A stretch of DNA of 64,000 bases from Tethya wilhelma (taxonomy: Eukaryota; Porifera; Demospongiae; Tethyida; Tethyidae), in contig CAXIPT010000005.1 of the NCBI GenBank assembly GCA_964030475.1, positions 4,845,544 to 4,909,543 of the forward strand, given 5' to 3'. Positions 1-64,000 of the stretch are shown piece by piece. A program made the position numbers and the translations under genes. The notes under the pieces were generated by a model. It was not told the origin of the DNA, searched no databases, and saw nothing but the letters and a program-made list of their open reading frames with translations. Numbering within the stretch: position 1 is the stretch's first letter; every line of letters starts with the position of its first letter.

Positions 1-333
1 AGAGGACTGAGAGATGGGAATTGGCATTTCTTGTCGCTTACGGTGGACTTTCCATCAGTTGTTTTGAGTGTTGATGGGTTTGAAATGCGACCAACTCAAG
101 GAAACTATCAGAACCAGTTCCAAACCAGAATCCTCTTAAACCGAGATGGCTCAATCTACAATTTACCAGCTCCCCTCCTTACTAAGGATGCTACCCTCTT
201 GAGTACCATTGAAGGTCGGATTGGAGGATCAGCTCGTGGTGTCCGTCAATCTTTATTTGGACAAGTGAGACAAGTTATGGTGAGTGACGTCCTGGACACT
301 GCCACTTACAACTGTCTCGCATCGTGCAACAAT
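1..333 (+). other. LamG/LNS module 1 (C-terminal part) of the giant cadherin
   Basis: The frame from base 1 reads a LamG core strand (GNWHFLSLTVDF) and ends with a C-x3-C signature (CLASC). The following segment (about 340-560) is the second half of a cadherin-like repeat, ending in an IYYSNG...RIIRLQVEDE motif. The start of the module lies outside the window. Confidence 0.75.
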
Positions 334-3300
334 CGTATCGATATAGACCCAGCTTCAACCATCAGCTCCTCGTTTCAGACCCGCTATGACCCTGTGAACA
401 GAGTGTTTTACTTCACTGGTTCAGTGGCCCCTTCACAATACACCATCCTCCTTCAATCTCTCATTTACTATTCAAATGGATTCCTCCCTCCAGAGGAACA
501 AGGAGAAAGAAGGATTATTCGACTTCAAGTTGAAGACGAAGTAGACGTTGGGAACATTGCTCAAGTCACTGTCACTGGGCGCTCCAACCAAAATAATCCT
601 ATTTTTGATGCAAATGGTGATACAGTTGATGGAATAAACTTTGCTGTGACGTTCATGGAAGAAGTTGACACGCAGGCATCCATTTTGTCTCCACAGGCTT
701 TTATCACCGATGATGATATAGATAGCAGAATTGATTGGGTCACAGTCAACATCACCAATGCTCTTCTATCCTCCAGCCAGGAGTTTCTGCAGTTCATTGA
801 TGATCCACCATCAGTTCTGAATGTTATAGGTAGAGGTTCAACGTTCATCAACATAACTGCTGCTGATCCTGCCCAAGCCACAGCAAACATCTTCATCACA
901 GCTCTTCTCAGTGTACGGTACAACAATTTCGCTAATGAACCATTAGATGAGGACCGAGTGATAGAGTTTACAGTCTTTGATGGTCTTCGTACGAACAACC
1001 CTCCAGCAAGAACAACCATCGATATTCAAACCATTGATGATGTTCCCGTAGCTGACTTGAATGGTGGTGCAATAGGTGTGAATGGAAGGCAGAACTATAT
1101 TGAATCTAGTCCACCCACACTGATCCTAAGTGACTTGAATTTGATTGATCTTGATAGTTTTGATAGCATCACTGATGCACAAGCAAGAATTGATACTGTT
1201 TTTGACGTTGGAAATGAAAGCATTGCATTTGATCTCACTCTGCTGCCCTCTGGAGTCATCTGTCAACCAGCCTCTTGTAATGGGACAAGCATAAATATTG
1301 TTGGTACATCCACTGTACCAAGGTATCAGCGTTTCCTCGCTACTTTGCAGTATGTGAATCTTCAACAGTCTGTTGATCTTCCTAATCTCAGGGATCGAGT
1401 TGTCAATGTGACTGTCAGTGATGGTGTGTCAACAAGTGACCCTAATGCACATGTTCTAATCGATTTCATCCCAGTCAATCCTCGAGTGATCATTGAACTT
1501 GCAGCTCCAAACCAAAACTTTGAAACAACATTTGAAGAAGATCAGCTCACTCCAATACCTTGTACCAGCAACATAAGAGTTGTGGACACTTCCATTCAGA
1601 CACTGGAGTCCATTGTGATCAGCATTAGAGACAACTTACCAGCAGGTGTGGAGGAAGACCTGGAGATGATAACAGTGACAAGTGTAACAGGGCTGGACAT
1701 TTCTATCGAGATCAACACAGTTCTCAAAAGGATCACATTCAGTCAAGTGGCACCTGTCAGTCAGTATGTGGATGCTATCCAAAGAGTTCGATACTTCAAT
1801 GGTGAGAACGAGCCTTACCAGATAAACCGGTTTGTCGACTTCCTCGTTATTCCTGGAGGAGGTGCTCCCAATGACACAGCTTTTTGTAACATAACTATTG
1901 AGAATACAAATGACAACAACCCTGTATGTGAACCGAGCAATCCTACTGTGGACATAAGAGAAGATACTTCACCAAACTCCCTAATCACCACCCTCGTAGC
2001 TACTGACATTGATGTTGGAATCGATGGAGAACTTTTCTACACGCTTGTATCTGGAGACGAGACTCGATTTAGCGTTGGGGCTGATGGTAATGTGTTTCTT
2101 GTTGGAGGACTGGATCGAGAAACAGTAGATGAGTACCCGCTTACGGTCGAAGCTTGTGATCTTGGTACACCCCAGTTGTGTTGCATTTTCAACGCAACTG
2201 TGATTGTTACAGATGCTAATGATGAACCCCCAGTTTTCAGCCAAGATCAATATGAAGTGGATATTGATGAAAATTTGGTAGCAAATGTCGTTTCTTTTAA
2301 CATCAGTGACCAAGACATAGGCATTAACAGTGAGTTGGCACAGCTAGAGATTCTACAGTCTAGCTACTCTCCAAGAACAGGCTGTCTAGGTCGATTCACC
2401 GCCAGTCGGTTTCCAGTTCCTTCAATCTCCACCGCATCACCTGGTCTTGATTTTGAGGTGACTGACTCATGTAGGTTTGTTGTCGTGGCAACAGATGGTG
2501 GGTCACCTCCTCTCAGTGGAAATGCAACTGTCCAAGTGAATATCAACAATGTAGACGATATTTCTCCTGTCTTCACAATGGGTGCTTTCACGTTTGCAGT
2601 TGAAGAGGAAAATCCAGTTGGACTTGAAATCGGTCGTGTCTCTGCAACAGATGTGGACAGTCCTGCTATTGAGTATTCACTACAAGGAACAACACAGTTC
2701 TCTGTGGATTTTGTTTCAGGAAATATCACCATCAATTTCGTGAGTGACAGAAACGTACAAACCCAGTATACTTTTACAGCTGTTGCCACAGATCCTGCTT
2801 CCAATACAGCCAGTGCTTCTGTGACTGTAAATATTGTTCCTATCAACAATGATGCACCAACTCTTGACCTCAATGTCAGCGACCCAAACACACTCAACGC
2901 TGAAGATCCCGTTGTATTTGTGGAAGAAGGTGCTCCTGTGCTAATTGTCACAGACCCCTTTGTTTCAGATCCCGATGAACTAGCACTGGCAGTGTCAAGG
3001 ATCCGCATCAGGGTAGCAAATTCGGGCAACTCCATGCACGAGGTTTTGTCTGTTGACTCTGCACTTAGGTCCACTTACACTCTCCTCAGTTCAACACCAG
3101 GCACTCTCATGATCCAACCAGTGAACCCCACAAATCTGAACGAGGTCAATGCTCTACTGAGAGGAATATCATACGACAATACTGAGGATGAGCTCAGTGC
3201 ATGCCGTGCAGATCTTTATCCCTGCTCATTTGGTCCCAACTCACGCACTATTCTCTTTTCAATTGAAGATGGCCGCTTTTTCAGCAATGAGAGTTCAGCC

Positions 3301-6300
3301 TTTGTCACATTCACACTAGTGAATGATCCTCCAGTTGTGGATCTAGACAGTGCAGGTCCCGGTATTGATTTCACGACTCGATTTATTGAAGGAGCTGGAT
3401 CCATTAGTATTGCTAATACTATGGCAGGTTTTGAGATCTCTGATGATGACAATGCAAACTTGCAGCGCTTGGATTGTTTATTCCGTAATCTACTTGATGT
3501 TGGCAATGAGTTCATCACACTCAATGGTACTCTTCCCTCAAGTCTGACGCCATCATTTGTCAATGAGTCATACATCCAGATCACAGGGGATGCAAGTATT
3601 GAAGACTACGAAACTGCTCTTTCTCTTATTGTCTACAACAGCAACACCAGCAATCCAAGCGCAGCTGCAAGGCTAGTAGATGTATCCGTATTTGATGGTG
3701 AACTCACTAGCTTTGTTGCCGAAACTACCATCACTTTTGAAATTGTCAATGAACTTCCTGAGCTTGACTTGGATACTCTAACATTGACCCGCAACTTCTC
3801 AACCACATTCACCGAACAAGGTGGTCCTGTTAGTCTCTCTGGAAACCCTTTGATATTTGATGTTGACGACCTTCGCATGCTTCGATTGGAAGTGACGCTC
3901 ATTGGAGGGAGCAATACAGCGGAGTTCATACTTCCCCCATCAACTCTGGCACTTGGACAAACTGCAGTTTTTATTTACCCCACTTTGACCATCCTAGGAA
4001 TGGCACCCACTGCAGAATACCTGAGGCTCATCAGAGAAGTGACGTACAATAATACAGATGCAGAAATAGCAGATATCTCACCAAGGCTGGTGGAATTTGT
4101 GGTCACTGATGAAAAGGGTGGTGAGAGCTTGGCAGCATTTACCACTGTAAACATTATGCCAGTGGATGACAATCCACCGGTCTTCATTCCCAGCAATATG
4201 TACAACTTCACAGTGGAGGAAAACTCACCGAGCATGACTCTCGTCGGGACGGTGGTGATTCGGGACGATGATGACCTCCCACCCGGTCAGGATGTACCCA
4301 CATTCAGTATCATGTCTTCTTCAGGAAGTTCTCTGTTCCTCATTCGTAATAATCCCCTCTCCCCTTACCAAGGACAAATCCTTGTCATCTCGCAGATTGA
4401 CTTTGATGCTGGCATCGAGAGCTACACTTTAGAGATCCAGGCAACATCTACTTCTTTCACTTCAACTGCAACGGTGATAGTTAGTGTCATAAACTTGCCA
4501 GATCTTCCTCCAGTTTTCACCAACTGCCCGCCGGAGTTCAGTGTAATGGAAAATGAGGATCTGTTTGCTTCACTCAGGCCTTCTTCTTGCATAGCAGTTG
4601 ATGCGGACGGTGTTGATGCAATTTCATACAGTATTAGTGGGAATATTGTAGGAGGACTAACACTTGTTGACATTGAGCGAAACACAGGCAGATTGTTTGT
4701 GGTTAACAACATTGACCGTGACACTCGTACACAGTTTCAACTGACCATCACAGCCTCTGATAGTGTGCTCAGTACCTCTAGAAACATCACTGTAAACATC
4801 ATTGATGAGAATGAATTTCCACCAGAGTTTGATCAAGCTAGCTACTCGGGAGAAGTCACAGAGAATACAGCTCCTACTGGAAATGCTGTCGTGACCGTCC
4901 GTGCTACTGATCGTGATGAAGCTGCAGACATGAATGAAGATCCTAACTTTGTGAGTAGAATTGTGTACACTTTGCAGGACATCACTAACCCTCCTCCTCC
5001 CATGGCATTCTTTGAGATCAACAACACAACTGGTGAAATATTTCTAACAGATTCAGTCGACTTTGAAGAGACACCACAGTTTGTTTTACAGGTCACTGCA
5101 AATGATGGTGGTGCAATTCCAGGCCCAAGGTCATCCATGGTGAACATTATCATTCAAGTGCAAAATGTCAATGATGAGGCTCCTTTCTTCGATGATGAAA
5201 ACCCTTTTGTAATTGTCTCAGAACTAATTCCCACTCAATTTGTTTTCTACAATGTTGAGTTTGGTGATCCTGATCCAGACTCTTCTCTGTCTCTCCAATT
5301 CCAACCACCAGCTCCTCTTGAGTTTCTCCTCAACAGTGCCACAGGATCACTGAGTACTTTGAGATCCCTTGATGCAGATACTGAGCCGAGAGTCTATGAA
5401 TACACATTGATTCTGATTGATCAAAACACTGATCCTGCCTATCCCGATCAACAGATGGTGTCAACCAATATCACGATAGCTGTTCAAGATTCGAATGATA
5501 TTGTGCCACAATTTGGCCTGGATATCTATGAAGGAAACATAACAGAGAATGCTGCTCCAGGATTTGTGCTTCAAGTGACAGCAACAGATGGAGACTATGG
5601 TTTCGATACACTTGGTAATCCCAACGGAAACAATGAACTGACCTATTTCTTCATGGATGCTCCTGTGGATCTCTTTGAAATCAACGAAACAACAGGCGTT
5701 ATCTCGCAACTCCGAACTGTAGACAGAGAGGAACGGGGTGAGTATGAGTTCACTGTTGCCGTGCGAGATAATCCCAGTACAGGAGCACCCTTGGTAGACA
5801 CAGCACTGGTCAGAATCCGTGTTCTTGACATCAATGAGTTCCCTCCCGTACCAGATCCAGAGAATTACTTTGCATTTGTGTCTGAAGAGACGCCTATATT
5901 CACCGAGATTCAAACATTTGTGCAAGTATCCTGGAACTATACAAGTAAGTGTAGTGGGAAAATACATATGTGTAGAAATGAAGAGAAATGGAATGTGTTA
6001 TATCAACTTACCTTTGACTTATCCTCATCCCCAGGCCCTCCCTCCTTACTTTTCAAGGAATGAAGGGTCTGGGGGAGGAGCCTGGCTGTGTGTGTGTGTG
6101 TGTGTGTGTGCATGTTGTATTTTGGCTTACTTACTGTTTATATTGTAGGCTTTCCATCCATAATACATGACTGTTCTTCTTAATTCCTTGCAGTTGTAAC
6201 TGGATTCTACTTGCGTCAGGTACAAGAGCCATCCCTCACTGATCCCAGTGTGAACATTCTCTTCTGTGATTACCTCGTCATTAGAGACAATGGAGTTATC

Positions 6301-6877
6301 GAGTTGTTCTCAGTTACCTACATGAATGGTGACTCCTGTGTCAATACTGTTGCTAGTCCTCTCCTAATGCAGTCAATAACCATGGTGACCGTTGGAGCAA
6401 GACTAGTAAATCTCTCGATTCCACTATCAGATGACACACGCAGTGATTTTCTTGGTGCTTTTACCCGGGATCCAACTGACAATACTGCATCAAGGTAACT
6501 TCAATGAGCAACTTTGCTACCAGTAATTATTGTACAAAATTTTGAATCTACATGTAAAGAGTACTCTGTAGACAGTATTTATTGCCACATTGGCTTATTA
6601 ACACTGTTACTGTCTGAGACTATCATTGTTTTAGTTACGTATTACTTATATTTTTATTGTATTAGTGACTGCCCACTATGTGTGTGTACTCTGAATTTAA
6701 CAAAAGGCTAGAGCCACCCATGGCCCTAGCTATGTCTATAAGTTGTAGTACTCAATGCTATGGATGTTGCCACCCATGGCCCTACATATATGTGTGTGTG
6801 TGTGAATAATCTGTAGTTGTAGTAACTGTGAAAGTCAAGTGAATTGTGTGTTTTGATTGAGTTGAGTGTACTTTGAC

Positions 6878-6945
<68 letters not shown>

Positions 6946-9900
6946 TTTTACAGGTATTTAATTTTGGACACTACTTTCATAGAAAATCGTTTGTCTGTGA
7001 TAAGCAACACTATCAGTTTCCACTCAGCTTCTTTTGTACAAGCTCTCAATGGAGAGACTTTCAATGGTCAGCTCATGTGTACTCTTCGTAATGGGACACA
7101 AATACAACAGGACATAGTATACGATGTACTGAATGACTTCTACAACTGCAGTACAGTAAATGGTGGCTTCCGAACTGGGTCTCTCTCTACCACAATCGGT
7201 GTGACTGAGTTCTACACATACACTGGTTACAACGGTGCTTGTGGTGTAGTTTTTGGCCCTGTTGTTACTCCAATTTCACCTTCAGATGTCCTAGAGGCTG
7301 ATCCTCTTTCAGTTGGCGGCAAGGTCTTTGTGAGACTAGGAGAACCTGACTGTGTACTGGGTGTGACATGCAATGCTACCGAGATAGTAACGGGTGTTTG
7401 CGATTCCAACCTAGGGGGCTTTGCAGAAGTTACACTGGCTCCTTTACCGTTCTCAATCGTGGATCCAGATGGCCTCGAAAATTCCAACTTTTTCTACTCC
7501 ATAGAGTCTGGAAACGATGGTGGATACTTCGCTATAGCCAGCGACACTGGTATTCTCACACTGGTGAGAACACTGGACAGAGATACTGGACCAGACTCCT
7601 TTACAATTGTAATTGAAGTGACCGACGGACGGTTTGAAGCCACATTCTCATTCTCCATCACAATTACCGATGAAAATGACAATCCTCCGATGCCCTCTGT
7701 GTCTCCAGTTGTGAGCAGCGTACCAGAAGGAGCACCCATTGGAACACCAGCAGCTACGTTTAGCTTTATAGACAATGATGAGGGTGTGAATGCTGAAATC
7801 ACATACTTCTTCAGCGATCCTAACACTGACTTCAATATCCCTGACAACAGAGTTGGAGTTATCGTAACCAGTCGCGTCTTCGACTACGAAGCAGGTGACA
7901 GATTCTTTAATCTTACGATAGTTGCAACAGATGGAGGATCACCACCGCTGACAGGAACTGTTGTGGTCGAGATTAGCATTGCCGATGAGAATGACAACCG
8001 GCCACTTATCACAGTGGCTGATGTTCCTTTTGTAGCATTTGTTGAAGACGGCCCGCCCGTACAACCGGCCGAGGTTACTGTGTCTGATGCTGACAGTTCA
8101 GTATTCCCGATTCTGTTTGCCGTAGTGTCCATTACTGATGCCAGAGATGGAGAGAGTGAAGTTCTGATAGCTGGTTTCGTGCCTGCTGGCTTCTCATATG
8201 TTCTGTATAACAACACTCTATTGATTGCTGGAGGTGGTTCTCCTGCCGTGTACGGTTCAATCCTGAGCCAGATTCTCTATGAGAATACAGCTGCTGAGTT
8301 CAACCCACCTCTTGAAAGAAACATAGAATATGCAGTGTGTGATGATTTTGCCGATCGCTCAGTTGTCTCCACTCTTTCTTCAAACACACAACTGGCTCTT
8401 CAATCTGCCAGTTCCATTGATGCATCCCTGCCTATCTCTGATGCTGAAATATTGCTCAATTCATGTGCAGATCTTGTATCTGATTCTACCACTCTACAAC
8501 TGAATGCAACAAACGATCGTCCTACCCTTGCTAATGTCACTGTCGAGTTTCCAGCTATTCGAGAAGACATGCAAGACCAGACGAACAGAGGTTCGTTTGT
8601 AATTGATGTTTTTGGTGAAATTGTTGTCGACAGTGACCTAGACTCTCTTCCCGGCATTGCTGTGATTGGTCAAGATGGTCCAGCTGTTAGCCAGTTTGCA
8701 CAGATCACAGACAATCAACGATGTCGAGACTTGTATGATCTTGCTGTACCACTAGCATCGGGACTGCCTGATCTCTGTGACTGCCCTCAAGGCCCAGATA
8801 CTGCTCTCACTTGTGTTGAATATCCCGATGAAGTGACCTTCTACTGTGTGAGATTTGTGTCACTAGCAGTCCAAGTGGATGCATGCCAATACAATCATCC
8901 AGGAGGTAGCTTGGGATTAAATCTTCCCAACTTCTTCTCTCTTTCCTCGATAGAGCTTGACTTTGGTTCGGGCGAAATCGTTGACTTGACAGAACTCATC
9001 ACCAGAGGGTATGTGTCCTTCCAGTTTGAGAGTATAGAACAGCTGTACAACTTTACTTATTCCTTTGCCACATTCACCTACACAACAACCACTAACCTGG
9101 AGGTGTCTTCATCCTCTTATTCTTTTACAACCATCTTCCAGAGTATTAGGATCGTTACAGAAACATTTTCACTCCTACTCGGGCCATTTTCGATCATTCG
9201 ATGGGTCCCACTTCCAAATGCAAATGGAATATCTTACATCACATTCAGAGCATGGGATGGCAGCAATGGTCTACCGCCAGGCTCTCGAGGCATAGATTCA
9301 ACTGTTATTACTGACACCTCTTTCTCCATAGGCACTGGAAATGCAACAGTTGAAATTGTACCAGTCAATGATCCTCCAATTCTGCAGCTAGGAGGTCCTG
9401 GAGTACTGGATTACAACACTTCATACACGGAAGGAGGAATGTCTGCATTTGTATCTGCACGCAACATAGCTGTGCTTGAATTTGATGCCGTTGACCTTAT
9501 GCTGTCGGACCTTCGAGTGAATATTTCAGGTCTTGGAGGCAGCTGTGACTTACCCGATTTCCAGGGAGATTCTAGCGACCGTTTGACCTACCTTAACGAC
9601 ACTTTGGTACCTCTTGATGATGTCATTGTGGAGAGAATTGGTCAGGCCTGTGTGAACTATCTTTTCCAAGGATCACTGAGTGTGGATCAATGGAGGGCCT
9701 TCATCTCGATGATCAGGTTCAGAGTGGACGATGATGAACCTAGCGACCACACACGAGAGCTATCGTTTGTTATCAGCGACTCTGTGAGTACCAGTCAGCC
9801 ATCTTATACGACCATTGAAGTATTCCTTGTGAGTGATGTGTGTCCTGTGATTTCACTGCCAGGAGCAAGTCCAGTCTTGTATCGAGAGCACAGTCCCGCA

Positions 9901-12900
9901 GTCGTGCTAGATGGAACACTAAATGTGACAGATGGTGACCGCCGTCCCCAAATACAATCTGCTCGAGTGGAAATTTTGGCCAACATGGCTAACCCTTGCA
10001 CCAGTTGTACTCTTACTGCAAATGTTAATTCAACTTCTATAACATCTTCTTTTGATGAATCCACCCTGGTTCTCACCTTATCTGGCCTTGCCTCACCAGA
10101 GGACTATGAAACAGTTCTCAGGACAGTGAGCTTCAGTCACGATGGAGATGAACCAGACTTCAATCTTGTCACTGTCCGTTTCTCTGTCCAAGATCCAGCA
10201 GCTTCACCCTGTCCAAGTGCCATGGCCGAAACAAGTGTCATGATTGAACACATCAATGATAATCCCGCAGAACTTTTCCTAAACTTTCCCAGTCCAACCT
10301 TTGCTACAGACTACACAGAGGGAGATACTAATGCAAGAGTCACTGGATCTGATGTAAGAATCATTGACGTTGATGGAGAGATCTCTCCTTCATACAACAT
10401 CAGTTTCCAAATTACACAAGGATGTGTGCCTAGCGAAGATGAGTTGATATTTGACAGCACAGGAGGTTTCTCACCAGCTACTGTTTACACTCCATACGAT
10501 TCAACATCCTGTTCTCTCTTCTTAAGTGGATCCTCGAGTGACTTGATCAATGATCTTCTCCGATTGAGGTACATCAATCGAGATATCAACAATCCTTCTA
10601 GGGGACTAAGGATAATTGAGATTTTCATCATTGACTATGTTAACTCTGAAGCTGCTGTTGATAGAACAGCCACAGTTTCAAGTGTTAACGTATCTCCAGT
10701 GAATGATCCACCCATCATTGACTTGGATATTGCAAGTGGAGTGTCAGACAGCTTTGTAACACACATACTTGGCACCACCACATCCAGTATAGTTGGTTCA
10801 GCAGGTGGATCTATCACAGATTTTGACAGTCCTAACCTGGTCGAGTTGCGACTTACTCTCAGAGAATTTGATCCAAATGGAATAGAAGTTAGACCAAGAT
10901 CTGATCTAGTTTCTGAGTCATTGCAGATCGCCTCTATTGATCTAGCTTCCTTAGGTCTGCTCAGTTCCTTCTTTGAGTCTACTGGTGAGCTGAGAATCAG
11001 TGGTTCTTCTTCAGTAGCCAACTACAATGCGCTGTTGAATGATATAGTCTATTCTAATTTAAGGATTCCACCGTCGGCAACGGAAAATCGAAGAGAAGTG
11101 ACTGTCATTGCTAGTGATGGAATTATGTTCAGTTCACAGGCAACTGCCACTATCACATTCCAAGGAATGTTGAGACCTCCCCTGCTTGATTTGAACGGAA
11201 ATGAGCCAGGAACTGATGTTGCTGGCACATATATCACCACCACTACCCCACTGACCATTGCACCGAACACAGTCCTCTTTGATGAAGACAGTGACAACAT
11301 TTGCAGTGTCAACATCACCTTGGCCGGACCAGACACAACCTGTCCTGCTAGTAGCATTGGATTTGAATCTGCTTTCTCTGATATCATCGTTGAAGTCACT
11401 GACGTTGGTGGTGGAACCCTCTACTCACTCACCTCCACCTTTGCCGACTGCAGAGATGCAATAGTTTACCAAAGTGTCTTGAGAGGTATGACTTTCTCCA
11501 CTCCTGACTCAGCTACTCCGGGCACATGCTCACTCTCAATCTTTGCCACCGATATTCGTACGTCTGTGAGCAGAACAGTGCGAGCTGAGATAGAAGTGAG
11601 AACGTTCAATGCACCTCCCTTCATTGATCTTGACCTCGGTCTATCTGGAAGGGACTACTCTACAGTGTACTTCCAGGGAGGCCGAATACAGAACATTGTG
11701 AGTATATTTGATGCAGCTACTGCACGTAATATAACGGACATGACAATAGTTGGAGAAGCTGATGGAGAAGCACCTGCAGATGATGGAACTTCTAACCATG
11801 GTGTCGTGATCCTTGAGGAATCCAATGCAGGCTACACCTTGTTTGATGTTGACAGTCCTACGCTCGAGTACTTGCAGGTTGAGTTCATTCTTGGAGCATC
11901 ACTGCAGTATGATGTTGTGAGGTTCCCATGCTTGCCTCCAGTTGGTATTCCAGATAGCGGATGCAACGCATCTAATCCTGGACCAATCACTTTTAGAACT
12001 CCAACGTGTGATGATACTGTCTTTGGTGCCTGTAGCTCGCCTAATGATCTCTGCTCCGACCTTCAAGTTACCATCTTCTGTACAGGAAGCAGCAGAAAGG
12101 CTTACCGCTTCCAGTACTTGACCGATTCATCAACAGCCCGCTACGAAATCCTTCTGGGCTACTTAGGGTACGAGTATCTTCTCTCCCGAGGTGGAAGTAT
12201 CAACCAAATCAGAGTGATCAACGTGACCGTGTTTGATGGGATCAGTCAGATGTTCAATCCACAAGCTCTCACGAGGGTGAGAATCCGAAATCAGGACGTA
12301 CTCATCATTGATGTTGACCCGCCTGCACCGAACGCAACATTTGTTGTGTATGAGGATGAGAGACCTGGTCGAACGTGCAACTTGTACACTCTAAGCGTTA
12401 CACGGCTTGATGGTACGATACCTAGTCCGAGTGAGTTGGTGTTTAACATCACAAGTGGAAATACTGGAGAAGCCTTCGGAATTGATGAGACGGGGACCAT
12501 ATTCTTGAATAACGAAGTGGATTGTGAGAACATTGCCCGCTACATGCTCACAGTGAGCGCTCGCATCCGAGATGCAGATCCGGACACCACTGCAAGTGCT
12601 CGGTTGATTGCCGACATTCTTGACGTCAATGACAACCATCCGATCACAGCTGAGTCATACACTGTGAATGTTACAGAAGGCGAGCCCAACAGGCCTGTCG
12701 TGAGAGTGGTAGCAAGTGATGCTGATGAAGGTGTGAATGCCGAGCTTACTTACCTTCTGTTGGGTATTGGTTCAGAGAATTTCCAAGTGGACGGGAATGG
12801 TCTCATAACGACTAGAGTTGCTCTCAATGTCTCCATCGAGGATTACTACCTGTTGGTCATGATTATCACAGATAGAGGAGAGATTTTCCTTTCCACACAT

Positions 12901-15900
12901 ACCGTCATCAATATTTATGTGATCACACCACCTCCAACCGACCTTGCCTTTGATCCAACTCCAATTCCAGCAATAAATGTCCTAGAGAACACTGCTGTTG
13001 GAACTGTTGTCTATACACTCCAGGCATTTGAAGTTGGTGGTGATGGAGAAACTCGTTTCATACGGTACAGGTTCATTGAGATTGTCTCAGAAGCAACTGG
13101 CATGGTCGAAACACCTAACCCGTTTTCCGTTGATTTTATATCGGGAAATATCACTGTCAGTGCTCCTCTGGACTCCGAACGTACCCAACGATACAATGCT
13201 ATTGTTGAAGCGTACAGCATTCGATCACTGTTTCCACCTGGATCGGCTTTTGAGAACATCACCTTCAACATTCTTGATGTGAACAACTTCCCTCCGATGT
13301 TTGTCAATGCACCGTACACGTTTACTCTTCGAGAGAATGCAGCCATTAACACACTTGTTGGTACCCTTGAAGCCCGGGATGTGGATTCCATGAACCTTGG
13401 TTTTGTATTTTCCTTAGACCCTTCTAACCCGCCTGGCTTACCATTTGTTGTGTCATCTGGAGGAGCCATTACAGTCACTGCAGAAGTGGACTATGAGCTC
13501 GATCCAGTATTCACTTTCTCAGTCATTGTTCAAGACATACCACCACACTCCATGGCACCAATGACTGCTACAACAATGGTCACTCTCAATATTCAGGATT
13601 TGAATGACAATCCACCTACTTTTGTTGGAACCCCATACAATGCTACAGTTCGTGAGACAGCACCAAATGGAGAGGTTGTTTTGACCTTCTCAACAATGGA
13701 TGAAGACTCTGCTGTAAACAGTGCTGTTACATACTCTGTTGATGGTCTTTCTGGTACTCCTTTCTGTGTTGTGGATGAGTCTATTGTGGTGTGTAATGAG
13801 GCACTGCTGACTTCGTACGAAGCTGAATTACAGTTCAATCTCGAAATCATTGCCACCAACCTACCATCTCCAGGAAGTGTTGACACGATGATTCAAACAA
13901 CACGTGAACCTGCCGTCATCACTCTGGAATTGATCAATGAATTTGACCCAGTTTCAGCACTGGACCCTGTGAACCACCCAGGCTACTTAGAAGAACACTG
14001 TGGGCGTGGATTTGGCTCCAACTGCCTCGGAATAGTCGTCTACAACTTCAGTGAAATTGTGAGTGATGAAGATGGTGGAACTGGTGGTATTCTGACGTAC
14101 TCACTCAACAACACCGGAGTTCCTTTCACGATTGATCTCACAACTGGTGTAGTGTCCATCAATGGCCGAATAGATCGTGAGGAGAGAGACTTTTACTCAC
14201 TGACAGTAGTGGCTACTGATGGTGGAGACGTGGATGGAACAGTTCGCAGCACCAGTGTGGTTCTCAATGTACCTATATTTGATATCAACGACAATCCCCC
14301 GACAATTGTGATGCCTTTTGAATTTAACGTCACTGAAAACATGACAAGAAGTACAAGTCCGTTCGGACGAGTGGCAGTTGTCGACCCCGACATTACAGGA
14401 ATCAGAGAATTTTATCTCCGTGTCAGTGACGATCCTCCATTGCAACCTGGATGTATTCTTGGTGCCAACTTCCTGCCAATTCAGATTGGCTTCACTTCGG
14501 GTGATTTGTCCTTCTGTCAGCCGATTGATTTTGAAGTTGGTCCAAATGTCTTTGTAATTCGGGTCTATCTCACTGACTTTGGTATATTGGATGCTACTCG
14601 CTCTACCACCTTTGACACAGAAGCTGATATCACAGTTAATGTGATTGATTTCAACGATAACCCACCTGAGTTTGAGCAATTCAACTACACCTTCACTGAA
14701 CCTGAAAACACACCTGCCAATTCTGAAGTTGGAATCGTCATAGCAACAGACTCTGATGCAGGACTGAATGCACAGCTCTCCTACTCAATCATAGGAGGTA
14801 GTACTCCTATAAACTGTCTGGTTTCAAGCCCATTCACCATCGGAGCAATGAATGGAGTCATTCGCAACTGTAGGCCACTTGACTTTGAGGATGTACCCGA
14901 GTATGTATTCGTTGTGCGTGCATGCGATGGTGCAGCCATTCCACTGTGTGACGATGCTATTGTTACCGTGAATGTGATGGACAGAAATGACAATCCTCCA
15001 ATTTTCGTACCCGCAACCTACTCTGCCATGATTGAGGAGACTGACTCCTCTGATCTGATGAGTTTGGTAGTGACAGTGCAGGTGGCTGATGCGGACTCGC
15101 CACCTAATTCCATCAGTATGTTCACAATTCTCACCCCTAGTCCATTTGGACTTAGAAACCCAACAGGAAGCAGTGTGGAAGTATTTGTCCAAAATCCTGA
15201 CGATATTGACTTTGATAGCGGATCTCAGATGTACACAATAGAAATTGAAGCAGTGAACTCACCAGCTGACTCCTCAGACGTAACACAAACTGCCAACACA
15301 ACTGTATCCGTGGTGATAATCGACACCAATGACAACGCTCCTGTGATTGTTCCACCATTCCGATTTGATGTCCGTGAAAACCAACCAGAGATGACAGACA
15401 TAGGCTGTATCAATGCCCGTGATGCTGACTCAGCAGAAAGAGGAGATCTTATGTACTTCATTGGTGATTCTGATGATGATGAGTCATGCATGCCTGGGGT
15501 ACCATTCATGATCAATGCTACTTCGGGTTGTCTTTCCACTTGTGAGCCGCTTGACTTTGAATTTCAAGAATTTTACACCTTCCTTGTGGTTGTGTGTGAC
15601 AATAGCATGGTGGACATGATGTGTACTAACATGACAATCACTATTGATATCACTGACCTCAACGACAACGCCCCCTTGTACACACAAGACCCCTTCGTTG
15701 CGGGAATAAATGAGAACAGTGTTCCCGGGACCAGCGTTCTGTTTATCTCATCCATAGATTTAGACTCGGCGGCAAATTCAATGATCACTTACTCATTTGT
15801 GAACACAAGTGGACCTTTTGCCATCAGAAATGGAAATGAAGTGTATTACGATGGTAGTCAGGCACTAGACTATGAAGGTAGCGTTACGAACTACGTTGTA

Positions 15901-18900
15901 CACCTAAGAGGTGTCAATCCTCCTAGATTTGCTGACGACCAGACCCATATTGTTGACGTAGCCGTGGTGATCAATTTGGTCGATCGAAACGATAATCCAC
16001 CTGTGTTCCCAAGTCCAACTGACTCCATCACCATCCCAGAGCAACTCACAACAGGTGCAGTCATTTACATACTGAACACCACAGACATGGACACAGAGCC
16101 AAACTCACTTGTGAGATTTGCAATCGTGGAACAAGGATCCCCCTTCCAGATTGAAGACAACCTTGTCTCCATTAGGGACAGCGATGCCTTGGACTTCGAC
16201 CCTCCAGCTTCAGTGTTGGACTATGTCCTGACAATCCAAGCAATTGGTGAACCAGCAGCAACAGATGATGAAACACAAGTAGCAAATCTCACACTCACTG
16301 TGATTCTAACTGACATTAATGACAATGCTCCTGAATGTGTTGGGCGTACATCCTTTGTGCTTCCCGAAGATGCTGATGTTGGATTTAGTCTCGTGCGCAT
16401 CATGGCACAAGACATTGATTCAGGACTGAACGGAAATGATGGCATACAATTCTTCATAACTGATGACACAGATTTATCGGGATCGGGATCTGGATTTGGG
16501 TCTGGAGATCCGTTCTGTACTGAAGACCTTCCATTCCGTATTGATCCCGATTCTGGATTCTTCTCCATCTGTACTCCCCTTGATTTTGAGACCACTAGCT
16601 TCTACGACGTGAATGTGACCGTGTGCGACAGTGGGAGACCACAAATGTGCTCCTTCTGCACCGTCATGTTTAGCATCATGGACGTCAACGACAACTCACC
16701 CGTTGTACTGCCTCCGACTTCATTCACTGTTGAAGAAACTGCACCTGTCGGTACTGTAGTAGGCTGTGTGAATGCTACAGATGCTGATTCTGGCCAAAAT
16801 GCTTTCCTCACTTTTGGCATTTTGGATGGCGACTGTTCACCATTTACTCCTTTCACCATCAATGAGACAACTGGCTGTATTGAAATCTGCCAACCACTAG
16901 ACTATGAAGCTGTTACTACGTATGACTTTAATGTGAATGTGTCTGATAATGGGTCTCCAAGTCTGTTTGTTGTACAGACTATTGTTGTGGATATTTTGAA
17001 CGAAAATGACGAGGTTCCTCAGATCCTGACTCCTGGCTTTGCAGATGTCGAAGAAGAGCTAGCTGGAGCAGTGGTCATCATTGTAACAGCCTCAGACAGA
17101 GATGAGGCTCCATTCAATATCCTCACATATGAGCTTCTTAATGATGCTGGTGGCAATTTTGTCATCAACTCAACTAGTGGTGTGGTGGAGACAACCATGG
17201 CATTGGACCGTGAAGCACAAGGGAGCTACACCATTGAGGTTCAGGTGACAGATGGAGCCAATCCAGTGAACCAGATCATCACAGTGGATTTGATCGACAT
17301 CAATGATAACCCGCCTGAGTATCTCGGTGACCCATCTTACACCTTCGTGGAGGAGTTGCTGTTCGAATTGGTGCTAGTCTTTAGGGACAATGACACTGGC
17401 ATTAACTCCAACCTCATCTACGAAGTGTCTGACCCAAGGTTCTCCATTGACAGCAACGGAGTGCTCAGAAACCTGGTGGTTCTTGATCGTGATCCAGGCA
17501 CTGGAGGTCAACCTGTTGTGTTCTTTGTCATCCGAGCACAAGATGGTGGATTCCCTTCCAACGAGATTACGGTTTCAATTTCAATTGTTCTGACTGATAT
17601 CAACGATAACACGCCAATGGCACTTCAACCATTCATGGCAAATGTGGTTGATGGTTCAGAAACTGGTACAGTTGTATTTCAAGTGAATGCCATTGATTAC
17701 GATGAAGGTGCCAATGCTGAACTCATCTTTGTCTTGGGATCCCCTTCGGACAATTTCTCTATCAATACAACCACCGGTGTGGTTACACTGAGCCAGACAA
17801 TTGTCTTGACATCATCCACGCCTGAGGGAATTGAGCTAGTTGTCAATATTTCTGACAGTGGAATCCCTTCACAGATTACTTCCAGGCAGTATACAATTTT
17901 TGTAGTCAGCTCAGTTCCACGGTTTGTGCAAGGTGAATTCTTCTTCAATTTTGCCGAAAATCTCCTCAGTCAAGTAGTGGGAACAATCTCTGCCTTTGAC
18001 AGAGACAACAATCCTTTCAATGACCAGTTTGTGTATTCAATTGAAACCATCTCTCCTTATGATGCTGGCTTCACGCTGTCCAGTAACGGTACGAGTGCAA
18101 TTCTAATCAGTCCAAGCAGCTACTTGGACTTTGAAGATACCACGTATTTCAACATCACAGTGACAGTCAGCAGAGAGAACATGACAGAAGTGATTGACGA
18201 CAGAGCAACTGTCCTGGTCACAATCATTGACTCCAACGACAATGTCCCACGTCTCTCTCCTCTGAATATCAGCAAAGAACTCCCAGAAAGTACGGCAAAC
18301 GGAGTCTCCATTGGTCAAGCCATTGCCATTGACTTTGATACTGGACCGAGTGGAGAACTTGTCTTCAACCATTCGGGCTTTGGAGCTGAGTACTTTTCAT
18401 TTGACGTGAATGGCTACTTTATTGTGATCAATTCTACTGCCATCGATTTTGAAACTGATGCCAACTTCTCATTTGTCTACCAGGCATGTGACCAAGGTGT
18501 CCCTCAAGCTTGTAGTGAACCTGGTTTCATTTTTATTCAAGTCACCAACGTAGATGACATACCTCCCGTGTTCGATCCACCATCGTATGAAATCATGATA
18601 TCTGAAGCCTTCGAACCAAACCAGCTAGTCTTGTATGTCGATTTCTTTGATCCAGATACCCCACTCGATGATATTGTGTTGACTCTCGATCCCCCACAGA
18701 CTCAATTCAGGATTGAGTTGCTCACAGGAAGTGGTGCTCTCATGACGACCGACGTCCCTCTGGATCGCGAGAGTCTTGGTGTCCACAGATTCAACGTGAT
18801 TGCTCGAGACACTGCTTCGGCTACAGCTACTGCTAGCATTACTATCACCATACTGGACGAGAATGATGAAAGACCTTTTGTTGCCCCTCAAGATATTGTG

Positions 18901-21900
18901 GCAATCTTCCGAGAAGAAGGCCCACCTATCTTTCCGGCCAATTTACATGCAATTGTTGATCGTGATGATATCTCTTTGTATCCACTAACCAATTTAACCG
19001 TCTCCCTTCGTCCATCACCCACGTCACAAGAAACATATCCAGTTACAGGTGGCTTTTGTGACTATCAGGAACAGAACTATTCTCTTCTGTATGACAGCAA
19101 TGTGCACAACCTCTGTGGTCTTGAAGGGTGTATCTATCTTCTCCAAGGTTCAGATATATCTATTCCAGCTGGAGGTAGCTTAGTTGGCGGTGTGTTGAAT
19201 CTACCAGGTAGGTTCGATATCGCTAGGAACCCAGCAGTGATTCTTGATGGAGACGTGTTTGCTCAATTTACCATCACAATTTGGGTACGATTTACACAGC
19301 AATCATCACGTGGTATGATTTACGAGGTTCAGAGTCGTGCTGTCAATGTGTTTGGAGTTGAAATCGAAAGTGATGGATCTCTTTCAGTAATCATCAACCC
19401 TACTCCAACCTCTGAAGAAATTTTGCTCCGAACTGGACCACTCGACACTCAGGATGGAAACTGGCATCAGATAGGCCTAGTGCGTGAAGGAGCCAACCTC
19501 ACAATGTACCTCGACTGTGAAAATGTCGGGACAGCCACCATTAACGAAACACTGCAGTCACCTTTCATTCAAAGTCAGTTTCAAGATGGAACATTCTTCA
19601 TGGGAAACCGTCTAGCCAGTGCTCTATATTCTGAATTCTACTTCTGCAGTACGCCATCGACCAGCGACCACATCTGCTGCACACTCACTTGTGGCGAATT
19701 TGTCGGCATAGATGTGGAATCACTTCCGAATGATGTCCAAGGTGTGGTTGACCTACGCACCCGCTCAGTGCACCTTAATTACATTGGCACCGATAACAGT
19801 GCCTCGCTTGTCCAGCTACAAGAGGCAATGAGAAATATCTCCTACTACAACATACTTGATGAACCGCATCCACTAGATAAAGGACTTGTCTTCCAAGTGT
19901 ACGATATGGTTGGTGTATCCGATCAAGAAACAGTGATTATCTTGCGTCCTGAGCTCATCAATGACCAACGTCCAGTATTGGATCTCAATGGAAGAGATTT
20001 GCCAGGAATCGACTTTGGAACCACGTACAATGAAACATCTTTAGGTACAAGCATTATCGGTGAAGAGGCATTCTTGTACGATAGAGACAGTGGGTTCTGG
20101 CCGATTGATAGAATAACGATACAGCTCATTGGCACAATCCCACCATTGGAGACTCTCTTCCTTGCATCCCCTCCTTCTTCGTCTCTTATTGTGAATGCCT
20201 TCGACCATACTAGAATCGAGATTATTTCACCGCCTGGCACTCCTCACTATCCTGGTGACTTCATCGATGCTCTGAGAAGAGTCCAGTACGTGGACAATGA
20301 AGAAGAACCAGTGCAATTCGATCGCTTCATCAACTTCACGGTGTATGACGAGGGCTCTCAGCACACAAACGATCCACTGTCAGTCACAACTGTGACTATC
20401 ACCCCGACGAATGATAGACCTGTGGTCGACCTCAACACATTGGATGATACAACACAGAACACTACTGCTACTTACAGAGAACAGACTGGAAGTGTGTACC
20501 TGCTGGCTGCCTCCTCTGTGAGCATTACAGATCCAGACAGCACTAATGCTCTAGGTGCCATATTTGCCTTCACTCAACGTCCTGATGGAGAACTGGAGAC
20601 TCTGGTGGTGGATGAAGACCGGCTGCCCACAGGAGTGACTGTGACATATGACTTTGACCTCACAGCTGGCATTCTCACAATCAGAGGTGACTACAGTTTT
20701 GCAACGTGGATTCGCATCCTTCAATCTGTCGAGTATTCCAATGCAAATACCAATCCTACCGAACTTATTCCACGGGAAGTGTCCGTTGTAATCCAGGATG
20801 ATCGAGACGAACGTAGCAGCCCAGCTTTTGTGACAATCAGCATTGCACTGTTCAACAACCCACCTCTTCTCTACTTGGGTGGGCCAAATGTTATGGAATT
20901 CCAGACGACCTACACAGAAGATGGAAACTGCATTCCAGTAGTGGCACCCAACTTCCAGATTGTGGATCCTGATTCTGATGGTATCACTTTTATTCGAGTG
21001 ACACTGAATCCCCAAAATGTTGACACAGATTCCGAATCCCTAAGTGTCACGGGCTTTCCTCATCCTGTAAACACTTTTGACCGCTCTTCTTTTGTCATCT
21101 TTTCACTCTTGAACACAAGCATTGCCAGTGCCGAGAGTGCTCTGAGTCGAGTCATCTACTGTAACAGTGCAGATGAGCCCGCCAGCAATGGAGACAGAAC
21201 CATCAGTTTCACAGTGACTGACAATGGTGTAATCACTAGCAGTGGGACTCAACTCGGATCTGCAGTAGCAACGGGTAGAACGATCATCAGCCTACAACGT
21301 GTGAACGACGTTCCAGAGCTTTTCTTTGAACCTCTCAACAATATCTCGATCCGAGGCATACCCACACCTATCATTGATCCTGACACCATACGAGTGGAAG
21401 ATTCTGACAACGACTTCTTCACCCAGCTACTGATCTATATCATCAACCCTCAGGACGGTATAAACAACGAAATCATAGAGTTCTCTCGCTCCCTACCAGA
21501 GAATACGATCTCTGTAGGTCCCTTCCCAGCGGAAGAAGGCCGCATATTCTACAACGTGACTTACCTAGAGGGCGGTGCTCCGACTGACCGTGTTGTGCAA
21601 ACCATATCCGAGGTGCGGTACAACAATCGTGCCAATCAAATCACTGTCGACCCCCCACGTACCATATGCTTGCAAGTGAAAGACTTTGATGTGTTCAGTC
21701 CACTGGAGTGTGTGAATGTGACCATCTCGCCTCCTAACAACTTTGATCCTGTCTTTTCGCCAACAACAACCAATTTGAATTTCGTAGAGACGGACTCTTT
21801 GATTTCAATTGCTAATCTCACGGCTAGCGATAGCGACACAGGTCTTGCTGGCACGATCAGCTACAGTATCAGGTCTGTTTCTTTCTTTGGCAATTCTGCA

Positions 21901-24900
21901 TTCTTCCCCGATATCTTTAGAATAGATTCACAGTCTGGTGCACTGTTTGCCAATGATGGTCTCGATGCTGATAGATACACTCGACATGAGGTTACAGTCA
22001 CTGCTGCAGACATGGGCAATCCTGTGCGATCAGCAGTGATCACTCTCGTAATCAATATTGATGACATTAATGACATTGCTCCGACATTTACTGGCAATTT
22101 ACCTTACATGGCTCAACCTCAGAGGGAAGATTTGCAACCACCGAGAAATATCTTTGCTGTAACAGCCCAAGATTTGGACGCATCATTTCCAAACAACCGA
22201 ATCGCAGGCTATGGGTTGGAAAACTTCCAGGATCTTTTTGAGATCAGCTCCACTGGTCTCATTACTTCGACTGCTCGTTTAGATGCTGAAGTTCAGTCTA
22301 TGTTTGTTCTCAACGTGTCTGCTGTGGATGCTGGAGTCCCTCCTCAGACTAGCTACACAACGGTGACTTTCTCTCTCTTGGATTTCAACGACAATGCCGC
22401 CACTGTTGATCAACTTGCAGCGGCAATTTATATCATTGGAGAAAACCCAGTTTCAATTGGCCCAGCTCTTCGCATTGTGGACCCAGATCTCAGTCCTCCC
22501 ACTATCACTCAGCTGTCTGTCACTCTTACTCCAAATAGCTTGGATGCCAGTCGTACTTATGATCAATGTTTAGTGGAATGTCAAGATGCTCGGCTAATGA
22601 CAGCTGGTCTACTTCCCCCAGCTGTTGATCTCATCACTAGAGCGTCCTTTCAATCTGATCAAAGCTCAACTCCACCAAATTTCGGAGTAACTCAAATTGG
22701 AGATGCTAACTGTCCTGCTGTGAGCATAAGAAGAGATCCTAATAGTGTACGAGCAGAAGATGGCTATGGACGAATTCCTCGATCTACTTTGCCTGCTGAT
22801 TTTGCCTCTGGGGAGTTTTCTGTATCATTTGTGTTATCACAAGTGTCCGAAGGTTTTGTGCTACTTGCAACTTCACCTAATGGAAACAGAGACTTTGGAA
22901 TCTGGATTCGAAGACGTGATATTCGCTACTACTATCTATATGGTCCAAATAGGGTCAGCGTTGGCACCAACCCTGCTCAACATCGACTGGATTCTACTGA
23001 TCCTTTCACAGAGTTCTTTGATCCTACTTCTGCAGAGCCAACAACTAGACACTATACAGTGGTTGTGAGGACCAATCCATCGCCACAAGTCGACTTCTAC
23101 GTAGACTGCTCCTTGCTTGACACAGAGTCATTGAATGGTGTACCACAAACACCCACTGCAGGTATTGACGTCTTTATTGGACAGTCTAGACCTCATCCTT
23201 TGAATGGAGGGCGACTTGGTGCTGACATTCATGGCCTCTACTATCATCCTTCTGCACTCAATGCATCACAGGTGCTTGATTTCTGCAGCTGTGGACTAGA
23301 GGCACTCAGCGTGACTCAGGCTTTGCCAAGTTCAATCTCTTTATCAACTGAAACAGACACTAACTTAGTTTTCCGTCCTTCTGGAACTCTCATATCACAA
23401 GAAGATGCAAATTCTCTCCTTCGAGGGATCACCTACAGGAACACATACCCCTCTCCAACAAGAACACCGGACAGAGAACTCAGGTTTAGTATTTCGGAGG
23501 AAACCGGTATTTCTGGAGAGACGATCGGTAGAGTGAAACTTGTGGAGGCAGATGATAATCTACCTATAATTGATCTAAATGGTTTCCTGGATGCAGGAGA
23601 AGACAATGTTGTCGATTATATTGAAGATGCTCTTCCAGTGGTTCTTGCACCGTCGATCAGAATTACCCGAGATATTGAAGATTCTGAGACACCAACGTTT
23701 GAGAGAATCATAGTCCAGTTGGAAAATCCTGCAGGTAGTGAAGAGACTCTCTCCATTCTTTCTGAAAGTCGGTTCATAACAACAAATGTGTCTGACAGTG
23801 GAACCTGGATTGAAATCACAGGACCTGGCATAGAATCTGACTTTACAGGCGTTCTCCAAACACTTGCCTATGCAAACAGCAACGATGATCCTGATACATC
23901 CTTTGTACGACGTGTGTCATTCACTGTGGTTGATACTGAAGGTCGTAGGAACTCACCACTCTCCGTAGCAACAGTGCGATTGACAGCTGTGAATGATCCA
24001 CCTGAAATATCCATCAGTAACGTACCAGGAGACCTATTGGGTACAGTACTATTTGCTGAAGGATCTGGAGCAGTTTCTTTGATACCTAATGTTACTGTGA
24101 GCGATGTTGATAACACCAACCTAGCTTCAGCTACAGTGACGCTCTCATCCAGTTCAAACCCTGGCGCTGATTCTTTTATGCTTACCAACACCAATCCTGC
24201 AATAACAGTGTCCACTTTTAGCCAGCAACAACTAGTTTTGTCTGGAATTGCATCCCTCGAGGATTACAGACAAGTGCTCTCGAGTATCACGTTCAATTCT
24301 GTGGACAGTCCATTCTTGGATAACAGTGGATCTCCTGAATCTGACCCAACCAGGATAGTCGATATAAGTGTTGTTGATCCATCAGGAGCCGCCAGTGCAA
24401 ATGCCAGAATCACAGTTGAGTTTATGCCCATCAATGATCCACCTCAGGTTAGTCTGGCAGAATCGGTGATCACGTTTAGAGATGGCGATAATTCGGTGTT
24501 CATTGCCAGTGGAGCTAACATCACTGATCAGGATAATCGTCGACTGGCTAGCGTGACTGTGACTCTAGAAGATACTCAGGACGGAAACCAGCTCACCGCA
24601 GATGGAACTACCCTCAGTAGGACGTTGATTTTCTCCGAGAACACAATCACCAATCTTGTGACCTCTCTGAGAAGCGTGCAGTATGTCAATCCTGCAGCTG
24701 AACCAACCACGAGCCCACGAAGGATTACTATCGAAGTGTGTGACTTTGTAAATTGCACGGAAGAAACTCTGACGGTGCTTGTTGAGGACACGAATGATAA
24801 TCCACCTGAGTTTTCACAGAGTCAATACAGCTTCACTACTCCTGAAAACCTCCCTCCATTAACTACCATTGCATCACTGTCAGTTTCTGATGACGATCGA

Positions 24901-27651
24901 GACAGTTCAACTCCCACATTCATGATAACCAACTCTGTTCCATTTGGTCTAACTCCCTCTCCAGCTAGAACATCAGTCTACCTCTACATCACACAGTCAT
25001 TGAACTTTGAAGATGTTAATGGCTACAATTTCAACATCACCGTTAGCGACGGAGTCAACGAAGGTTTTACTCAAGTTACTGTTCTTGTTGAGGATGTCAA
25101 TGAAGCACCATCTATTGCTTTTGTTCCTCCTTCCCCTTCAATTGTAGTAGGAGCTGGCAGTGAGACCACACTCATACAAGTTGCCATTGAAGTCACTGAT
25201 CCCGATCTGGTTGACAATATCACACGAGCAAGATTCACTCTTCGTGATGTACCAAGTGGATCGAATGAGACACTGGACTGGACTGAAGAGCCGGGATACA
25301 CTTTTGATGAGATTGAGATGAATGTGTTTGAGCTGTCGAGCTCTGGAGGAACCACACCTTTGCTGAATATCCTTGGAAATGTCAACTACATTGCCGGACT
25401 CATAGTGACTGAGCTCACGCGGATAAGAGAGGTGGGTGTTGTTGTTTTCGATCAAGGTGGCCTGAGCAGTGAAGAAGCCGTCGTGACTGTATCGCTGGCC
25501 AGTATACCACAGTTCTCACAAGATATCTACGAGGTCACTTTACTCGAAGAAGTGGTCTTCACTGACTTCTTCCAAGTGAATGCAACCGTTGAGAGTGGTG
25601 GAGATGTTATTGAATATGCCGTTGAGTCTGGGAATGGAGTAACGATAAACCCAGTCACCGGTTTCTTGTCTCTGACTGTAGCCTTGGATTTTGAACGTGA
25701 CCAGCTCCTCCAGTTTGAAGTGTATGCCATTGATGCCCTTCCTCCTGCTCGCACAGGCACAGCTACTGTCAGTATCACAGTTATGGATCGAAATGATGCA
25801 GTACCTGATGTAAATAATCTCAATAATGTAACCGTATCGACTGGTGTGCCTATCTTCCCCTTCTCTTCAATCCTCGTCATGGATATTGACACTGTAGGTC
25901 TTATCATGAGGGCTACAGTCACCATCATTGGGGAAGAACCGCTCATATCGGCACCATTGAGCGGAAATCTGTGTGTGGATGAGTACAATGTTATCGACAA
26001 GATGACACAGGTGTGTGGTCTGAGTGCAATGTCATATATCAACCTCCTTGGTAACCTGGATACCATTGGCGGAGGAAGTGTGACAGTTGCTGATGTGTTC
26101 TCCAACATCATGCTCACAAACACTCCAAGCGGCTATTCAACGGTCACTGCTGACTTGAGTGCTTTTGATGGACCCATTTCTGAATTTACCTTTGCCCTGT
26201 GGTTGCAAGCAAGAAGCTCTGGCTACATTGCTTATTATGGAACACCAGACTCTAGTGAGAGATACTTTGCAATGTACTACGATGCTTCCAGAGACCAAGT
26301 TATTGTGACGCTGAAGAGAGCTGGTCTCTCTGGTTTGAGTGCGCAAGTGCGTGTCAACTTCCAGCTGCCAGTCACTCTGAATGATGGAGAGTTCCACTTT
26401 ATAATGCTACAGTACGTGGAGCGGAACTTGGTGTTTGTATTGGACGGAGTTCGTGTGAATAGCTGGGCCGTGGTTTACAAAGAACAACCATTCATTGGTC
26501 AAGTATTTGGTAAGTTAGCAGAAGTCCTATTATATCTCCCCCCCTTCCCTCCCCATGCATATTATTGGGAAAACCTTGAGATCTAGCTATGATTCGAACC
26601 CAGAACTAGATCTCAAGGCCTACATGTATTGGCATGACCAGCATGTTCTTCCGACATGACAAAGCATACAGCCTACATGTCTCATACATGCATACATATA
26701 AACTGCCATACACTTGTAACATTTTCACCTAGTCTTTTAGTAATGATGTTACTATTGTACCTTACCTTACTCTCACAACACAACAGGTCTGCCTCTTGAC
26801 TTTGACATTGAAGGCCCAGCTGCTGGTGGTGATACAACATTTGTCCTAGGAGCACGGCCTACCACAAACAGTTTTGACCAAAATTTTGATGGGGTTCTCT
26901 CTGCAGCTGTTTTCTTCCCTTCAAGAGCTCCATCCATGTTCTCAGGCTGTGTCCTCAGCTGCCTAGAGTCTGTTTCTGTCAATACAGCTGGTACTTCTGT
27001 GAGTGCTGTTGAATTTAATGTGACAACAAGAGAACTTGTTCTGAATGGTGAAGCTACTACTGCTGAATTCCAACAAGTCTTGAGGAGTCTTGAGTATGTG
27101 AACAGAGCTCCTGACACCAACATCAGAGCTATACAACTGCAGGTAAGAAGATAGGAACAACTCTACCCAGTCTTATAGCTATGACAGCCACTGACTCTCA
27201 TCATAATTATATGCCTAGCTATTGTGCACCCTTGTATAATGCCATGAGTGATCTTTGTCTCTTTTGCCAGGCTTTGTATACATTATCTAGTGAATTCACT
27301 TACTGTTTTATCCCTTTTCAGCTGACTGATGGAGCTGGTACTGCAACTACTACAATCTATGTTGAACAGCCATCACCAATGGGTCGCAGAAGAAGAAGCC
27401 TCTCCAACTATGGAGGTCAAGGTCCAAGCAATCACATCTTTATGCGCCATCTCCTCACTCTTCAGGACAATCGTGAGCCAAGCAACAAGTTTGACGGGGA
27501 CACTGAGCATGCTCAGTCTAGAGGTGTTCACACATCAGATCTGACCAAGATATCAGTTGCTACTGGACTTGCGCTGCTTGCAGCTGTTGTCATGGTGATT
27601 GGAGTGACCATCTGGAGCTTTAGGAAGAGGAAAACTGAAACCCTTGCTTAA
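1..27651 (+). CDS. Giant cadherin/LamG type I membrane protein (5' end missing)
   Basis: Exons 1-5944, 6194-6494, 6954-26509, 26787-27142 and 27322-27651 join in frame to 8828 residues plus stop. The reading frame is open from base 1, so the gene starts upstream of the window. The window opens in the C-terminal half of a LamG domain (DGNWHFLSLTV). It continues with roughly 35 classical cadherin repeats, shown by recurring DxNDNPP and DRE-type calcium motifs, interspersed with cadherin-like repeats of the form 'PxLDLNG...Y.EG...D.D...Y.N'. Three more LamG modules lie near residues 6110-6330, 7330-7530 and 8470-8660. A basic RRRR stretch (8741-8744), a 22-residue membrane segment (about 8796-8817) and an 11-residue basic tail end the protein. 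The tail is too short for a catenin-binding site, so classical adherens-junction linkage is not expected. Likely role: very long calcium-dependent surface adhesion or matrix protein. The family is certain; orthology to a named cadherin is not established. Confidence 0.93.
6881..6945 (+). repeat. (TC)n microsatellite in the cadherin intron before the 19.6-kb exon
   Basis: About 32 TC dinucleotides end roughly ten bases before the splice acceptor at 6951-6953, so the repeat supplies the polypyrimidine tract of intron 6495-6953. Confidence 0.95.
19060..19700 (+). other. LamG/LNS module 2 nested in a cadherin-like repeat
   Basis: A LamG sandwich is visible from ARNPAVILDGDVFAQFTITIWVRF-type strands, a DGNWHQIGLVREG strand and a C-x3-C end (CTLTC). 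Before it (18890-19050) lies only the first half of a cadherin-like repeat (FREEGPPIFPANL...LTNLTVSL). After it (19700-19960) lies only the second half (VHLNYIGTDN...AMRNISYYN). The module therefore interrupts one repeat. Confidence 0.8.
22560..23310 (+). other. LamG/TSPN-like module 3 nested in a cadherin-like repeat
   Basis: The module starts at a Cys pair (QCLVEC) and has LamG-like strands (FSVSFVLSQVSEGFVLLAT, RHYTVVVRTN, VDFYVDC, GRLGADIHGLYYHP). It ends at a C-x-C (DFCSCGLE). The upstream half-repeat (22420-22550) and downstream half-repeat (23310-23570, ending in LLRGITYRN) are split by it, as for modules 2 and 4. The module 3 core is more divergent than the others. Confidence 0.7.
25970..26970 (+). 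other. LamG/LNS module 4, split by an intron
   Basis: Strands SEFTFALWLQARSSGYIAYYG, DGEFHFIMLQYVERN and LVFVLDGVRVNSW lie in exon 3. The domain finishes in exon 4 with DGVLSAAVFFPSRAP and a C-x3-C end (CVLSC). The intron 26510-26786 interrupts the domain in phase 1. The flanking half-repeats are 25800-25960 and 26970-27370. It is the last extracellular module before the membrane. Confidence 0.8.
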
Positions 27652-28175
27652 ATACATATACTCTTTAGAACATAATAGCTATATACCTACCACAAAACAC
27701 TGAAACTATATTATATAGATGTAGCTAGAGAACAAAGATAGTTGAAATATAATGTTGTATATTATTATACCAATAGTTGTAATACATATACTTTGAGTTG
27801 GTCTTTAATTATTATTACTTAAATTTATTATTAATGATGATTTGCATGGTAATATATACAATATATGCATGTATCTACAAGAATACAGTATTAATATTAT
27901 AATTATGTACATGAAAAAATAAAATATTGTAGCAATAAAATAATTAAGTTGACATGCATTATGCTGATACATAGATTGGTGAAAAACAATAACAGCTGAA
28001 GACATGTATCCAATGCAGTGACAAACAAGCTTGAGAAAGACGAAGAAAAAGTTGACAATGAGAAAACTTAAAATACATACTCTGCATGAGAGGTACAGTA
28101 ATAACTATTTACAGCACATAAAACACTGAAGCATCGGTAACATGCAAATAATTGAGTGTACAGCTAGTATATATA
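27652..28175. other. Convergent 3' ends of cadherin and guanylate cyclase
   Basis: This AT-rich stretch separates the stop codons of two converging genes. AATAAA-type hexamers occur on the plus strand near 27919 and 27936, and TTTATT (AATAAA on the minus strand) occurs near 27820, so the 3' untranslated regions probably overlap or abut. I see no coding segment. Confidence 0.5.
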
Positions 28176-31100
28176 CTAGCTGATGATACACTTGTTTCCT
28201 TTGTTTTTCCTCTTGTTGCTTTCTGTGCTTTCGTCTGAGCTGCTTTCATGCGAATCCCCTGTGCCAGCCTGAGTACCATCACCAATATTCTCTGTTGAAG
28301 AATTTGTTGCATTCTTACTTATAAACAGTGCTGTAGTGGAGTTCATTGAAGTTCTAGAGGTACGACCATCTTCTGCGAGGTTATCCGAAGATCCAGTTGG
28401 CTTGAGTTGGCTGTTTTCTCCTGAGGTGCTGCTTATTGGAACTGTCTTGTTATTCTTTAGTGCAAGAGGAGGCGATGCCTTTACAGGAGCTGAAGTTGAT
28501 GGAGGAGTCAGGTCAGGTGTAACCAATGATTCATTTTTAGAGCTCTCCTTGTCTACTGAAGTTCCTTCAGCAGGCAGTGGGTCTGTTGAAGAAGTTCTCA
28601 ATTTTTCATTTTGCTCTTCAGTGGAGGCTGCTTCATCTTCAAGGAGTGGTGACACTGAACGAGGTACGTGTTGAGATGTGATGTGTTTCATCATGAGCCC
28701 ACCGGTGCTCGATCTAGGACTCAAACTATTTCCCATCGGAGCAGAACCATGAGGTTTTACCACTTTAATCTCATCGTATTTGACGAAAGAGGGACTTCGA
28801 GACATATTCTCTGCCTCCAATAAATTGCTTGCAATACTGCTTGTGCTGGTAACACTGATCTTTGTGCTGTCTCTGTTGGCTGTTTCGGGTTTGACAAGAA
28901 TAACCCGTGATGGTGCGTTGGCCATTCCTCCCACACTGTCAGCAGGCTCAATGAAGTACGTTTGTCTCTCTCCCAGACCTTTGATATTGATTAGACCTCT
29001 GCTATACGGGATGTATGCACTATTGCCTTCCAGGTGACTGCATGTGAAGTGAATTAAAATAATGACATTGGTATAAGTTCAAAACAGGTGAAATGCAGCT
29101 TTAATAGTTGTAAGGTATAAAATCACGATTCTCGCTTACCTGAACGTTTCGCCACTAATGTGTACGTATGCAGGCTCTCCATGTGACTCCATTCTACTGG
29201 CTGTGTTGACAGTGTCTCCAAAGAGACAATATCGTGGCATCTTTATTCCCACCACTCCAGCCACAACCGGACCACTGTGGATTCCAATTCGAATCTAAAC
29301 AAAAGAAACACAACATAGTATAAAAATTACATACACCACTCGAAATTGTCACCAACGTGCACAATAATCATGCATTATTATGGTGTACCTGAAGAGGTTC
29401 GTTTTGCGAAGGTTCCATGACCTTGCTGGCACTCTCTCTCATGTCAAATGCCATGTTTGCCACAGCTTCAGCGTGATTACTGGATGTGTCCAGAAGACCC
29501 GACGCTACCATGTAGGCATCTCCTATAGTCTCAACCTGTATGAGAAACGATGCTCGATACAATGAATTTGTATTTAATACATGAAACACACACAAATTAT
29601 GCACCTTGTAAACGTTGTGCTTCTCCAGTAAACTGTCAAACAGTGTGTACAAGCTGTTCAACATTCCGACAACTTGAATCGGTTTGCATTTGCTGCAAAT
29701 CACCGTAAACCCTTTGATGTCACTAAACAAAATGGTCACCTCTGGATACTGAATGGCCCGAGCTTCAACCCCACTCTTCAAGTCATTAGCTACACTCTTG
29801 GGCAACATAGCATGCAGCAACTCATCAGCTCTCTTCTTTTCTTCGTCCACACGGTCCTTTTGAATCTGCAGGTCGTGTTTTGTCTCCTCCAGTTCTCTAG
29901 CAATGCTCATCTCCACCTGAAAGTGCCGATTCAGCAGAATGAGATCACGAGTGACGTCGTGGATGGGGATATCGCTGAGATAGAGACCCTGGTGTTCAAG
30001 CTCTTGAATGCTGCTGATACGAGGGGAGGCAAGGTACAAGATGGCGGCATTCTCTCGAGAAGAGGTTGGGACCATCTGACCTCGAAATTGAAGTGCCTCT
30101 TTACCTTCGCCGTCTTCGGACGGTGGCTTTCTTGAAGAAATTGGTCTCTTCTTGGTGCTGATGATGAAGACATTGCTAATGGAGGCACGGATGTTTGTGT
30201 AGGTTAGCTTCATGGCTGGTCTACTCAGCTCAAAGAAATCACTGAGCTTGTTCTCGGCCACGATTGCTTTGGGGAACAATCTTGTGAGAGAGATCCCCAT
30301 GTACTTGATGACCAAGTTGTGGTCGAATATGATGTGAAACGGAAAGCAGTGTTGAAACACTTTGTGATTGATCGGCCACTCGATGCTGTCGATCGGTAGC
30401 GTGCTTCCTCGACGAGAACTCATACGGGACTGTAGAGCGGGAAGAACGGGATGCGGCATGCTTATCATATTTCTAAGAAATACCTTTTCGATTTCAGACT
30501 TGTCCTTTATCGTTAGTTCCGGAGGATTGCGAGCGAGCTGTGGTGAGTCTTGATTGCGAGGCAGCTGTGGTGACTCTTGATTGCTCGACGGTTGTTCTTG
30601 TCCAAGTAGTTCAGGATCAGCGATCATCTGTCCTGTACTCTTGGAACGCTCATTTACAGGCTGACCTTCTGAATTCGTACGACCTGTACTCATACCACTA
30701 AAAGGACAAACCCCAGGGCTTGTTTGTGACGTTTCTTGTGGAGACGAAATTGCAATTTGGACAGGGGCCTGATGGCGCAGAGTCAAGGGCGACGGGTTAA
30801 AGCTCATTTCACGTTCGTCATCAACTGGTGACAATGGTGTTGCAGGAGCTGGGAGAAAGCTTATGTCACCAGTGAGACCTGCAAGAGTGGTACCATTACG
30901 TATTATAATAATTTTCTGACAAACACACACAAGTGGAATACACGATTGATACTTGAATTTTTTTTTTTTAAAAAAACAACTTTTCTTTTAAAAAAACAAC
31001 TTTTCTTTTAGTGGTTTGGTTCATTAGAGCCAGTTATCTTGTTTGTGGTGTTATTAGTTGGATCACAACAATATTTTAAAAAGTAATTTTTTGTTTATCT

Positions 31101-32163
31101 GTTTGTGCCAATTCTCTCCAAACAACTGACATCTAAATATGGGCAAGGCCTGTATCAAACAACCACTCAATTGAATACAGTAGGTGGTCAAACTACTCAA
31201 AATTACAGAGGAGTACATCTAGTGATTCACCACCACACGCATTACACGCATAGTTTTGGTTACCAATTTGCAGCGTGTAGATCAAGCAATTTCAAGGCTG
31301 CATATTTGAGTAATTATAGCTACAAATAATATACTATTAATGTAAGTTTGAGATCTTATGCAACAATTTGAGTATGAACTATTAGAATAACAAATTACAC
31401 ACCCACAAAGAGTACAACTTACGTTCAAGATATGAATCGTCACTTGTGTCCTTCACGCCAATCTGAAATGTGTAATGATGGCACAACTTCTCTGTTGTCT
31501 TCTCGTAGTCTGTCACCTTGATATAGATGTCGAGGTCAAAGAAGTCCTTTGCCACCTCTTGCACGATTCCCACCACGATGGAACTGAGACTGGTACGTTG
31601 GGAGTAGTAATGGAGAGTCAGTCCGTTTTGGGTCTTTTCGCAACGAAACGAGGGAGCTCTCATTTGGTTGTAGGTGAAGGAGAGATGGTCGTGTAGGGAG
31701 TCGAGATTCATAAGAAAACCGTAAAGATTGTGACCGAGAGTTCTCAGCATACTGCTGTGGCCGGAGAGCTTGCATTCTCGGAAGAAGCATGCTCCAAACA
31801 TCTCGAGAATTTTCTCCAAAGGAATATCTACATATTGTGTGCCACAAAAATTATGAATATTATATGTGTGTATATTATTTCATACACAGAGTGGAATGTA
31901 GAGTTGTTAGATTCCCAGATGAGCCCTACAAAATTCTGGATTATCTTTCTCTCTCAGCATTCCAATAGCATTATAACCACTCAACTAGAGCCTCTAGTAA
32001 TAACACCTTTATTGTATGGTAATTTGTTTATCATAATAGTCATTATTAAGCTTACCTAGCTTTTTTGAAGCTATGTTGCCAATGGTGTAGAGAATGCTCT
32101 CATCGTAGTAGTTCCTGATCACAATGTTGTCTTTGAGGAACTCTGCTTCAGCTTCCTCACTGT

Positions 32164-32216
<53 letters not shown>

Positions 32217-32727
32217 TGAGAGAGAGAGAGAGAGAGTATGTGAGTGTGTGCATGTGTGTGAATTCTTAATGCTTTCATGTCGGTCTTAAAAATCAAATCC
32301 GTGATGCACCATTAATCAAGAGAACCACCTACTCAAGCTGGACAAAACAGAAACCCATCTTGTAGGAGTCTCTTCCCTTAAGTGAATAAGACCACTAATT
32401 ATCACAAACTTACAAAACTTTCACCAATTAACAGCTAGGCAACATTCCACAACATTTGTCACCATGGTAATCCTATCAAACAAGCCAAAATCAAGCTCAA
32501 GCCTGACTTAATTTTAACACTCGGAGGGATAAACCTAGAAATATTTACATGAAAGCCTACCAGACATTCTTGGGCTTTCATGATGCACTATCACCCAGAC
32601 TTAAAATGAGTCTAGCTTTTGCATGTAAAAGCAAAAGGTAGTCTATACACACAAACACGTGACATAACAAGTGCATAATACAACTCTCTGGCTATGTGTG
32701 TTAGCATAGGATTAGCATAGGATCAAG

Positions 32728-32786
<59 letters not shown>

Positions 32787-34442
32787 TAAAAATCATTATG
32801 CTTCAAATTGTACACTCATCCACATGCACACAAATATGGGCCCACTGTACAGAGAAAGTTAAGGGTAGATTAGAGATGGACAATTGACATTGCTATCAGT
32901 ATATAGCTTCTGCCAGAATGTCACATTAAGAGATTGAGTGGTAGATAGTACAGCGTAATGAGTGGTTCTTACACAGGAATGTAAAAGAAGTGCCAAGTGT
33001 AAATAAACAAAGGTGTTTTGATTCAAACCAGCAAACAATCTCACCAATTAATACTGACCACAGTATCACAGTATCTCGCCAACTGATACAAATTGTGCCA
33101 CTAAAGGTCACAATTATTAATAATAATGGCAACCAACTTCAAGGAATACATTTTTTACTTTGAGAGTAAAAAACAAATCGTCACAAATGGATAAACACAG
33201 AGGTTGTGACGCAACGTACTAGTATCAATATTCATAGTTTATAGACACCCTATCAGTATATTGTAGTATTATTATGTATGCAGGGATTTTTTGTGGCTAA
33301 GAGTGGGACTTAAGCATGCCAAACAGGTGTAAAGGCATGAGGAAAAGAAAGGAATTCACTTTAAGTGCATTCATATCTCATCAAAGAACCATCAAAGGAG
33401 TTGTGACCTAAGGCTATGGTTTCATTTAAGTCAATAAATCTTGTTTCCTGGATATCTATCTACCAGTCCCTAGGAAACTCCTGTGCATTGGAACAAGAGA
33501 GTAATGAACATCTACGATTTACTTTTTAAACGTAATCATTACAAACTTTACAAAAACTTGTCTAGTAGGTGTTAGCACAAATAGAGACAGTAATATCAGT
33601 GGGAGGACTACATGTTCCCTGGAGACAAATAGTATACCCCAACCCCTGCATTCTTTGTGGTGCATTGCAACACAGGTGAAAGTTGCACTGAAAGCCATGC
33701 AACTAAAGTCATTCACAGACCTCAAAAAAGGAAGAGATATGATTCAGATTGGCACTGCATGGGCATGTTAAATTGTGAGATATAGTGATAACACACACAC
33801 AATTATATACAATACTCACCATAGTTCAATCCAAGTTTCTTCGTTGTAGTTTTCAATCACCAACTTCTTTAGAACGTTGTAAATGAAACCATACTGCAAA
33901 CAATGTAAAAGAACACACACTAGAAACCAGGAAATAATAATATTCATTATTGAACTCAAAAATGACACACACATACTTGTTGTGCCGCATTTATAGCCAA
34001 AAGCAATCAGTATTCGAATTCAAATAAGTGATCGTGCCAAGGTCACTTGAATGTATGATGGTACAAGTATAACTTGATATGACTATTGCATCACATTTCG
34101 TTACATATTGGTCAATTAACAATATCGCATTATCAGATGGGCGTAGAGATGGCTCACAAAAAGGAGCCTAAATTTGCCAAAGGGATTATCACCGGCACAA
34201 AGGAGCGTAAAAGACAGCACTCATGTAAGAGCTAGCATGTGTACATCATGTGCACCCATCTTGTCAGCAAGAACAACCAGGTTAACTATTATGGTTCAAT
34301 TTAATGAAGTTTAAACAGTATCCATATTGAACAAAATTGCTCAAATACCCAAAGAAATACTTGTAATAGTCTACAGGGGTAGTTATAATAACAGTGATTG
34401 TATTGATTGTAGGAGGGAGAAAATAGGCTGGAAAATTTCATG

Positions 34443-34473
<31 letters not shown>

Positions 34474-34479
34474 AGAGAG

Positions 34480-34533
<54 letters not shown>

Positions 34534-34845
34534 CAGACTCAGAGATGAACAATACAACATTCATAAATGCTGTCGACCGTTAATAACCATTAGCATTCAT
34601 GCAGCATTTAGCACAGTATGCCTATACTACGTGTATTAATTGTTGAACATTCTCTAAACATCCTTTAGTTTGTAGCCTACAATTGAGCCCACATCATGCA
34701 GTGGGAAGTTAACATACGCAGTACACACAACCGCTGTGTGCCTACGTAACAGTACGTTTACATTTTAGCACTTTTTCTACAATCACATACACATACTTCG
34801 AACACTCGTACACATTATATGCTACCTTCCATACACACATACCAT
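28176..34845 (-). CDS. Haem (H-NOX) soluble guanylate cyclase, beta-like
   Basis: Exons (minus strand order) 34845-34843, 33893-33820, 32159-32056, 31827-31423, 30878-29605, 29535-29389, 29294-29140 and 29037-28176 join to 1007 residues. Residues 1-185 are an H-NOX domain with the proximal His (NLDSLHDHL), the haem-propionate motif YYSQR (YxSxR) and MRAPSFRC. A Ser/Pro/Gln-rich linker (about 190-345) precedes the HNOBA/PAS domain (from EWPINHKVF, about 362), a signalling helix ([20 protein letters not shown]) and a class III cyclase domain (about 595-760). The catalytic domain has both metal Asp ([13 protein letters not shown]), the base-selecting Glu and Cys (KVETIGD, RYCLFGD) and TVNTASR. 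It should make cGMP in the cytosol in response to NO. A 250-residue Ser/Thr-rich tail and the long linker make it much longer than vertebrate beta subunits (about 620). Confidence 0.93.
32165..32245 (+). repeat. (TG)n/(GA)n microsatellite beside cyclase exon 3
   Basis: About 22 TG units followed by GA units. On the minus strand this is a CA/TC tract directly before the splice acceptor of the exon 32159-32056. Confidence 0.9.
32248..33819 (-). other. Large intron of the guanylate cyclase
   Basis: The part of intron 32160-33819 beyond the adjoining microsatellite contains a (GA)n microsatellite at about 32728-32785 and otherwise no coding segment or recognisable element. Confidence 0.6.
34441..34530 (+). 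repeat. (CA)n then (GA)n compound microsatellite
   Basis: About 14 CA units run into about 20 GA units inside the first coding intron of the cyclase (33894-34842). No gene is seen in the rest of that intron. Confidence 0.9.
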
Positions 34846-34874
34846 TTTGTCTTTGCTTCAAAAGTTCAAATGCC
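34843..34874 (-). other. Small exon ending in the cyclase start codon
   Basis: On the minus strand an acceptor (CTTCTTTAG) is followed by 32 bases ending exactly in ATG, then a GTATGT donor. Joining this ATG to the exon at 33893 (TAT GGT TTC) gives MYGF, the canonical start of soluble guanylate cyclase beta proteins. The placement is an inference from splice signals. Confidence 0.55.
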
Positions 34875-35297
34875 CTAAAGAAGACTGTCTTCGACTGTCA
34901 CAGTGTGTCAGGGAGCCTGGATGTTAAATAGTGACAGCAATGTTTAACAATTAACACTAATGTGCCACTTCCCTCATCTTAGAAAATTTGCTAATTTGCT
35001 AGAGTAAATTTTTAATTGTGTTTCTCACACCTCTCTGTCTTTGTGACCCATCACCACCAGAACACAAATTGAAAGACTTATTAATTTTTTTTATGTTTGT
35101 ATGGTTGCTTTTTTGAAAGTCCAAGCCGTACGAGTATTAAACGATTTAACACATGCATTCTACTCTAATTCTCTCCTACTTCTTTGCGGTGCTCAAGTAA
35201 GAAGCTATAAATGTTTATCACAGATAGATACCCTAGATAAAACTGTACTGTACAAACTACTAGTGTGTGTATGAGTTAGCATTTAGAGACACTTACC

Positions 35298-35610
35298 TGA
35301 CCAATTCACTTTTCAGAGCGCCTATTCACGCTGCTACACGGGCACTCTTGATCTTGTAAGTAGTGCTCTCAGCCTCTGTTTGCTGCAAAACAACGCCCGC
35401 GCTCTGGAACACTCTTCATTATAAAGAAAGTATGCGAGGGAGGGGCATGTAAACAGTAATTGGAATGACGTCATGGCTCAGGTCGATAAGAGAAAAATAT
35501 TATCGGATACCCCGTGAAAAATTTTGCACCAATTAGTAAACATTCTGGTGTGGCATACCATACAACTACTCATACAAAGTTTCAGTTTATCCTGCACCCA
35601 CTCGCGGCGA
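35298..35610. promoter_or_regulatory. Short bidirectional promoter between cyclase and WDR44
   Basis: A CAG|GTAAGT donor on the minus strand at 35297 marks a likely non-coding first exon of the cyclase. WDR44 starts at 35611 on the plus strand. The interval between carries a perfect CRE palindrome TGACGTCA (35466-35473) and a TATAAAG (35420-35426). Transcription starts are not visible from sequence, so shared promoter use is inferred from the head-to-head arrangement. Confidence 0.5.
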
Positions 35611-38284
35611 ATGGACGACTCGAGCGGGTCTGAAGGGTTTGTGAGTGCAGACGAAGGCCTTGATGATGACTTTGTGATTCCTGGACCGAGGTATTTATGA
35701 ATATATTGCATTTCATTTGGATCTATTTCCACTACGTACTCACTAGCCGTGCATTCTGTGCTTATAATGCAACCTTACTACTTGTTTTAGTAGTGACAGA
35801 ATTACTAGCGGTACTAGATAGCTATTTATAACCAGAAATCACACTGTTCTGGGGAGGACACACTACTTCCCAACTAATGCCCACCAACTCTCATTTCTCT
35901 AGCCAACAACCACCTGATATTAACAGCCAAGACAAAACAACTACAGAACTTCCTAAAGCACCATTGCACACTCAACCTGAGGCCTCAGAGAGCCCACAAA
36001 CTGACTCACTTCCTACGGCCATTCTAGAAGATACCCACCCTCCTCTTGTATCAGAGACATCCGTCGAGGGTGCAAACGGAGAGAGTGTTGACCCTTCTCT
36101 AAAAGAAGGCCAAGAAATGTCAGAAACAGCTGCTACTGATGCTCCTCTTGTAGCTTCACCTGAGAGAGTGGACAAAGATGGCGGTCAGGATGATCCGGGG
36201 AATGTCGTACCAGTCGTGGAGGAGAAGGAGGAGGAGGAGAAAGCACCTGTGCCTCCTCCACGAAGGAAGAGAAAGAAGAAGCTAATTGAGAAGCCACCCT
36301 CTCTTGAGAATCTCATCGAGGACGTGAGTGAGCATTGAAGGAATACTTACTGGTGCAAATGATAGCTGATAAGCACTGCTACATGATACTCTCTGAGTGT
36401 GGGTTGACTGCACTTGTGAGGGTACCCCTTAGTAGCTATTCACTGACAAACATGGTAGCATTCAATCTGATTGACAGCTGCTCTGTTAAACATTGTCACA
36501 CTAAGTATCCCCCTATTCTCGGACTATTTCATTCATGTCACTTCCTTGCCTCCATTCATGGGGTTCATGTGTCTATTATCATGATTGCTACATAATATAT
36601 TCTAGTAGGCAGTGTACATTTCGTATGCATATTCTTCGACAAACCGTGTACCATTTGCCTCTAATATAATAATGTGAAAGAGAGTGCTTTCAGATGCGTA
36701 CATGAAACGCTACACGGTATTCAAATCATTCGCCTTCCTGGGTGTGTGCATGTAGATCTATCTATCAAGCATACAAACAATAGTATCATAACACAATAAC
36801 AAACAAAATTTGTATTTGTGTATTCTATTCATCCACTAAGTACACACGCACGTACTGTTTCCATCCATACAGTCTCATCCTTCACCTCCTATGCAAAGAT
36901 CCATGACTCTAGCCAGTGCCGAACTGCACAGAGAAAAGCTGAAAGCTAGAAAAAACGAAGAGCAGTCTGTTGATCTCCAAGATGCTGGTGACCTGACCCC
37001 TCACGTCAGTGAAGAAACACTCAAAACTGTGCCTGCTACCGACTATCACGGTGACTCTCAGTCGATATCAAACGCTGAAAAGAGATTATCCGATTCTTCG
37101 TCCACTCATGCTCGACACCGGCTCTCTGATCACATGACCCGAGCCTCTCGAAGTGTCACGCCCACTCCTGCCATCTCCATTGAACCTGACGCAGGTCTAC
37201 AATTGACGGCCGATTTCATAAACGGACAAGAAAATGAGGTAGTCACTTCAGACACACATGTCGCCAAATCCAAAGGCTCCACCGGCTCTAGTGCTGCAGT
37301 TGTGACCACTTCGGATGACGAGAGCATAGACGGGGATGTTTTGTTCGATGAGGAATTTGTAGATAATCCCCAACTGGTGGAGGATTTCGACGGGCCGTCG
37401 GGTGCTGGAGTGGACCGTCGTGGGGAGGAATTGAGTACAAGTGGCAAGACACCGGGCGAAGTTCCGAGTCAGCAGTCTTCCCGTTCCCGACCATCATCGG
37501 GAAAGAGGTCTCCGTTGACTGAGACTGACCCCAAGAAATCAGCACTGTCACCGTCACCTTCAGATAATGTTAGTAAGCTGGTAACAACAGGTTGGGCAAG
37601 TACATTGCTTAGCAACCAAAGTGTGTGTGAGCATGTTCTGTATCTGTGAGATGTTGCCTGTATTTTATATTACACAATTAAGTAGGGGCTCAATGTCGTC
37701 ACGTTAGTCCATATTACATGCATAGTTGATTTAAGCAATGTTAAAAAAGGTCTTCTTGATGGAATTAGGTTACATTTGTCATTAATTTGATTAATGTCAT
37801 TCTATCCTTACTCATATTTTGCATAACACTTTACATGACGTTACCATAGTTCTGACGTTTCCGTAGTACTGACGTGTTATTTATGAGTATGGAGCAGTGA
37901 CAAACAAAACTCTTCCCTTTAGAGCTGTGATGCAAAGTGACGCTAATGTGTGAATTGCATTGACATGCCTTAGACTTCCTGCTCTAGTTTATTAACCAGT
38001 CCAACCTCATGAATATGGTTATGAGCTTTGACTCTCTCCAGCTGGGAATTTGAATAGGCCTGTTTCCTGCTTTGCCAAGAACTATTGCTAATGTGTGAAG
38101 AGGGAAAAAATCATGATGCTTGTTCTCACCTTGTTCTATTGGTTATAATTCCATTTTGTTTCAGTGCACCTGTCTCCTCTATGAGCTGTGATGCAAAGTT
38201 ACACTAAAGTGTGAATTGATGTGTCTTAGACTTCTTGCTCTAGTTAATTTACCAGTCCAACCTCATGAATATGGTTATGAGCTT

Positions 38285-38343
<59 letters not shown>

Positions 38344-39142
38344 GTTTGATAGTCTGGCTGGCCAGACTCTTCGCTCATGCGCGCCTGGAAGAGTCTGGTA
38401 CATATTCTACCCAAGAGTTGTTCCAGATTACCGAACTCCAGTAATTGTAGATTTGATTAGTGATAATGTAGAATGTCACTGTTGAAAGATTATGTAACCA
38501 ACTTGCCCAGGAGGTTATTGCTACATCAAATCTACACTACCAGATTTTGATAAGTGGAACAACTCTTTAGTAGGATATGTACCAGACTCTTCCATTCATT
38601 GCAAGAGTCTGGCACAAGACAGACAAGAAGTTTGAAATGGCAAGCCTATTTCCTGCTTTGCAAGAACTACAGCTAATGTGTGAAGAAGGAAAAAAATCAC
38701 CGATGCTTGTTCTCACCTAGCTTGTTCTATTGGTTATAATTCCATTTTATTTCGAGTGCACCTGTGTCCTCTAGCTTCTGTGATTAATGGATAGAGTGGA
38801 GTGGGTTTTTGTGTATAATTCGCAAATGGATTGACTGCATAATTGGTTAAGTGCATGTGTGATGCGTATGTGCATTGATCACTTGTTGCCTAAGATGATG
38901 ACGACGGTACATTTGTTGCAAAGTGGAATGAACACGACTGTTGTGAGACGCTTGTATGGTAGTATAATAATGTGATTGTGTATGTATTGTTTGGCATTTT
39001 TGTATGGATTGGTATAATGTAAACGGTCCATTGTGTTGAGTGTTTACATTTTAGCAAAGAATTTCCACTTTCACCTGTAGTACACCAACCAGGCAAATAT
39101 GGTCTGATCATGTAATTCTCCATTTACTTCTACTACTGTTTG

Positions 39143-39234
<92 letters not shown>

Positions 39235-40250
39235 NNNNNNNNNNNNNNNNNNNNNNNNNNNNNNNNNNNNNNNNNNNNNNNNNNNNNNNNNNNNNNNNNN
39301 NNNNNNNNNNNNNNNNNNNNNNNNNNNNNNNNNNNNNNNNNNNNNNNNNNNNNNNNNNNNNNNNNNNNNNNNNNNNNNNNNNNNNNNNNNNNNNNNNNNN
39401 NNNNNNNNNNNNNNNNNNNNNNNNNNNNNNNNNNNNNNNNNNNNNNNNNNNNNNNNNNNNNNNNNNNNNNNNNNNNNNNNNNNNNNNNNNNNNNNNNNNN
39501 NNNNNNNNNNNNNNNNNNNNNNNNNNNNNNNNNNNNNNNNNNNNNNNNNNNNNNNNNNNNNNNNNNNNNNNNNNNNNNNNNNNNNNNNNNNNNNNNNNNN
39601 NNNNNNNNNNNNNNNNNNNNNNNNNNNNNNNNNNNNNNNNNNNNNNNNNNNNNNNNNNNNNNNNNNNNNNNNNNNNNNNNNNNNNNNNNNNNNNNNNNNN
39701 NNNNNNNNNNNNNNNNNNNNNNNNNNNNNNNNNNNNNNNNNNNNNNNNNNNNNNNNNNNNNNNNNNNNNNNNNNNNNNNNNNNNNNNNNNNNNNNNNNNN
39801 NNNNNNNNNNNNNNNNNNNNNNNNNNNNNNNNNNNNNNNNNNNNNNNNNNNNNNNNNNNNNNNNNNNNNNNNNNNNNNNNNNNNNNNNNNNNNNNNNNNN
39901 NNNNNNNNNNNNNNNNNNNNNNNNNNNNNNNNNNNNNNNNNNNNNNNNNNNNNNNNNNNNNNNNNNNNNNNNNNNNNNNNNNNNNNNNNNNNNNNNNNNN
40001 NNNNNNNNNNNNNNNNNNNNNNNNNNNNNNNNNNNNNNNNNNNNNNNNNNNNNNNNNNNNNNNNNNNNNNNNNNNNNNNNNNNNNNNNNNNNNNNNNNNN
40101 NNNNNNNNNNNNNNNNNNNNNNNNNNNNNNNNNNNNNNNNNNNNNNNNNNNNNNNNNNNNNNNNNNNNNNNNNNNNNNNNNNNNNNNNNNNNNNNNNNNN
40201 NNNNNNNNNNNNNNNNNNNNNNNNNNNNNNNNCATCCAATGGAATTGAGT

Positions 40251-40325
<75 letters not shown>

Positions 40326-42895
40326 CAAAAACAATGGATTGTTTTCTCTAAAGACTTTCATTATCTCCCTTAAAGGGGTTCTCCAATGACGTACTACTCG
40401 TATGCCTCACAGCATTGTATTACAAACTCAAAACAACAGCCAATCTAACTAATTAATCTCTTTTCTTTCAACCACAAAGACATTCGTCACAATTGAAAGA
40501 GGAGCAGTATAGAAATAAGCATAGGTTACATCTAATTTCATGTTTATGGTCAAACCTATTTACAGTTTTGGATTGGAATGTTCAAACGATATGGTTGTAC
40601 TCAAAGTAGGGAGACTCGTACCTTTATTCGATTAAGAGAATACTTTGGGCATGATGTAAACTAGTCCTAAATGAAGCCAGCCTCTGTCTCAGTCTTCGAC
40701 TTCACTCACTTGAAAGGCACTTAGGCTTGGTCCTGAAACACGAACTGATGTTGTTAAGGGGTTAATTATTAAAGTCAAAGGCTCTGTGTTGTTACTTGTA
40801 AGATGTTTGTGTACTATACTTAATGTCATTAGCATCAGCAGAAAAGCCTTTCTCCATATGTAACTATCCCTAACTCTGCAAATGGTATATTTGTTGCTCA
40901 CGACCTCACAAAATACCGATTTTTTTTCTCTTTGGCATTCTTGTTGAGTGATTCAACACACATGCTTGTTCTCCAAGAAGGCTCACTGAGTGGGCCATGT
41001 ATAGTGTTAGCAGAGGCATCAAAGTGATGGCCAAACATTGTTGTACCCAGTGTTTGTGAGGTCAATTGGAAGTGGTTGGGATGAGAGAATATGAATATCA
41101 ATGCACTTGGGCACTTTCAAAGTGATGATCTCATTTGACATCACAGGATGCCAGGTTGTCATGGTTTTCCCATTGTGTGTGTTCAAGGTCAAAGTTTACT
41201 TTGGATTTGTGTTTGTACAAATGTTTGATAATTGGATTTTAATTGCATTACGTCATGAAATTTTAATGGTGTTATTATGTGAGTCAATTGAGTACTAAGA
41301 GTTCAAGTGCTCTAGACTACTCTGCAATTACACCATTTCCTGCTTTCTACAAATCAAGGGTACACCCTAGCATTAGTTACATAGATGTTTGTTTTGTATT
41401 TATTTATTGTTTGTTTGTTTGTTTGTTTGTTTGTTTGTTATCCTGAAGGCCATCCTTGAAAACACAATGGTTCAAAGTGTTCTACTTACAAAAAATTAAT
41501 CAATACCACTTTTCTTGCTCCATTCAAACTAAAGGGCCACCTAACATAGCATTCACTTACAAACTGAATTTTCATTTTACATTACTTTTTTTTTTCTGAA
41601 GGCCATCCTCGAGAGCACAATGATCAAGAACCTGGACACGGGGGAGATGATTCCGTTGAGTGCGGCGGAGGAGAAGATCCCTCGTCCCCACGGCTGGAAT
41701 CCCCTCTCAGAACATCTGCTGAGGAGAACAAACGACAGGTGAGCTAAAGTCTTCCACTGGAGGTAGACCCTCTGCTCTGCTTGTGTGTTGCCAAGACAAT
41801 AGAGAATAGAGGGAGGAGTCTATTGTGAGAAAGACAAATGGTATCATATGAACCATATGCGATATGAGTGTGTGCAGAAAGTGCAGAAAATTTTTTGCTG
41901 GGTTTTTTACCGAAATTTTGTACCATCGAAAATTTTCAATAGGTCTCTTTTTTTTACATCAACTGCTGTCTTTGTCTCTTTCTTCTTATAATGCACATTA
42001 ATAAAATTTCATAATTTCATATAGTTATACTGTCAGTCAACTTTACTTTGAATCTTCTTTCTCTCTTACTTTATATACACGCATGTTCCTGAACAGTTAT
42101 GGTCGACCAGCATCTTCAATGGATGAGGATGACATAGGAGATGATTCACAGCGTGGAAAGACAAGGTGTGTATGCCATATTGGGCATTCCTTTCAAGGGA
42201 AGCAAAATTTTGTGTATTGCTAACAATAGGATTGTTTTGTTTGCCGTTGCAATAGTACTACATTGTGAAATTCACAGTTTATATTTCAAGGATTGTCCCA
42301 AAATCTATGAATTCTATGGAACTTGCTTCCCATGAAAAAATGTCCTATATTATATCTAATGAAGTAAGATGTTAGCATTTTTCATTAATTATTCATTAGA
42401 AAGGGGCTGTTGAGATGGAAGAAGTGGGGTAGACGTCGGGATCGCCATGGAGACGTTGGTTCACCCATGCTTGAAGAGAGCTTAAGTCAGAGCCCAGAAG
42501 ATCAGCACACAGTTAAGGTATGCCTGCAAACATGTACCTAATGGTTCTTTATTCTGACATCATAGTGACATTGGGATTTTTTGTTATGCACCCAACAGTA
42601 CAAGGTATCGTCACACAAGCAAAGTCAACAAGAGTTTGACACAGTTCGTCTGAAGCAGGACCTCACTGGCACGCACCTGGTGAGCCAGAGGGAAGAGATT
42701 GAGTCTGAGGATAGTCAGTGTAGCAACCAGTGGGGTGGTTTGGTGACATTAAATTTTGTATCTTTTGTATGGTAATGGTTTTCTTTCTGGTTCTTTATAG
42801 TTGAAGGCATAATAGTCTCAGGATAGAGTATAGTTGGGTGGTTGTGTGACATTTACTGTACATACATATCTTTTGTGTGGTGATGTTTTGTTTCT

Positions 42896-42959
<64 letters not shown>

Positions 42960-43605
42960 GGGAGCGGTTTGGGTGATGGAGTTCTCCATCTGTGGAAGAC
43001 TTTTAGCCACTGCAGGACAGGATAGTGTAGTGGTGAGTTGCAGTTAAACTATTCCTATTCTTCCTCTTACATCAGTGGCTTCCAATAATATTTTTTCTTG
43101 TGATTATGGTTCATCTGTTGCAGAGAGTGTGGGTACTGAGGACAGCTCACCTATTCTTTCATGAACTTCAAGCTCAGTATCAAAGATTAGGTAAAGTGTG
43201 GCCAATTCTATTTACAAGCCGAACTACACTAAATGCACATGCCTGTGACATGTTATATACCATACATGACTTTTATTGACATTCCCTATCCACAGGAGTC
43301 CATTCTAGTGTAGACAGCTTGAGTGAAAAGGCCAGTCTAGCAAGTGGCAGTAGTAAGAGCTCTGATGTGAGTTAAGAGAAGGCTCAAACAGCCATCTTTT
43401 GATGTCTCTCAGCTTGTGTTTACTTGTCGATGTCCCCTTGTTACTTGTACACAGGAGGATGAGTCTAATTCACAGCCATTTCTAGAACAACCACTCTGCT
43501 CTTATTTTGGACACACTGCAGATGTGTTGGACTTGACATGGTCCAAGGTAAGCTGGCTTAGGCAACTTAATTCACTCGCACACACACACACACATGTGCA
43601 CGCAT

Positions 43606-43679
<74 letters not shown>

Positions 43680-44238
43680 CCACAAACCCAGAATTTCTTC
43701 CTACTCTCCAGTTCTATGGACAAGACAGTCAGGTGAATGAAACAATGCTACATCTGTCACATAATCAAAGAGCATGTGTATAAATGTACCAACCTACAAT
43801 GTCATGTAAAGAGCATGAGACAGAGGGGTATGTAGATCATTCCCCATGTCAATCACACACAGTGGACAATACAATCACGATGTACTAGCTAGCATAGATT
43901 TGTCATCAGCATTGCTACATAGGTGACCATTTTCCACATACAATTTTCTTTACTGTATAATGTGGAGAGTATTACCAAAACTTCCTTTATTGCTGAAAGT
44001 AAAAGTATTCTTAAATAAACTGTTGTAGTTATATATAAACAGCTTTTATAGTGTAACGTCAATTATTATGATTGTTCAGTTCAAATTATGTTCCTTTTTT
44101 CTCTTAGATTATGGCATATCTCGAGAAAGGAGTGTCTCTGTTGTTTTCAGCATGTTGATTTTGTAACGGCAATAGCATTCCATCCACGGGTAAGTTTAGA
44201 AAGTTTCTTTATATTTAACAGCTGTGTTATGACTTTGC

Positions 44239-44319
<81 letters not shown>

Positions 44320-45116
44320 CAGGATGATAGGTACTTTCTCAGTGGCTCACTGGACGGTAAACTGAGGTTGTGGAATATACCAGACAAAAGAGTAGCTTTA
44401 TGGAATGAGATAGAAGGAGTTGGTTAGTCACATGCCGATCATGTGTTCAATCATGTGACTGTCACATGATACACTCTACATATACAGGTTCACATTTGAT
44501 AACAGCTGCAAACTTTTGTATGAATGGCAACCTAGCAGTAGTAGGCACTTATGATGGGAGGTGTATATTCTATGAAACAGAGGTGAGCTGTTTGTTTGCC
44601 TTTTATACCCAGGCCACTTCTTCCGATTTTTCAGCGAATTAGTCTTTAACACTAAAGAGAGAGAGAGAGAGTGGCCTGGGTATGGTTGAGGCTACTGCTT
44701 TGCTAAAGTTTTTTTGTCATATATTGACTTGTTTATAGTTAGTGTGAGAACTTTATTCCAGAAACTAACATTGGATGTTTTTTTTTTGTTTGTTTGTTTT
44801 GTGCAGCATTTAAAGTATCACACTCAGATACACGTAAGATCTCGTCACGGAAAAAATAAGGGACGGAAAATCAGTGGAGTTGAACCACTTCCTGGAGAAG
44901 ACAAGGTGTGAGTGAGAGAGAGAGAGGAGAGTGAGATTATTGAGTGTGTAAGATTAGTTTGTTACACTAGGATGTGTGCTTTCTTCTGTTTTGTTTACAG
45001 CTGTTGGTGACGTCAAATGATTCGAGAATACGGCTCTACAATCTCAAGGATCACTCTCTATCGTGCAAGTACAAAGGTTGTCTCAACACGAGCAGTCAAA
45101 TCAAAGCAACATTTAG

Positions 45117-45161
<45 letters not shown>

Positions 45162-46134
45162 CAGGATGATAGGTACTTTCTCAGTGGCTCACTGGATGGT
45201 AAACTGAGGTTGTGGAATATACCAGACAAAAGAGTAGCTTTATGGAATGAGATAGAAGGAGTTGGTTAGTCACATGCCGATCATGTGTTCAATCATGTGA
45301 CTGTCACATGATACACTCTACATATACAGGTTCACATTTGATAACAGCTGCAAACTTTTGTATGAATGGCAACCTAGCAGTAGTAGGCACTTATGATGGG
45401 AGGTGTATATTCTATGAAACAGAGGTGAGCTGTTTGTTTGCCTTTTATACCCAGGCCACTTCTTCCGATTTTTCAGCGAATTAGTCTTTAACACTAAAGA
45501 GAGAGAGAGAGAGTGGCCTGGGTATGGTTGAGGCTACTGCTTTGCTAAAGTTTTTTTGTCATATATTGACTTGTTTATAGTTAGTGTGAGAACTTTATTC
45601 CAGAAACTAACATTGGATGTTTTTTTTTTGTTTGTTTGTTTTGTGCAGCATTTAAAGTATCACACTCAGATACACGTAAGATCTCGTCACGGAAAAAATA
45701 AGGGACGGAAAATCAGTGGAGTTGAACCACTTCCTGGAGAAGACAAGGTGTGAGTGAGAGAGAGAGAGGAGAGTGAGATTATTGAGTGTGTAAGATTAGT
45801 TTGTTACACTAGGATGTGTGCTTTCTTCTGTTTTGTTTACAGCTGTTGGTGACGTCAAATGATTCGAGAATACGGCTCTACAATCTCAAGGATCACTCTC
45901 TATCGTGCAAGTACAAAGGTTGTCTCAACACGAGCAGTCAAATCAAAGCAACATTTAGGTCTGTATAGTATTATACACATGTTGTTGGTAAATCCATTAG
46001 CAAGGGGCGTGCAGTAATCATGTTTATCCTAATAATTTTGGCATGTCGGAAATGTTTGAGCAAATTGTAGTTGTCTGTTTTTGTTGCATAAGGTTCACAT
46101 GTAGTGTGGAGGATGAGGTGTAAAGGTTTTTGTT

Positions 46135-46172
<38 letters not shown>

Positions 46173-46606
46173 GTCGAGATGGACAGTACATTATCAGTGG
46201 TTCAGAAGATAATTTTATTTACGTATGGAAGACTCATCTTGACATGAGCAAGCTACCTTCACGGAGAGACAGAAATGATTTCTACGAGTGCTTCAGCAGT
46301 GAGTTATAGAGCACTATACTCATACTCTGGTGAGGCAAGTGACCCTTTTCCAACTTAAAAGTGAAAGAAAGGCAAAGGGTTCAAGCTTCACAATGCATGA
46401 TATTGTGTTTTTCACTGTTGTGTGTCTGTACTGCATTGAATGGTATTATTTTGCATACAGCTCATTCTGCTCCAGTGACGAGTGCAGTGTTTGCTCCAGT
46501 ACCTGGTATCACTGTAGACCAAGGCTTGAAGGAAGTGGGTGAGATGGTGGTTGCAGCTGACTATCAAGGCTGCATAAAAGTTTATGTTAGTGGAGAGAAC
46601 TTATGA
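35611..46606 (+). CDS. WDR44: WDR44 (Rab11-binding WD-repeat protein)
   Basis: Exons 35611-35690, 35903-36323, 36873-37568 (or 37580), 41602-41738, 42097-42165, 42400-42517, 42599-42679, 42961-43032, 43124-43190, 43296-43366, 43455-43547, 43692-43732, 44108-44189, 44323-44422, 44488-44582, 44807-44905, 45001-45116, 46174-46298 and 46461-46606 give 902 residues (human about 913). The N-terminus (SEGFVSADEGLDDDF) resembles the FFAT motif that tethers WDR44 to ER VAP proteins. A proline/basic stretch (APVPPPRRKRKKK) resembles its SH3-binding region. The block MIKNLDTGEMIPLSAAEEK is diagnostic of the family. Seven WD blades follow, from GAVWVMEFSICGRLLATAGQD to CIKVYV. The protein acts on Rab11 tubular endosomes. 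Exons 44323-45116 are duplicated at 45165-45958; including both copies breaks the frame (410 nt, not a multiple of 3), so only one set is counted here. Confidence 0.93.
37915..38775 (+). repeat. Duplicated intronic block interrupted by an inserted element
   Basis: Segment A (about 37921-38040, GAGCTGTGATGCAAAGT...) recurs at about 38182-38290. Segment B (about 38058-38180, CCTGTTTCCTGCTTTGC...) recurs at about 38646-38773. The order A-B-A'-B' shows a tandem duplication of about 260 bp in the WDR44 intron. A TC microsatellite (38290-38340) and an inverted-repeat element sit between A' and B'. Confidence 0.8.
38350..38628. mobile_element. MITE-like inverted-repeat element in WDR44 intron 3
   Basis: Imperfect inverted arms include GAAGAGTCTGGTACATATTC on the left and its complement (ATGTACCAGACTCTTCC) on the right, plus an inner pair around GTAGATTTGAT/ATCAAATCTAC. 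The element is flanked by AGTTTGA at 38343-38349 and 38629-38635, a candidate 7-bp target duplication. The other copy of the duplicated host block lacks it, giving an empty site near 38041-38060. There is no transposase, so it is non-autonomous. Confidence 0.65.
39146..40323. other. (CA)n microsatellite and 998-base assembly gap
   Basis: A CA repeat (39146-39234) runs into N (39235-40232). After a short unique stretch, CA repeat resumes at 40253-40323. The gap is in the WDR44 intron 37569-41601; its real size is unknown. The flanks 37581-37910, 38776-39145 and 40324-41340 show no coding segment. Confidence 0.95.
41345..41481 (+). pseudogene. Decayed copy of WDR44 exon 4 start
   Basis: CCTGAAGGCCATCCTTGAAAACACAATGG (about 41441-41469) closely matches the acceptor and first codons of the true exon at 41602. 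The preceding 90 bases also align loosely (AAGGGTACACCCTAGCATT with AAAGGGCCACCTAACATAGCATT). The match ends after about 14 codons and the frame soon stops, so this is a dead partial duplicate. A (TTTG)n tract lies inside it. Confidence 0.6.
42899..42957 (+). repeat. (TC)n microsatellite before WDR44 exon 8
   Basis: About 29 TC units end two bases before the TAG acceptor at 42958-42960, so the microsatellite is the polypyrimidine tract. Confidence 0.95.
43577..43677 (+). repeat. (CA)n microsatellite filling a WDR44 intron
   Basis: Most of the 144-base intron 43548-43691 is CA repeat, with small interruptions at 43594-43606. Confidence 0.95.
44240..45118 (+). repeat. Tandem duplication in WDR44, copy 1
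   Basis: A (TG)n tract (44240-44318) plus exons 44323-44422, 44488-44582, 44807-44905 and 45001-45116 with their introns. The block is repeated at an offset of exactly 842 bases. Over about 800 bases I find a single difference (GAC at 44353-44355 against GAT at 45195-45197), which is synonymous. Confidence 0.95.
45119..45960 (+). repeat. Tandem duplication in WDR44, copy 2
   Basis: This second copy begins within a shorter (TG)n tract (45121-45160). The duplicated exons are 45165-45264, 45330-45424, 45649-45747 and 45843-45958. Copy 1 runs directly into the TG tract of copy 2 after GGTCTG, so the junction lies in the microsatellite. It is either a recent duplication by slippage or recombination between TG repeats, or an assembly artefact. 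Confidence 0.95.
46135..46170 (+). repeat. (TC)n tract before WDR44 exon 18
   Basis: A TC dinucleotide run ends directly at the CAG acceptor (46171-46173). Confidence 0.9.
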
Positions 46607-46805
46607 CAGACAGGCAGGCAGGCATGTACTGTTTAGAGATCAGTTTTAATACTTTCTATTTGCAGTTTTTCTATTTTAATTCTCCCCAGTGTTCATGCAA
46701 TCGGCTAAGAGTTATACAAAATCTGGTATCGTTTGACTTTCAGAGATCCACATAGATATACGCATGCGCAGTGTAAAGTGTTCGATTTCGCGCGCGCGCA
46801 TGATG

Positions 46806-46813
46806 GTCACGTG
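46806..46813. promoter_or_regulatory. CLEAR-like E-box upstream of LAMP gene A
   Basis: GTCACGTG, the core of the CLEAR element bound by TFEB/MiT factors at lysosomal genes, lies about 140 bases before the start codon at 46947. Function is inferred from the motif, its position and the gene downstream. Confidence 0.45.
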
Positions 46814-46946
46814 TCGTAACTGATTACCAAATCATCACATGACCCCATCCCGCACGTTATCTCAGTGGCAGTGAATATACGCAGCAGCAAAGAAGAGGTC
46901 ATTTTGGGCGAAAAAAGGAGATAGCCAGTCTTTGAAACGTTATAAA

Positions 46947-47734
46947 ATGGAGAGAACAATGAAACTACTTGTCTTTCTCGGGCTACTTTATAGCGGTGAG
47001 TGCGCCGACATGTTTTCAGGGTCATTTTTGTTCTGTGGTTTATGGGTGGTTCTCCTATGATTTCTGTTAGCTTGGTTGATATTTTTGCTGAAGTTCCTTT
47101 GAAAGGAAACTGTGATTGTATTATAAAGACACTGTATAGCATTCTTGCAGTGTTTGGGTGGGAAAACAGGTGTTTGTTGTAGAGAAATTTTGCAAAAATT
47201 AATCAACTCAGTGTGGTCTCAATTTATATGGGTATATATACCCACAGTGGCTTCAAATAGTAGTGGTCTACCACTGTGTAGCTATGATACATGCCACACC
47301 ACCATCAGTTCTTGCTACAGTTCTCCCTATCCCATCTTAGTGTGACTTTAAATTTATCTGTCTTTCAATACAGTGGTCGCCCAAACTACTACTGTACCTG
47401 GTTCAGTTATAGTCACCGCCTCACCTGTTGTTTCAGTACCAGGTTCAGCTATAGTCACCGCCTCGCCTGTTGTTTCAGTTACTACTACTGTGTCTGGTTC
47501 AGTTATAGTCACTGCCTCACCAGTTGTTACGACGTCTCATGTTGTGCACCCCACACCAACCCCCACTGGTACCCCTAGCCCTCCTACCCCTAAACCGACT
47601 ACTGAAGAGTATGTAGTGAGGAATGAGTCCGGTGAGGCATGCTTGAGAATGTCTATGTCCCTTGAAGTGAACACCACCTACAATACAACCGATGGTAAAG
47701 AAATGGTAAGTGTGTGTGTGTGTGTGTGTGTGTN

Positions 47735-47821
<87 letters not shown>

Positions 47822-49058
47822 AGAGAGAGAGAAAGTATTATATGACTGGTTCCATTTCTCTTGTTCTTTATTTCAAATTTTGTGTTTCCTTACCTCTTTC
47901 TGCATCGATCTGCTATGTATCTATCCCAGTTTGTGAGTGTCCCAGTAGTTGATGCTGTGGAAGACTCTACTAGCTTCTGTGATCACAACCTCGTTTCACT
48001 GCTCCTAACCTGGGCTGAAAACAGTACAACTAACTCCCTCAACTTCACCTTCCATCGAGTAAGTTGCTTCACAGGACAAACCTACTATTATGTCTTGAGC
48101 TGACTGTGCTCTGCTCACCAAATTAGTATGCATCGTACAATGTAAATGTTACAATCATCTTTTGTATCGCATTGGAGTCATGTGCAGTAATGTTGTGATA
48201 AGTATTGTCTGCTATTCTCAAACGTACTACGGTACTTTTTGCTTTCTTCCCTATAGAACAGCACATCATGGGTGGCTGATAAAGTGAACTACACTTTTGG
48301 AATAACTGATGACTCTTATCCTGATTTTCCTACGGATGTGGATGGAAGTAAGCTCCAGTGATGATTATTACATGTGCTCCTAACTTGATGACTTATTTTT
48401 TTACTCTCCTGTTTCGTTTTACAGCGTTCAACTTCACCTTTAATACTGCCCTGTTCAGACAGGATGATACCAACCGAAACTTTAACCAGTCTTACCTGTG
48501 CAATGCATCAAGACCTCTGACGCGTGACGGAACAAACTTTACTTCTACTCTATATGTCAAGAACTTGCGAGTGCAAGCGTTTGAGTTTAAGAACTCCACT
48601 TCTGGATTGTTCGATTCTGGTGAGTATAGGGACAACACAATGTGTACTTTCAGTATTTTCTTAGTGTGTATTGTAGTATAAAAATGCAAAAAAATATGTC
48701 TACGTAGCATTTCTTCAGAATAGTCACTTGTGATAACTATCTCTTGTATAGTGTGTAGAAACCTAGTACATGTGTATGTCATTGATTAGTATATTTGTGT
48801 TCATTCTTTGTTCGTCTAATGAACCATCAAAATCACACACTCACTCTCACTCCAATGACTTCCTATTCCTATTAAAATTCATGTACGATATTTTGCATCT
48901 TCCCCCTCTCAGCTTACAACTGCAACAACCGAGGCAACAAGATTGTTCCCATTGCTGTCGGAGCTGCCTTGGCTGGTCTTGTCATAGTTGTCCTCATTGC
49001 ATACTTAATCGGACGACTGAAGAGAAGAAACACAGGATCTTATGAAGCTCTCTCCTAG
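46947..49058 (+). CDS. LAMP-family lysosomal membrane glycoprotein A
   Basis: Exons 46947-46995, 47374-47705, 47930-48058, 48257-48347, 48425-48619 and 48913-49058 give 313 residues. A signal peptide (MKLLVFLGLLYSVVA) is followed by a Thr/Ser/Pro-rich mucin-like stretch with three repeats of G-S-x-IVTASPVV. One LAMP luminal domain follows, with four cysteines (EACLRM, SFCDH, YLCNAS, YNCNN), many N-glycosylation sites and the LRVQAFEF motif. The membrane segment IVPIAVGAALAGLVIVVLIAYL is almost that of vertebrate LAMP1. The short tail RLKRRNTGSYEALS holds a YxxL lysosomal sorting signal near the C-terminus, as in LAMPs (GYxxI). It should line the lysosome membrane. Exon 1 length (49 nt) and intron phases match the next gene, a tandem paralogue. 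Confidence 0.93.
47707..47833 (+). repeat. (TG)n/(GA)n microsatellite immediately after a donor site
   Basis: The donor GTAAG at 47706 runs straight into about 55 TG units and then GA units. One unresolved base (N) is at 47734. Confidence 0.95.
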
Positions 49059-49629
49059 TTCATACAACTGTTGTTTTAAAAAGAAATGCATGTAATTTAA
49101 GGGGAAAAGTGTAACTTAAGGGTTCTTTAGTTATTAAGCAGGGAAAAGTGCATAAGTGATTTGTCTGTATGCGAAAATTTGTCATTTCTATATTATTATT
49201 TGATTTTGTATTTGTTTGAGTACACTCTCTTTCGTTTTATCTGGTGTTGTTCTGCCTGGGTGCATATACAACACATGTTGTTCTATATATATTGAAGTTT
49301 ATGTATCTTACTTCATGCAGTTTATCTACTCAATACTTTGTTGATGTGTTTTACTTGTGTAGTGTAAGGACTATTATAAAGTGTTGTTTTTTCTCCTTGT
49401 GCATGATATTTTGTTCTACTGTTCGTTGTTGCCCTGAATGATAATTGACACATGCTATAACTCCTAATGAATTGACAAAGAATGTACATAAGTGGAACCG
49501 TTAAACTTGGTAGCTTCCTATCTCTTGTGTTGCATCATCATAATGTTCAGTGCAGTGCTGGATGCAATGCTTGCCGTTCGGTTGCCACGCCCGTTTTTTC
49601 CGGCATATCACCGCGCCGCGGATTTTTTC
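49059..49629 (+). other. Intergenic region between the two LAMP genes
   Basis: 3' untranslated and spacer sequence. I see no open frame with coding character. The last 120 bases before the second gene carry E-boxes, listed separately. Confidence 0.6.
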
Positions 49630-49653
49630 CACGTGATCTGGTTTGGTCACGTG
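49630..49653. promoter_or_regulatory. Pair of CACGTG boxes upstream of LAMP gene B
   Basis: CACGTG at 49630-49635 and GTCACGTGG at 49646-49654 lie 70-95 bases before the start codon at 49725. The second has the same GTCACGTG core as the site in front of LAMP gene A. Confidence 0.5.
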
Positions 49654-49724
49654 GCCAACCAAATTCACGATCACTTGATCAATCGACGAAGGATAATTCT
49701 GAAGTTCAAGGGAAGTAGCTGAGC

Positions 49725-51175
49725 ATGTTGAGCTTAACATGGCTGGTGGCCTGCATTGGCCTTCTTTCAAGTCGTAAGTGTCAACTGTTGGGTCCAAACT
49801 GTTCATTTTATCCTTCAATGTACCTACCTTTTCAGTGTACCCCGTCTCTGCTACCACCACTGCCAGTGTAAATGCTTCCCTAATAGTGACTGCTACTCCT
49901 GTGGTGACAACTTCTGTTAAACCTACCGCCAGTGTAAATGCTTCCCTAATAGTGACTGCTGCTTCTGTGGTGACAACTTCTGTTAAACCCACAGCCAGTG
50001 TGAATGCTTCTCAAATTATAGTGACTGCTTCTCCTGTGGTGACTAGTATAAATGGTTCTGATATAGTGTCTGCTACTTCTATAAAAGTGTCTCCAACCTC
50101 ACCTCCAATGACTTCTACTCCCACCATCTCACCTACTCCTTCCCCCAAGCCTCCACCAGCTCCAGAGTGCTTGATCACCATACTGTCTAATTATACTGAT
50201 CCCAAACGTAAGAATGAAACTTGCTTCCGTTTGCAAGGATGTCTGGCAGTGGTCTTCACTTACAATAATATGACAAATAAAAGCTCAGTACATGTAAGTT
50301 TCAATCAACAAAGTAGTATTTTAGCCTCATAAACCTGATCTTCCCTGCACACTTTGTATTGCTTAGCAACAAGCATATATAGCAGGGATGGCCTGACTTT
50401 ATGAGGCTATAAAATTTGTTCTTTGTGTTGTTGTTGAGTGGCATGAAATTATAATGCATTTTTTCCCTCTAGAACACCAAAGTGCTTAATTTGACTTCAA
50501 GCGATTATAATAAAAATGAGTCTATGTGTGGCAATGAGACAGCTTACATCATCTTCGAAGTGACCAACTCAAGCAATGTATTCCGTTTCAACCTGACGTT
50601 CACAGCTGTAAGTTTTGAGTGAAGCGTTAATGGTACAAGTCTGATCTCACTGCTCTTCATATTTCACTTAGAATTTGAAAAAAGGATCCCAGGGCTGGAA
50701 GTACGACAATCTCACGTTAAACTATACCATCAAAGATGCAACCACCTTCAGTGACTTTATCAACAAATCGAATCTTTATAACAGTAAGTTTATTGTAGGC
50801 TCAGTTGTTATTGTAACCTCTACAACCTTTTGTATTGTTGACACATGTTATTCCCATCAGAAAATGTCATGGCACATCTCAACCAGTCCCTGTTTGATGA
50901 GTCTAACAGCAAGGTTGAGTTCCAGAGACCCTATAGATGTAATTCAACACAGCACATTGTCTTTGCGGACAACCTCAATGTGACTGCCCACACTTTCAAC
51001 ACTACCCTGGATGTGAGTCTCTTGCGAGTCCAAGTGTTTGAGTTTAGAAAACCAGGAGTATTTGGTGTTGGTAAGTATTATAATCGAGATATTGTACACT
51101 ATTACACGCACGCACGCACACGCACACACACACACACACACACATGCACACACACACACACACACACACACACAN

Positions 51176-51252
<77 letters not shown>

Positions 51253-51413
51253 ATCGCTACTGTGGGTTCGATAGCAGTGGTGGAAGCAAGATAGTGCCCA
51301 TTGTAGTTGGAGCAGCACTAGGTGCTTTGGTCATCATCATCCTCTCTGCCTACTTGATTAGTCAGTTTGTAGCTCGAAGAAAGAAAACAACAGCTTATGA
51401 ATCTCTGAATTAG
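49725..51413 (+). CDS. LAMP-family lysosomal membrane glycoprotein B
   Basis: Exons 49725-49773, 49836-50293, 50473-50607, 50672-50783, 50861-51070 and 51253-51413 give 374 residues. After a signal peptide (MLSLTWLVACIGLLSS) there are three mucin-like repeats built on TASVNASLIVTA-x-x-VVTT, then a Thr/Pro hinge. A LAMP domain follows (cysteines in PECLITIL, MCGNE, YRCNS, RYCGF, plus a TCFRLQGC pair). The membrane segment is IVPIVVGAALGALVIIILSAYLI. The tail ends in AYESLN, a YxxL sorting signal. Every intron has the same phase as in LAMP gene A, and the repeats share IVTA-x-PVV, so the two arose by tandem duplication. It is longer, mainly from extra repeats. Confidence 0.93.
51100..51249 (+). 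repeat. (CA)n microsatellite filling the last LAMP-B intron
   Basis: Nearly all of intron 51071-51252 is CA repeat, ending two bases before the TAG acceptor, with one N at 51175. Confidence 0.95.
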
Positions 51414-51835
51414 ACCCTACCTACCTGTAATTTGTATATATGAGTGTGTTATTCTTATTAAAGTCACATGTATTACTATGCACACTTTGTTTGTCTGTGT
51501 CCCTCTCAAGAGTTGTTGACCTGTTGTGAAAAACCATGGACTTTCGTGTTCATGAATATCGAACAAGAACTATAGGGCGAGTATTTGCATACATGCTCCG
51601 CACGTGCATATTATATATATTTTTTGTAGAGGCGCGCGCGCAGTTACCCACGTGGTCGTGTAGTGCGCATTATTAAGAAACAAGTTCAATTGAAAGTTGA
51701 AACCTGATCAGTGAACAAGGAGTGTTGAATACGTGTAAAAAAGCATTCCACATCACATCTGATACATTGGACAGTTGCTATAGTAAGACACCACGCGAAT
51801 CACTTGTTGCTATTCTATAGAGCTTCCAGAATAAT

Positions 51836-53010
51836 ATGAATACAGCGTTTAGAAACAGAAAGAAATTTGTACTGTATTTTTGCATCATCTTAGGTGTGTT
51901 CCTCCTCATCCGTTCAGAGTACTACCTACTACGAGATGCTACAAGGATCAAATATCTCGAGAGAGAGGTGGACAGATGTATTCACCAGCAGGGTCTTGAT
52001 CCTGGGGGGAGATTTGGAGCAGGGGGTCTTGAAGAAGATGACGACCTTACCTCTAGGTTTGTGTGCCCCCCTGGTAGCTACACAGCAGGCCTGTGTTCCA
52101 TAGGACCACTGTACTTGAACCATACTGCAAAGAAGTTTGTTGCCAGAGGACGGGACCTACTAGTAGCAGGTAAACCAAGGTTTTGAGCATATACTATTCT
52201 GTATTAGTTATTACACTGTGCCTCGAGACCTGAGTCCGTATACTAAGCCTGTTTATAGTATCCGGATTTACCAGCACTCCAGTGCACAGGTGTAGAGTCA
52301 CAGTTCTATTGACTACAATATATTTAGCTTAGGCGCAATACAAAATCAATAGGAAAGTACACAGACTACCGTGTCTCGAGACACTTTGGTATTATTATAC
52401 AAATAGATGTGTCAATCAGCGAATGTAATTATTTTTGATTTGTTGTTATTTGTAGAGAAATTGATGCAAGCATTAGAGTTGTATGTAGACTGGCCCATCA
52501 TGGTCACACCCACTCCCTGGCCTAGCTGTACACACTATTACGACGAAGCCTTCATATTCTCACTGGATCAGTCACCACCCGACGACCTGTACTTTGACCT
52601 TCACGTGAATACGTTCATACCACTCTTCTTCTTTATGTCAATTCGAAATCACTTTGGGGCCATGCCCAAGATGGGGTACACCATTGCACTTATGCCGGCT
52701 GTCCAGATGTACACTTTGCAAGTAAGTTATTGACAGTCTCTCTACTTGAAGGAAAGAATCAGTAGCTTCTTTCCCAGGCCTTCCCAAGGCTAGAGAAACA
52801 ATTGTACCATTGAATAGGAGATTTTGTTTTTGTTGTACTAAATTTTGTTCTTCTAAAAGCAGAATGTTTTGTAGTTATACAATTGCATGTATGTTTATTC
52901 TGTTTGACACAGAGTATTGACTGGAAAACAGATCTGTTTTCTAAAGAAAACCGGTTTGGAGCTCACCAACAAATGACTAGAGTATGAAATATAATTTGTT
53001 TCGAGTCTTC

Positions 53011-53063
<53 letters not shown>

Positions 53064-54121
53064 ATAACAGGCATTTGCAGGAAGTATGAAAGTCAAACCA
53101 CTGAACAACGAACTTTTGATTGAAAGGGGCACAACATGTATCCGAAATGCTCACTTTGGTGTAAGTATCACATTATTATTGTGAGTCTACATTGAACCAT
53201 GGATATTAAAGCTTATCCATGATTGAACTTGCACTGACAGGTTGGTCCAGTCAACGTCACTGATGGATTGCTGCTTAAGATGTTCGGAGACTTCATGTTT
53301 ACGAGATTGGGTTTGCTCCGCCCACTAGACACACCCACTAAGCCGTGTGTCTGTCTCGTAAGACGCTCCCTCACGAGAAGAATCCTCAACGAGGCTGAGC
53401 TGACCAGTGCTGTAGAGAAGTTTGTCACAATCAAAACAGTTCAGTTTGATGTTCTCTCCTACCAAGAGCAGGTACCAACTCTGTGCAGAGAGAGTAGGCG
53501 AGCATAGTTGTTGCTTTTTTCACTGACCCAGCTATAACTTCAGAGTTTCTCTTGCATCATAATTCTTTGATAACTATAATGTCTATGCAGCTTAAATCTC
53601 TGTGTACTAAAATATATTGGGAGGTACTTACTTTTGTGGGGGTTGCGGATAAAAGGTGTCTGCAAAAGTTGTTTGACAAAAATGTAAAAGTTATTCATAG
53701 CACTAATATGTTCGAAATTAAGCAGTGTACAATACTGTTTGTTGCTAAAATTAATTTTTTAAAAATTTTTTTTGGTATCATTCAGGTGGCTCAAGTTCAG
53801 CCATTCACTATTCTTGTTGGAATCCATGGTGCTGAATTACTGAATGCTATATACATGCTTGAAGGCTCGGTATCGATCCAATTGGTTCCATATGAAGTGG
53901 AGGGATTACCAGTGAAGAGATATGCTGACATTCTGAAGGCTAGAGGTCCCTATTTGGAATGGGAAAATCGTCACGAGGAAAATTCGCGACCGAATCAGTT
54001 GTCAGATAAAGACAACCGACAATCAGATACAATTGTAGATGTGGAGGAATTTGTGTCGTTGGTAACGCAAGCACTTCAGATGGGCATTAACAAGAATATT
54101 GTTCATATGCAAAGAACTTGA
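51836..54121 (+). CDS. GT61-family glycosyltransferase (POMGNT2/EOGT-like)
   Basis: Exons 51836-52169, 52456-52721, 52913-52981, 53071-53160, 53241-53471 and 53786-54121 give 441 residues. The N-terminus is a type II signal anchor: a short basic cytosolic end (MNTAFRNRKK) and a membrane helix (FVLYFCIILGVFLLI). This fits a Golgi or ER enzyme with a luminal catalytic domain. The C-terminal block PFTILVGIHGAELLNAIYML is the GT61 (DUF563) signature seen in EOGT, POMGNT2 and XYLT-type enzymes. The later Y...LEWENRHEENSR recalls the tryptophan/PENT region of POMGNT2. The most likely activity is transfer of GlcNAc or xylose to a protein or O-glycan; donor and acceptor cannot be read from sequence. 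It is shorter than human POMGNT2 (580) or EOGT (527). Confidence 0.82.
53011..53061 (+). repeat. (CA)n microsatellite in a GT61-gene intron
   Basis: About 25 CA units lie in the 89-base intron 52982-53070, close to the acceptor. Confidence 0.95.
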
Positions 54122-54221
54122 ATCATTTCACTACATCACTTGCATCATTATTTGTAAAGTTTCATGTCACAATGCCACATCGCTGTTTTTAGTTTAGCGC
54201 TATTAGCTATATGTATTTTTT

Positions 54222-55037
54222 TTATACTAATTTGTCCACACTAGAACTTGACTTATCATCTTCCTGAATGTTCATGCTGGTGCGTACACGTGTGGATGAT
54301 TGTATCTGCTCCTCTGCCTCTGATCGACTTCTGTCAGTTTGAGGTCTTGGAGGCTCCTGACAGAAGATCTTGAAACTCTTGAGCCATCCTGTGGTTGTCA
54401 GCTTGTACACACCAGCTCCGATGAATATGAGTGTCAGGACGTAGTAATAGCTACTGTACACAACAAACTGTGTGTGTATGTATGTGTGCGTTGTACATAA
54501 CAGGGCACTATTTAAGCTTGTATACATCTGAGCTTATATAAACAATCTGATGTTGCTATGCTTAGCTTGCTTAGCAATTTGTCTCAGTTACTTGGCTGTG
54601 TGTACCTGTTTTCTGACGTCAAGGTCAAGTCCACGTTTGTCAGACACTATTATTGTGAGTATGGTCTCAAAAACGAGAGCAATGAAAGTGTTGAATCCAA
54701 AGATGAGTGCATAACTCTCGTGGTCAACATTCAGAGCAAGTTGGGCACTGTATGAGAGAAGAAAGGATTTTAATGGTGTCTTGGGGATCCTTAGCTTTTC
54801 TTTTAGAAAGGTCAAAGGGGAGAGCTTGGGAACAAGGCTTGTGTCTCTATCTACATCACCATAGTAACATAACAGATATCCTACACCTGGCTTCTATTTA
54901 CTGCTACCAACCACTAGCAGATAATGGACAGGTATTAGGGCTCCCATTACATATAAGTGTGGTTTAGATACTACATTAAATATCCATACTGCAAATGGAA
55001 AATAGTGACACACACTGCCTCACAGCCTCTCCCCCCT

Positions 55038-55074
<37 letters not shown>

Positions 55075-56335
55075 CTGTGTACCTGGCAATAGTTATGAGA
55101 AAGGCGTAGGTGGTTCTGTAGAGAATGTGACACAAATAGGCCAACCATAATTGAGTTGCAGATGAAGCAAGAATCAACACAGTGGCATCTACAAGGGACA
55201 ACACTCCTATCGTTACCTCTCCCCAGACTGGCCAGTTCACTTTCAAGAGAGACAATACAAAGGCTGCTCCAGCACTACACAGAGTGGCGAGAGCTTCCAC
55301 CAGTCCATTCTGAGAAGATCCACCAACTTCATTCCATAGACTCTGTACATAGTTCCCAACTTGGAGCCATCCACAAGTGGCCAATGCCCACCATAGAGAC
55401 CATCGGAGGAGAGAAAGAGTGGAGTAAAATTTGATGAAATCACGAACTCTATTCGTGACATTTTTTCTAGCCCACAGTCGACAACGTTCCCAGTACGTCA
55501 GCTGCACTTGATTGGGAGGTATTTTGCATGTGCAGCAAGAACAATCATAGACGTCGGGAAGCAGCAGTGATATACCACAAGCAACCAGTACACTACCGAA
55601 TGAGATGTAGTTCAATTCAAGAAAGGTAGCCACTTTGGTGGATATCAGTATCTGTCCCAGGATGCCAGCCATGGATTGTCCAAATAGTCTTATGGCTCGT
55701 ACATAGCTAGTCACCTTCTTGAAGTGGGCCACCGAGACTGCTGCATAGATGTATGAGAAGTAAGCGATCTCAGTGGCAGTGGCTATACCATATGCAATCT
55801 GCATCCACTGCATGTGGGATATAGTGGTGCCCCACAGTAGCAGGACCCTTGTAGTGAGATAGGCAGCACTCTCGACTAGAATGACCGGTTTGTAGCGGAC
55901 GAGATCAGTGAAGAGGAACGTGAACAAAGCTGCTATGAGGAATGAGTAAGGCCAAAATGTGTACACGTTGCTATTGACCTATATAAGTAAGAGTCACCAT
56001 AAGGATCAGTATAGAGACACTATGACAACAATAAACTTTTCCTTTTACTCAAAAAGTCTTACTTCTTCTTGAGAAAAGTTCTTGAAGTCCTTTGAGACGA
56101 GATAAGGATTGAGAAATGGTTCAGAAGGTTTGAACTCTTTGAAGAACCCATAACAACAAATCATGACAGTTGCATAGATCCAATGTTTCCTCCAGTAAAA
56201 GCAACCAGAAGGAGCATCCACCTCAGCTCTCTGGGATGAGAGCAGTACCTCCTCAGTCTCTTTTATGTCATCATCACTCAGTAGATCAGCTAGCAAGGGT
56301 TCCCTCTCTTCTTGGTCTATTTCCTTGAGAGACAT
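54222..56335 (-). CDS. SLC19-family thiamine/folate transporter
   Basis: Exons (minus) 56335-56063, 55978-55083, 54747-54606 and 54467-54222 give 518 residues, close to vertebrate SLC19A2/A3 (about 497). The acidic cytosolic N-terminus carries a REPLLADLL dileucine-like signal. Helix 1 has the family motif [18 protein letters not shown]. Other hallmarks are [31 protein letters not shown] (nearly identical to SLC19A2 as I remember it), [23 protein letters not shown] and [20 protein letters not shown]. It is a 12-helix plasma-membrane carrier, most like the thiamine transporters; folate transport cannot be excluded. The last exon start at 54467 was chosen over an acceptor 13 bases downstream because the latter opens with an in-frame stop. 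The C-terminus is Ser-rich. Confidence 0.9.
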
Positions 56336-56478
56336 GACTGGAACTAAGACACTTTTAGTTTAGGAAATATGCAGATAGTGCCAGATGAAAGTTCAGAAAC
56401 GCTGGACCAAGTGGTAGCTACCTGGTAGCGCTAGCTTCTGGAGAGTGAACCACGTGCAATGCATGCACAGGCGCTAGG

Positions 56479-56631
56479 CAGAGGAGGTACGACACGAGTG
56501 CGCCTTTGCTGAGCTGGCAAACGGGGTGCACGTGATCAACTCTCATTGTGAAGTACTGCGGTCACATGATTGGAATGCAATTAACAGACTTGCCAGCTCA
56601 GCAAAGGCGCACTCGTGTCGTACCTCCTCTG
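56479..56631. mobile_element. Young 153-bp MITE with perfect 42-bp inverted repeats
   Basis: The left arm 56479-56520 (CAGAGGAGGTACGACACGAG...) and the right arm 56590-56631 are perfect inverted copies over 42 bases. They surround a 69-base core. A 9-bp direct repeat GGCGCTAGG flanks the element (56470-56478 and 56632-56640), which is a perfect target-site duplication. A 9-bp duplication is typical of Mutator-like elements. No coding capacity. It lies about 140 bases upstream of the transporter start codon. Confidence 0.88.
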
Positions 56632-56640
56632 GGCGCTAGG

Positions 56641-56947
56641 CCAGGATGAGCTAGCCACACCTCCAAACACTCCCCACATAAACTTGACTGCACACTCTCC
56701 AGAATTTATGCATGCAGAACTGGCAGCTGTCGTGTTGGCTGGATAATCCATGAATAAACAGAGAACCATGAATTCACCAACTGACCCCGTGTAGACTGCA
56801 TGTAGAGACTAGACGTACGTAGGAGACGTCAACTTTGTGATGGTGGTGGGCGGAGCTGCCCTCTGGTTTGCAGCGTTTGTCAACAAAAAAGCATCTCCAT
56901 CTTCTGAGGTCATAAATTTGAAGCCAGTGCAGTGAATCACAAGCTAC
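56641..56947 (+). other. Spacer and 5' region of the truncated gene copy
   Basis: No gene is seen. From about 56821 the sequence (AGGAGACGTCAACTTTGTGA...) is repeated at about 60232, so the duplicated unit includes the 5' untranslated and probable promoter sequence. Confidence 0.6.
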
Positions 56948-58355
56948 ATGGACTACAGAAAGGTAGCATATCTAAATCACCTTACTAGATACATTCAATT
57001 TCCAAACACTGTCTCAATGTGTGTCATGATTCTTGTTGATCAGGCGAAGTCTCAGCCCAATTTGCCCCAGAGGATCTGGAGTACCAGTGAACTACCACAG
57101 ATCCCAAGAAGCCACAGTGTCTCAACTCGACAGGTAGGAGGACTGGTGGACGTTCGTGATCAGGGTGCACGGCCATTGAGCTCACTCCCAAACAGACCCG
57201 ATTCCAGATTGGATTCCCGACCTCAATCGAGACTTGGATCACGACCACAGTCCAGGATTAGTGCAAGACCACAGCAAATGTTTGAGGTATACATGATATG
57301 AATAGGTATATACTACTGTTCTCTGCTCCAATGTCTCGGAGTTCTAGTAGCTCAGTGGTAAGAGCATTTAACTAGAATTCGAAAGACCTGGGTTCGAATC
57401 TCAGCTATACATAGATTTTTTCTAATGATTTTTTTATGATATGCTATAATACATTGCTGACACCTGACACACAGACACACAAAACAATATTGTCATGCAT
57501 TCACAATCAGCATGTATGTCATTGTAAAATAAATGTACCATAAGATTTAAGGAAAGAATAAACATTACAATAATTGACCTTGTACCTACAGAAAAGCAAG
57601 CCTTGAAGGAACCTGAATATGAGCTAAAATAGTACTAAAAAAGACTGACACTGATTGATTTCACTGATACATCTGAATTATCACTTATGTATCACAGAGA
57701 CCTAAATCAGGGGTTCGTCCACTCTCTGGACGTGTCTTCATGCGTCGTACATCAGAGCGAGGCTGGGTGGCGAAAGCTTATCCTGAAGACAAGACAAACA
57801 GCCAGACAGATGTGAACCTGTTTGACGACCTCTCTGACTGTGAGTCTCTGGATTCATTCTTTGACGATGATTTTGATGCGGAAGAAAAGGAGGAGAAACT
57901 AGGGAACCTACTCTCATGCAACACACTTGGGGTTGAATCAAAAGTAAGCCAATTTGGTAATTTATGTGGACTTTTTTTGATGATTTCTGTTGGCCAACTG
58001 AAAAGTACTTACACAATCTATACTGACAATTTCCAATCACCAAAATATCATGGGAGTCTGTCTATAACTTTCTACTCAGGGAAGAAAGCCGGACTGGGTG
58101 GCTGGAGATGTTGGCATCCCAAAGTTTCACTGTCCACGATGTCGTGACCACTGGTACGGCATCAGTGCTTACCCTTGTGATGAGGAGCTGGCACGACTGA
58201 TCAGAGAAGGACTCTGGTATACAGGGAAAGGCGAGGGGAACAAACCCAAGAGGAACCACAAGCAGAGATCTCTCCATCGACCGACAAGTGGGAGAAAAGA
58301 ATTTGAAAGCATCTCCAATGAGTCTTCCTTAATGCTACCACAATCCTCTGTTTGA
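56948..58355 (+). CDS. Truncated duplicate of an unrecognised gene (copy 1)
   Basis: Exons 56948-56962, 57044-57286, 57698-57943 and 58080-58355 give 259 residues. They match copy 2 (60360-62987) almost residue for residue up to ESISNES. There copy 1 runs into a satellite array that contributes the last nine residues (SLMLPQSSV) and the stop, so about 390 C-terminal residues are lost. Visible features are an Arg/Ser tract (DSRLDSRPQSRLGSRPQSR), an acidic patch (DSFFDDDFDAEEKEE) and a Cys/His cluster FHCPRCRDHWYGISAYPC that could bind zinc. I do not recognise the family. It may be a transcribed short paralogue or a pseudogene. Confidence 0.6.
57341..57410 (+). ncRNA. tRNA-like sequence (copy 1), probably a tRNA-derived relic
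   Basis: TAGCTCAGTGGTAAGAGCA (A box) and GGTTCGAATC (B box) are correctly spaced. The D stem GCTC/GAGC and T stem CTGGG/CTCAG pair. The anticodon stem has one mismatch, and only four of seven acceptor pairs form. The loop would give anticodon AGA without the long variable arm of tRNA-Ser. It sits inside an intron of copy 1 and was copied with it. Confidence 0.45.
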
Positions 58356-59760
58356 AGGAGTGTGGATCAAATGCAACAGTTTCTCAAGGACCGGTCCTTC
58401 TACATTACAATCAAACATAGACAACAGTAAAACAGTAATGTGAGAGACAGTCAAGAATGGTTACAATAGATACACAGACGAACCTTAATGCTACCATAAT
58501 CCTCTGTTTGAAGCAGTGTGGATCAAATGCAACAGTTTCTCAAGGACCGGTCCTTTTACATTACAGTCAAACAGTAAACCAGTAATTGTTAGAGACAGTC
58601 AAAAATGGTTACAATAGATACAAAAACAAACTTTAATGCTATCATTATCCTGTGTTTGAAGCAGTGTAGATCAATAGTGATAGTTTTATCAAGGACTGGT
58701 CCTTTTACATTACAGTCAAACATAGACGACAGTAAAACAGTAATTGTTAGAGACAGTCAAGAATGGTTACTATAGATACAAAAACACACTCTAATGCTAT
58801 CATTATCCTGTGGTTGAAGCAGTTTGGATCAAATGCAACAGTTTCTCAAGGACCGGTCCTTCTACATTACAGTCAAACATAGACGACAGTAAAACAGTAA
58901 TTGTGAGAGACAGTCAAGAATGGTTACAATAGATACACAGACAAACCTTAATGCAATCATAATCCTGTGTTTGAAGCAGTGTGGATCAAATGCAACAGTT
59001 TCTCAAGGACCGGTCCTTCTACATTACAGTCAACCATAGACAACAGTAAAAAAAGTTATTGTGAGAGACAGTCAAGAATGGTTACAATAGATACACAGAC
59101 AAACCTTAATGCTATCATAATCCTGTGTTTGAAGCAGTGTGGATCAATGGTGATAGTTTCTCAAGGTCCAGTCCTTTTACATTACAGTCAAACATAGACA
59201 ACAGTAAAACAGTACTTGTGAGAGACAGTCAAGAATGGTTACAATAGGTACACAGACAAACCTTAATGCTATCATAATCCTGTGTTTGAAGCAGTGTGGA
59301 TCAAATGCAACAGTTTCTCAAGGTCCAGTCCTTTTACATTACAGTCAAACATAGACAACAGTAAAACTGTAATTGTTAGACACAGTCAAGAATGGTTACA
59401 ATAGATACACAGACAAACCTTAGTGCAATCATAATCCTGTGTTTGAAGCAATGTGGATCAAATGCAACAGTTTTTCAAGGACCGGTCCTTCTACATTAGA
59501 GTCAAACATAGACGACAGTAAAACAGTTATTGTGAGAGACAGTCAAGAATGGTTACAATAGATACACTGACCAACCTTAATGCTATCATAATCCTGTGTT
59601 TGAAGCAGTGTGGATCAAATGCAACAGTTTCTCAAGGACCAGTCCTTCTACACTTCATTCAAACATAGACGACTGTAAAACAGTAATTGTGAGAGACAGT
59701 CAAGAATGGTTACAAGTTATTTAATTCTTGCGTTTGAAGTAGTGTGGATCAGATGCAACA
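58329..59760. repeat. Satellite array of about 157-bp units
   Basis: Nine units start at 58329, 58485, 58633, 58791, 58948, 59106, 59263, 59420 and 59577, followed by a decayed partial unit. Spacing is mostly 156-158 bases (one 148). Each contains TTAATGCTATCATAATCCTG, GTTTGAAGCAGTGTGGATCA and the palindrome AAGGACCGGTCCTT. Units differ by several percent. The array replaces the 3' end of gene copy 1. Confidence 0.93.
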
Positions 59761-60231
59761 GTTTTTTATTGACTGGTCCATCTGTATTACAGTGGCCTGG
59801 CTCAAACAGAGGCCGCTGTAACATGAGGAACCTGAGAATTTTGTCGGATGGACTGAATTAAAAGATTTGGGTCGTATCAGTTTACTACAGAGACAATTTT
59901 GTTGGCCTACAATATCATTTAGTATGATATTGCATTGAAATTTGATTGTTTGAAACCGTCTGGCCCAATGGGATGTCTGGTCCATCCATTTACAATCATA
60001 CACCAACTCATTATACCTTGATTATGGAAATCTACCACGCCCAGCTGAGATTAGTAAGTGTTTTAAAGATTATTCTCACTTCTCTCATCTTTGTATCTCT
60101 CCTCCCCGCTCAGAAGCAGAGAAAACAATCGGATTGAGCTCCAGTGCTGGCATCCATTTTAAAGATTACGTCATTTTTAACCGGTCCTTTCGCAGGGTCC
60201 ATGTGCGTTTTTGTGTATAAATAATAACTCG
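59761..60231. other. Spacer with degenerate satellite-like sequence
   Basis: A short hairpin TTACAGTGGCC...GGCCGCTGTAA (about 59787-59822) and degenerate GTTTGAA...TCTGG / TGGTCCATCC fragments related to the satellite are present. No gene is seen. Confidence 0.5.
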
Positions 60232-60359
60232 AGGAGACGTCAACTTTGTGATGGTGGTGGGCGGAGCTGCCCTCTGGTTTGCAGCGTTTGTCAACAAAAA
60301 AAGCATCTCCATCTTCTGAGGTCATAAATTTGAAGACAGTGCAGTGAATCACAAGCTAC

Positions 60360-62987
60360 ATGGACTACAGAAAGGTATATCTAAATCACTTACTAGCATA
60401 CATTCAGTCCTGTCATCTGGTCAATTTCCAAACACTGTCTCAATGTGTGTCATGATCCCCCCATTCATGTTGATCAGGCAAAGTCTCAGCCCAATTTGCC
60501 CCAGAGGATCTGGAGCACCAGTGAACTACCACAGATCCCAAGAAGCCACAGTGTCTCAACTCGACAGGTAGGAGGACTGGTGGACGTTCGTGATCAGGGT
60601 GCACGGCCATTGAGCTCACTCCCAAACAGACCTGATTCCAGACTGGATTCCAGACTGGATTCCCGACCTCAATCGAGACTTGGATCACGACCACAGTCCA
60701 GGATTAGTGCAAGACCACAGCAAATGTTTGAGGTATACATGATATTATGAATAAGTATAATACTACTGTTCCTGCTTCAATGCCTACGAGTTCTAGTAGC
60801 TAAGTGGTAAAAGCATTCAATTAGAATTCAAAAGACCTGGGTTCGAGTTCCAGGTATATAGATCTCAAGAATTTTTCTAATGATTTTTATGATATGTTAT
60901 AATACATTGCTGACACACAGACACACAAAACAATATTGTCATGCATTCAGCATGTATGTGATTGTAAAACAAATGTACCATAAAATTGGAAAGAATAAAA
61001 ATGATGGTAAAAAAATTAATGTCACACACAATAGTAATTGACCTTGTGTATACCTACTGAAAAGCAAGGAGCCTGAATATGAGCTAAAATGGTACTAATT
61101 ATAGTGATGCTTACAGACTGACACTGATTGATTTCACTGATACATATAAATTAAATTATCAATTATAAAAATATCACAGAGACCTAAATCAGGGGTTCGT
61201 CCACTCTCTGGACGTGTCTTCATGCGTCGTACATCAGAGCGAGGCTGGGTGGCCAAAGCATATCCTGAAGACAAGACAAACAGCCAGACAGATGTGAACC
61301 TGTTTGACGACCTCTCCGACTGTGAGTCTCTGGATTCGTTCTTTGACGATGATTTTGACGCGGAAGAAAAGGAGGAGAAACTAGGGAACCTACTCTCATG
61401 CAACACTTTAGGGGTTGAATCAAAAGTAAGCCAATTTGGTAATTTAAGGGGACTTTTTTTTGGTGTTTTCTTTTAGCCAACTCAAAAGAGCTTATACAAT
61501 TCATACTGACAATTTCCAATTATTGAAATGTCATGAGAGTGTGTCATCCTTCTACTCAGGGAAGAAAGCCAGACTGGGTGGCTGGAGATGTTGGCATCCC
61601 AAAGTTTCACTGTCCACGATGTCGTGACCACTGGTACGGCATCAGTGCTTACCCTTGTGATGAGGAGCTGGCACGACTGATCAGAGAAGGACTCTGGTAT
61701 ACGGGGAAAGGCGAGGGGAACAAACCCAAGAGGAACCACAAGCAGAGATCTCTCCATCGACCGACAAGCGGGAGAAAAGAATTCGAAAGTATCTCCAATG
61801 AGTCTTTGACTGCTAAGATGCCAAATCTTCGAAGGCACAATTTGAATAAAGGAGAGCGGAGTTCGACTAACTTTGCTGTCGGTCAAAGGAGAGATAAAGA
61901 CAAAAAGAAGAAACGAATCACTTTCAAACTGGACAATGATGAAGATGAGTACAGTGACATGAGTACCACAACACTGGATGAAGAAGATGGCTCAGGATTG
62001 CTAAGAAATCGGGGAAGCTCAACTCTGCTTACATCAGCTTGTGCTAGTGGTGCTTCACTAGGTGATGGTACAGGTGGTCCTAAAGGGATTCAAAGTGGTG
62101 GTAAAGGTGGACATGATGGAATGGATGACACAGGAAGTGACAACAGTGGGTTGTATAATGGGCTTGGTAATGAGGATGGATTGAGAGGACAAAGGTCAGG
62201 GAGTCATGATGGAGACAATGTTGACAGTTCTGGCAAGGCAGGAAGAGGATCAAAGGACGAGAGAGGGTCCTTGACATCCAGGCACAGGAGAGAAGGAGGG
62301 GGAGGTGGTGGGAATGATCAAAGAGAGAATGAACTCAACAGAGCCAATAACTCAAACCACCAGTCTAAATTATCAGGATCTGGAATTGGACCTGGTGCAA
62401 GTGGAATGGAAACTGGACCTGATGGCAATAATAAAGGCCACAGTGGAACAGGTATTGGTGATACAAATACTGGACATCTGTACAATGGTGACAACAATGG
62501 TCCTGGTAGTGATACCGACCACATGAACAATGGAGGTCAAAATTCATCCGGTACTGATAGTAGTCTGAAGAACGACAAACTTCATTCTTCATCTCAAGCC
62601 AGTCGATCGGGAAGCAGTGGTGGAGCTGGTGGTGGTGGGGGAAGTAGGAGAGGCTCTCTCCACGGGCAGTCACTGGGTCAAGAGGACCACGGTAAGAACG
62701 TACGCAAAGCCGTTGGTTACATGAGAGCTGTCAGTCCCACGTCTTCGGAGTGGGGAGATCCTCTGCACGCTCGTTCGTTCATCTCTAGCACTGCCACATC
62801 TCGAAGTGGCTCGACAACCAATCTTCTTCGAAGTAAGCAGAGAGACGAAGAAGAAGTGAAGGCAAGATCTTACCTGCCACCCATTGTACCCTCCATTCAG
62901 AAGAAGAGACCACTAATAGACTTGTCTGACTTGACAGACCAGTTTCAGTTCACAAGAGCTTGGACATTCTCTTACCACAACAAATAG
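60360..62987 (+). CDS. Unrecognised Ser/Gly-rich disordered protein (intact copy 2)
   Basis: Exons 60360-60374, 60478-60732, 61180-61425 and 61560-62987 give 647 residues. The first coding exon is only 15 bases (MDYRK). Splicing of the next intron is supported because copy 1 and copy 2 introns differ by an indel while the exons stay in frame. Exon 2 has one extra RLDS unit compared with copy 1. Residues 1-265 hold the Arg/Ser tract, an acidic patch and a FHCPRCRDHWYGISAYPC cluster (possible half zinc ribbon). From about residue 275 a basic stretch (DKDKKKKR) leads into 300 residues of Gly/Asn/Asp/Ser low complexity, then a more conserved-looking end (PPIVPSIQKKRPLIDLSDL). I do not recognise the family and assign no function; cytosolic or nuclear location is likely as there is no signal or membrane segment. 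Confidence 0.75.
60790..60858 (+). ncRNA. tRNA-like sequence (copy 2), more decayed
   Basis: This is the counterpart of 57341-57410 in the second gene copy. The D stem is broken (GCTA/AAGC), while the T stem (CTGGG/TCCAG) and TTCGAGT loop survive. A functional tRNA is unlikely. Confidence 0.4.
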
Positions 62988-63204
62988 GATTATGTGCTGG
63001 TGTAGTAACATATACTAAGTCTTGTGTGTTGTACGTATGTATATATGTTGAAATAGCCCATGGGCAATAGTTCAATCAAATGTAGTGATAAAAAAAATGT
63101 CTCAATATCATAATTTTTTTAAAAGTGAATCGGTACAAAATGAACATGTCAGTAGTAGGATACAAAACACAAACACCTGACAGCATGACACATGTAGATA
63201 TGGC
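62988..63204. other. Convergent 3' flanks
   Basis: A short AT-rich interval between the stop of the unrecognised gene (+) and the stop of the NT5DC gene (-). No further gene is seen. Confidence 0.5.
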
Positions 63205-63885
63205 TCAGAGGTCAAAGTTCAAATCAGGCTCATGTGGGAGTGCTGCTCTTCTCTGAATGAAAGTATAGTCCAATGAATAATGCATGAGGTTATCAAGTGA
63301 TGACATATACAAGTTTGAAAACGTGGCCAGCCTACGACTAAAGTAGGTGGGGCTTTTCTCCGTCCGAAATACGCTACCGAATCGAACATTGTGAGACTCT
63401 TTGAGAAATTGCCTATAATAGAGAAACATTGAGTGTAGTAATAGACATAACATGGCAAGGTAGTAGGTAGCTTTTTTTTTGTACACATTAAAATTATAGC
63501 TGCATACATGCATACCAGGCCTTATTTGCTTGGCTTATTATTGCGGAAGCAGGGAAAGCCTGGTTTAGGAGACTACATACATATGAGGGACTTATAGGCA
63601 CAACAAACCTTGCTTGATATCTCCTCTCTTTCAGTTGCTCTACAGCAGCTTCTTCTATGTTATGTTGCTGTGTGCACAGTGGAGCAAGATACTAACTATA
63701 AAACCAAGATCCTGCACACAAGTCACAAACTACTAGCTACTTACTCTTCTCCTCTGCAACAAGCTCTCAAGAGCCAGGAGCTCTGCTAGCATTTGCTTAA
63801 ACTCTTGAGAATTGGCACGTTCAATCTCTTTGTCCAGTTCTGGAATGATGGCACCAGTTTTCCAACCATGTTGAAGAATGGGCTC
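63205..63885 (-). CDS. 5'-nucleotidase domain-containing protein, C-terminal part (NT5DC2/3-like)
   Basis: Exons (minus) 63885-63745, 63667-63609 and 63412-63205 join in frame to the last 135 residues; the rest lies beyond the right edge of the window. The frame reads HGWKTGAIIPELDKEIERAN, then a helical segment, then FGSVFRTEKSPTYFSRRLATFSNLYMSSL and a final LDYTFIQRRAALPHEP. These blocks match the C-terminal cap region of the HAD-fold NT5DC2/NT5DC3 proteins as I know them. The catalytic DxDxT motif would be in the missing part. Predicted role: cytosolic or mitochondrial HAD phosphatase-like protein of uncertain substrate. Confidence in family is high. Confidence 0.85.
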
Positions 63886-63890
63886 CTACA

Positions 63891-64000
<110 letters not shown>

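Follow-up and report, generated by a model that had tools for sequence, protein, structure and literature searches.

LamG domains set within split cadherin-like repeats of a giant sponge protein, with probable homology to the calsyntenin ectodomain

The stretch of DNA analyzed here (the window; 64,000 nucleotides) contains most of the gene for a giant sponge protein, probably an adhesion receptor, whose LamG domains lie inside cadherin-like (CL) repeats. We consider it highly probable that this CL[LamG] arrangement and the central part of the calsyntenin ectodomain (EC-EC-CL[LNS]-CL-membrane) are homologous as whole units, down to the point of insertion. Split repeats, a common break, conservation among orthologues, and calsyntenin matches beside the LNS domain are all apparent at the sequence level. 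According to PMC9064300, calsyntenins comprise a pair of cadherin domains and a single LNS domain, followed by a membrane span and a short tail, and accounts of their neurexin binding conflict; PMC10734073 counts calsyntenin in the bilaterian cadherin toolkit.

Results

Gene and protein model

The window corresponds to G000:C5:4845544-4909543, within a 124.6 Mb assembly of 204 contigs. The giant EC/CL/LamG membrane protein gene, recognized by an open frame with fitting splice signals, occupies positions 1..27651 on the plus strand, and its 5' part lies outside the window. One frame, read from the sequence, stays open across the five in-window exons (1-5944, 6194-6494, 6954-26509, 26787-27142, and 27322-27651, all plus strand) and encodes 8,828 amino acids. 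Two upstream exons, which place the gene start at approximately window coordinate -1958, add 598 amino acids that hold a signal-like start, a single CL repeat, a pair of cadherins, and the beginning of the first LamG domain. Splice sites in this model were assigned from sequence rather than from transcripts, and the upstream junction is one (GTAAGT/TAG) taken from 44 fitting combinations. The full modeled protein is a single-pass protein of 9,426 amino acids with a signal-like start, most of it covered by the window. Approximately 1.9 kb upstream (window coordinate ~ -3864) there is a closely similar second copy of the first exon; by reading, its frame from ATG ends after about 218 codons, which suggests a partial tandem duplication.

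Self-built profiles identified approximately 36 EC repeats, 21 complete CL repeats, and four LamG domains, bearing out the proposal in a preliminary description of this DNA that the module occurs at least four times in one giant protein. The N-terminal part reads CL, two EC, LamG, half CL, three CL, three EC, three CL; the middle part continues with seven EC, six CL, twenty EC, LamG, half CL, four CL; and the C-terminal part consists of two EC, LamG, half CL, three CL, EC, CL, EC, LamG, half CL. Matches to EC repeats (PF00028; E 5.2e-79 in one and 5.9e-209 in the other of two long stretches scanned) place the protein in the cadherin superfamily, and the Pfam LamG model scores over its cut-off, with a ConA-like fold. 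Partial CL matches suggest that two further CL repeats hold long, non-LamG insertions (~8370-9228 and 11620-12060). RRRRS (27385..27399, plus strand; read from sequence), located after the last CL half and ahead of the membrane span, is a possible site of furin-type cleavage. The membrane span (27547..27615, plus strand), read from the sequence rather than called by a predictor, precedes the tail SFRKRKTETLA, which is short and basic.

Several other features of the window and genome were observed. A soluble guanylate cyclase-like gene with HNOBA and cyclase domains adjoins the giant gene on the minus strand (29371-30930). Seven same-sized contigs (1270362, 384396, 122554, 270162, 86076, 1113253, and 2741742) recur among the matches of both genes, which suggests that the two remain linked in related genomes. 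A reduced folate carrier-like gene (PF01770, E 4.7e-78) lies at 54974-55966 on the minus strand, and overlapping ORFs of approximately 400 amino acids occur on both strands at 39071-40361, a region that includes two long (AC)n arrays (39144-39234 and 40252-40323). Elsewhere in the genome, an open frame of 10,528 amino acids with many cadherin matches was found at G000:C6 ~4124016-4146164. Contig C162 (21,218 bases), which contains a match to ATP synthase C, can be read as a mitochondrial genome in which TGA encodes Trp (code 4); by reading, its first 10,000 bases hold nad6, cox2, atp6, cox3, cob, atp9, nad4, and nad3. A mitochondrial atp9 is a mark of demosponges, and its presence here supports the sponge-like character proposed in the preliminary description.

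Module architecture

The four modules (M0-M3) are all on the plus strand, and the cysteine pairs reported earlier were located in each. M0 is cut by the window start: the tail of its LamG domain (1..327; Laminin_G_2 E 0.14 for the cut domain) ends in CLASC (313-327), and the second half of a split CL repeat follows at 331..597 (orthologue CL profile).

M1 (18889-19965) is the best resolved. The first half of its CL repeat (18889..19032), matched by the orthologue CL profile and corresponding to strands at residues 8-52 of an AlphaFold2 model, precedes a C...Y...LCG linker common to calsyntenin (19057..19119; identified by motif and hhalign). The LamG domain (19177..19647) matches Laminin_G_3 over cut-off (E 3.6e-9), spans residues 108-264 of the AlphaFold2 model, and returned ConA-like fold matches. 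There follow a CTLTC pair (19678..19692), both cysteines of which are present in 42/42 sequences, and the second CL half (19735..19965), supported by the orthologue CL profile and a calsyntenin match. Four CL repeats lie 3' of the module (19969..21741).

M2 (22417-23559) has a first CL half at 22417..22551 (orthologue CL profile) and a divergent LamG domain at 22699..23277, for which Laminin_G_3 is below cut-off (E 0.0096) and a LamG profile matches at the corresponding place in 41/41 orthologues. Its second CL half (23287..23559; orthologue CL profile) runs from CSC on (within 23281-23295). Three CL repeats follow (23563..24804), the third of which carries a Pfam CLSTN_C match (E 3.7e-5, 23.2 bits).

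In M3 (25843-27363), the first CL half (25843..25941) is marginal (E 0.17), with its register backed by hhalign to calsyntenin. A CVDEY...VCG linker (25972..26019), both cysteines again present in 42/42 sequences, precedes a LamG domain (26140..26947; Laminin_G_3 E 9.4e-4, below cut-off) that is split by an intron at 26510-26786. The CVLSC pair (26948-26962) and second CL half together occupy 26948..27363 (orthologue CL profile) and are split by an intron at 27143-27321.

Evidence for split repeats

Two profiles, with E-values calculated for one sequence, were used to delimit the CL halves: one of 151 positions built from ten complete CL repeats of the giant itself, and one of 144 positions built from 160 complete repeats drawn from 400 in orthologues, unsplit repeats only. 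E-values for second halves were taken from these rather than from an iterated CL profile started from ten full repeats, in which they are inflated because the second halves of M0-M3 had entered its training set.

The ten-repeat profile matched M0 at profile positions 74-136 (E 0.0019), M1 at 14-62 (E 0.015) and 89-149 (E 0.0018), M2 at 18-61 (E 1.5e-4) and 66-127 (E 1.2e-4), and M3 at 61-144 (E 1.8e-8). The orthologue profile matched M0 at 59-143 (E 3.5e-7), M1 at 13-59 (E 0.0067) and 71-142 (E 7e-7), M2 at 15-55 (E 2.1e-4) and 55-143 (E 2.9e-8), and M3 at 27-55 (E 0.17) and 59-137 (E 1.7e-11). The break thus falls near position 55-65 of approximately 145. Second halves follow the LamG domain in all four modules, and the detected flanks match halves of one repeat rather than complete domains on either side, so the nesting proposed in the preliminary description is confirmed. 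The accompanying claim that first strands precede each LamG domain with visible flanks is upheld in part: first halves were recovered with weak to fair support in M1 and M2, marginally in M3, and not in M0. The repeats are cadherin-like as stated, but constitute a separate CL type rather than ordinary EC repeats.

AlphaFold2 modeling of M1 alone, with 19 orthologues, yielded pLDDT 88.3 and pTM 0.86; the model places four strands N-terminal to LamG, and strands, a helix, and further strands C-terminal to it. Fold searches with this model returned mostly LamG/ConA-like domains, leaving the CL part barely probed. Among these hits, bacterial arabinanases, sialidases, clostridial neurotoxin binding parts, and thrombospondin were rejected as unrelated proteins with only a common fold. 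Searching the PDB with CL-repeat profiles yielded nothing convincing, and megablast against phages found no match. The nearest Pfam family to CL is CLSTN_C, below cut-off (E 0.0015 in the best, and only one, of the 20 repeats scanned). Half CL matches without an adjoining LamG match occur in P0061 and P0054, indicating that CL repeats are broken for other reasons as well.

Conservation in orthologues and other giants

A search that scored the 836 candidates with most shared words yielded 41 full-coverage orthologues (35-55% identity), which do not cover M0. The order from M1 onward (LamG, four CL, two EC, LamG, three CL, EC, CL, EC, LamG) is kept in 41/41. The identical string including both half repeats is found in 37 of these; in three, one half label is missing, and the remaining protein shows an additional first-half label. 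Filtering for breaks with a gap of 150-320 residues, a left end below 90, and a right start above 45 gave 44 breaks from approximately 82 possible places (two modules, M1 and M2, in each of 41 proteins). Their left ends fall at 54-64, their right starts at 50-95 (40/44 at 50-62), and their gaps span 205-289 residues.

P0049, P0051, and P0052 represent a second kind of giant, in which a single LamG is nested. The M1 profile extends across the module in P0049 (3-369 of 370, iE 2.7e-12) and P0051 (1-369, iE 1.1e-9), and covers most of it in P0052 (2-302, iE 1.1e-6). In P0042, P0048, and P0061, self-built profiles detected 15, 10, and 15 complete CL repeats, respectively, and no LamG match; P0043-P0046 have 15 CL repeats each, and LamG is absent from their listed Pfam domains. 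CL repeats were not detected (iE < 1e-3) in catfish Fat3 (P0050), a hemichordate giant (P0053), or seven further giants.

Comparison with calsyntenin

The calsyntenin set consisted of the best 120 of 1,373 matches, by their names calsyntenin-1 of land vertebrates, and the profile derived from it is accordingly narrow. The orthologue CL profile matched 120/120 of these sequences (all E < 2e-8) and 0/240 decoys, recognizing the post-LNS segment, one further whole repeat, and, weakly, the pre-LNS segment, with the break at 54|61; the tie to calsyntenin thus reaches beyond what was first proposed. Single-domain E-values for P0062 were 2.3 for the pre-LNS segment, 0.015 for the post-LNS segment, and 7.5e-5 for the whole repeat. 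The ten-repeat profile was less sensitive, reaching E 1e-3 in only 13/120 calsyntenins; it returned 28/240 decoys with E between 1 and 10, and the iterated profile returned one decoy at E 4.6.

The likeness to calsyntenin suggested at the outset is supported most directly by M1, whose post-LamG segment aligns with the calsyntenin post-LNS segment (hhalign Prob 92.8, E 3.9e-7; 0/200 column shuffles as good); among 17 CL units, this split half is the best match for calsyntenin. The two refuting conditions set in the preliminary description were examined in part, and neither outcome went against its reading. Pre-LamG segments of M1 and M3 beat 200/200 shuffles against calsyntenin, M3 narrowly (20.4 vs. 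a best shuffle of 19.8), and the pre-LNS match taken alone is weak (Prob 9 and 11). The C...Y...LCG pattern occurs twice in the 9,426 residues, ahead of the M1 and M3 LamG domains, and a similar pattern is found in 119/120 calsyntenins. The flanks of M2 have no significant calsyntenin match (15 and 10 of 200 shuffles as good), and end-to-end alignments of M2 and M3 with whole calsyntenin remained below Prob 3. Control LamG proteins P0050, P0056, and P0059 scored 24.7-38.3 against the M1 family, vs. 55.5 for calsyntenin, in alignments confined to M1 residues 1-43 or less. A 46-residue calsyntenin stretch found no match among PDB sequences, and an AlphaFold2 model of calsyntenin was unusable (pLDDT 33).

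The CxxxC pair is common to both proteins and so, in part, is the domain order, as the preliminary description had proposed. The order EC-EC-CL[LamG]-CL is found at M0, M2, and, behind 20 EC, M1, within a host protein of roughly 36 EC and four LamG; the membrane-adjacent M3 has EC, CL, and EC ahead of it and no CL behind. A nested LNS with a following CxxxC, a diagnostic derived here and unpublished, was found in M1 and partially in M3, whereas in M2 the pair is CSC and the flanks lack a significant calsyntenin match. The best CLSTN_C (PF19699) score on the giant is 23.2 bits, short of the 27-bit cut-off, and a six-frame, exon-by-exon search of the genome returned no CLSTN_C match over cut-off; three weak genomic matches were read as unrelated sequence. 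A six-frame search with bird calsyntenin matched by the cadherin part only (residues 33-277). Absence of calsyntenin from the genome is unproven by these searches, because exons were read singly and the best candidates alone were scored.

WDD motifs in the calsyntenin tail bind kinesin; they are absent from the giant's SFRKRKTETLA tail and were seen in P0068. Judged by its CLSTN_C score below cut-off and its tail without WDD, the giant protein is not itself a calsyntenin.

Discussion

Calsyntenins (CLSTN1-3, CASY-1) and the sponge giant both have EC-EC, an LNS domain in CL at the same break, further CL, and a membrane span, as well as CxxxC after and C...Y...LCG before the LNS. They differ in that calsyntenins have approximately 950-1,000 amino acids, one module, and a WDD tail, whereas the giant has about 9,426 amino acids, four modules, and a short basic tail. 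CELSR giant cadherins also carry LamG domains. Giants of the Fat/Dachsous/CELSR type resemble the sponge protein in their long EC rows, single membrane span, and LamG (in Fat3, P0050), but CL repeats were not detected in Fat3 or the eight other giants tested. Bacterial cadherin-like Cadherin_4 (PF17803) weakly resembles one CL-containing window stretch (E 0.036), but below cut-off; it scores over cut-off in P0048, where the best stretch (2188-2250) lies outside the CL repeats, so that we treat this similarity as a lead.

Could each LamG instead lie between two complete cadherin-like domains, with nothing nested? The first half of M0 (undetected) and that of M3 (E 0.17) are not firmly CL, but each detected flank corresponds to one part of the CL profile, and in M1 and M2 the parts sum to one repeat; we therefore regard this alternative as very improbable. 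If nesting is accepted, LamG may have entered CL in two independent events, one in the sponge giant and one in calsyntenin, with CL alone being homologous. Both CL repeats and LamG domains are common, M2 has no special tie to calsyntenin, and some CL repeats seemingly hold other, non-LamG insertions. The ends of a LamG domain also lie close together, which favors insertion. Such convergence would, however, have to account for an identical break position, for EC-EC before and CL after the module at M0 and M2 as well, for the common CxxxC and C...Y...LCG, and for the M1 split half ranking above the other CL units as a match for calsyntenin. We consider it unlikely.

A calsyntenin-like receptor could have come first; the sponge giant would then have acquired and multiplied its module, and the small gene would have been lost in sponges. 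The genome match to bird calsyntenin by its cadherin part only, with no CLSTN_C over cut-off, fits such a loss, but would equally fit original absence. The nested LamG in the second kind of giant (P0049, P0051, and P0052) argues against this direction, since it indicates that the module is at home among giant CL cadherins, and we view the calsyntenin-first order as a somewhat doubtful, secondary option. It is plausible that the sponge giant form is ancestral to the calsyntenin ectodomain. The stronger proposal, that this ectodomain is nested (LNS inside CL) and descended from one cassette of a multi-module giant cadherin predating nerves, we hold to be evenly balanced.

Calcium stiffens rows of EC repeats in cadherins. 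The EC and CL row of the giant may form a stiff, calcium-bound rod that holds four arms off the cell. The two CL halves would close into one beta-sandwich, keeping the rod continuous, while LamG, inserted in a CL loop and probably clamped at its base by the cysteine pairs, would jut sideways as a ligand-binding arm. Four such arms on a rod of approximately 60 domains would suit multivalent cell-cell or cell-matrix binding, and furin-type cutting at RRRRS ahead of the membrane might permit release or a two-chain form.

Among the open-access calsyntenin papers listed (covering sponges, choanoflagellates, cnidarians/placozoans, and LNS/cadherin-like domains), no account of such an arrangement was seen; papers beyond these or under subscription may hold one. 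If nested in this way, the calsyntenin LNS would be a sideways arm of a rod and not a bead in a linear chain, and construct boundaries drawn at the LNS would then halve a domain. With calsyntenin seemingly built the same way and at the same spot, its outer part may stem from adhesion proteins of nerveless animals, and the sponge relatives would provide a testable origin for a synaptic receptor older than nervous systems.
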